Below, in pieces: positions 1 to 38,450 of a stretch of DNA of 38,450 bases. The notes under the pieces are model-generated. The model did no database searches. It saw only the letters and a program-made list of their open reading frames with translations, and was not told the origin of the DNA. The stretch comes from an uncultured Paracoccaceae bacterium. Lineage in GTDB: Bacteria; Pseudomonadota; Alphaproteobacteria; Rhodobacterales; Rhodobacteraceae. Numbering within the stretch: the stretch's first letter is position 1; each line of letters starts with the position of its first letter. Location: assembly GCA_947489705.1 (NCBI GenBank), contig CANLEQ010000027.1, positions 1 to 38,450 of the forward strand, read 5' to 3'. The translations under genes and the position numbers were made by a program.

Positions 1-2
1 AC

Positions 3-54
3 ATCCCCGCCGCCGCCCGCCGCATCCTCGACCTCATCCAGTCCAGCACAAGAT
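3..54 (+). CDS. 3' end of an unidentified upstream gene (partial)
   Basis: The third forward frame is open from the window edge to a TGA at 52-54 and reads IPAAARRILDLIQSSTR. The composition is compatible with an amphipathic C-terminal helix. Only 16-17 residues are visible, so no family can be named. It is also possible that this is not coding. About 160 nt follow before the toxin-antitoxin operon. Confidence 0.25.
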
Positions 55-159
55 GAAACCCCGCACCCCACACCCCCCACAACGCGAAGATGATGGGCGG
101 GTGACGATACCGATGCGGGCATGCCGCACGGACGATCGGGAATACCGCACCGATCCGGC

Positions 160-188
160 TTGGAAGAGAGATGGCACAATGCTACATA
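160..188 (+). promoter_or_regulatory. Candidate sigma70 promoter of the toxin-antitoxin operon
   Basis: TTGGAA at 160-165 and TACATA at 183-188 are separated by 17 bp, about 30 nt upstream of the antitoxin ATG. The -10 region lies in an imperfect dyad around ATGCTACATATGACATCAT. That would be a plausible autoregulatory operator for the Arc/FitA-type antitoxin. A GAGGAG ribosome binding site follows, 7 nt before the ATG. Inspection only; the operator role is inferred. Confidence 0.4.
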
Positions 189-217
189 TGACATCATTCT
201 GACCGAGGAGTGCCGTC

Positions 218-469
218 ATGACCAACCTGACAGTTCGCGATGTGGACCGCGAGATCGCGCAGGCGCTGAAGCTGCGCGCGGCGGCTCATGGGCGTTCGGC
301 CGAGGCCGAGCATCGTATGATCCTGCGCGACGCGCTCGGCATGACGGGGGCCGAACGCGAGGATTTCGCGGCATCGGCCGCGCGTCTTCGGGCCCGCCTC
401 CGGCATGACGGCGACACGACCGAGATCGTCCGGATGGCACGCGACGGCGACCGGGGGGCGGCAGGCTAG
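218..469 (+). CDS. FitA/VapB-type antitoxin (ribbon-helix-helix)
   Basis: 83-residue protein with the features of FitA-like plasmid-stability antitoxins. The N-terminal segment (MTNLTVRDVDREIAQALKLR) is the DNA-binding strand and first helix of a ribbon-helix-helix fold. It is followed by the family-typical A-A-x-H-G-R-S-x-E-A-E-H segment (about residues 26-37), then a C-terminal tail expected to occupy the toxin's active site. The ATG is preceded by GAGGAG at good spacing. The PIN-domain toxin gene follows within 70 nt. In such pairs the antitoxin neutralises the toxin and represses their shared promoter with it. The family call is firm; the exact cognate subfamily is not. Confidence 0.85.
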   Translation: MTNLTVRDVDREIAQALKLRAAAHGRSAEAEHRMILRDALGMTGAEREDFAASAARLRARLRHDGDTTEIVRMARDGDRGAAG

Positions 470-534
470 GGCAGGGCGGGCACGGTCCCGTGCCACCGCC
501 GGCGAGGACCGTCCGGACGCGCACCGGGGCCGTC

Positions 535-945
535 GTGGTGGATGCCTCCGTCGCCCTCAAATGGGTGATCGACGAGGAGGGCTCCGATCAGGCCGCGCGA
601 CTTCTCGACGGGCGCCCCCTCCATGCCCCGGCGCTCTTGCTGACCGAGGCCGCGAACGCGCTCTGGGTGATCCAGCGGCGCGGAACGATCGATGCGGGCG
701 GCGCCGAGGACGCCCTGCAGCAACTGCGCGCGGCGCCGTTGGTCATGCCACCCTCCGATATCGAACTCATCGGCGAGGCGTTCAGGATCGCGCGGCTTCT
801 CGACCACCCGGTCTATGATTGCGTCTACCTCGCGCTCGCCGTGGAGCGTGGCGCCCCGGTGGTGACGGCCGACAGGCGGCTGGTCGCCGCGGCGGCGAAG
901 GATCCCGACCTCGCGACGTTCATCAGGAAGCTGAGCGATATCTGA
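535..945 (+). CDS. PIN-domain ribonuclease toxin (VapC/FitB type)
   Basis: PIN-domain endoribonuclease, the toxic half of the pair with the antitoxin just upstream. The four acidic positions are visible: Asp in VVDASVALKW near the N-terminus, Glu in LLLTEAANALW, Asp in VYDCVYLALA and Asp in VTADRRL near the C-terminus. These normally coordinate the catalytic metal. The frame stays open back to a GTG at 490, but the family starts at the first beta strand, so GTG 535 (or 538) is preferred, giving about 136 residues. With GTG 490 the protein would carry 15 extra Pro/Arg-rich residues. Such toxins usually cleave tRNA or mRNA; the target cannot be read from sequence. The gene looks intact. Confidence 0.85.
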   Translation: MVDASVALKWVIDEEGSDQAARLLDGRPLHAPALLLTEAANALWVIQRRGTIDAGGAEDALQQLRAAPLVMPPSDIELIGEAFRIARLLDHPVYDCVYLALAVERGAPVVTADRRLVAAAAKDPDLATFIRKLSDI

Positions 946-1056
946 ACGTGCGGTGTAGAAGTCCGCCGGCGTCGCAAACCTCCAAAGGACAGGTCACGGC
1001 GCAGGTATCGTCCCTTTGCCTGACGCTTCCCAAGCGACACGCGTCCGCTTTTAGAA

Positions 1057-2427
1057 TTACAAAAAACCCGGCGCCCGTATCAGAATGCCAGCGGCGGCGC
1101 ATCCGGCCAGAACCGCGACCGGGCCGAGACGGAACCGGAACACCGCAACCACCGCCGCGACCACGAGGAGCAGCGCCGCGATGTCGATCGAGGCGGGCAC
1201 CGGCAATTCGACATCGAGGCCCATCGTCCTGACGGTCCTGACCTTGTCGAAGATCACATGCATTCCGAACCAGACGGCCAGGTTCAGGATGACCCCCACC
1301 ACGGCCGCCGTGATGGCGGTGAGCGCGGCCGTCAGCGCCTTGTTATCGCGCAACCGCTCGATGAACGGGGCGCCGAGGAAGATCCAGAGAAAGCACGGCG
1401 TGAAGGTGACCCATGTCGTCAGCAGCCCGCCGAGCGTCCCGGCCAGCAGCGGCGACAGGCCGGCCGCCTCGCGGTAGGCCGCCATGAAACCCACGAACTG
1501 CGTCACCATGATCAGCGGCCCTGGCGTGGTCTCGGCCATGCCGAGCCCGTCGAGCATCTCGCCCGGCGCCAGCCAGCCGAAATTCTGCACCGCCTCCTGC
1601 GCGACATAGGCCAGCACCGCATAGGCGCCCCCGAAGGTCACGACGGCCATGACGCTGAAGAACGCCGCGATCTGCGCGAAGACGTCCGCCGGACCCGCAA
1701 CGCCGAAGAGGAGGGCGACCGGTGCCAGCCAGAGCACGAGGAGCGCCCCCGCGACGCGCAGGGCCCAGGCGCGGTCGACGCGGGTGTGGTCGGGCGAGCC
1801 TTCCCCAAGCAGCGTTTCGGCGTCGTCGACCTGCACATCGCCCACCCGACCCCGACCCCCGCGGCCCTCGAAGGCGGGCAATCCGGCACGCGCACCGAAG
1901 AACCCGACGAGCCCTGCCACGAGGACAAGGACGGGGAACGGCACGGCGAAGCCGAAGATCGCGACGAAGGAGGCCCCGGCGATGGCGATCATCGCGCGGT
2001 TCTTCAGGGCCCGCGCGCCGATGCGGATGACGGCCTGGACGACGATCGCCATCACCGCGGCCTTGAGCCCGAAGAACGCGGCTTCGACCGCGCCGACATT
2101 GCCGTAGAGCGCATAGATCCAGCTCAGGCCCATGATCGCCGCGACGCCCGGAAGGACGAAGAGGATGCCCGCGACGATCCCGCCCGGAATGCGGTGCATC
2201 AGCCAGCCGACATAGACCGCGAGCTGCATCGCTTCGGGGCCCGGCAGCAGCATGCAGTAGTTGAGCGCGTGCAGGAACCGCTTTTCGCCCAGCCACCGCC
2301 GTTCCTCGACGAGAATGCGGTGCATCAGCGCGATCTGGCCGGCGGGTCCGCCGAAACTCAGGAGCCCGATCCGAGCCCATATGCGGGTGGCCTCGGCCAG
2401 CGTGGGGTAATGGCGATCCTGCATCAT
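1057..2427 (-). CDS. chrA: Chromate transporter, two-domain ChrA
   Basis: About 456-residue polytopic inner-membrane protein of the CHR superfamily (long, two-domain form), which exports chromate using the proton gradient. Two homologous halves are visible. The first has LLSFGGPAGQIALM followed by LLPGPEAMQLAVYVGW. The second has VVTFGGAYAVLAYVAQ followed by METTPGP-type residues (seen as AETTPGPLIMVTQFVG). The halves are joined by a hydrophilic linker rich in Gly, Arg and Asp at about residues 195-225. The start is placed at the first of two adjacent ATGs (2427) just before the conserved MQDRHYPTLAEA region; the open frame extends to 2484 without further conserved sequence. It is divergent from ectA. 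Some ChrA homologues have no demonstrated chromate phenotype, so the substrate is assigned by family only. Confidence 0.88.
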   Translation of the reverse strand: MMQDRHYPTLAEATRIWARIGLLSFGGPAGQIALMHRILVEERRWLGEKRFLHALNYCMLLPGPEAMQLAVYVGWLMHRIPGGIVAGILFVLPGVAAIMGLSWIYALYGNVGAVEAAFFGLKAAVMAIVVQAVIRIGARALKNRAMIAIAGASFVAIFGFAVPFPVLVLVAGLVGFFGARAGLPAFEGRGGRGRVGDVQVDDAETLLGEGSPDHTRVDRAWALRVAGALLVLWLAPVALLFGVAGPADVFAQIAAFFSVMAVVTFGGAYAVLAYVAQEAVQNFGWLAPGEMLDGLGMAETTPGPLIMVTQFVGFMAAYREAAGLSPLLAGTLGGLLTTWVTFTPCFLWIFLGAPFIERLRDNKALTAALTAITAAVVGVILNLAVWFGMHVIFDKVRTVRTMGLDVELPVPASIDIAALLLVVAAVVAVFRFRLGPVAVLAGCAAAGILIRAPGFL

Positions 2428-2537
2428 CAGGGCCCTGGGCGTCGTGGCGCGGCGGAGTGTCCGAGCGCGGCGCGGCCCTGTCAAGGACGCACCCCCCGCG
2501 CCGGGGCAACTTGCGCGCGCAGAGCGCCGTTCTTGTC

Positions 2538-2566
2538 TTGGGCTCCGCGATGCGCGGCGCTATAGT
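2538..2566 (+). promoter_or_regulatory. Candidate sigma70-like promoter for ectABC
   Basis: TTGGGC at 2538-2543 and TATAGT at 2561-2566 with a 17-bp spacer lie about 140 bp upstream of ectA, in the divergent region between chrA and ectA (2428-2708). The -10 is good and the -35 is partial. No regulator gene is present between the two operons. Assigned by eye. Confidence 0.35.
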
Positions 2567-2693
2567 CCGGCAAGTCGTTCGCGACGGAGCCGCCCGAGAC
2601 CGGCCGCGCCGGCTTCATCCTTGACGGAGTAACATCCTTCCGATCGTTCATCCCTCCGAGGGTGTCGGTCGAATTTCATCCCAGGGCGTATTC

Positions 2694-2711
2694 AGGAGGC
2701 CACCTCCCGTG
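2694..2711 (+). promoter_or_regulatory. ectA ribosome binding site inside a small hairpin
   Basis: AGGAGG at 2694-2699 is the best Shine-Dalgarno sequence and lies 9 nt before GTG 2709, which decides that start. An ATG at 2721 has AAAGGA only 1 nt away, which is too close. The core GGAGG (2695-2699) can pair with CCTCC (2703-2707) over a CCA loop. The mRNA could therefore hide its own ribosome binding site in a 5-bp G-C stem directly before the start codon. Confidence 0.5.
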
Positions 2712-3260
2712 GCAAAGGACATGTCTGACGACATCAACGAGCCGGTCGACGCACGCAAGGTCGACTTTCGCAAGCCCGTGCCGGAAGACGGCGGCGACAT
2801 CTGGGAGCTCATTCGCGAGTGCAAGCCGCTCGATGAGAATTCCCGCTATTTCAACCTGATCCAGGCCGACCATTTCAGCGATACCTGCGTGGTCGCCGAG
2901 GTGGATGGCGAGATCTGCGGATGGATCTCCGGGCACATGATTCCGGGCGAGGAGGCGTTCTTCGTCTGGCAGGTCGCGGTTAGCCCGAGGGCGCGCGGGC
3001 TCGGGCTCGGGCGCCGGATGCTCCAGCATCTCATCGAGCGGCCGGAATGCGTCGAGGCGCACATCCTCAAGACCACGATCACCGAGGCCAACGACGCGTC
3101 CTGGGCGCTTTTCGAGAGCTTCGCGCGGGCGGTGGGCGGCGAGCTTACCGACATCCCCCATTTCGAGGAGGACGTGCATTTCGCCGGGGCGGCGCCGACC
3201 GAGCACCTCGTCTCGATCACGTTGCCGCGGAACAGGAGTGACGTCCGCGTCGTTGGATGA
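2709..3260 (+). CDS. ectA: L-2,4-diaminobutyric acid acetyltransferase EctA
   Basis: GNAT-family enzyme that transfers acetyl from acetyl-CoA to the 4-amino group of L-2,4-diaminobutyrate, the second step of ectoine synthesis. The 183-residue length suits EctA. Visible features are the start VDFRKPVPEDGGDIWELI, the substrate-side segment CKPLDENSRYFNLIQADHF, and the acetyl-CoA motif VSPRARGLGLGRRML (Q/RxxGxG/A type) near residue 95. The C-terminal half carries TTITEANDASWALF, typical of EctA. It is the first gene of a plus-strand operon with ectB and ectC. The GTG start is chosen because of AGGAGG at 9 nt; ATG 2721 would remove 4 residues only. Confidence 0.95.
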   Translation: MAKDMSDDINEPVDARKVDFRKPVPEDGGDIWELIRECKPLDENSRYFNLIQADHFSDTCVVAEVDGEICGWISGHMIPGEEAFFVWQVAVSPRARGLGLGRRMLQHLIERPECVEAHILKTTITEANDASWALFESFARAVGGELTDIPHFEEDVHFAGAAPTEHLVSITLPRNRSDVRVVG

Positions 3261-3322
3261 GCGACAGCCATTCTCCTCGACCCCGGGGTGTCGCCCGGTC
3301 GAGCCCGAAAGGAAAACCAGAC

Positions 3323-4615
3323 ATGCCCAACGCACTCGAAAAGACGTCCCGAGACATCTTCGAGCATCGCGAAAGCAGTGTTCGCAGCTATTGCCGATCC
3401 TTCGATACGGTGTTCACCAAGGCCAGCGGGTCGATCCTGACCGACGAGGAGGGGCGGGACTATATCGACTTCCTCGCCGGGTGCTCCTCGCTCAATTACG
3501 GGCACAACGATCCCGACATGAAAGCGGCACTGATCGAGCACATCTCGAATGACGGGCTTGCCCATGCCCTCGACATGTACACGACCGAGAAGGCCGCGTT
3601 CCTGGAGGCGTTCGAGCGCATCGTTCTGGCCCCGCGCGGGATGCCGCACAAGATCATGATGACGGGTCCGACCGGAACCAACGCGGTCGAGGCGGCGATC
3701 AAGCTCACCCGCAAGACGACCGGCCGGCGCAACGTCATCGCCTTTACCAACGGGTATCACGGCATGACGCTTGGTGCCCTGGCCTGCACCGGCAATGCCG
3801 GCAAGCGGGCAGGTGCTGGGGGCGCCGGCCTCGGTGACGTGACCCGCATGCCCTATGAGGGAGCTTTCGGCGAGGATGTCGACACGCTGCGGCAGATTGA
3901 GATCATGCTCGACAATCCCTCCGCGGGCATCGATCCGCCGGCGGCGTTTCTCGTCGAGCTGGTGCAGGGCGAGGGTGGCCTGACCGCCGCGTCGCAGGAA
4001 TGGGCGCAAGGCATCGCCGCGCTCGCCAGGAAGCATGGCATCAAGCTCATCGTGGACGACATTCAGGCCGGGCTCGGCCGGTCAGGCTCGTTCTTCAGCT
4101 TCGACGACTTCGACATCGAGCCCGACATGATCCCGCTGGCGAAGTCGCTCTCGGGGATCGGACTGCCCTTTGCCTGTCTTCTGATCCGTCCCGAGGACGA
4201 CATCTGGAAGCCGGCGGAGCATAACGGCACCTTCCGCGGCAATACCCATGCCTTCGTCACGGCGCGCGTCGCGCTCGAGAAGTTCTGGTCGGACGACCGG
4301 CTGAAGTCCGAGATCGCGGAAAAGGCCGAAGTGCTGCGCGAAAGCCTGTCCCGCATCGCCGAGACGGTCGGCGGCGGACGGCTCAAGGGACGGGGCATGA
4401 TGCAGGGTGTCGATGTGGGCTCCGGCGACCTCGCCGAAGCGATCTGCGAGGAGGCATTCCGGAACGGCCTCGTCATCGAGACCTCGGGCGCGTTCGACGA
4501 GGTGGTGAAATGCCTTGCGCCGCTCACCACGCCGATGGAACAGTTCCGCGAAGGGCTCGCCATTCTCGAAGCGGCCGCCACCACCTGCGCCAAGTCGCGC
4601 CTCGCAGCGGAGTAG
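3323..4615 (+). CDS. ectB: L-2,4-diaminobutyrate transaminase EctB
   Basis: PLP-dependent class III aminotransferase that converts aspartate 4-semialdehyde and glutamate to L-2,4-diaminobutyrate and 2-oxoglutarate, the first committed step of ectoine synthesis. It has 430 residues, the usual EctB length. The PLP-binding lysine is Lys274 in PLAKSLSG. Upstream are the PLP-phosphate segment TGPTGTNAVEAA and the Asp of IVDDIQAGLGRSG. The start at ATG 3323 (MPNALEKTS) follows an AAAGGAAAA ribosome binding site. The open frame to 3257 would add 22 residues without family similarity. It lies 62 nt after ectA and 6 nt before ectC, so the three are presumably co-transcribed. Confidence 0.96.
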   Translation: MPNALEKTSRDIFEHRESSVRSYCRSFDTVFTKASGSILTDEEGRDYIDFLAGCSSLNYGHNDPDMKAALIEHISNDGLAHALDMYTTEKAAFLEAFERIVLAPRGMPHKIMMTGPTGTNAVEAAIKLTRKTTGRRNVIAFTNGYHGMTLGALACTGNAGKRAGAGGAGLGDVTRMPYEGAFGEDVDTLRQIEIMLDNPSAGIDPPAAFLVELVQGEGGLTAASQEWAQGIAALARKHGIKLIVDDIQAGLGRSGSFFSFDDFDIEPDMIPLAKSLSGIGLPFACLLIRPEDDIWKPAEHNGTFRGNTHAFVTARVALEKFWSDDRLKSEIAEKAEVLRESLSRIAETVGGGRLKGRGMMQGVDVGSGDLAEAICEEAFRNGLVIETSGAFDEVVKCLAPLTTPMEQFREGLAILEAAATTCAKSRLAAE

Positions 4616-4621
4616 ACAGCG

Positions 4622-5020
4622 ATGATCGTTCGCGACCTCAATGACCTCAAGAACACCGATCGTGCCGTCAGCGATGCGCAATGGACGTCGGTCCGCATGC
4701 TGCTTGCCGATGACGGGATGGGGTTCTCCTTCCACATCACCACGCTCGCGGCCGGTTCCGAGCACGAATTCGAGTACAAGAACCACTACGAAAGCGTTTA
4801 TTGCATGTCGGGCAAGGGCTCGATCACGGACATCGCGACCGGCGAGACCCACGAGATCCGGCCGGGCGTGATGTATGCGCTGAACCTCCATGACCGTCAT
4901 ATCCTGCGCGCGGAGCAGGAGCTGGTCATGGCCTGCTGCTTCAACCCTCCGGTGACCGGCAACGAGGTGCACGGTGAGGACGGGTCCTACGCGCTGCCCG
5001 AGGAAACCGCGGCGGAATGA
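4622..5020 (+). CDS. ectC: L-ectoine synthase EctC
   Basis: Cupin-fold cyclase that closes N-gamma-acetyl-diaminobutyrate into ectoine, a compatible solute. It has 132 residues, the normal length. Family landmarks are [14 protein letters not shown] at the start, the cupin core with [38 protein letters not shown], the [11 protein letters not shown] segment with metal-ligand His, and [19 protein letters not shown] near the end. The gene follows ectB by 6 nt. No ectD (hydroxylase) or ask_ect (dedicated aspartokinase) follows; the next gene is convergent, so the locus as seen makes ectoine rather than hydroxyectoine. Confidence 0.97.
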
Positions 5021-5026
5021 CGGTTT

Positions 5027-5045
5027 CGCGGGCGTGACGCCCGCG
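5027..5045. terminator. Hairpin between ectC and the MscS gene
   Basis: CGCGGGCG (5027-5034) and CGCCCGCG (5038-5045) form a perfect 8-bp stem with a TGA loop, 6 nt after the ectC stop. CCTTTA follows on the plus strand. It sits between two convergent genes and could serve both; there is no long U-tract. Confidence 0.55.
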
Positions 5046-5073
5046 GCCTTTATGCATCGGGGGTGGGGTCGGC

Positions 5074-6834
5074 TTATCCCGCCTCGGCCGCGGCGGCGGT
5101 CGCGAAGATCTTGCCGCCGCTCTCTTTCTCGAGCTTTGCCGCGCGGGCGACGAGACGCTCGCGCACCGCGCAGGCCACCTCCCACGAACTGTTCGGATCG
5201 GCGCAGGGAATGCTGAACCAGACGTCGATCCCGAAAATATCCTGACCGGCCACGTCGACGCTCGCGCCGTCGAGGTCGTCCATGTTCTGGCCAAGATCCG
5301 TCTCGGCGACATCCCTCAGCACGTCCGAGAACACGTCGCGAAGCGCGTCGATATCGGCCTGCGGATCGAGCTTCATCTTCAGCACGCGCAGCATCGCCGG
5401 ATCCTGCAGCGTCCAGTTCGAGAAGGTTTCCGATACGAACTCCCTGACCGGTACGATCAGGCGGGTGCTGTCCCAGTTGCGCAGTTGCACGAAGGTCATG
5501 TTGATGCGTTCGACATGGCAGAGCTCGCCCTCGTAGACGACGCGATCCCCCACGCGCGCGGACTGGTTCATCGCGATCTGGAGCGATGCCATGATGTTGC
5601 TGAGCATGTCGCGGGCGGCAAAGCCCAGCAGCAGCGTCAACGCGCCCGCCGATGCCAGGAACGACAGGCCGAGGCTGCCTGCGAGATTGGCCGACGACAG
5701 CACCACCCCGGCTCCGATCAGGAAGACCACGACCACCAGAACGCGGCGCGCCGCGTTGAGGCGGGTCGCAAGCGTGCGCGCCTCGGCCTGCTCCGCACCG
5801 GTCAGGTCGACGTCTTCCCCCGGCGCGACCAGACCGTTCAGCAGGGCCTCGATGCCGCCGACGATGAACAGCAGCAGCGCCGTGACGAAGCCCGTCGCGA
5901 TGGCGGGTGCGAGGAACATGTCGACCCGGCCGGAAAAGACGAAGACGTTGCCCGTCACCCACCACACGAGCCCCGTGACGCTGGCGATGATGAGCGGCTT
6001 GTTCGCGGCGCCGAGAATGTCCGTCGTCACCCGACGGCGCGCGCGTCGCCTCGCGGCATCGAGCGTGCGGTAGACGAGCAATCCCAGAATTATGGCCGCC
6101 ACGATGAGCACCGGCAGACCGATCCATTCCCAGCGCATCAACCCGCCGACGGTCTTCTCCCGCATCCATCCGGGCAGGGCCGATTCGAACCGCGAGGGGC
6201 CGTGAACAGCGTGCAGGGCCGGCACGTCGCGGACCGTTTCGGCGGGAAAGACCCAGACCGGCCGCTCGGCGCCTTCGGGCAGGATGCGGTTCAGGCGGAT
6301 CTCGGCAGGGGCGATGTCGAGGTGCAGGGTCCGCAGCAGAAGCGACCGGCGCGGCTCGCCGGCCTGTGCCTCGGTGTCGCCTCCCTGGGTTTGCAGCGCG
6401 TCGGGACGGCCGAGCAGGACCGACCAGTCGAGGACGGCCTTGCGTTCGATCACCTCGTAGAGGTCGTGAGCAAGGCGCGGACCCTCGGTCGCCTGTTGCC
6501 CGGGCGGCAATTCGCTCAGCTCGAGGACATGAGCGGCGGCTTCCCAGTCCCCGTCGTTGGCCGCCCGCAGGAAGCTTGCCATCGCGGCCCTCGGGCTGTC
6601 GCGGTCGATGCGCGGGGGAGGATCCCCGAGGCCGGTATTGAGAGGCGGCGCGTCGAAGGTCGGCTCCTGAGCAATTGCCGCCCGGGGGGCGAGGCAGAGG
6701 ATGAGCAAACCGCAGAGAGCGAGACCCCGCAGCAAGACGCTTACCCCGGCGCTTCCCGCCGTACCGAAGGCGCGTCGCGGATCTGCTCCCGTGGAATGGC
6801 GACGCGCACGCATGGCGATCGGGTCGGTCATCAT
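5074..6834 (-). CDS. MscS-family mechanosensitive ion channel with periplasmic N-terminal domain
   Basis: About 586-residue inner-membrane channel expected to open on hypo-osmotic shock and release solutes. A cleavable signal sequence (LALCGLLILCLAPRAAIAQE) is followed by a soluble periplasmic region of about 150 residues. Several membrane segments come next, starting at WIGLPVLIVAAIILGLLVY. The MscS pore helix region is seen as LGLSFLASAGALTLLLGFAA, then the beta domain DRVVYEGELCHVERINMTFVQLRNWDSTRLIVPV, and an alpha/beta C-terminal part. The start is placed at ATG 6834, which has GGGAG about 10 nt upstream; the frame is open to 6909. The gene is convergent with ectC. The pairing of solute synthesis with a solute-release channel fits osmotic adaptation, although a shared role is inferred from position only. 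Confidence 0.85.
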   Translation of the reverse strand: MMTDPIAMRARRHSTGADPRRAFGTAGSAGVSVLLRGLALCGLLILCLAPRAAIAQEPTFDAPPLNTGLGDPPPRIDRDSPRAAMASFLRAANDGDWEAAAHVLELSELPPGQQATEGPRLAHDLYEVIERKAVLDWSVLLGRPDALQTQGGDTEAQAGEPRRSLLLRTLHLDIAPAEIRLNRILPEGAERPVWVFPAETVRDVPALHAVHGPSRFESALPGWMREKTVGGLMRWEWIGLPVLIVAAIILGLLVYRTLDAARRRARRRVTTDILGAANKPLIIASVTGLVWWVTGNVFVFSGRVDMFLAPAIATGFVTALLLFIVGGIEALLNGLVAPGEDVDLTGAEQAEARTLATRLNAARRVLVVVVFLIGAGVVLSSANLAGSLGLSFLASAGALTLLLGFAARDMLSNIMASLQIAMNQSARVGDRVVYEGELCHVERINMTFVQLRNWDSTRLIVPVREFVSETFSNWTLQDPAMLRVLKMKLDPQADIDALRDVFSDVLRDVAETDLGQNMDDLDGASVDVAGQDIFGIDVWFSIPCADPNSSWEVACAVRERLVARAAKLEKESGGKIFATAAAAEAG

Positions 6835-7225
6835 CTTGCCCAAGCTCCCAGCGGTCCGACTGCTCGCGAGCCCGAGGGCCCGTCGGTGCCACAAGTTCAG
6901 TGTCATCAAATGCGTTTACGCGATGGTGCCGAGGGGCGCACCCGAACTCAACATCGCGGGCGGGTTATGCTTCGGTCTGTGCACCTTCTGCATCACTTGT
7001 CCGTGATGAACGGGTATGCCGGCCGGCGCCGGTGATAGCCAAAAGGTCGCGGCCGGTGCGCCCGGCGCTGCAATTGGCCGAATGCCTCGCCATGCAGGTC
7101 GCGCCGCTCCGTCAGGGCCGGGCGTTGTCCTCGCATGTGGAAACCGAATCTCAATCTTCTTGGCCGATGGGCTTGCTCGAATGTCTGGTGGGTGGCGCCC
7201 GGATATGAGCGGAAAGAGTTACGAG
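6835..7225. promoter_or_regulatory. Divergent intergenic region (mscS-like gene / chemoreceptor)
   Basis: The 391 bp between the divergent starts hold no convincing gene. It must contain promoters for both flanking genes. A GCCGAT at 7163-7168, about 60 nt before the chemoreceptor start, resembles the -10 of sigma28 (FliA) promoters, but no matching -35 is present, so no promoter is assigned. Confidence 0.3.
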
Positions 7226-9226
7226 ATGAAGATTTCACGGTTGGTTTTCGCGGCGTTCCTGGCGGTCGGCATTTTCGCCGCCGGCAAGTTCGCCCTGTCG
7301 CTGAACAATGCCTGGCAGGACTACCGCACGGTGGCGCGCATCACGGAGGCCAGCAAGGCGAACTCCGCCTGGGCGGCCGGCACCATCGCCCTGTCGTTGG
7401 AGCGGAGCGTCACGCAGGTCGCCCTGTCGCTCGAGGAACCCGTGCCGGCCGAATTCCGCGGCCTGATAGACGCGCAGCGGCAGGAAGCCGAGCGGCTCTT
7501 CGCGGACGCGATCGCGCTCGTCGAGGCTGCGCCGCAATCGCCCGGACGCACGGCCTTCCTGGCCGATTCCACGAAGTCCATCGAAGCGGTCTCCGACTTG
7601 CGAACCGAGATCGACGCCCTTCTGGCCAAGCCCGAGGGCGAACGGAACGCGCAGCGCGCAAAGGAACTGCCCTTCGAGCTCAAGCGGGAGATCTCTATCA
7701 TGAAGGCCGACGGGCTCCTCCTGACGCCGGTCAACGAATTGAGTTCCGACGTCTCGTCGGCGCTTGTCGGCGTGCAGGACAGGGCCTGGGAAGTTCGGGA
7801 ATTCGGCGGCCGGGCCCGCACCTACTACGCCATCGCGACGCTCAACGGAACGGCCATTCCCGATGGCTACGTCAACCTGATCGATGCGGACGAGAAGCGC
7901 GCAGCCACGGCCTGGACGGCCCTGAAGAACCTGGCCCTCGCAAGCGCGCTGCCGCAATCGATCGGGGATCAGGTGACGATCGGCGAGACACTCTATTTCG
8001 AGGATTACGCTGCCCTGACTGAGGCGCTCATGGATCTCTCGCAGGACGCGAACGGCGCGGCGCCGGAATACCCGATCGACTTTCCGGCCTTCTTCGAGCG
8101 GTCGAACGCGGCGCTCGACCACATGACCGCGCTATCGAACCTCGCGGGCGACGAGCTGGTCGCCTATTGGGAGGATCGGCGCACGGGCGCGCTGTGGGGG
8201 CTGGTGGCCAACTTCGCTCTCATGCTGCTCATCGTGGGCGTGATCGCCGCCGCCCTGTCGCTTCTGGGCAAGCGCCTGGTCTCCCGGCTCGAGGCGACGA
8301 CGGAGGCGCTCGAAGAACTCGCAGCCGGCAAGCTCGACGTGGAGATCGATGCACGCAAGGACGATCTGGTGGAAGTCGCGCGCCTCGTCTCCGCACTCGA
8401 AGTCTTCCGTGACAACATGCGCCGGACCGACGAGCTGCGCCGATCCTTGCAGGAGGTGCTGTCCAACGCCCTGAAGAATTCCGAATCCGTCGCAAGTGCT
8501 GCGACCGAGCTGCAGCGCTCCTCCGAGCAGATCAGCAAGGGCGCGGAATCCCAGGCCTCCTCCGCACAGGAAGCGAGCGCCGCGATCGAGGAAATGTCGG
8601 CGAGCATCGGGCAATCGGCGATCAATGCGAGCGAGACCGACAAGATCGCGACCGAGGCCTCCGCGAAGGCAAAATCATCGGGACAGGCCGTCGCCGACGC
8701 GGTGAAAGCGGTTCAGGAGATCGTGCAGAAGATCGGCGTGGTGCAGGAGATCGCCCGCCAGACCGACCTGCTGGCCCTGAACGCCGCGGTGGAAGCCGCC
8801 CGCGCGGGCCAGCACGGCAAGGGCTTCGCGGTGGTCGCGGCGGAGGTCCGCAAGCTCGCCGAGCGGAGCCAGGTCGCGGCGCTGGAAATCTCGCGGCTTT
8901 CGAGCACCACCGTCGAGGCCGCGGGCCAGGCGCGCGGACAGATCGAAGAGCTGGTTCCCGAAATCCAGCGGACGGCCGGTCTGGTGCAGGAAATCTCGGC
9001 CGCCGCACGCGAGCAGAGCGTGGGCGCGGAGCAGATCACCCGGTCGATCCGGGAACTCGATCAGGTCATCCAGCAGAACGCCTCGACCTCCGACGAGGCG
9101 CGGGATCTCGCCCGGAACCTCTCGATCCAGGCCGAGGAACTCAAGCAGACGATCGGGGAGTTCGACGCGGGCGAAAGCAACGGAGAACCCGAAAAGGACC
9201 TGCCCGCGCTGAGGCTCGTGGCTTGA
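7226..9226 (+). CDS. Methyl-accepting chemotaxis protein
   Basis: 666-residue transmembrane chemoreceptor. A first membrane helix ([18 protein letters not shown]) is followed by a periplasmic helical sensor domain of about 310 residues, which by length could be a double four-helix bundle. The second membrane helix is [20 protein letters not shown]. Then come a HAMP domain ([20 protein letters not shown]) and a coiled-coil signalling domain whose hairpin tip is [19 protein letters not shown] followed by [21 protein letters not shown]. There is no C-terminal pentapeptide for CheR docking. The start at ATG 7226 follows GGAAAGAG at 7 nt; ATG 7205 in the same frame would add 7 residues. No che genes are nearby, so it must feed a pathway encoded elsewhere. 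The ligand is unknown. The neighbouring peptide importer makes a peptide or amino-acid ligand possible but unproven. Confidence 0.92.
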
Positions 9227-9296
9227 CGGCCTGCCGAGCCCCGCGCTGCCTTGGGCCCGGCGCGGCCCGAGTGATGAACAACGCGCCCTCTAGAAC

Positions 9297-9324
9297 GACC
9301 TCTTCCACAATGGTGGAAGAGGTC
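9297..9324. terminator. Perfect 12-bp hairpin between convergent genes
   Basis: GACCTCTTCCAC (9297-9308) and GTGGAAGAGGTC (9313-9324) form a perfect 12-bp stem around an AATG loop. It lies between the chemoreceptor (plus) and the ABC ATPase gene (minus). No T-run follows on either strand, but position and stability suggest a bidirectional terminator. The remaining 9227-9464 sequence shows nothing else. Confidence 0.6.
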
Positions 9325-9464
9325 TTCGAAGCAGTTCGCCGGCACCTCGAATCGCGCCGGGCAGGCGGTTCCCGGCAAGGAAAGTCGACATGGATCGCGC
9401 TGTCAGGCGGTCATGTCGACTTCCGCGCAGGCCGGCGTTGCGGCCCGCGGTGCCCGGCACGGGA

Positions 9465-10471
<1,007 letters not shown>

Positions 10472-10475
<4 letters not shown>

Positions 10476-11476
10476 TCGGCCGATCCTTCCACGGGCCTCA
10501 GCCGCGCCCGGCTTTCGTCGGGGAGCCAGCAGGCATGGCGATGCGCGCCGGACGACAGTTCCGGCAGCTCGGCGCAGGCGCCGAAGGCATGGGCGCAGCG
10601 CGGCCGAAAGGCGCAGCCGGCCGGCAGGTTCGACAGTTTCGGTGGCGCGCCGGGGATGGCGCTCAGCCGGTCGGGTTTTGCCCCCTCGAACGGCGGAGTC
10701 GAGCCGAAAAGCCCCCAGGAATAGGGATGCTGGGGATCGCGGAACAACGCGCGCTTCGGTCCCTGCTCGACCAGGCGGCCCGCATACATGATGCTCACGC
10801 TGTCGGCGATCTCGGCCACTACGCCCAGGTCGTGCGTCACGAGGATCAGGGACGATCCGAACGCGTCGCGCAGTTCCATCAGCAGGTCGAGCACCTGCGC
10901 CTGCACCGTCACGTCGAGTGCGGTGGTCGGCTCGTCCGCGATCAGGAGCGCCGGGTTGCACGACAGGCCCATGGCGATCACGGCGCGCTGCCGCATGCCG
11001 CCCGAAAGCTGGTGCGGATAGCGCTCGGCGACGCCGCCCGGATCGGGAATGCCGACGGTCCGCAAGAGCTCGACCGCACGGGCGCGGGCGGCGCGTCGCG
11101 AGCAGGTTTCGTGCGCGCGGATCTGCTCCACGATCTGGGTGCCGATCTTGTAGACCGGCGTAAGCGCGGTCATCGGATCCTGAAAGATCATCGCCATGTC
11201 ATTGCCCCGGATCCGGTCGAGCCCGCGGCCGCCCATGCCGATGAGCTCCTGGCCGCGGAACCGGATCGAGCCGGAGATCTCGGCGTTGGTGCTGTCGACG
11301 AGACCCATGATGGCCAGCAATGTCTGGCTCTTGCCCGATCCGCTTTCGCCGGCAAGCCCCATGATCTCGCGCTCCTCCACACGGAACGAGACGCCGCGCA
11401 CCGCCTCGACCAATCCCTCGTCCGATCGGAACCCCACGCGCAGGTCGCGGACTTCGAGAAGCGGGTCAGTCGACAT
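10472..11476 (-). CDS. Peptide-type ABC importer, ATP-binding subunit (DppD/OppD-like)
   Basis: 334-residue ATPase partner of the DppF-like subunit. Walker A is GESGSGKS (residues 43-50), the signature is LSGGMRQR (157-164) and Walker B is LLIADEP (177-183), followed by the class-typical TTALDVTVQAQVLDLL. The C-terminal extension contains GCAFRPRCAHAFGAC, the cysteine motif of peptide/nickel importer ATPases. The start ATG 11476 lies inside the end of the permease gene (11-bp overlap), and the gene's own TGA overlaps the next start. This is strong evidence for one mRNA. Confidence 0.93.
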
Positions 11477-12440
11477 CTCGGGCCCTCGGATCCAGGATCA
11501 TGTGGACGATATCGACCACGAAATTCGCCATCACGACGAAGAACGAGGCATAGATCACGGTCGCGAGGATCATCGGCAGGTCGAGCGTCAGCATCGCGTC
11601 GTAGGTGAGCTTTCCCACCCCCTGAAGCCCGAAGATCACCTCGGTCAGAAGTGCCGCCCCGCCGACGAGCGCGCCGAAATCGAGACCGAACATCGTGACG
11701 AACGCGACCAGCGAGGTCCGCAGGACGTGCCGCGTCATCACGCGCCGCTCGCCGATGCCCTTGGCGCGGGCGGTGCGGACGTAATCTTCCTGGAGCGTTT
11801 CGATCATGCTCGCGCGCAGGATCCGCCCGTAAAGGCCGATATAGAGTGTGGCGAGCACGCACCACGGGATGACCAGCACCTTGAACCAGCCCCAGGGATC
11901 CTCGCTCAGCGGGACATAGCCAAGCGCGGGGACCCAGGAAAACAGCCAGATGTCGTGAAGCCGGCTCTGGGTGACGAGGTTCGCCATCTCTCCGAGCCAG
12001 AAGACCGGCATCGAGATCCCGATGAGCGAGACGACCATCAGCGAGCGGTCGAGGAGCGATCCGCGCGTCGCTCCGGCGAGCACGCCGACCAGCAATCCGC
12101 CGAGCACCCAGAGGACCGCCGCCCCGCCCACCAGCGAGAGCGTGATGGGGATCGCGCGCAGCACCGTGGGGATGACGAGCTGACCGCGATTGACGAAAGA
12201 GGTCAGATCTCCCGTCACGAAGAGCTTTCGCATCATCAGCGTGTATTGCACGGGCAGCGGGCGGTTCAGGCCGAATTCCTCGCGCACCTGCTGCAACGTC
12301 TCCTGGCTCGCATTGCGTCCGGCGATGCGTGCCGAAGGGTCGGCGCCGGGCGTGGCGAAAAAGATCAGGAAGACCACCACCGAGATGCCGAACATCACGA
12401 GGACCATCTGACCGAGACGAGCCACGAGAGCATAGAGCAT
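11466..12440 (-). CDS. Peptide-type ABC importer, permease (DppB/OppB-like)
   Basis: 324-residue inner-membrane permease with about six helices. The N-terminal helix (LGQMVLVMFGISVVVFLIFF) is followed by the family-typical TPGADPSARIAG and the EFGLNRPLPVQY segment. The cytoplasmic EAA-type loop is seen around RTARAKGIGERRVMTRHVLR, the docking site for the ATPases. The start ATG 12440 shares one base with the TGA of the preceding permease gene. It forms the membrane channel together with the DppC-like protein. Confidence 0.92.
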   Translation of the reverse strand: MLYALVARLGQMVLVMFGISVVVFLIFFATPGADPSARIAGRNASQETLQQVREEFGLNRPLPVQYTLMMRKLFVTGDLTSFVNRGQLVIPTVLRAIPITLSLVGGAAVLWVLGGLLVGVLAGATRGSLLDRSLMVVSLIGISMPVFWLGEMANLVTQSRLHDIWLFSWVPALGYVPLSEDPWGWFKVLVIPWCVLATLYIGLYGRILRASMIETLQEDYVRTARAKGIGERRVMTRHVLRTSLVAFVTMFGLDFGALVGGAALLTEVIFGLQGVGKLTYDAMLTLDLPMILATVIYASFFVVMANFVVDIVHMILDPRARDVD

Positions 12441-13492
12441 CAGACGATCCTCACGCTGGATTTCGGATCGAATGCATCGCGCACGCCGTCGCCCAGGATG
12501 TTGAGCGTCAGGACCGTGACGGCGATGGCGATGCCGGGGGCCAGGGCGACGAGGGGTCGCGAGTAGAGCAGGCTCTGTCCGTCCTGGATGATCGTTCCCC
12601 AGCTCGCATTCGGCGGCTGTACCCCGATGGAGAGATAGGACAGCGCGCTTTCGATGATCATGGCGAGCGCCATGATGAGCGGCAGAAAGACGATGACGCG
12701 CGGAACCACGTTCGGCAGCACGTCCTTCAGCAGGATCCGCCAGGACGACGCGCCGATCCCGACCGAGGCGATGACGAATTCCGCGCTCATGAGGCTCTTG
12801 ACCTGGCCCCGGATCGGGCGCGCGACGTAGGGGATGTAGACGATGCCGATGATGAAGATCGGCAGGACGAGCGATCCGGAGCCGATCTCGACCGGACCGA
12901 TGCGCAACGTCTGGTTCAGCATCACGATCGACAGCGAGATCGCCAGCAGGAAGATCGGGAATGCCCAGAGCACGTCGAGGATGCGCGACAGGATCGTGTC
13001 GATCATCCCGCCGAAGAAACCCGCGACGGTTCCGATCGCCGTGGCGAGGACGAGGCAGATCAGGGTGGCGCTCGCGGCGATGAAGAGCGAGTTGCGCCCC
13101 CCATAAAGCAGCCGTGCGGCCACGTCGCGGCCTTGCGCGTCCGCTCCGAGCAGGTAGGGGCCGAATTCTCCCGTCGGGCCGATCGGCGTCGTGCCGAGCC
13201 CGAGACCCGTGGTCGAGGGCGCGAGGATCGGTCGGCTCTCACCGCCCACGACGATGCTGCCGCCGAGATTGGTGGTGAAGGGATCGGTGCCCGAGACCAT
13301 CTGCGCGTAGAGTGGCGCGAGCAGGCAGGCAAGCGTGATGAGACCCAGCACGATCAGCGATGCGATCGCGGCACGGTCCTGACGCAGCTTGCGCCAGGCC
13401 GTGGCCCAGGGGCTTTCGGCGACCAGCGCCGCGGAGCCGGTCCCGGGCTCCACGGCGGAGGAATCGGTCCTGGCCGATGACGATAGGTTCAC
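12440..13492 (-). CDS. Peptide-type ABC importer, permease (DppC/OppC-like)
   Basis: About 350-residue inner-membrane permease. It has a short Ser-rich cytoplasmic start, then WRKLRQDRAAIASLIVLGL leading into the first helix. A periplasmic segment of about 70 residues ends in LLGADAQGRDVAARLLYG, equivalent to the LGTDxxGRD motif of DppC proteins. The EAA loop is around SAEFVIASVGIGASSWRIL. There is no ATG at the right place. GTG 13492 has GGAG 8 nt upstream and is preferred over GTG 13498 (2 nt spacing). The open frame extends to 13645 inside the binding-protein gene, but that part is not family-like. It lies 28 nt after the binding-protein gene. Confidence 0.9.
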   Translation of the reverse strand: MNLSSSARTDSSAVEPGTGSAALVAESPWATAWRKLRQDRAAIASLIVLGLITLACLLAPLYAQMVSGTDPFTTNLGGSIVVGGESRPILAPSTTGLGLGTTPIGPTGEFGPYLLGADAQGRDVAARLLYGGRNSLFIAASATLICLVLATAIGTVAGFFGGMIDTILSRILDVLWAFPIFLLAISLSIVMLNQTLRIGPVEIGSGSLVLPIFIIGIVYIPYVARPIRGQVKSLMSAEFVIASVGIGASSWRILLKDVLPNVVPRVIVFLPLIMALAMIIESALSYLSIGVQPPNASWGTIIQDGQSLLYSRPLVALAPGIAIAVTVLTLNILGDGVRDAFDPKSSVRIV

Positions 13493-13520
13493 CGCCACCG
13501 CTCCGGTCGTGTTCCGGTCG

Positions 13521-15182
13521 TCACTGATCGATCTGTGCCTGGCTGATGATCCAGTAGAATTGCGGCGAGAAGAGGAAGTTCTCGACACGTTCGGAAAAGA
13601 AGTCGACCCGCTTCGGCGTGAAGAGAACCGCCGCCGGGGCCGCATCCGTCACGGCCCGGTCGATCTCGGTCCAGATCTCGGCCGAGCGTTCCGGATCGCT
13701 GAGCGTGAGGCTCTCGGCCTCGTCCATCATCGCGTCGATGTCCTCGTTGCAGAAGCCCGCGATGTTCACCGAAGCGTCCGATCCCGGGGTAAAGCTGTCG
13801 CAGCTGAAGAGAACGCGCAGGAAATTGGATGGCGACGGATAGTCCTGGAACCATTGCGAGACCGACATCTGCACGTTGTTGTCCGTGTTCTGGATATAGG
13901 TGAATTGGATGTTCTGGGAAATCGGCTGGACGCTGGCGTCGTAGCCCAGCCGCGAAAGCACGTCCTGCAGATAGACCCCGATCGAGCGCGAGACGCTGGT
14001 ATCCTCCACGACGATCGTGACGTCCTGGCCCGCCGTCCCGGACTCTTCGACGAGCTGCATCGCCCGCTCCATGTCGGGTTCCTGCCACGTGTCGCTCTCG
14101 CCGGCCGTATAGGGGCAGTAGGGCTCGTAGGAGGGAAAGCCCGGCGGCAGGATCTGGCAGGCGGGCTGCGCGAGGTTCGGCCCACCGAAGAGCGAGACGA
14201 GCGCGTTGCGGTCGATGGCGTAGTTCACCGCCTGGCGCACGCGCACGTCGTCGAACGGGGCGAGGTTGGTGTTCATCGGCGCGTACCACATCGCCGTGAG
14301 CGGATGCAGCGTCACCTGTTCGGCGAACTGGTTGCCGAGTTCGGCCAGCCGGTCGGTCGGGGGCTGGTCGAACATCCAGTCGGCCTGGCCGTTCTGGATC
14401 GCCGTGACGGCCGCCGTTTCGGTCAGGCCGAAATCGTAGTTTATGGCGTCCGCATAGCCTGCGGGTTGCGCCTCCTCGCTCCATTCCTCGAAATGGGGAT
14501 TGCGCACCATCGCGAGGGTTGAATTGGGATCGTAGCTCTCGATCATGTAGGGTCCGGTGGACGGTGGCGCCTCGGTTCCCAGATCCTCCGCCGGGGTCTC
14601 GGCGGGCAGGATCGCGGCATGGGGGATCGCGATCTTCTGCAGGAACTCGCCGTCGGCTTCGGTGAGGTTGATCGTGACCGTTCCCGCCTCCTCGTCGATG
14701 ACGACACCCTCGTCGAGGCTGCACTCGTCGGGCGATTGAAGACAGGCCTCGGCTCCCACGATGTTGTTGTAGAACGTGCCGGCCGTCGGCCCCGAAACCT
14801 TGAAGATCCGCTCGAACGAAGCTTTGACGTCCTCGGCCGTCAGATCGGTGCCGTCCGAGAACTGGATCCCGTCGCGCAACTCGAACGTGTAGCTCGTCCC
14901 GTCATTGGCGGGTTCCGGGATCTCCCGGGCGAGGTCGGCCACGACCTCGAATCCCTCTGCGCCTTCGGCCTTCCGGAACGTCACGAGACCGTCGTAGAGG
15001 ATGTAGTTGAGCTGAAAATATTGCAACGTGTAGTTGATATGCGGATCTATCGTGCCTGCCGCCGCGCGCGCCAGGAGGCGCAGCGTCCCACCAGTCTGCT
15101 CCTGCGCGAGGGCGGGCGCCGCCGCGAGGCCCATCGCCAGGGCGAGAGCGGGACTGATCGTTCTGAGGGATGTGAGATGCAT
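13521..15182 (-). CDS. Periplasmic peptide-type solute-binding protein (family 5)
   Basis: 553-residue extracellular solute-binding protein of family 5 (DppA/OppA/NikA class), first gene of the importer operon. A signal peptide (LALAMGLAAAPALAQEQ) is followed by the family start GGTLRLLARAAAGTIDPHIN. The domain-I motif around FELRDGIQFSDGTDLTAEDVK is present. The middle part has PSTGPYMIESYDPN, and the lobe-closing region has NYAIDRNALVSLFGG. The start follows GGAGG at good spacing. Family 5 proteins bind di- and oligopeptides, but also opines, glutathione, nickel and other small amides, so the ligand is open. It is divergent from a LuxR-type regulator that has an adjacent iminopeptidase gene, an arrangement known from plant-signal-sensing pseudomonads. 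Confidence 0.93.
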   Translation of the reverse strand: MHLTSLRTISPALALAMGLAAAPALAQEQTGGTLRLLARAAAGTIDPHINYTLQYFQLNYILYDGLVTFRKAEGAEGFEVVADLAREIPEPANDGTSYTFELRDGIQFSDGTDLTAEDVKASFERIFKVSGPTAGTFYNNIVGAEACLQSPDECSLDEGVVIDEEAGTVTINLTEADGEFLQKIAIPHAAILPAETPAEDLGTEAPPSTGPYMIESYDPNSTLAMVRNPHFEEWSEEAQPAGYADAINYDFGLTETAAVTAIQNGQADWMFDQPPTDRLAELGNQFAEQVTLHPLTAMWYAPMNTNLAPFDDVRVRQAVNYAIDRNALVSLFGGPNLAQPACQILPPGFPSYEPYCPYTAGESDTWQEPDMERAMQLVEESGTAGQDVTIVVEDTSVSRSIGVYLQDVLSRLGYDASVQPISQNIQFTYIQNTDNNVQMSVSQWFQDYPSPSNFLRVLFSCDSFTPGSDASVNIAGFCNEDIDAMMDEAESLTLSDPERSAEIWTEIDRAVTDAAPAAVLFTPKRVDFFSERVENFLFSPQFYWIISQAQIDQ

Positions 15183-15450
15183 CGTGGCTTTCCTCCGGAA
15201 ACGGGCGTGCGCCGTGCGTCGGCAACGGCAGCGGGCACGTTCATGCCCGGTAATTAGAGGATCGGCTGCGACACCTGTAAAGCTATTAGATATGGTAGGG
15301 GCGCGTTGCCGGCCCGGTGTTCCGCCGGTGGCGTTCTCGAAGGCAGGCGGCCGCGTATTGCCGAAAGTTTCGACACCTTCTCGACCTGTGCCGCTGCCGG
15401 AGCGATGTCGAAAGTTGACACGCGTTATCGACGCGTCTCAGAACTGTCAC
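15183..15450. promoter_or_regulatory. Divergent control region between importer operon and LuxR gene
   Basis: The 268 bp hold no gene. Two similar copies of a CGAAAGTT...GACAC sequence occur, CCGAAAGTTTCGACAC near 15361 and TCGAAAGTTGACACG near 15409, spaced about 48 bp. They are candidate operator repeats. ACCTGTAAAG at 15273-15282 matches the left half of a classical lux box, but the matching right half is poor. A TTGACA at 15415-15420 lacks a good -10. Which elements are used cannot be decided by eye. Confidence 0.4.
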
Positions 15451-16224
15451 ATGCAGATCGACCTCATCGCGGCTGAGTCCCGTTTCGACACGCCCATGTC
15501 CCTCGAGAGCGCGATGGAATCCATGCATGCCATCCTCGCTCCGGCGGGCTTCGGCGCGATCGCGTATGATTTTTCGCCGGTTCCGCTCAGCCACGAGGGC
15601 AAGCTACTCGCACCCACGCTCCTGAGTCTTCGGGGCGTTCCGGACGACATGCATGACCTCTGGTGTCGCGGCGGCTATTTCGAGCGCGATCCGGTCATGG
15701 ATCTGGCGCAGATCGTCACGAGCCCGTTCTGGTGGTCTCATGGCGGACAGCAGAGCCGTCCGATGCACGACATTCTCTCCGCGCGCCACGGTCCCGTCGT
15801 CGAGTATCTTCAGGACACCCGTCTGCGCAGCGGCATCACTGTTCCCATCCGCATGGGCTCCGGCGCGCTCGCCACCTTTACCGCGATCCGGCACGGGGAG
15901 GATGCAACAGGGGTCTGCGCACAATCCTGTTTCGCGATTGGCGCGCTCGGGCGGATGTTCCACGACAGCGTGCTGCCGGGCCTCGGGCCCGAGATCCTGT
16001 CGACGCCGCATATGCGGCTGACCCCGCGCGAGCGCCAGTGCCTGTCGCTCTCGGCAGGGGGCATGACCAGCAAGCAGATCGCCGCCCGGCTCGACCGATC
16101 CTTGCCGACCGTGACGCTGCATCTGGCCACGGCCACACGGAAGCTCGGCGCGCGCAACCGCTTCCACGCCATCGCACTCGCCTGTCACTACCGGCTGATC
16201 GAGCCTGTGACATCTCATAGCTAA
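15451..16224 (+). CDS. LuxR-family solo regulator of the plant-signal-responsive (OryR/PsoR/PipR) type
   Basis: 257-residue transcription factor with an autoinducer-binding domain (about residues 15-165) and a C-terminal LuxR helix-turn-helix (190-244, LTPRERQCLSLSAGGMTSKQ onward). The invariant DNA-binding-domain residues are Glu194, Leu198 and Gly204. In the ligand pocket, positions equivalent to TraR Trp57, Tyr61, Asp70, Pro71, Trp85 and Gly113 read Met67, Trp71, Asp80, Pro81, Trp95 and Gly128. Spacings 57-61-70-85 are kept exactly. The Trp to Met and Tyr to Trp pair is the known signature of LuxR solos that answer plant compounds rather than acyl-homoserine lactones. No luxI-like synthase is present. 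A proline-iminopeptidase-like gene lies 58 nt downstream and a peptide importer is divergent, as at pipR loci. ATG 15451 lacks a strong Shine-Dalgarno; Met16 (15496) is an alternative. Confidence 0.92.
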   Translation: MQIDLIAAESRFDTPMSLESAMESMHAILAPAGFGAIAYDFSPVPLSHEGKLLAPTLLSLRGVPDDMHDLWCRGGYFERDPVMDLAQIVTSPFWWSHGGQQSRPMHDILSARHGPVVEYLQDTRLRSGITVPIRMGSGALATFTAIRHGEDATGVCAQSCFAIGALGRMFHDSVLPGLGPEILSTPHMRLTPRERQCLSLSAGGMTSKQIAARLDRSLPTVTLHLATATRKLGARNRFHAIALACHYRLIEPVTSHS

Positions 16225-16234
16225 TATTGCACGG

Positions 16235-16258
16235 CCTGCCCTGCTACGTCTGGGCGGA
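16235..16258. promoter_or_regulatory. Weak lux-box-like dyad before the iminopeptidase gene
   Basis: CCTGCC (16235-16240) and CTGGGCGG (16250-16257) resemble the two arms of a lux box (CCTGCC...CTGGCAGG), about 25-48 nt before the hydrolase ATG. The spacer is 9 nt instead of 4, so the match is poor. It is noted because in related systems the LuxR solo acts on a lux-type box upstream of pip. Confidence 0.2.
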
Positions 16259-16282
16259 GCGATCGGTCGAAGGGGGTTCGCC

Positions 16283-17188
16283 ATGGGAGACTACGTCATT
16301 CGCGAGGGCTTTGCGCCTTATCAGGACTACCGCACATGGTATCGGATCTGCGGCGATCTCGACGGAGGCAAGCTGCCGCTGGTCGTGGCGCATGGCGGTC
16401 CGGGATGTACGCACGATTATGTCGACAGCTTCAGGGAGCTGGCAGACGGCGGTCGTCCGGTCATTCATTACGACCAGATCGGCAATGGACGCTCGACCCA
16501 TCTGCCGGACAAGGGTGAGGATTTCTGGACCGTCGATTTTTTCCTGGGCGAGCTCGACTCCCTGCTTGACCACCTTGGCATTGCCGATCGCTATGCCCTT
16601 CTGGGTCAAAGCTGGGGCGGCATGCTCGGGGCGGAGCACGCAGTGCGGCGACCCGCTGGCCTGCGCGCGCTCGTCATCGCCAATTCGCCCGCCTCAATGG
16701 CGCTCTGGTCCGAAGGGGCCGCGGAGCTGCGGGCCGAGCTTCCCGAAGGCGTGCGCGCCACGCTCGACCGGCACGAGGCCAATGGGACGACCGACCATCC
16801 CGACTATCTCGCGGCGCAGGATGTCTTTTACAAGCGCCATGTCTGCCGGCTGGAGCCCTGGCCTGCGGAGGTCCAGCGCACCTTCGACGCGATGGAAGAG
16901 GACTCGACCGTCTACAATGTCATGAACGGGCCCAACGAATTCCACGTCATCGGCACGATGCGAAGCTGGACCGTGATCGACCGCCTCGACCGGATCGAAG
17001 CTCCGACGCTTGTCTTCCGCGGGGCCTTCGACGAGGCGACGGAAAGCTGCGTCGCCCCCTTCCTCGAGCGGATCCCGAACGTAACCGGTCACGTCTTCCC
17101 GCGTTCGAGCCACATGCCGCATGTCGAGGAGAAGGCCGACTGCCTTGCCCTGACAGAGGACTTCCTCGCGCGTTGCGAGGCGGGATAG
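16283..17188 (+). CDS. pip: Proline-iminopeptidase-like alpha/beta hydrolase (peptidase S33)
   Basis: 301-residue serine hydrolase of the proline iminopeptidase / L-amino-acid amidase group, which removes N-terminal proline or hydrolyses amino-acid amides. The oxyanion-hole motif is HGGPG (residues 37-41). The nucleophile is Ser110 in GQSWGG, the acid Asp250 (FRGAFDEAT) and the base His277 (RSSHMPHVEE). DQIGNGRS (64-71), typical of the family, is also present. There is no signal peptide, so it should act in the cytoplasm. It follows the LuxR solo in the same direction with a 58-nt gap. In pseudomonads and xanthomonads, pip is the classical neighbour and target of this regulator type, so its substrate may be the imported signal or related plant compounds. 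The exact substrate is not visible. Confidence 0.88.
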   Translation: MGDYVIREGFAPYQDYRTWYRICGDLDGGKLPLVVAHGGPGCTHDYVDSFRELADGGRPVIHYDQIGNGRSTHLPDKGEDFWTVDFFLGELDSLLDHLGIADRYALLGQSWGGMLGAEHAVRRPAGLRALVIANSPASMALWSEGAAELRAELPEGVRATLDRHEANGTTDHPDYLAAQDVFYKRHVCRLEPWPAEVQRTFDAMEEDSTVYNVMNGPNEFHVIGTMRSWTVIDRLDRIEAPTLVFRGAFDEATESCVAPFLERIPNVTGHVFPRSSHMPHVEEKADCLALTEDFLARCEAG

Positions 17189-17213
17189 CGCCCAAAGCGG
17201 CATCGGACCTCGC

Positions 17214-17228
17214 GGATCTTCGAGATCC
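17214..17228. terminator. Small UUCG-type hairpin after the iminopeptidase gene
   Basis: GGATCT (17214-17219) and AGATCC (17223-17228) form a 6-bp stem with a TCG loop, 25 nt after the hydrolase stop and before the convergent SDR gene. It has no T-tract and is a weak terminator candidate. The rest of 17189-17425 shows no gene. Confidence 0.3.
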
Positions 17229-17425
17229 ACAAGCGTCAGATCCGTCACGATCCCGGGGCCCACCGGACGACGTTCAAATCAGTGACTGCGCCGGCGCTTT
17301 ACAGTGGCCGGGCGCAATAAACCGTTACTGTAGGCCGCAACATCGAAGTCACCCCTCGCCGGCGGCAATCGATCCCTCACGTTGTCGGATGCGGCGGAGG
17401 ATTGACGTTGCAGCGGGTGCGGCGC

Positions 17426-18202
17426 TCAGGCGGCCATCCAGCCGCCATCGACGAAGAGGGTATGGCCGGTCATAAAGCTGGCGTCGTCGCTTGCCAGAAA
17501 GAGCGCGGCATTGGCGACGTCCTGCGGGGTGCCGAGCCGCGGCCAGGGGGTACGGTCGCGGGAATAGTCGAGCCACCGCTTCTCGACCGCGCGGCCGCCC
17601 TTGCCGGTGAGGATCTTGCCCGGCGCCACGGCATTGCAGACGATATGGTCGGCGGCGTAATCGGCCGCGATCTGCCGCGTCATGTAGGCGATGCCCGCCT
17701 TGGAGACGCCGTAGGCGAAATCCTCGGGCGCGCTGACATGGCCGTGCTGCGACGAGATGTTGAGGATGCGGCCGCGCGCCTCGGCCACGATGTCCTGGCC
17801 GAGCATCTGGCGCAGCGCCGCCCGCGCGCAGAGATAGGCGCCCTTGAGGCTGACATCCATGACGCGGTCCCAATCGGCCTCCTCGGTCTCGAGAAGCGGC
17901 TTGCCGGCGCGCAGGACGGCGTTGTTGACCAGGATGTCGAGGCGGGGGAACCGCGCGGCGACGGCGTCGATCAGCGCCGCGACGGCGGCGGGATCGGAGA
18001 CGTCGGTGCGCATGAAATGCCCCTCGCCGCCCTCTTCGGCGATGATGTCGCAGGTGGGCCGGCCGCCCTCGATCACATCGGTGGTGATGTCGGCCACGAT
18101 GACCGCCGCGCCGTGGCGGGCGAAATGACACGCGATCGCGCGGCCGATGCCCGACGCGGCGCCGGTGACGATCGCGGTCCGGCCGCGCAGACGCCCGGTC
18201 AC
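17426..18202 (-). CDS. Short-chain dehydrogenase/reductase (SDR)
   Basis: 258-residue classical SDR, an NAD(P)-dependent alcohol/ketone oxidoreductase. Visible features are the cofactor motif TGAASGIG (residues 13-20), an Asp after the second strand (VADIT) that favours NAD, and NNA (93-95). The catalytic residues are Ser150 or Ser151 (LNISSQHG), Tyr164 and Lys168 (YGVSK). The C-terminus ends with the usual FVDGGWMA. The start is GTG 18202, overlapping the TRAP permease stop by 4 bp (GTGA), so it is translationally coupled to the transporter operon. The dehydrogenase presumably oxidises or reduces the imported compound. Its substrate is not known. Confidence 0.92.
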   Translation of the reverse strand: MTGRLRGRTAIVTGAASGIGRAIACHFARHGAAVIVADITTDVIEGGRPTCDIIAEEGGEGHFMRTDVSDPAAVAALIDAVAARFPRLDILVNNAVLRAGKPLLETEEADWDRVMDVSLKGAYLCARAALRQMLGQDIVAEARGRILNISSQHGHVSAPEDFAYGVSKAGIAYMTRQIAADYAADHIVCNAVAPGKILTGKGGRAVEKRWLDYSRDRTPWPRLGTPQDVANAALFLASDDASFMTGHTLFVDGGWMAA

Positions 18203-19503
18203 GGGAACATCCGTTGCGGCAGCCAGAGGGCGAGGCCCGGCAGGGCCACCAGAAGCGCCACCATCAGCAGCATCAGACCCGCGAAAGGCAGCGTGCCGCG
18301 CATCACCTCCTGGATCGAGCCGTGCCCGCGCACCCCCTGCACGATGAAGAGGTTCATGCCCAGCGGCGGCGTGATCAGCGCCACCTCCATCATGATGACG
18401 AGGAAGATCCCGAACCAGACGGGGTCGATGCCGAACTCGAAGACGATGGGCATGACGATCGGTATGGTGGCGATCATCATCGACAGGGTTTCGAGAAAGC
18501 AGCCGAGGAGCAGGTAGAACACCATCAAAAGCACGATGACCTCGAGCGGGCCCGAGGCGATCGATCCGACGAACCGGGTCAACGTCTGCGGAATGCCGAG
18601 AATGCCGATCACGAAGTTCAGGAATTGGGCTGCTACGACGATCAGCAGGATCATCGCCGTGATGCGCACGGTCGAGAGCAACGCCTCGTGCAGCATCGAG
18701 ATCGAGAAGCGCCGCTTGGCGATCGTCACGACCAGCGCGCCTACCACGCCGATCGCCGCGGATTCCGACGGCGTGGCCCAGCCCGCATAGATCGATCCCA
18801 TGACCAGCGCGAAGATCGCCAGCGGCGGCAGGATGTCGACGAGGTTGCGCAGCTTCTGGCGCATCGGAACCTCGTCGGGCATGATCCCGGCACGTTCGGG
18901 GCGCAGCAGGCACATGACGAGGATGTAGACCATAAAGATCAGCGCCAGAACGATGCCCGGCACGATGCCGGCGGCGAAGAGCTGTCCGATCGAGGTGTTC
19001 GACATCGATCCGTAGATGATCATGTTGATCGAGGGCGGGATCAGGATGCCGAGCGTCGAACCCGCCGCGATCGAGCCGAGCGTCAGCTGCTCGTCGTAGC
19101 GCTGCCGCTCCATCACCGGGATCGAGACGGTGCCGATCGTGGCGGCGGTCGCGACCGATGAGCCCGATACGGCGGCGAAGAGGCCGCTCGACGCGATATT
19201 GGTATGGAGCAGGCCGCCCGGCAGACGGCGAAGCCAGTCGCTGAGGCTGCGATACATGCCGTCGGCGACGCCCGAGCGGACCAGAAGCTCGCCTAGCAGG
19301 ATGAAGAGCGGGATCGCCGTGAGGATGAAGTCGTTGAGGACGCTCCAGGTCGAATTGCCGAAGATCAGGAGTGTCGGCAGCCCCAGATAGACCAGCGATC
19401 CGAGGGCCGCGGTGACGAAGAGGGCAACCGCTACCGGGACGCCTGCCAGCATCATCAGCAGCATCGCGCAGAAGCCGATGGCGACGGGGCCGAACCCGAT
19501 CAT
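18199..19503 (-). CDS. TRAP transporter large permease (DctM family)
   Basis: 434-residue integral membrane protein with about 12 helices, the ion-coupled transport subunit of a tripartite ATP-independent periplasmic transporter. Family features are the start FGPVAIGFCAMLLMMLAGVP, the DFILTAIPLFILLGELLVRSG region, SGSSVATAATIGTVSIPVM, and TLGILIPPSINMIIYG around residues 155-170. Near the end TPPLGMNLFIVQGV is seen. ATG 19503 overlaps the small-permease TGA (ATGA). The open frame extends upstream to 19608 but is not family-like there. The usual QM order is kept and the SDR gene is coupled downstream. Confidence 0.95.
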   Translation of the reverse strand: MIGFGPVAIGFCAMLLMMLAGVPVAVALFVTAALGSLVYLGLPTLLIFGNSTWSVLNDFILTAIPLFILLGELLVRSGVADGMYRSLSDWLRRLPGGLLHTNIASSGLFAAVSGSSVATAATIGTVSIPVMERQRYDEQLTLGSIAAGSTLGILIPPSINMIIYGSMSNTSIGQLFAAGIVPGIVLALIFMVYILVMCLLRPERAGIMPDEVPMRQKLRNLVDILPPLAIFALVMGSIYAGWATPSESAAIGVVGALVVTIAKRRFSISMLHEALLSTVRITAMILLIVVAAQFLNFVIGILGIPQTLTRFVGSIASGPLEVIVLLMVFYLLLGCFLETLSMMIATIPIVMPIVFEFGIDPVWFGIFLVIMMEVALITPPLGMNLFIVQGVRGHGSIQEVMRGTLPFAGLMLLMVALLVALPGLALWLPQRMFP

Positions 19504-20090
19504 CGTTCGACCCGTCGCTGGCCGAGCTGCTCGGTCTGGGCGCGCAGCTCCTCGTCCATCGTGCGGACGCCGTAGAATTGCGACAGGAGCGGCGAGCGGC
19601 GCGCGCAAAGGACGATCGCGTGCCCCGCCGTCGCCAGCGCGACCAGCGCGAAGAAGCTGAGCCCCGCGACCCAGAGCGCCTGCGGCTGCCAGAGCGGCGT
19701 CATCATCGGCGTGCCCGAGAGCGAGCCGTATTCGAGGCTTTCGAGAAGCGTCGTCCAGGCGCGCCAGGCCATGAAGACCGCCATGATCGTGATGGCGAGC
19801 ACCGAGACGAGGTCGAGCGCGCCGCGCAGCGATCCCTTCGTGCGTTCCAGCACGATCTCGACCCGCGTATGGCCGCGTTCCAGCCAGGTATGGGCGAAGC
19901 CGAAGGCCGCGAGGATGGCCAGCACGTAGCCGCCGAACTCGTCCCCGCCCTGGAGCGAGAGGTTGAGGAACCGCCGCATCAGCACCTCGACCGCAATCAG
20001 CAGCGACAGGCCCAGCACCCCGTAGCCCGCGGCGAGCGCGAAGAGGCGCGCGATGGGGCCAAGGGCGGCGTCGACGGGATTGCGCGGCAT
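19500..20090 (-). CDS. TRAP transporter small permease (DctQ family)
   Basis: 196-residue membrane protein with four helices, the small subunit that scaffolds the large permease. It begins MPRNPVDAALGPIARLFA with the first helix GYGVLGLSLLIAVEVLMRRF. The DctQ motif follows, an aromatic-Asp/Glu-Gly region (LQGGDEFGGYVLAILAAFGFA) and then LERGHTRVEIVLER. The start at ATG 20090 lies 77 nt after the binding-protein gene. The C-terminal tail is hydrophilic and Gln/Glu/Arg-rich. It is part of the minus-strand dctPQM-SDR operon. Confidence 0.9.
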   Translation of the reverse strand: MPRNPVDAALGPIARLFALAAGYGVLGLSLLIAVEVLMRRFLNLSLQGGDEFGGYVLAILAAFGFAHTWLERGHTRVEIVLERTKGSLRGALDLVSVLAITIMAVFMAWRAWTTLLESLEYGSLSGTPMMTPLWQPQALWVAGLSFFALVALATAGHAIVLCARRSPLLSQFYGVRTMDEELRAQTEQLGQRRVER

Positions 20091-20167
20091 GGGCGGGCCT
20101 TCCGGGAATGCGGGGGAGCGGAGGCCCGGCGCGGATCTGACCGGCCGGGCAGGGGGCGGCGCGGGGC

Positions 20168-21208
20168 CTATTCGATCGTCAGACCCGCCACCGAGCCCAC
20201 CGTCTCGTTCCAGGTGGCCGAGCATTCGGGATCGACGGCGTCGCAGGTCTCGCTCCAGATCGGCAAGACGACGGATTCGGCCGCCTCCTTCACCTTTTCC
20301 TGATCCGCGGGCGAGATCTCGACCATGGTCATGTCGAACTTCGTGTGGTCCGAGCAGCTCCCGTCGCCGGTATTGCAAGCGATCGCATCCTCGTTCGACG
20401 TGACGGCAAGCTCCCAGAGCTGATCCTCGAGGGCCTGGAACTCGGTCTCGAGTGCGGCCTGTTCTTCGGGGGTGAATTCGTTCCAGGTGTCGAGATTGAT
20501 GAAATGACCCTGGACCGAGCCCGAGACCGACAGCGGCAGGAAATGGGTCGTCACCTCGGGCCAGTTGCCGGTATTGCCCGAAGTGGGCGAGGTCACGCCG
20601 CACGAGACGACGCCGCGTTGCAGGGCGGGATAGACCTCGGAGAATTGCAGCGTGACGGGCGTTGCGCCGAAATGCTCCAGCATCGCCGACATCGACGGCG
20701 TGAACGAGCGGACCTTGAGGCCCTGGAGGTCGTCAACCGTCTCGATCGGGGTGTTGCAGTAAAAGACCTGCGGTCCGAACGGCCAGAGCGTGAGGACCTT
20801 GGCGTTGAACTTCTCCTGCAGGCGGGTATCGAAGACCTCGCGATAGGCGTCGACCGCCTCGTGCAGGGCTTCCATGTCGGTGGAGACGCCGATCAGGTCG
20901 AGCCCCTCGAAAAACGGATCGTCGCGCGAGGCCATGCCGATCTGGACCGACATCACGTCGAACGAGCCGCCGCGCAGCATGCGCAGGGCATCGGGCGCCT
21001 TCACGCCGACCACATCCATCGGGTTGTAGTTCACCGACAGGTCGACGCCGGACTCGGCGCCGAGATCCTCGAAGAACGCGCGCTCGATATCGACCTGCTT
21101 GGTGTTCTGCGAGAAATTGCCGGCGATGCGCAGGGGGGTCTGCGCCGACGCGCCCCCGAGCCCGGTGACGATCGAGAGGGCAGCGACCGAAAGGAACAGA
21201 CGGGACAT
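20168..21208 (-). CDS. TRAP transporter periplasmic substrate-binding protein (DctP family)
   Basis: 346-residue secreted binding protein with a clear signal peptide (MSRLFLSVAALSIVTGLGGASAQ). DctP-family landmarks include DLKGLKVR-like sequence seen as VDDLQGLKVRSFTPSMSAML, which holds the Arg that binds the substrate carboxylate. GATPVTLQFSEVYPALQRGV and WNEFTPEEQAALE follow. Four cysteines in the C-terminal third (CNTGDGSC, CDAVDPEC) could form disulfides, which is unusual for DctP proteins. The start follows GGAG at 8 nt. Ligands of this family are nearly always carboxylates, which suits the carboxylate-handling enzyme genes next door. Confidence 0.92.
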   Translation of the reverse strand: MSRLFLSVAALSIVTGLGGASAQTPLRIAGNFSQNTKQVDIERAFFEDLGAESGVDLSVNYNPMDVVGVKAPDALRMLRGGSFDVMSVQIGMASRDDPFFEGLDLIGVSTDMEALHEAVDAYREVFDTRLQEKFNAKVLTLWPFGPQVFYCNTPIETVDDLQGLKVRSFTPSMSAMLEHFGATPVTLQFSEVYPALQRGVVSCGVTSPTSGNTGNWPEVTTHFLPLSVSGSVQGHFINLDTWNEFTPEEQAALETEFQALEDQLWELAVTSNEDAIACNTGDGSCSDHTKFDMTMVEISPADQEKVKEAAESVVLPIWSETCDAVDPECSATWNETVGSVAGLTIE

Positions 21209-21517
21209 GGCATTCTCCAAATTCGTTTGCGGCGTGAAAGTGAGTGCATTCTGGTATGGCTGAGACAGGACTAGCGAGGGCACGTTCGCACCGCCAAGGA
21301 CAAGCGTCATCGCCCCCGTGATCCCCGCGACGATTGCGACAATTCTGTGCGTCCGGCGGGGATCTTGCGGTAGAACAAGGCATCTTTTGCGTGGGGCCCC
21401 GGCCACGACCGATTTCGAGAAGCGCTTGCCCGAGGGCCGGGGTTACGCAAGTAACGGGATCACCCCCACCCGCAGGCTCCGCCATCCCGGCGGCGAACAG
21501 ACGGTTTCGAGGATAAA
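21209..21517. promoter_or_regulatory. Divergent control region between TRAP operon and catabolic operon
   Basis: 309 bp without a convincing gene. It must drive both divergent operons, and a binding site for the GntR regulator encoded downstream is expected here. No clear TNGTNNNACNA-type palindrome could be identified by eye. AT-richer sequence with GAGGATAAA lies just before the plus-strand ATG and supplies its ribosome binding site. Confidence 0.35.
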
Positions 21518-22303
21518 ATGAATTCAGAAAATGTTCATGCTTCACTGCCCGCCAAACGCATCGGGATGCTCACGCCGTCGTCCAACACCGTGCTGGAGCC
21601 GTTGACGGCGCATATGCTGGCGCCCCTCGCGGCGGAGGCGAGCGTGCATTTCTCGCGCTTCCGCGTCACGCAGATCGCGCTCGACGCGGCCTCCGACGAC
21701 CAGTTCGCGCTGGCGCCGATCCTCGACGCGGCAGGGTTGCTGGCCGATGCAAAATGCGACGTGATCGCCTGGAACGGCACCTCGGCGAGCTGGCTCGGGT
21801 TCGAGACCGATGCGCGGCTCTGCGCCGCGATCACCGAGCGGACGGGTATTGCGGCCACGAGCGCGATCCTGTCGCTCAACGCGCTGCTCGAGGCGCGGGG
21901 CGTCCGCAAACTCGGGCTTGTGACGCCCTATACCTCCGATGTGCAGGACCGGATCATCGCCAATTACCGCGCGCGGGGCATCGAGACCGTCGCCGAGGCG
22001 CATAGCGGGCAGCGCGACAATTTTTCCTTTGCCGAGGTGACCGGCGAGCGCATCGAGGCCATGATCCGCGAAGTCGCCGCGAAGGGACCCGACGCGATCG
22101 CGATCGTCTGCACCAACATGCGCGGCCCGCTCGTGGCGGCGCGACTGGAGCGCGAGCTGGGCCTGCCGATCTTCGATTCGGTGGCGTTCACGCTGCTGGG
22201 CTGCCTGCAGGAAATCGGCGTCGCGAGCGACGCGCTGGCCCCGTTCGGATCGATGTTCGGGACGCAGGCTCAGGATGCTTGTCCAAGCACATCGGGGGCG
22301 TGA
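21518..22303 (+). CDS. Asp/Glu racemase-superfamily enzyme with arylmalonate-decarboxylase-like active site
   Basis: 261-residue cytoplasmic enzyme of the superfamily that holds maleate isomerase, hydantoin racemase, Asp/Glu racemase and arylmalonate decarboxylase (AMDase). It begins with KRIGMLTPSSNTVLEPLT, as in maleate-isomerase-like proteins. Two-base racemases and isomerases have a cysteine in each half. Here the first position is Gly87 in NGTSASW, while the second, Cys198 in IVCTNMRG, is kept. This Gly-Thr-Ser plus Cys arrangement, with Tyr138 in TPYTSD, matches AMDase (Gly74-Thr75-Ser76, Tyr126, Cys188). A decarboxylase or other one-base reaction on a malonate-type acid is therefore more likely than racemisation. 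It is the first gene of an operon with GntR and amidohydrolase genes, divergent from a TRAP transporter. Confidence 0.82.
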   Translation: MNSENVHASLPAKRIGMLTPSSNTVLEPLTAHMLAPLAAEASVHFSRFRVTQIALDAASDDQFALAPILDAAGLLADAKCDVIAWNGTSASWLGFETDARLCAAITERTGIAATSAILSLNALLEARGVRKLGLVTPYTSDVQDRIIANYRARGIETVAEAHSGQRDNFSFAEVTGERIEAMIREVAAKGPDAIAIVCTNMRGPLVAARLERELGLPIFDSVAFTLLGCLQEIGVASDALAPFGSMFGTQAQDACPSTSGA

Positions 22304-22307
22304 CGCG

Positions 22308-23006
22308 ATGGGGGATCCGACGCTTTCGCCCAGCAGCACCCCACCGGCGGCGCCGGGCCATCTGCACGAACACGTCATCACGAGCCTCAGGGACATGGTG
22401 CTGCGGGGTGAACTCGTTGCGGGGCGAAAGGTGCCGGAGGCGATGCTGTGCGCGCGGTTGGGCATTTCGAGGACGCCGCTACGCGAGGCGCTCAAGGTGC
22501 TTGCCGCCGAGGGCTTCGTCGCGCTGAGGCCCAATCGCGGGACCGTGGTCGTGCCGATCGACCCCGAGGGGCTGGCGCAGCTATTCGAGGTGAAGGGCGC
22601 GCTCGAACGCCTGATCGGGCTCTGCCTTCCCGACCGGATCGACGTGGACGCGCTCGCGCGGATCGAAGCGCTGCACGGCGAAGCGCGCGCGGCGATGGAA
22701 GCCGGAGACATGCATAGCTATACAAGGGGCAACCATGCCTTTCACGAGGCCCTGGCGGCCGGCACCCGGAACGACGCGCTGATGCAGACCTATTCGGGGC
22801 TTCAGCAGAAGATCCTGCGTGCGCGATACGCGGTCAATGCGCAGCCCGAGCGCCTGCGCCGCTCGATGGCTGACCACGAGCGGATCATGGCCATGCTGCG
22901 GGCGGGCGCCGCGCTCGACCTCGCGCGATGCCTCGAAGAGCACAGCCGGCACACCGGGCAGGCCATGCTGCGGCAACTCAGACGGCAGGAGACAGCGAAG
23001 GAATGA
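22308..23006 (+). CDS. GntR-family transcriptional regulator (FadR subfamily)
   Basis: About 232-residue repressor-type regulator. The N-terminal winged helix (HVITSLRDMVLRGELVAGRK, then LGISRTPLREALKVLAAEGF and the wing RPNRGTVV) is followed by an all-helical FCD effector domain. The latter carries metal or ligand-binding positions such as His in NHAFHEAL and His in ADHERIM. ATG 22308 lies 4 nt after the upstream stop; ATG 22275 would overlap the upstream gene by 29 bp. Its stop overlaps the amidohydrolase ATG (ATGA). FCD regulators usually sense a carboxylate from the pathway they control, so it likely governs this operon and the divergent TRAP operon. Confidence 0.92.
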   Translation: MGDPTLSPSSTPPAAPGHLHEHVITSLRDMVLRGELVAGRKVPEAMLCARLGISRTPLREALKVLAAEGFVALRPNRGTVVVPIDPEGLAQLFEVKGALERLIGLCLPDRIDVDALARIEALHGEARAAMEAGDMHSYTRGNHAFHEALAAGTRNDALMQTYSGLQQKILRARYAVNAQPERLRRSMADHERIMAMLRAGAALDLARCLEEHSRHTGQAMLRQLRRQETAKE

Positions 23007-24436
23007 TGATCCTTGCGGCCGATTACCTGATCCGGGTCGATGGCGGCGCCGCGACGCGCGACGCGGTCCTGGTGCGGGACGGCGTGATCCGAGCGATCGG
23101 TCCGCCGACCGCGCTTCGCGAGAAATTCCCCTGCGCGGAGTTTCTGGCGCTGCCCGATTGCGTGTTGCTGCCGGGATTTGTCAACGCCCATCAGCATGGT
23201 CGCGGGATCAGCCAGATCCTGCTCTGCTACGACGACGATGCCCTCGAGCCCTGGATCGCGGGGCGGGCCCGTTACGGCGCCCCGGACATCTATGCGGTGA
23301 CGCGTCTGGCCGCCGAGGGGATGATCGCGAACGGGGTGACCGCCTGCGTGCACGCCAATTACGACTACGCGACCGGCGATTACGCAGCTGAGCTCGACGC
23401 GGCGATCCGGGCCTATCGCGATAGCGGCTTGCGCGCCACGATCTGCGTCGGCTACCAGGATTGCGGCTTCGAGGTCTATCCAGCACCCGGCGAGGACGGG
23501 CCTCAGGCGACGCGCTATGCCGGGGGCGTCCGCGAGACGATCGAGCTGCTGGACGTCTTGGCGGAGCGATACCGCGATCATCCGGAGCTCACTTTCGCGC
23601 TGGGTCCCGCGGGGCCCCAATGGGTCAGTGACGCGGCATGGGAGGCACTTTCACGGCATGCCGCGCGCCGGGGGCTCGGCATGCACTTCCACCTGCTGGA
23701 ATCACCGGCGCAGGCCTCGGCCTGCCGCAAGCTATACGGCCGGTCCACGCTCGCCTTTCTGAAAACCCTGGGGGTGTTCGAGGCGCGGACGAGCTGCGCC
23801 CACGGGGTGTTCATGACCCGCGAGGATCTGGCCATCGCGCGGGAGATGGATAGTGTCGTGGTAATCAATCCCGGCGCGAACATGCGGCTCTTCAACGGGG
23901 CACCGCCAGTCGCGGATATGCTCGACGCGGGCTGCACGCTGGCGGTCGGGACAGACAATACTGCCGCGAGCGACGACGAAGATTACCTGCGCGAAGTGCG
24001 GCTCGCCCAGTTGCTCGGGCGGCGGCCCGGGATCGACGCCCACGGGCCGAACGCGAAGCTCATGCTGGATGCGGCGACGCGGAACGGCGCCCGTGCCGCC
24101 TTCCTCGGCGGCCAGAACGGCACAGTCGCGTCCGGCGCTCCGGCCGATCTCGTGGCGCTCGATCTTTGCAGGATCGGCGCAGGCCTCGACATCTTGCCCT
24201 GCGATCTGGCGAACCATCTGGTCGGCCGTGCGCAGGGGGCCGATGTACGGCTGACAATGGTCGGCGGAAGGGTGCTCTACTCCGCCACGGAGGCCGACCG
24301 CGAGCGAATGATGCACTGGCGCCTGCAGGCGTCCCGTTCGGTGCGATGTCGGGAGAGCCGTGACGCCCAGGCCGTCCGCGACGCTCAAGCACGTTTGCGC
24401 CGTCATTATCGGCTGGACCGGCACGAACCCTTCTGA
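23003..24436 (+). CDS. Amidohydrolase-superfamily deaminase/hydrolase (SsnA/AtzA-like)
   Basis: 477-residue metal-dependent hydrolase with a TIM-barrel and a flanking beta-sandwich. Metal and catalytic residues can be seen: His63 and His65 in NAHQHG, His228/His230 with Glu233 in MHFHLLES, His267 in CAHGVF and Asp318 in GTDN. This pattern fits the deaminase/chlorohydrolase group (SsnA, guanine deaminase, AtzA/TrzN) that removes amino or halide groups from N-heterocycles. ATG 23003 overlaps the GntR stop (ATGA); a second ATG at 23006 follows directly. The substrate is unknown. Its operon suggests a nitrogen-containing carboxylate or heterocycle imported by the TRAP system, but that is inference. 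Confidence 0.85.
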   Translation: MMILAADYLIRVDGGAATRDAVLVRDGVIRAIGPPTALREKFPCAEFLALPDCVLLPGFVNAHQHGRGISQILLCYDDDALEPWIAGRARYGAPDIYAVTRLAAEGMIANGVTACVHANYDYATGDYAAELDAAIRAYRDSGLRATICVGYQDCGFEVYPAPGEDGPQATRYAGGVRETIELLDVLAERYRDHPELTFALGPAGPQWVSDAAWEALSRHAARRGLGMHFHLLESPAQASACRKLYGRSTLAFLKTLGVFEARTSCAHGVFMTREDLAIAREMDSVVVINPGANMRLFNGAPPVADMLDAGCTLAVGTDNTAASDDEDYLREVRLAQLLGRRPGIDAHGPNAKLMLDAATRNGARAAFLGGQNGTVASGAPADLVALDLCRIGAGLDILPCDLANHLVGRAQGADVRLTMVGGRVLYSATEADRERMMHWRLQASRSVRCRESRDAQAVRDAQARLRRHYRLDRHEPF

Positions 24437-24771
24437 CTGTTCGATGTGAGGTGAGGCATAACGGGTACCACGCAGACGCGGCGGGCCGTGAGCCGCACGT
24501 TTGCGAGACGGGCAGCCTCATACTGCCCTCGGCGGGCAACTCTCCGCCGGGGCCTCCTTCAACGGCATCCGAACCGTCGGCAGGCCCGGGCAATGGCACT
24601 GATCCCGTCACTTCTGCCCGGCGCACGGGAAGCCGTTCGCCTTCGTTCAGTACTGCCAGTGGGACATTTCGTCTCGCGCCGCGCAGCGGTCGAACCACAC
24701 CGTCTCCCCCGACGTTGCGTGTTGGCTGGTGTCGGTTTCGGCACCGTTTCTCCAGACCGGGGGCAATCCTT
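24437..24771. other. Intergenic region before the type III PKS operon
   Basis: 335 bp with no convincing gene. Although the PKS frame is open upstream to GTG 24451, its translation here is Pro/Ser/Arg-rich and unlike any PKS. Two hairpins, given separately, may end the amidohydrolase operon. A promoter for the PKS operon is expected, but no good -35/-10 pair was found. Confidence 0.45.
24510..24548 (+). terminator. Tandem hairpins after the amidohydrolase operon
   Basis: GGGCAG (24510-24515) pairs with CTGCCC (24523-24528) over a 7-nt loop. GGCGG (24531-24535) pairs with CCGCC (24544-24548). They are adjacent, about 75-110 nt after the amidohydrolase stop, and lack a T-tract. Weak terminator candidates. 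Confidence 0.3.
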
Positions 24772-25845
24772 CTGACACATGCGTATATCAATCGGATCGC
24801 GACGGCGGTGCCTGAGCATGAAGTGCACGACTACTTCCTGCGCTTCGCCACCCAGAGCCTTGCGGCGATGCCGAGGCACCAGACGCTCTTCCGCAGGATG
24901 GCGGACAAGGCAGGCATCGAAAACCGATTTTCGTGCATCGAGCCGGCGGACGACCCCGAGGGAGAGGCCGTCGACAGCGCCGGCGTCTTTCAACGGGGTG
25001 CGTTTCCCGGCACCGCCAAGCGCATGGATATGTACGAGGATGCGGCCGCGGACCTGGCAATGCTGGCTATCGATCGCCTCGATCTGGGCGACACACGGGA
25101 CTCCATCACGCATCTGATCGTCGCGAGCTGTACCGGTCTCTCGGCACCGGGACTGGATCTCGAGATCGTCCATCGCGCCGAACTGTCGCCCTCGGTCGAA
25201 CGCACGCTGATCGGCTTCATGGGGTGCTACGCTGCGATCAATGCGCTGAAGACGGCCCACCACATCGTCCGATCCGAGCCCGCGGCGCGGGTGCTGGTCG
25301 TCAACTGCGAACTCACGACGCTGCACCTGAAGGAGACCGACGATCTGGAGCGCCTGCTGACCTTCTGCCTCTGGGGCGACGGCTGCTCCGCCGCCCTCGT
25401 CACCAGCGAGGCGACGGGCATCCGGATCGACCGATTCAAGGCGCTGCTGGCCCGCGACGCGCGGGACCTGATGACCTGGAACGTGCGTGACGACGGCTTC
25501 GACATGGTCCTGTCGGGACGGGTCCCGGCGACGATCCAGACGGTGCTCGCCGACAACGTCGCGGACATCCTTGACGGGGACAGCGTGGACGAGATCGATC
25601 TGTGGGCCGTGCATCCCGGCGGCCGGTCCGTGCTCGACGCCGTGCAGCGGACGCTGAACCTCGGGCCGGAGGCGCTCGCCCCGTCGCGCGAGGTTCTGCA
25701 CACCTATGGCAACATGTCGTCCGCCACCGTTATGTTCGTGCTGGAGCGGATGTTGAAGGACGGGACGGCCGGGGCAAAAGGTTGCGCGATGGCGTTCGGG
25801 CCGGGTCTGACGGCAGAGACGATGACGTTCGGGATCGTCGCGTGA
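24772..25845 (+). CDS. Type III polyketide synthase (chalcone/alkylresorcinol synthase family)
   Basis: 357-residue homodimeric ketosynthase that extends a starter acyl-CoA with malonyl units and cyclises the chain. The catalytic triad is complete: Cys152 (GFMGCYAA), His281 (AVHPGGRSVLD) and Asn314 (TYGNMSSATVMF). The N-terminus INRIATAVPEHEVHD and the C-terminal GFGPGLTAE-type loop (AFGPGLTAETM) fit bacterial members. No in-frame ATG exists. CTG 24772 gives MTHAYINRIATAVP, the length and start typical of the family; TTG 24715 or GTG 24451 are less likely because the added sequence is not PKS-like. It is the first gene of a coupled operon with a methyltransferase and a flavoprotein, the srsABC-type gene order of bacterial phenolic lipid pathways. 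Product unknown. Confidence 0.9.
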   Translation: MTHAYINRIATAVPEHEVHDYFLRFATQSLAAMPRHQTLFRRMADKAGIENRFSCIEPADDPEGEAVDSAGVFQRGAFPGTAKRMDMYEDAAADLAMLAIDRLDLGDTRDSITHLIVASCTGLSAPGLDLEIVHRAELSPSVERTLIGFMGCYAAINALKTAHHIVRSEPAARVLVVNCELTTLHLKETDDLERLLTFCLWGDGCSAALVTSEATGIRIDRFKALLARDARDLMTWNVRDDGFDMVLSGRVPATIQTVLADNVADILDGDSVDEIDLWAVHPGGRSVLDAVQRTLNLGPEALAPSREVLHTYGNMSSATVMFVLERMLKDGTAGAKGCAMAFGPGLTAETMTFGIVA

Positions 25846-26579
25846 GCGCGTTCCCGACGGAGCGGATCCTCGTGCCCGAGCAACTCGACGGTTTGCCGCC
25901 CGACGCGCCCGAGGCGCGTGCATCACGCCGAGATCTCAAACGTATCAACGCAATGATGCTTCAATCGCGTATCCTGGCGGGCCTGATGAAGGCACATGTG
26001 CCGGAACCGCCACGGCGGATCGTCGAATTCGGGTGTGGCGACGGGCTGACGACGCATGCCGTCCTGCGCCGAATGGCACCGGGTTGGCCGGGCGGAACCC
26101 TGACCCTGGTCGACGCGCAGCCGGTGATCGTGGACCGTGCGATCGACGATCTCGCGGCCCTCGGCTGGACGGTTCAGATCGTGACGGCAGATGTTTTTGA
26201 CTGGTTCTCGGCAGCGGAGGAGCACGACCTCGCGATGGCCAACCTGTTCCTGCACCATTTCGATGGCACGGACCTGGCACGGCTCCTGAACGGTATTTCG
26301 GCAAGCTGCGAGACGTTCGTTGCGGCCGAACCGCGAAGATCGAGGTTCGCGGCGATAGCTGCCGGGTCCCTCCGCGCGATCGGTGCGAACGCCGTGACCC
26401 GTCACGACGCCGTCGTCAGCGTGAAGGCCGGGTTCAGGAGCGGCGAGCTCGCTTCGGCCTGGCCGGGAGAGGTGCTCGTAGATGTGGCGCGTGGGCCCTT
26501 CACGCATGCCTTCGTCGGCCGGGCGCGCGGCCCGGCCGGGGCCCCCGGCATTCAGGGGAACAGGACAGAAGACCCATGA
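25842..26579 (+). CDS. SAM-dependent methyltransferase (class I)
   Basis: About 245-residue methyltransferase. The SAM-binding motif I is IVEFGCGDGL (residues 60-69), followed by an acidic end of strand 2 (LVDAQP) and the motif-IV region DLAMANLFLHHFDG. The gene starts with GTG 25842 overlapping the PKS stop by 4 bp (GTGA) and ends overlapping the flavoprotein ATG (ATGA). Tight coupling to the PKS implies that it methylates the polyketide product, as SrsB does to alkylresorcinols in Streptomyces. Whether O- or C-methylation cannot be told. The last 20 residues are Gly/Pro/Arg-rich and probably flexible. Confidence 0.88.
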   Translation: MSAFPTERILVPEQLDGLPPDAPEARASRRDLKRINAMMLQSRILAGLMKAHVPEPPRRIVEFGCGDGLTTHAVLRRMAPGWPGGTLTLVDAQPVIVDRAIDDLAALGWTVQIVTADVFDWFSAAEEHDLAMANLFLHHFDGTDLARLLNGISASCETFVAAEPRRSRFAAIAAGSLRAIGANAVTRHDAVVSVKAGFRSGELASAWPGEVLVDVARGPFTHAFVGRARGPAGAPGIQGNRTEDP

Positions 26580-27685
26580 GCCGCGTCGGAACCGCCATCG
26601 TCGGCGGAGGGCTTGCCGGCAGCGCCACGGCCTTCGCGCTCGCCCGGCGCGGCCATGACGTGACCGTGTTCGAGCGGGATCCCTCGCCTCGCGACAGGGT
26701 CTGCGGCGAATTTCTGTCGCCCGAGGGATGCCGCGAGGTCGAGGCCATGGGGCTGGATCTGGGCCGGCTCGGCGCCGAACCCGTCTCGCGCCTGCGGCTC
26801 CTTGCCGGCGGACGAAGCGTTTCGGGTCCGCTGCCGTTCCGGGCCATGACGATCCCAAGGCGCCTGCTCGATGCAGAACTAAGGTCCCTTGCCGCACGAG
26901 CCGGCGCCGATATCCGCCTCGGCGCCCGCGTGACTTCGGTCGGTGAGGGCGAGCTGCGGCTCGGCGGCGAGCGCATCGCCGCCGACCGGGTCGTCCTGGC
27001 CAACGGAAAGCTTGACCTGCGTGGCTGGAAGCGGCCGGATCCGACCAACGAGCGGCATCACCATATCGGCCTGAAGATGCATTACCGCCCGGATGCCGAG
27101 ACGATGGCCGGCCTGCGCGATACGATCCTTTTGTGCTTTTTCGACGGCGGCTATGCCGGTATCGTGCCGATGGACGCCGGCACCTGCAACGTCAGTATCG
27201 CGGTCACGCGCCGCGCCTGGAACGCGTGCGACCGTGACTACGCTCAGCTTTGCCGCGTCATTGCGACGGAGTGCCCGGACGTGGCACCGGTGCTCCGCGA
27301 TGGCGCGGCCATATGGCCACGTCCGCTCGCGGTTGGGCAGGTCCCCTACGGCTATCGCGCCTGGGCCGCACCGACCGGACCTGACTGGCTCTGGCGCGTC
27401 GGAGATCAGGCCGCCGTCATTCCGTCGCTGAGCGGTACCGGCATGACCATGGCGCTGATCGGCGGACGCCTCCTTGCCACATGCCTCGACGAGGGCCGAT
27501 CGCAAGCCGATTATGCAATCGATCTGCGGCGGGCATTTGCAGGACCCATGTGGCGCGCCGAAAGCGTCGCGCTGCTGTTCCAGGGGGCACGGCGACGTCT
27601 GGTCGCCTCACGCATCGCCGTTCGTTTTCCTGGGCTTCTCCCGCGTGTCGCTCGAATGACGCGGGTCGCGCCTGAAGCCATTTAG
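26576..27685 (+). CDS. FAD-dependent oxidoreductase (geranylgeranyl-reductase/hydroxylase-like)
   Basis: 369-residue flavoprotein. The FAD-binding fold is shown by AIVGGGLAGSATAFALARRG (GxGxxG) ending in VFER. The motif RVCGEFLSPEG (about residues 41-51) is typical of the geranylgeranyl reductase-like group often found with type III PKS genes. The second FAD motif is WRVGDQAAVIPSLSGTGMTMAL. No membrane helix is evident, but the C-terminus is basic and may associate with the membrane. ATG 26576 overlaps the methyltransferase stop. By analogy to SrsC it may hydroxylate or oxidise the methylated aromatic product. A double-bond reductase role is the alternative. Confidence 0.88.
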   Translation: MSRVGTAIVGGGLAGSATAFALARRGHDVTVFERDPSPRDRVCGEFLSPEGCREVEAMGLDLGRLGAEPVSRLRLLAGGRSVSGPLPFRAMTIPRRLLDAELRSLAARAGADIRLGARVTSVGEGELRLGGERIAADRVVLANGKLDLRGWKRPDPTNERHHHIGLKMHYRPDAETMAGLRDTILLCFFDGGYAGIVPMDAGTCNVSIAVTRRAWNACDRDYAQLCRVIATECPDVAPVLRDGAAIWPRPLAVGQVPYGYRAWAAPTGPDWLWRVGDQAAVIPSLSGTGMTMALIGGRLLATCLDEGRSQADYAIDLRRAFAGPMWRAESVALLFQGARRRLVASRIAVRFPGLLPRVARMTRVAPEAI

Positions 27686-27849
27686 GGCGATGCGGCTCGG
27701 CGGGGCAGAAAACCTCGAACGCTCAGGTTGGTCTCCCGGCAGTCGAGAACGCGGTCGTTTGCATTCATTGCCGCTGAACTGAACTTTTCGAAATGAGCGA
27801 GCGTTTGGTTTAAATTCCTTCTGAAAAGTTTCACAGGTTGGTAGTACCG

Positions 27850-28275
27850 ATGATTTATCGAGCGATAGTTCTTTCCCTAGTTCCCTTGCTTTTTGCGTTC
27901 GGCGTCCATGCGCAGCAATCCGCCTCGCTCGACATCGATCCGCAACAAGACGGTCTGACGATCCTCTTCGACCTGGGCGAAGCGACGGTTCGTCCGGACC
28001 AGCAAGAGGTACTCGATCAAGCGTCCCGGCTTTTCCGAGACGGTAATCCGGTCGTCATGATCGTCACCGGGAGCGCGGACACGGTCGGCAGCCCCTCCGA
28101 GAATCTCGATCTCTCGATCCGGCGCGCACGACGCGTGGCGAACGGACTTGTCGAGCGAGGCATTCCGATCGAGCGTCTGCAGGTGCTTGGCCGCGGGAAC
28201 AGTGAACTCCCCGTGCAGACATCCGATGGAGTTCCGAACGAAGAGAACCGCTCCGTCCTCATCAACTGGCGCTGA
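27850..28275 (+). CDS. OmpA-family periplasmic protein
   Basis: 141-residue protein made of a signal peptide (VLSLVPLLFAFGVHAQQ) and a single OmpA C-terminal domain, which binds peptidoglycan non-covalently. Family features are TILFDLGEATVRPDQQEVLD near the domain start, GSADTVGSPSENLDLSIRRA and the end NEENRSVLI, equivalent to the NRRVEI motif with Asn-Glu in place of Asn-Arg. No lipobox and no beta-barrel are present, so it is a soluble periplasmic anchor. The frame extends 4 codons upstream to GTG 27838. It is 4 nt upstream of the Sel1-repeat gene and probably co-transcribed. An AT-rich stretch at 27780-27840 upstream is the likely promoter area. Confidence 0.87.
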   Translation: MIYRAIVLSLVPLLFAFGVHAQQSASLDIDPQQDGLTILFDLGEATVRPDQQEVLDQASRLFRDGNPVVMIVTGSADTVGSPSENLDLSIRRARRVANGLVERGIPIERLQVLGRGNSELPVQTSDGVPNEENRSVLINWR

Positions 28276-28279
28276 TCCG

Positions 28280-29392
28280 ATGATGCGTACCATCAAAACG
28301 GCGCCCATAGCTGCAATCCTCCTGTTGGCCGCGGTACCGACTGCTTTCGCACAGGAATACGCGTCGGGGCAGGAAGCGTATGATGCGCGTGATTGGGACG
28401 CCGCAGAGCGGCTCTGGACAAGAGAGGCCGCCGATGGTTCGGCTGCCGCGCTGCTTGGGCTCGGCAACATTCTCGATTTCGGGCTGACAGGACCCTCGAA
28501 TTTCGTCGGCGCATTCGATCGTTATCTCGAAGCCGCGCGGCTCGGCAGTGACGAGGCGGCGTTCAATGTGGGCGTCATGCTCGATTCCGGCGTCGGTACC
28601 GAACCTGACGGACGTGCGGCGGCCGGGTGGTATTCGTTGTCCGCGGTCGAGGATTTTCCGCGGGCGCAGTACAATCTAGGCCGGATGTACGCCGAAGGCG
28701 ACGTCTTGCCGGAAAATCCCGCCTTGGCGCGTTTGTGGCTCGGGCGTGCGGGGCCGGCGGTTCCGGCTGCGCAGAACCTGATCCCAGAGCTCGATCCCGT
28801 CCCCGGCGGCGGCCTCGTCGCGCCAGACGTTCTGCAGTTCATCACGGTGACCGACACCTTGGAACGGGAGGCCCGCATCGCGTGGACTGCTGCGCCCGGT
28901 CCGGATGAAAGTACCTTTCGCGTCGAGATCAGGGACGCGACCGCGGCGCGCGGTGTTGCGACCGGAGAAACGTCCGCCTCTGCCATCGTGGTCGCCTTGC
29001 CATCCGATCCGGACCAGATGGTCGCGCGCGTGCTGATGGTGACCGATACCGATTATGCCGCGTCCCGATGGGTCGACACCGAAGGCACCGCCGTCGATAT
29101 TCAGAGGATGGGCAATGTCCGGTTCGAAGTTTCGTCCGAGGATCGGAAGGCCCTCGGATACGCCGAACGGATCGGCGCATCCTTCGCCAGATCAGGCGTG
29201 GGCGTCACGTACGATCTCACTGAAAATACCTTCGAGACGAGTGCGGTTCTCTATGGCTATGATTCGGATGTCACCTTTGCATCGCAGGTCGCCGACTTCC
29301 TTCCGGGCCTTTCCGCGGAAGGGGCGCGTCGTGCGGCGGGAGAAAATATTGCTCCCGAAGAGATTCTGGTGCGGGTCGCCTTCGAGGAATAG
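28280..29392 (+). CDS. Secreted Sel1-repeat protein
   Basis: 370-residue exported protein. The signal peptide (APIAAILLLAAVPTAFAQE) is followed by Sel1/TPR-like repeats at about residues 25-165, seen as AYDARDWDAAERLWTREA, AFDRYLEAARLGSDEAAFNV and AAGWYSLSAVEDFPRAQYNL. A predicted beta-rich middle part follows (about 185-280). The C-terminal segment contains LYGYDSDVTFASQVADFLPG, resembling the LytR C-terminal type of fold. Sel1 proteins act as protein-binding scaffolds. Linkage to the peptidoglycan-binding OmpA protein suggests a cell-envelope complex. Two adjacent ATGs (28280, 28283) are possible starts. The gene ends 15 nt from the convergent membrane-protein gene. Confidence 0.82.
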   Translation: MMRTIKTAPIAAILLLAAVPTAFAQEYASGQEAYDARDWDAAERLWTREAADGSAAALLGLGNILDFGLTGPSNFVGAFDRYLEAARLGSDEAAFNVGVMLDSGVGTEPDGRAAAGWYSLSAVEDFPRAQYNLGRMYAEGDVLPENPALARLWLGRAGPAVPAAQNLIPELDPVPGGGLVAPDVLQFITVTDTLEREARIAWTAAPGPDESTFRVEIRDATAARGVATGETSASAIVVALPSDPDQMVARVLMVTDTDYAASRWVDTEGTAVDIQRMGNVRFEVSSEDRKALGYAERIGASFARSGVGVTYDLTENTFETSAVLYGYDSDVTFASQVADFLPGLSAEGARRAAGENIAPEEILVRVAFEE

Positions 29393-29407
29393 TTGACGGA
29401 GTATCCG

Positions 29408-30307
29408 TCAGAGATCGTTGTCGGCGAGATGCACGACGAGACGACCGCTCGGCGGCGGCGGGCGAAACCCGCGAAGGTCGACCACTTCCGCTCCGAATTC
29501 CGCCGCGAGTGTTTCCGCCGCCTCCGCGTCTGCGTCGTGAAAATAATGGATTGCGGATTTGTCGATACTGAAGGGCGTAGAACGGATCTCGTATGCGGTC
29601 TCGCCGGCGCGAGGATCCGGGGTATTACCCGCAGGACCCACGACGATCGTGACGTCTTGTGTCGGGGCGACCGGTAATCCGCTGCCTGGCTCGGAGGTGC
29701 GCGGCTCAGCCTGCATGGCTGGACTGTCGGGCGCAATCGCGTTTTGCGGGGGCAGGGTCCCGAAATCGTAGTTCCACCCAAGCGCCATGAGGATGATGAA
29801 TGCCGCCGCGCCGAGACCGCCATAGGCGGCGATCCGTCGATGCCGGGTCCACTCGGGAGATTGCGCTGGGACGACCGGAGCCAAGACGTCCTCGGGCGGG
29901 GCATCCATCCGCGTCTCGGATGATCCCCATCGCAAGGTATGGGCGAGGGCTCGAGCTTCCTCGATGGCTGGAATGTCGTGTGGAGGTGCCGATCGCCTCG
30001 CGGCGGGCGTGGGAGAGGCCTTTGACCGCTCCGCCTGTTCCGCCAAGACATTCTGGCGCGCCGCCCGCGCGGCTTCCAGGCGGCTGTCGAGAGAAACGAT
30101 CTTCTCCGAGCGCGGATGCCGGTGTTTCGATCCCCGGTCCGGTACGGAGTGTGACGCCTCTTCGGCCATTGCCTGGGCACGTCTTAGTCGCGCTTCTTTC
30201 AAACGCTCCTCCCAATCGGGAAGCATCCACGCCGAATGCTCTTTCTCATCGGAAACGTCCGGATCCGATGAAGCGGCAACCTTCTTGTCGTTGTCGAGCT
30301 CGCTCAT
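29408..30307 (-). CDS. Single-pass membrane protein of unknown function
   Basis: 299-residue protein not recognised as a named family. About 155 cytoplasmic residues are very charged, with Ala/Arg/Glu-rich helical stretches (EERLKEARLRRAQAMAEEAS). One membrane helix follows (about 159-178, AAYGGLGAAAFIILMALGW). A Pro-rich periplasmic linker leads to a C-terminal module (about 237-299) including YFHDADAEAAETLAAEFGAE. That pattern is similar in layout to the end of the convergent Sel1 protein and to LytR C-terminal domains. ATG 30307 is chosen as the first Met after the frame leaves IS3-derived sequence; the same frame runs on to 30571, but that part encodes transposase remnants. It is presumably an envelope partner of the OmpA/Sel1 pair. 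Confidence 0.72.
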   Translation of the reverse strand: MSELDNDKKVAASSDPDVSDEKEHSAWMLPDWEERLKEARLRRAQAMAEEASHSVPDRGSKHRHPRSEKIVSLDSRLEAARAARQNVLAEQAERSKASPTPAARRSAPPHDIPAIEEARALAHTLRWGSSETRMDAPPEDVLAPVVPAQSPEWTRHRRIAAYGGLGAAAFIILMALGWNYDFGTLPPQNAIAPDSPAMQAEPRTSEPGSGLPVAPTQDVTIVVGPAGNTPDPRAGETAYEIRSTPFSIDKSAIHYFHDADAEAAETLAAEFGAEVVDLRGFRPPPPSGRLVVHLADNDL

Positions 30308-30399
30308 AGGGGTGTCAGGTAGACCAATATGTCGCCGAGTATAGTCTTCAATATCTGTTACAGAGAAAGCGAAGGCCGAACTTCCCTTTTCCGGGATGT

Positions 30400-31031
30400 G
30401 CTTATCCCAGGGGGTTCGGCGACAGGTATCCCGAGCGCGCCGCGGACGGTGGCGCGGATCTGTCATTTCGCCGATCAGCAGTTCGTCGTTGCCCGGCAGG
30501 AGATTGCGGATCAATCTGCCGAGAGGGGCGTCGCGGTAGCCGTTCTGTCGGGACCAGCCGGGTCGATACAAGCCGTCCTCGCACGCACGGATTCGATCCA
30601 GCCCCGAACCGCCCTGGCGACGAACTCATTTCGGCTGACGCCCTCGTCGTGGCCTTGACGAACACGCCCGGGCGCGCTTCGCAGGATGCACAGGGCGGTC
30701 AGGCCATCGATCACGGCGGTCGAGCTTAGCTACCGGTCGATCCGGATGGTCCGCCATCGTCCCCGGGCCGATGGCGGAGACTGGCTCGTAACTCCCGGGT
30801 GAACTCGTCGATGATGTCGAACATCCTGAACTTCCTCCGGGTCGCTTTGTCACGCGACGGTTCCGCTCTAGCCGAAGTCGGAGGATCCCGCTGCCCCGGC
30901 GGGGGGACGTGGTTCGGGCGCGCGAGCCGGAGGCGGATGCAGGAGCCGTCGTCCAGCCAGAGCCGGGCTTTCTCGGGGTGCTTCCGCAGCACTGTTAGCT
31001 TCGTCGGGGAAACGCCCCACCGGGACCTTTC
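30400..31031 (-). pseudogene. Decayed IS3-family transposase (OrfB) remnant
   Basis: On the minus strand, pieces of an IS3-family OrfB can be read in order in three different frames. LRKHPEKARLWLDDGSCIRL lies at about 30992-30930 and RKFRMFDIIDEFTRE at about 30840. RNEFVARAVRGWIESVRART lies at about 30630 and QNGYRD at about 30547. A DELLIGE match lies at about 30485. These correspond to the usual RLWLNDGSCIRLRPE, RKFRMLNIIDEFTRE, DNGPEFVAKAV, ENGY and RDELLNGE motifs. Several frameshifts, a missing segment between DEFTRE and NEFVA, and an insertion before RKFRM show long decay. The N-terminal part ends abruptly at 31032, where the IS21 element begins. OrfA is not seen. Confidence 0.75.
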
Positions 31032-31089
31032 GGTGAACCGGCATGTAAAATTGACCCCGTAGTGGAGTGATCGGCGTCCAAAAATGACC
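31032..31089 (+). repeat. Left terminal repeats of the IS21 element
   Basis: Imperfect terminal repeat with ATTGACCCC (31050-31058) and CGGCGTCCAAAAATGACC (31072-31089). The latter occurs inverted at 33575-33592. Such repeated sub-motifs at the ends are IstA binding sites in this family. The extreme base is G where the right end has T, so the canonical 5'-TG terminus has been lost on this side. Confidence 0.75.
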
Positions 31090-31143
31090 TGCCTACACTG
31101 ATGTGGATGATGCCCCCGGGGTCATCGGGGAGCACAGTGTGGG

Positions 31144-32826
31144 ATGTTGGTCGTGGAGACGATAGCGAAGATCCGTCGGGCGTATTTCCAGGACAGGAAG
31201 TCGATCAAGCAGATCTGCCGGGAGCTGCGGGTATCGCGGAACACGGTGCGCAAGGTGATCCGTTCGGGTGCGACGGAACTCACCTCCGAGCGGACGATCC
31301 AGCCGCAGCCGAAGATCGGGCCCTGGAAAGACAAGCTCGACGAGATGCTGTCGGCGAACGCGCGCAAGCCCAAGCGCGAGCGACTGACCCGCATTCGGAT
31401 TTTCGAGGAACTCCGGGCCCGAGGATATGATGGCGGCTATGATGCAGTCCGGCGATATGCGGCGACGTGGTCCCAGGAGGAAGAGGAGGCATCTGCCGCC
31501 GCCTATGTGCCGCTGAGCTTCGATCCGGGAGAAGCCTACCAGTTCGACTGGAGCCACGAGATCGTGCTGATCGACGGTGTGACCACCACGGTGAAGATGG
31601 CCCACGTCCGGCTTTGCCACAGCCGGATGCTGTTCGTCCGGGCCTACCCGCGCGAGACGCAGGAGATGGTGTTCGATGCCCATGACAAGGCCTTCGCCTT
31701 CTTCGGCGGGGCCTGTGCGCGGGGGATCTACGACAGCGTCCATTGTCCGCCACCGGTCCGAGGACGATGGGCGCGAAGACGGCAGTGGACACGATCTTCG
31801 TCGGCCGCGACCGCGCCTATAATCGCCGGTTCCAGCAGATGTGCGGACATTACCTGGTTGAACCGCCGTCCATTGGACTTGAACCAATGGCGCCTCAATG
31901 AACGGCCCTGCACCCCCGCGTCTGGCTGGGAGAAGGGACAAGTGGAGAACCAGGTTGGCGTTGTCCGGCGGCGGTTCTTCGTGCCGCGACCGCGTTTCAA
32001 GAGCTACGCGGAACTCAACGCCTGGCTTCAGGATCGCTGCATTGCGTGGGCCAAAGCCAATCCGCACCAGGAATTGCGTGACCGGACGATCTGGGATGTG
32101 TTCCAGGATGAGCGGGCGAGCCTGGTGTCCGACGCCGGCCCTTTCGACGGCTTCCATGCCGTGCCGGCCTCGGTGTCCAAGACCTGCCTCGTCCGGTTTG
32201 ACAGTGAGGAGGATCAGGAAAAGGTCCAGTGGACCTTTTCCCCGACGAACCGCTACTCGGTCGATGGTCGCGCCGTTGGTCGGCCAGTCGAGATCCGCGC
32301 CTATGCCGAGCGGGTCGAGATCTGGCAGGACGGCAAGATCGTCGGCCAGCACGACCGTGCCTTCGGGCGCGACAAGGCCATCTACGACCCGCTGCCCTAC
32401 ATCCCCGTGCTGGCCCGCAAGCCCGGCGCCCTTCGGAACGGCGCGCCCTTCAAGGAGTGGGAGCTGCCAACCGCGATACGACAGGTTCGACGCAAGCTGG
32501 GCAAGGTGCCGAACGGCGACCGTCAGATGGTCCAGATCCTGAGCATGATCCCCACGGATGGACTGGAGGCCGTTGAGGCGGCCTGCGCTGAGGCCCTGAC
32601 CGAAGGCGCCCCGGCGGCATCGGTCGTTCTGAACATCCTGGCCCGACATCGCGAGCCACCACCTCCGCTGACCATCGCCACGCCGGACGCGTTGCGACTG
32701 ACCTGCGAGCCCGTGGCCGATTGCGCACGCTACGGCAGCCTCAGGAGACCCAACCATGGAAAGCTCACAGGTGCCGGACGTGATGAGCCAGCTGAAGCTC
32801 TACGGCATGAAGACCGCCTACGATGA
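31144..32826 (+). pseudogene. istA: IstA transposase of IS21, scrambled core
   Basis: The frame is open for 560 codons and begins like IstA, with helix-turn-helix segments IKQICRELRVSRNTVRKVIR. The DDE triad is recognisable: QFDWSHE, GIYDS and GWEKGQVENQVG. However, from about 31737 to 31905 the reading frame is wrong and gives unrelated Arg/Pro/Trp-rich sequence. The expected residues KTAVDTIFVGRDRAYNRRFQ continuing to QMCGHYLVEP are found in another forward frame (from about 31772). Insertions on both sides shift the frame out and back in, so the ORF is open although the core between the second Asp and the Glu is destroyed. The 3' end overlaps istB by 71 bp. Almost certainly non-functional. 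Confidence 0.8.
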
Positions 32827-33490
32827 GATCATCACCACGGCGGTGAAGCGCCAGCACGAACCGCAACAGATCGCCGGCGACCTGTTGAACGCCGAGATCA
32901 ACGAGAAACAAGCTCGCTCGATCAAGTACCAGATGACGATCGCCAAGCTGCCCTCGGCCAAGGAGGTCGATGGGTTCTCCTTCGAGAGCACGCCGGTGAA
33001 CGAGACGCTGGTGCGCGATCTGGCCTCCGGAGAGTTCCTCGAGCATCAGCGTAACGTCGTCCTCATCGGCGGCACCGGGACCGGCAAATCCCACCTTGCC
33101 GTGAGCATCGGCCGGGCGTGCATCCGGCGTGGCAAGCGGGGACGCTTCTTCAACGTCGTGGATCTGGTGAACAAGCTGGATGCCGAAGCCCGCGCCGACC
33201 GACAGGGACGCACCGCGGATCTCCTGTGCCGCCTCGACTTCCTGATCCTCGACGAGCTGGGATATCTGCCGTTCGCCCAGACGGGCGGCCAGCTTCTGTT
33301 CCACCTCGTCAGTCGCCTTTACGAACGCACCTCGATCATCGGGACGATGAACCCCGACTTCGCAGAATAGCCGACGGTCTTCGGCGACGCCAAGATGACA
33401 ACAGCCCCCCTCGACCGCCTGACCCGCCCTTCGGGCTGTGACATCGTCGAGACCGGCAACGAGAGCTGGCGCTTCAGGACCCGGGAATGA
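32756..33490 (+). pseudogene. istB: IstB helper ATPase of IS21, interrupted by a nonsense codon
   Basis: AAA+ ATPase that assists IstA transposition. The P-loop is GGTGTGKS (residues 105-112) and Walker B LILDELGYLPF. The frame stops at TAG 33368-33370 after MNPDFAE. The same frame continues with [20 protein letters not shown] and then [17 protein letters not shown] up to TGA 33490, the conserved IstB end. Family members have a Trp where the TAG stands ([12 protein letters not shown]), so a single TGG to TAG change explains it. The truncated product is 204 residues instead of about 244 and lacks the last conserved segment. Confidence 0.85.
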
Positions 33491-33574
33491 CCCGGACGCC
33501 GCTGGCCCGATCCGGCTGCGCTGTATGGAGGCTACAGCGCATCGGGCCAGCTATCCGTGCGATCTGCAAAAGGG

Positions 33575-33623
33575 GGTCATTTTTGGACGCCGAAAGGGGG
33601 TCAATATTGCGTGCCGATTGACA
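33575..33623 (-). repeat. Right terminal repeats of the IS21 element
   Basis: GGTCATTTTTGGACGCCG (33575-33592) is the inverted copy of the left internal repeat, and GGGGTCAAT (33597-33605) that of the ATTGACCCC motif. The element ends in GATTGACA, giving the canonical TGTCAAT terminus when read from the right. Confidence 0.75.
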
Positions 33624-34081
33624 CTGAGGGCGATGCGTTACCCAGCCGCGTTGGCCTGCAACTCTTCGATGCAGACGGCACACCCGAAAGCGACATGCAG
33701 ACCAGCACGGGACTGCACGGCGAAGCCTTCTCGGGCAGCGTGATGCTGACCGGATGCGACGAAGGCACCGCGATCATGCGCCAGGACGGCGACGCGCTCT
33801 CGCTGGGTCTTCTGCCTTACCCGGACGACTTTCCCGAAAACACGACTGACACGCTTCAAGGCGGTTCAGCCATGCGGATCTTCGTCGGTGATTACGGCGA
33901 CAACGACCTCGTGGTGATCGATCCTGAGACCGGACCCTATTTCAACCGCGTGGAATTCCCGTTCCGCCATGTCGACGTCGTCCTGGGCCCGGCCAAGCCG
34001 CAATACGCATACGCCCTGACCGAGGACGGCACGCTGCACCGGCTCGACATCCTCAGCCTCGAGCGCGCCACGGGGATCTAA
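33624..34081 (+). pseudogene. aztD: 5'-truncated zinc metallochaperone gene (aztD-like)
   Basis: From the right edge of IS21 the frame reads EGDALPSRVGLQLFDADGTP, then TSTGLHGEAFSGSVMLTGCD and MRIFVGDYGDNDLVVIDPET, ending YALTEDGTLHRLDILSLERA. This matches the middle of AztD, a periplasmic beta-propeller protein that passes zinc to the AztABC importer. The N-terminal part, including signal peptide and His-rich loop, is absent. The frame stops at 34079-34081, where AztD would go on for roughly 100 residues. A trace (MRDPR at about 34110) in the next frame suggests a frameshifted tail. Most of 34082-34298 is otherwise unassigned. No aztABC genes are visible. It is a remnant, not a working gene. 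Confidence 0.72.
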
Positions 34082-34298
34082 GGCCGACCGATGCCCCGAA
34101 AGATGCGGGATCCCCGTAGCGTCCGCCGCGATGCCCGTGCCGGGATGGCCCGGGACGATCGCAGCACGCGGCCCGCGTTCAAACCTCGTGGTGTCGATCC
34201 CGCCGAGATCGCGGCCGTCTTCGCCGATCACAAACTGACGTCGGAACCAACGTATCCAAGGCAGCATGCAAGGAAGCTGCCTGCCACGTGGCGGGCTC

Positions 34299-35231
34299 TT
34301 ACGGCACCACCCCGAGCATTTCGACCGAGATGACAACGATGAACAGACCCGCGGCGACTTCGAGGACGGGCAGGGCGACGCGTGCACGGTCGCCGGCGCC
34401 CAGCGACAGGAGCGTGCTGCGGCGCGCGAAGACGCTGAGGATCGCGACCAGGATGGTCAGCGTCGCGGTGCCGAGCGACATCGCCACGGTCCCGAGAATC
34501 CCGGCCAGAAGGATGCCCATGTGCCAGGTCAGCACGAGCAGCAGCACGGCGCCGGAACACGGACGGAGGGCAATCCCGGCGATGAGGGCCATACTTTCGC
34601 GAAGGGTGCCTGCGCTCGTCATCTCGTCGGGTGTCGGACCATGACGGTGACCGCATCCGCAGGTTCCGTCGTGATGGTGGTGGTCATGAGGACGCGCGTG
34701 AGAGGGTGCCCGATCCTCTACCTCCGGCTTTCGCGCCGCACGCCATAAACTTCGTCCGCCGCGGAACATGAGCCACGCGCCGATCAACCCGATGGCCAGC
34801 GTGCTGATCGGGAACATGACGGTTTCGGCCGTTTCGGTCAGCTGCTGCCGTGTCCAGCCGAGAGCGAAGAATCCCGCCCCGACGAGCAGCATAGCCGTCA
34901 CCGCCTGACCGAGCGCGGACAGGACCGAGATCACCGAAAGCCGCAGGACCGGAACCTCGCGGCCGAGCCCGTAGCCCCCGATCAGGAGCTTGCCGTGCCC
35001 CGGCCCGACCGCGTGGAAGAACCCGTAGGCAAAGCAGATGCCGAGCATGAGCCCCAGCGCGCCGGGCTCGCCAGCCCGCAGGGCACGCAACCCCGCGGCA
35101 AGTGCTGTCTGGAACTCGCGCTGCCAACCGGCCGCCCAGGCGGCCAGCCGCATGTCGGCGCCGCTCGTGACGGCCCAGATCAGAACGGTGGCCAACGCGA
35201 GTGGGGGAACGATCAGGACGGTGCGTCGCAT
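34299..35231 (-). CDS. NicO/RcnA-family nickel/cobalt (divalent metal) transporter
   Basis: 310-residue inner-membrane protein with about six helices. The family motif HAVGPGHGK (residues 73-81) lies in the second helix region. A long cytoplasmic loop is rich in His and Cys (about 178-198, HDHHHHDGTCGCGHRHG), and a second GLRPCSGAV-like motif reads IALRPCSGAVLLLVL. Homologues such as RcnA export nickel and cobalt; others may move zinc. The ATG at 35231 lies inside the end of the DUF1007 gene (19-bp overlap), so the two are translationally coupled. It is next to a zinc-chaperone remnant, so a wider metal homeostasis locus once stood here. Confidence 0.88.
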   Translation of the reverse strand: MRRTVLIVPPLALATVLIWAVTSGADMRLAAWAAGWQREFQTALAAGLRALRAGEPGALGLMLGICFAYGFFHAVGPGHGKLLIGGYGLGREVPVLRLSVISVLSALGQAVTAMLLVGAGFFALGWTRQQLTETAETVMFPISTLAIGLIGAWLMFRGGRSLWRAARKPEVEDRAPSHARPHDHHHHDGTCGCGHRHGPTPDEMTSAGTLRESMALIAGIALRPCSGAVLLLVLTWHMGILLAGILGTVAMSLGTATLTILVAILSVFARRSTLLSLGAGDRARVALPVLEVAAGLFIVVISVEMLGVVP

Positions 35232-35881
35232 GTCACCACGAACCGGTCCGCGAAGAGAATGCCGATGTCGTCGATCTCGATGACTTCGAACGGGTCCGAA
35301 ACGGTGTCGACCGCCGCAAGCTTGTCGCCGTATTCCTCCCGCGCCTTGTCGCGGTCGGCGGGCTCGCGGATGACCTCGCAGCCTTCGCGGCCGACGATCT
35401 TGGGATCTGTCGGTACGTCGTAGGCCACGAAATACGTCGGATCGTAGGATCTCGCGACGACCTCATGACCCGCGACTTCGATCGGCGTCTCCAGCTTGCG
35501 GGTGTGCGAGGTTACGATGCGTCCCTCCTCGTAGCGCGCGGCGTGATCGACGGGACGCTCAAGCGCCACCGTGCGGCCGTCCTGCACGAGGGTGAAGTCG
35601 CCGGGAAAGCCCGCCTCCCAGTCGACATCCTGCCCGGCGAACGCGGCGACGCGATCCGGTTCGGGCGTTCCGTCGCCATCCGCATCGAGGCCTTTCTCCT
35701 CGATCACCAGCAGCGAATAGAATTCGTCATAGGTCCAGTCGATCCGGATCTCCGAAAGCTGGCCGGAATCGTCGAAGACGAGCCCGAAAGCGGTATCGAT
35801 GAAGATGTGCGGATGCGCCTGTCCCGTTACCGGGACCAGAGACGCGCACCACGCGGCGGCCAGAAGAAGGCGACTTTGCAT
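35213..35881 (-). CDS. DUF1007-family periplasmic protein
   Basis: 222-residue exported protein with a signal peptide (LLLAAAWCASLVPVTGQAH) followed at once by HPHIFIDTAFGLVFDDSG, the DUF1007 hallmark with two metal-ligand-like histidines at the mature N-terminus. Further on are WTYDEFYSLLVIEEKGLDAD and DPTYFVAYDV. The family is almost always found beside NicO-type transporters, as here, and is thought to bind the transported metal in the periplasm; no biochemical role is settled. It is the first gene of the pair. The promoter should lie in 35882-35912 or further upstream. Confidence 0.88.
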   Translation of the reverse strand: MQSRLLLAAAWCASLVPVTGQAHPHIFIDTAFGLVFDDSGQLSEIRIDWTYDEFYSLLVIEEKGLDADGDGTPEPDRVAAFAGQDVDWEAGFPGDFTLVQDGRTVALERPVDHAARYEEGRIVTSHTRKLETPIEVAGHEVVARSYDPTYFVAYDVPTDPKIVGREGCEVIREPADRDKAREEYGDKLAAVDTVSDPFEVIEIDDIGILFADRFVVTCDAPS

Positions 35882-35912
35882 CCGGATGGATTAGGCCCGA
35901 CAGGGCGAGGGT

Positions 35913-36152
35913 TCAATCCCCGTCCGCGGAGCGGATTTCCACAGCCGGTGCAGCGAGGCTAATCTCCTTGCCCGAGCTCGTCCTTCCGATCTGGAACCGC
36001 TTGCGCTGCTGTTCGTCGACTGAGTGGATCGGCGCGGGGTGGAAGTCGGGTCCCATGTCCCGATCGAGGCCCGGAACCCGCAAGTTTCCCGCTGGCGCCC
36101 GGCCTTGCGGAAACTCGATGAGCAGCAGCCTCGACGGGTCGCGCTGGAACAT
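35913..36152 (-). CDS. Small hypothetical protein after the sensor kinase
   Basis: 79-residue frame beginning MFQRDPSRLLLIEFPQGRAP, without recognised domain, signal peptide or membrane helix. An AAGGCG lies about 9 nt upstream of ATG 36152, and the gap to the kinase stop is 27 nt, which would fit an operon. Composition is acceptable but gives no strong coding signal. It may be a real accessory protein of the kinase or a chance frame. Confidence 0.35.
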   Translation of the reverse strand: MFQRDPSRLLLIEFPQGRAPAGNLRVPGLDRDMGPDFHPAPIHSVDEQQRKRFQIGRTSSGKEISLAAPAVEIRSADGD

Positions 36153-36179
36153 TTCACAGCGCCTTTTCGAAATCGGAGA

Positions 36180-37193
36180 TCAACGCTCCCGAGATATCGG
36201 CAGCGAAAGCTGGAATTTCGTTCCGATCTCCGTCTTGACGTTCTCGAGGGTGCCCCCTGCCTGCTCGGCGAACGCGCCGATAAGGCCCTGTCCAAGGCTG
36301 CCCTGGCGCAAGGGTCCGTCCGGCAAGCCGACCCCGTCGTCACTGACGGAAACGACAACGGTATCGCCGGAGAGGGAGAGATCGACCTCGACATGCCCGT
36401 TATCGCGCCCGGGGAATGCGTGCTTGGCGGCGTTCGTGCAGAGCTCGTTGACCACGAGGCCGATGGCAATCGCCTTGTCGCGGCCGAGGGAAATGTCCGC
36501 CACCTCTGCCGTGACCTTGTGGTTTCCGTGGAAAAGCGCGGTATTGAGCGAGGCGCAGAGATTGACAAGGTAGGGCCGCATCGGAACCTCGCCGACCCCG
36601 CCCTCGCCTCTGTAGAGCGCCTGATGGGCACGGGCGATGCTCTCGATCCGGCCGTGCATCGCCTTCAGGGCGGCGGCGTCCGGCTCGGTGGCCGAGCGCA
36701 TCTCCATACGGATCATCGCGCTTACCATGGCAAAGTTGTTCTTCACGCGATGATCGAGCTCCTCGAGCAGGAGGCGTCGCTCTTCCGCGATGGCATCCCG
36801 TTCCTGCAGCGAGCCCCGTACGATGCGCCGAAAGTACTCGGCCAGCGCGACGACGAGAATTCCCGACAGCACGTTGACAACGACCCTGGGGCCGTCTGCG
36901 GGGTTCTCGAACCGGAACGAACCGGAGATCGGCAAAACATAATACCATGCGTAAAGGGCGCAGAAACACATCGCACCGAGGCCGGCGCCCCACCGGCCGA
37001 ACAGGGTGGCGAAAAGGACGAAGGGAAGGGTGAGGGCGAACGGCCCGGCATTCGGAAGCACCAGGTCGATCACCGTGCGCGCAAGAACCGCGAGGAGCGC
37101 GCAGAGCAAACCGATAAGTGCCTGCCCGGCCGGTTCGGGCAGATGCGATGACAATCGGTCGACGAGATCGAACTTCACGAATCTCCCAGGCAT
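36180..37193 (-). CDS. HisKA_2/HWE-type sensor histidine kinase with DUF4118-like membrane domain
   Basis: 337-residue membrane kinase. The N-terminal half has a cluster of four hydrophobic helices (ALIGLLCALLAVLARTVIDL through VVVNVLSGILVVALAEYF) like the DUF4118 sensor of KdpD-type and alphaproteobacterial kinases. The phospho-acceptor is His148 in LEELDHRVKNNFAMVSAM. The ATPase domain shows the N box VVNELCTNAAKHAF, the G1 box DDGVGLP and a GLIGAF-type G2. This subfamily is abundant in alphaproteobacteria and often feeds the general stress response. The start ATG 37193 follows AAGGAGA at 7 nt; upstream open frame to 37349 is not conserved. No response regulator is adjacent, so it is an orphan in this window. 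Confidence 0.9.
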   Translation of the reverse strand: MPGRFVKFDLVDRLSSHLPEPAGQALIGLLCALLAVLARTVIDLVLPNAGPFALTLPFVLFATLFGRWGAGLGAMCFCALYAWYYVLPISGSFRFENPADGPRVVVNVLSGILVVALAEYFRRIVRGSLQERDAIAEERRLLLEELDHRVKNNFAMVSAMIRMEMRSATEPDAAALKAMHGRIESIARAHQALYRGEGGVGEVPMRPYLVNLCASLNTALFHGNHKVTAEVADISLGRDKAIAIGLVVNELCTNAAKHAFPGRDNGHVEVDLSLSGDTVVVSVSDDGVGLPDGPLRQGSLGQGLIGAFAEQAGGTLENVKTEIGTKFQLSLPISRER

Positions 37194-37516
37194 CCCATCT
37201 CCTTCGGTGAGGTTCCTTACGAGCGACGGCGCTCGAAGAGCGCATAAGCATAACCGCCCGATCTCCCAAGCAAAATAGGGGAATCGGCAGACAGGGATCG
37301 CCAAGTTGCCGCGGGTCTGTTGCATCGGTGCTCGAGGTTCAACGCCCAAGATCCATCGGGCGCTGTTCCATGCGGCTTTTTCGCGGTTACCGTACAGATC
37401 CCGGACGAAGCGGAGCCAAGCGAGAACGCCGGCATTCCATTCTTCGATCTGGGCTACCTAGCCAAGGGCCTCGGTCTCGGGCGGGATCATTTGGCAGTGT
37501 CACTTCGATCGACAAA
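37194..37516. other. Intergenic region with possible coding remnant
   Basis: 323 bp. On the minus strand it contains the kinase promoter area. On the plus strand, a stretch at about 37373-37500 reads CGFFAVTVQIPDEAEPSENA and PFFDLGYLAKGLGLGRDHLA. It has protein-like composition but no recognised family and no good start. It may be the remnant of another gene, or chance. Confidence 0.3.
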
Positions 37517-38253
37517 TCACCCGTTTGAGCAGTCGTTTTCTACCCGCGAGAGAGCTTGGCTGGATCCCGAAAGCATCATCAGGTGACTTTTCTCGCCGGT
37601 CTGGGTGGCGTATTCGAGCCGGGCGAACTGGTCCTTCTTCAAGAATCGCAGCAGGACGTCGACCGTGTTTGCCGGAATTTGCCTGTAGTGCAGAAGAGGG
37701 ACGTCCGGCACCGCGTCTAGCGGGACGTCGAGGCGATAGCCATTCTCCATGACGACCGACAGGTCGAGGCGGGATGGCAGCATCATCCCGAAACTCATCA
37801 CATGCACGCCGATCGGCCCGCTGTCCCGAACGCAGCCGAGGAGCACGCAGAACATGCGGTCCTCGCCCTCCCTGACCGGACATGTCGCAGCCATGCGGCC
37901 ATTGCCCATACTTTCCGGGTTTCCCCACGTGTTCCAGAGCGCCGCAAAACTGTCGACGAGCAATGCGTTGGACGCGCCGCTTGCGCGGATCTGGGCAGGC
38001 GACGGCGTTGCGATCGCGTCGAGCCCGGCGAAGCGCGGCTGCGGTTGCGGCGAGGAAAGATCGAAGGGCGGCGGGCCGGGTTTCAGGGTCGCCAGTTGGG
38101 TCTGCGGGTGGAGTGCGTCGTTGCTCGACACGATCGTTCGCGGCGCATTGGTGCCCGCGAGCGTCGCCACGAAGCTGGCCGGATCGGAAGTGGTCTCATG
38201 GACGGAGATCGAGTGAGTCCCGCGGAACTGATGGTCCCGAACGACGCAGAATT
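37517..38253 (-). pseudogene. Remnant of an unknown (possibly secreted) protein gene cut by an IS5 element
   Basis: The minus-strand frame from the IS5 edge (38253) to its stop at 37517 codes for about 245 residues. The N-terminal part is low-complexity and Pro/Ser/Thr-rich. A C-terminal module follows with two cysteines (RMFCVLLGCVRDSG), a hydrophobic strand-rich stretch (VHVMSFGMMLPSRLDLSVVM) and LRFLKKDQFARLEYATQTGE. The last part is faintly like invasion-associated locus B (IalB) proteins, which bear LKKGKKATL-type sequence, but this is weak. No start codon or signal peptide is left upstream, because the frame runs straight into the IS end. The 5' portion was probably lost to the insertion. 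Confidence 0.5.
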
Positions 38254-38450
38254 GGCCTTGTTGCACGAAGCGTGCCCGGGATTCACATCGGGAGTGCAGC
38301 GGCATAGCAGGGCGGTATGTCCAAGCCCGCCCCCACCCGCTACCGCACGCTGAACTGGTCCAGCTACAACGCCGCGCTGCGTAAGCGTGGGTCTTTGACG
38401 GTCTGGTTCGACCCGTCAACGACATGGCATGCGGTGCCCTCGGGCAAGCG
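38254..38450 (+). mobile_element. IS5-family insertion sequence, left end (partial)
   Basis: An IS5-type terminus GGCCTTGTTGCACGAAG begins at 38254, comparable to the GGCTTTGTTGAATAAA end of IS903-group elements. The transposase gene starts 63 nt inside it. The element continues past the window edge, so the right end and target duplication cannot be seen. Confidence 0.7.
38317..38450 (+). CDS. IS5-family transposase, N-terminal part (partial)
   Basis: From ATG 38317 the frame is open to the window end and reads MSKPAPTRYRTLNWSSYNAA, then LRKRGSLTVWFDPSTTWHAV. This is the characteristic start of IS5-family transposases (RY..tNW..YN.AL..RGSLT.W.D...W). The DDE catalytic region lies outside the window. 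GGGCGGT precedes the start. It probably mobilised into the neighbouring minus-strand gene. Confidence 0.82.
   Translation, partial: MSKPAPTRYRTLNWSSYNAALRKRGSLTVWFDPSTTWHAVPSGK

Follow-up and report, generated by a model that had tools for sequence, protein, structure and literature searches.

The importer operon, luxR and pip at the locus

The window, by which we mean the whole stretch of 38,450 nucleotides analysed, is the entire contig C27 of a 4.34 Mb genome in 156 contigs. It carries a luxR gene with a pip gene directly downstream and, on the divergent side, a five-gene operon for a peptide-type ABC transporter that runs from 15182 down to 9465 in the order SBP, permease, permease, ATPase, ATPase; both the operon and pip were absent from the initial annotation, as were the two putative LuxR boxes and the Met at pocket position 73 described below. 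The features discussed below are these.

3257-4615: ectB
4622-5020: ectC
7016-9226: chemoreceptor gene
9465..10475, minus strand: Opp/Dpp ATP-binding protein 2 (PF00005, PF08352; assumed start, the open frame reaching 10961)
10472..11476, minus strand: Opp/Dpp ATP-binding protein 1 (PF00005, PF08352)
11466..12440, minus strand: OppB/DppB-type permease (PF00528, PF19300)
12440..13414, minus strand: OppC/DppC-type permease (PF00528, PF12911; assumed start, the open frame reaching 13645)
13521..15182, minus strand: SBP of type B (SBP_bac_5), 553 aa, divergent from luxR (PF00496, E 5.2e-73)
15283..15298, no strand assigned: putative LuxR box 1, CTATTAGATATGGTAG, in the region between the divergent luxR and SBP genes
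15451..16224, plus strand: luxR solo of the PAB (OryR/NesR/PipR) group, 257 aa (from domains, alignment and tree)
16205..16220, no strand assigned: putative LuxR box 2, CTGTGACATCTCATAG, just ahead of the luxR stop
16283..17188, plus strand: pip, proline iminopeptidase-family alpha/beta hydrolase, 301 aa (TIGR01250)

The 257-aa product of luxR contains an Autoind_bind domain (E 3.8e-19) and a GerE domain (E 5.2e-14), both of which exceed the Pfam cut-offs. An AlphaFold2 model of the protein, built from a 7-row alignment, has a mean pLDDT of 84.3 and finds its best fold matches among LuxR receptors (QscR, E 2.2e-14), with TM scores against full-length LuxR receptors of only about 0.45-0.6 and a pocket that the model does not resolve. 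The Pip protein scores 251 bits against TIGR01250 (cut-off 167.65) and 442 bits against PDB 7a6g, and contains the motifs GQSWGG at 108, FDEAT at 249 and SSHMPH at 275, the catalytic roles of which we assume from the family.

The luxR gene had been described as lying beside ectoine genes; ectB and ectC are indeed present, but the chemoreceptor gene and the transporter operon separate them from luxR. The proximity to ectoine genes appears to be incidental, because sites within one mismatch of the LuxR box described below occur only at the two positions flanking luxR, and regulation of the ectoine genes was rejected as there is no near-match of the box there. On the other side of the locus, the stretch 17426-23006 (SDR, the TRAP transporter genes DctM, DctQ and DctP, EutA-like and GntR-type regulator genes) forms a catabolic cluster with little conservation across the genus, the best relatives of the TRAP permease DctM being just 47-50% identical and found in 4 of 13 other genus genomes. 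Farther along lie a probable small polyketide cluster (24451-27685), with a type III polyketide synthase, a methyltransferase and a geranylgeranyl-reductase-like FAD enzyme encoded consecutively, and an IS21-like istA/istB transposase pair (31144-33370).

Within the genus, luxR occurs in one of 14 genomes and ectB in three of 14 (at E 1e-150), and two ectB relatives have no gene of the module in roughly 18 kb beyond ectC. No clean insertion site was found among these 14 genomes, and a search of a phage collection gave no match. The GC content of the module is 0.657 against 0.658 for the rest, and thus there is no compositional sign of recent transfer.

An unpaired receptor of the OryR/NesR/PipR group

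The genome encodes four LuxI-type synthases and five Autoind_bind proteins. Four of the five LuxRs have a luxI no more than about 1 kb away, on contigs C3, C7, C23 and C29, while the window LuxR is the fifth, on a contig without luxI, and so is unpaired within a cell carrying AHL synthase genes. In three of the four paired LuxRs (loci L001-L009), the match to the Autoind_bind profile is confined to positions 36-133.

Homologues were collected from samples holding one genome per species. Matches to the window LuxR were obtained in 8 of 394 family genomes, its own included (E <= 1e-30), in 5 of 385 class genomes (E <= 1e-35) and in 12 of 398 phylum genomes (E <= 1e-40); at least 56% LuxR identity was seen only in its own genome and three others of the 394. 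Two short peptide patterns run against the genomes of 84,980 species added 7 loci, of which L031 was dropped since its match covers the DNA-binding part only, and nine LuxR loci on plasmids were examined out of 153 records.

The resulting LuxR tree has 41 rows, with the near copies L097 and L099 and the duplicates L026 and L066 excluded. The window protein falls in a 31-row clade (support 99/95) in which the majority of rows are pip-linked, and which also holds proteins from R. etli and Rahnella, the Trp/Trp rows, taken to be from pseudomonads, and a NesR-like protein of S. meliloti that, judging by its gene context, is presumably NesR itself; OryR, XccR, PsoR and PipR are absent by name from the tree. 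Eight AHL receptors served as references, namely TraR (twice), SdiA, one rhizobial luxI-adjacent LuxR and the genome's own four LuxI-paired LuxRs, and these stand apart from the clade at 92/89, a support below star level, with several of them on long branches. The window LuxR is not placed within the AHL receptors; a position among them would have spoken against the initial annotation.

That annotation had rested on the ligand pocket, and Met67, Trp71, Asp80, Pro81, Trp95 and Gly128 do occupy, by translation and alignment, the pocket places assigned to them. The translation further gives V82, M83, E194, L198 and G204, and V116 and L120 are additional pocket residues. M67 and W71 fall on the Trp and Tyr of the AHL receptor CviR in a phmmer alignment, and in the 41-row alignment positions 57 and 61 (TraR numbering) are W/Y in all eight reference receptors and M/W in the window, whereas D70, W85 and G113 are retained. 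Among the 33 non-reference rows, the window included, M/W occurs in 27, W/W in three, L/W in two and W/Y in one; the Met/Trp signature is conserved among homologues and is no chance spelling. PipR had been listed among the proteins that replace Trp/Tyr by Met/Trp 'or similar', which holds for Trp at 61 but not at 57, where PipR retains Trp (PMC4981722).

The specificity patch of these receptors has been defined as positions 57, 61, 73, 101 and 105 (PMC3821632), and Table 1 of the same paper gives, for the published PAB set, M57 in 13 of 18 proteins, and W61 and Gln73 in 18 of 18. The window LuxR agrees with this set in M57, W61, V101 and L105, but has Met (M83) instead of Gln at position 73, an assignment that is safe because the window sequence runs ungapped from position 70 to position 73. 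The same Met73 is found in its seven nearest relatives (G239, G255, Oceanicella, Tropicimonas, Cohaesibacter and two MAGs), and Gln73 in the remaining 23 of the 31 rows of the clade. Gln73 is typical of PAB proteins, though it is not a defining criterion in the accessible text of papers on the group.

Members of the group are recognised by M57/W61, a neighbouring pip and clustering with known members (PMC10134790, PMC4338825). The window protein combines W57M/Y61W with an adjacent pip, clustering in the tree, no cognate luxI and a CT(N12)AG motif near pip, and has Met and Trp where an AHL receptor would have W57 and Y61. On tree, pocket and adjacent pip it belongs to the published OryR/NesR/PipR group of PAB LuxR solos, as its description as a LuxR solo of the plant-signal-receptor type had anticipated. 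The accompanying idea that a Rhodobacteraceae member extends the taxonomic range of the group was rejected as novelty, being already in print: the XccR/OryR group in Table 3 of a 2015 survey (PMC4338825) includes Rhodobacter sp. and Citreicella sp., recorded there with W57M/Y61W and a pip/transporter context, and a 2023 review (PMC10134790) counts Rhodobacter, Aureimonas and Shinella among its members.

A further LuxR solo type with Leu/Trp at 57/61 occurs in L023 and on plasmid pRA01 of Roseicitreum antarcticum (L066, 5275-9274), where the neighbours of luxR are RraA, aldolase, pip and nitrilase genes, with no peptide transporter of either type found. L100 (9482-10240, genome G1091) encodes a Met/Trp PAB-type LuxR, and in 20 kb neither pip nor one of the two peptide transporter types was detected. 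On a plasmid of Shinella sp. HZN7 (L067, 8938-11359), a D-aminopeptidase gene replaces pip downstream of a PAB luxR, and a pip-family gene is present only on the divergent side. A LuxR-Pip fusion suggested by a 601-residue frame in L055 was rejected, the open frame being 261 aa.

Putative LuxR boxes and type-B operons without luxR

A simple search for 20-bp dyads was of little use alone, though one hit, in locus L025, led to the box pattern CTATnAGATnTnATAG (CTAT-N8-ATAG-like), which was initially recognised by eye in the window and L025. At two mismatches or fewer, with both strands read, the window has two sites against 0.05 expected, and these sites, 15283-15298 and 16205-16220, each have one mismatch on the better strand. 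Across the 4.3 Mb genome the same two are the only matches within one mismatch, and a reversed control gave none. Measured from box centre to gene start, box 1 precedes the SBP gene by 108.5 bp and luxR by 160.5 bp, and box 2, which reads CTGT-N8-ATAG, precedes pip by 70.5 bp. A published motif for pip boxes is CT(N12)AG (PMC4471428), and the outer CT(N12)AG of box 2, a predicted site, matches it. A looser half-site pattern, CTRT-N8-AYAG, was discarded as unspecific (16 matches against 12.5 expected).

The pattern recurs at related loci. Over 28 LuxR loci (537,180 bases) there are 35 sites of at least 11/13, all 35 within 153 bp of luxR, and such a strong box is present in 22 of the 28 loci and missing from six. 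When the window was left out, a motif search in 24 loci returned CTAT-N8-ATAG as the commonest gapped palindrome near luxR (18 loci; next best, 9), and a matrix made from these window-free sites ranks the two window sites first, at 15.61 and 12.76, with the next at 2.49. For comparison, 100 mononucleotide shuffles of the window gave best scores with a median of 5.29 and a maximum of 18.65; their 95% level, 12.78, is exceeded by site 1 and narrowly missed by site 2.

Type-B transporters also occur without the regulator. A close type-B SBP (E <= 1e-100) is present in eight of 295 family genomes, five with luxR and three without, and at E <= 1e-170 only in the window's own genome and one other of 372 class genomes. 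We found eleven type-B operons without a PAB luxR within the stretch read (7.5 to 20 kb), in Shinella, Acidiphilium, Rhizobium, Sinorhizobium sp. BG8, A. vitis and others, with SBPs 49-64% identical to that of the window. Ten of the eleven have pip, a leucyl aminopeptidase or both beside them; in the eleventh, locus L105, the sole candidate is a Pip-like match of 25%, some 7 kb distant. Type B therefore looks like a peptide-scavenging module, which is joined to the LuxR-pip core at two separate places on the SBP tree, although LuxR-free operons may also have arisen by loss of LuxR. Such a peptide-uptake module of Alphaproteobacteria, without LuxR and with leucyl aminopeptidase and/or pip, is seen in L059 (6396-14487), L065, L060, L061, L063, L064 and L050-L053.

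The box separates the two kinds of operon. Within 350 bp upstream of the type-B SBP gene the best score is 10-12/13 in 7/7 LuxR-linked loci and 7-9 in 11/11 LuxR-free ones. Where pip lies ahead of the SBP gene, this stretch is not the first promoter of the operon, which makes the figure for 3 kb upstream the fairer one: 11-12 in 7/7 LuxR-linked loci and 9-10 in the 10/10 LuxR-free loci scanned, three of which reach 10/13. Over whole LuxR-free loci, two sites of 11/13 or better were found (L061, L064), several kb from the SBP start. The loci L028 and L029, in which the transporter lies downstream of pip, have no box upstream of the transporter. The difference between LuxR-linked and LuxR-free type-B operons offers an in-silico test for uptake systems captured by a LuxR.

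Importer exchange and a proposed local circuit

The window importer differs from that of the classical loci. The SBP of the classical R. etli locus matches AapF (7kz8) at E 7.1e-237, whereas AapF ranks 31 of 38 (E 2.3e-13) for the window SBP, whose preferred match is 8upi (E 1.8e-49); the window type-B transporter is not orthologous to the AapBCDEF transporter of the PipR system. Compared by neighbourhood, the 28 LuxR loci comprise seven of type B, the window's, and 21 of type A (Aap), the type-A label of L029 depending on a permease gene that the contig end truncates; L021, L023, L024, L030, L056, L057 and L100, with more distant LuxRs or neither transporter, were counted apart. The permease order of the window is conserved in type-B operons. 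A tree of 17 type-B and six type-A SBPs splits the two types at 100/100, and the LuxR-linked type-B SBPs form one six-row clade (100/99), apart from that of L022, which lies among the LuxR-free operons.

On the LuxR tree, transporter type changes between A and B at least four times, gains and losses not being polarised, and type-B linkage to LuxR recurs in Aureimonas with a different gene order. The pip tree (41 rows, with loci lacking a whole pip and several near copies excluded) repeats the LuxR tree inside the window clade, where the type-A loci L028 and L029 are nested among type-B rows, and groups the pip of L022 with the classical ones (99/97). As the LuxR and pip trees agree while type-A and type-B rows mix, LuxR and pip travel together while the importer changes, which suggests that the LuxR-pip pair is the constant core and the importer an exchangeable module. 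More tentatively, and at somewhat less than an even chance, PAB circuits in general may be modular, the LuxR-peptidase core having repeatedly replaced its importer with an unrelated one of a sort that occurs in peptidase-linked nutrient operons, each under the same LuxR box, with the Q73M sub-clade (Rhodobacteraceae, Cohaesibacter) responding to a ligand other than that of the rhizobial and Pseudomonas systems, possibly a marine or saline one. No prior report of a type-B importer in PAB loci or of Q73M was found in the accessible open-access literature, and the non-orthologous importer, Q73M and a box upstream of both transporter and peptidase appear new.

From the family, pocket residues, synteny, transporter non-orthology, and box placement and rarity computed above, we infer a ligand class, activation, a direction of regulation and feedback that together would make up the following circuit. 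The divergent transporter would import a small peptide-like or amino-acid-amide-like compound, which would bind LuxR in a pocket unsuited to AHLs; LuxR would then bind the two CTAT-N8-ATAG-like boxes and turn on both the transporter operon, giving more uptake, and pip, whose product would cleave the compound or its relatives and so end the signal, with regulation confined to the two operons flanking luxR. We give a probability of roughly 0.72 to this reading of the locus, a PAB LuxR solo running a closed, local import-sense-degrade circuit with an exchangeable importer. A peptide or amide ligand is proposed because the importer family and Pip both act on such compounds. We take 8upi to be an SBP for L-amino-acid amides, 7a6g to be an L-proline amide hydrolase and HEHEAA, going by its name, to be an N-substituted acetamide of the glycinamide kind; if these identities are correct, each of them speaks for amide-like ligands. 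HEHEAA has been reported for one PAB member, and a close transporter homologue elsewhere reportedly does not bind it (PMC10134790), while the PAB member PsrR is reported to be unresponsive to rice root macerate, ethanolamine and HEHEAA (PMC7301841), which counsels caution against ready generalisation of the ligand class. The import-sense-degrade order itself is drawn by analogy with Pseudomonas sp. GM79, where the response requires the transporter and peptidase mutants over-respond (PMC4981722).

Other readings of the same genes have to be weighed against this circuit. The protein could be an ordinary quorum-sensing receptor for AHLs of its own cell or its neighbours, the Met/Trp pocket being incidental, in keeping with the four synthases in the genome, a model fold that matches AHL receptors and the retained D70, W85 and G113. 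Yet 57 and 61 are both altered, 105 is Leu instead of Ala, the tree sets the protein apart from all eight AHL references, its locus is one with pip and a transporter, and OryR and PipR are reported to be unresponsive to AHLs (PMC4981722); on pocket, tree and context we rejected this reading as very unlikely. The proposal that a non-AHL molecule is sensed has accordingly held up, the protein being very probably no AHL receptor given its pocket, its separation from the AHL references and its unpaired state; a plant, seaweed or algal origin of that molecule, also proposed there, is one possibility that the sequence neither favours nor disfavours. The importer might also be a chance neighbour of a LuxR that controls pip alone, or genes elsewhere, as could be argued from the XagR locus, which in Table 1 of PMC10134790 has neither transporter type nearby, and from L021, L030 and L100, likewise with neither type nearby. 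The box scores within 350 bp of the SBP gene, higher in every LuxR-linked locus than in any LuxR-free one, and the recurrence of the linkage in Aureimonas in another gene order make this most improbable.

A nutrient switch is a weightier alternative, in which LuxR would sense any imported peptide or amide and control its own catabolic operon, with no interkingdom message. It is favoured by the peptidase-linked type-B operons that do without LuxR (10 of 11 loci) and by near-matches of the box that occur in the genome only at the luxR locus. Relatives of the window locus, moreover, come from Tropicimonas, Oceanicella and Cohaesibacter, which are marine or saline genera. PipR responds to protein hydrolysates and to Ser-His-Ser (PMC4981722). 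Plant-associated PAB relatives, on the other hand, respond to plant macerates and affect colonisation (PMC10134790, PMC4981722), and the same core may serve both roles; we regard the nutrient switch as possible but lean against it. Testing both importer families against one ligand library should name the signal class through their overlap, and a sub-clade with another importer and another patch residue provides a direct comparison on the ligands of the PAB group.

The most similar loci, in Tropicimonas isoalkanivorans, Oceanicella sp. SM1341 and the genomes G239 and G255, for which no paper was found in the open-access literature, share both the gene order and Met73 of the window, with identities of 55-58% for LuxR, 77-78% for the SBP and 73-77% for Pip. 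The LuxR-free type-B operons share the five-gene transporter of the window (truncated after the fourth gene in L050), but have no PAB LuxR in 7.5-20 kb and no box of 10/13 or better within 350 bp of the SBP gene. The PipR-AapA-F-PipA system of GM79 resembles the window in combining a LuxR solo, pip and a peptide ABC importer, and in having an inverted repeat ahead of pipA centred at -71.5, about 71 bp before the gene and comparable with box 2 at -70.5 (PMC4981722); it differs in that PipR keeps Trp57 where the window has Met (PMC4981722), and in an AapF-type transporter (7kz8) to which the window SBP is just remotely similar. The NesR-type rhizobial loci (S. meliloti Ak57, R. etli p42b) share with the window a Met/Trp LuxR, a downstream pip, a divergent peptide transporter and CTAT-N8-ATAG boxes on both sides. 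Their transporter is of the Aap type, with AapA as second peptidase and the SBP gene in last position. In the window, whose LuxR is 36% identical to that of R. etli, the SBP gene comes first, AapA is absent, the transporter is of the non-orthologous type B and Met replaces Gln73.
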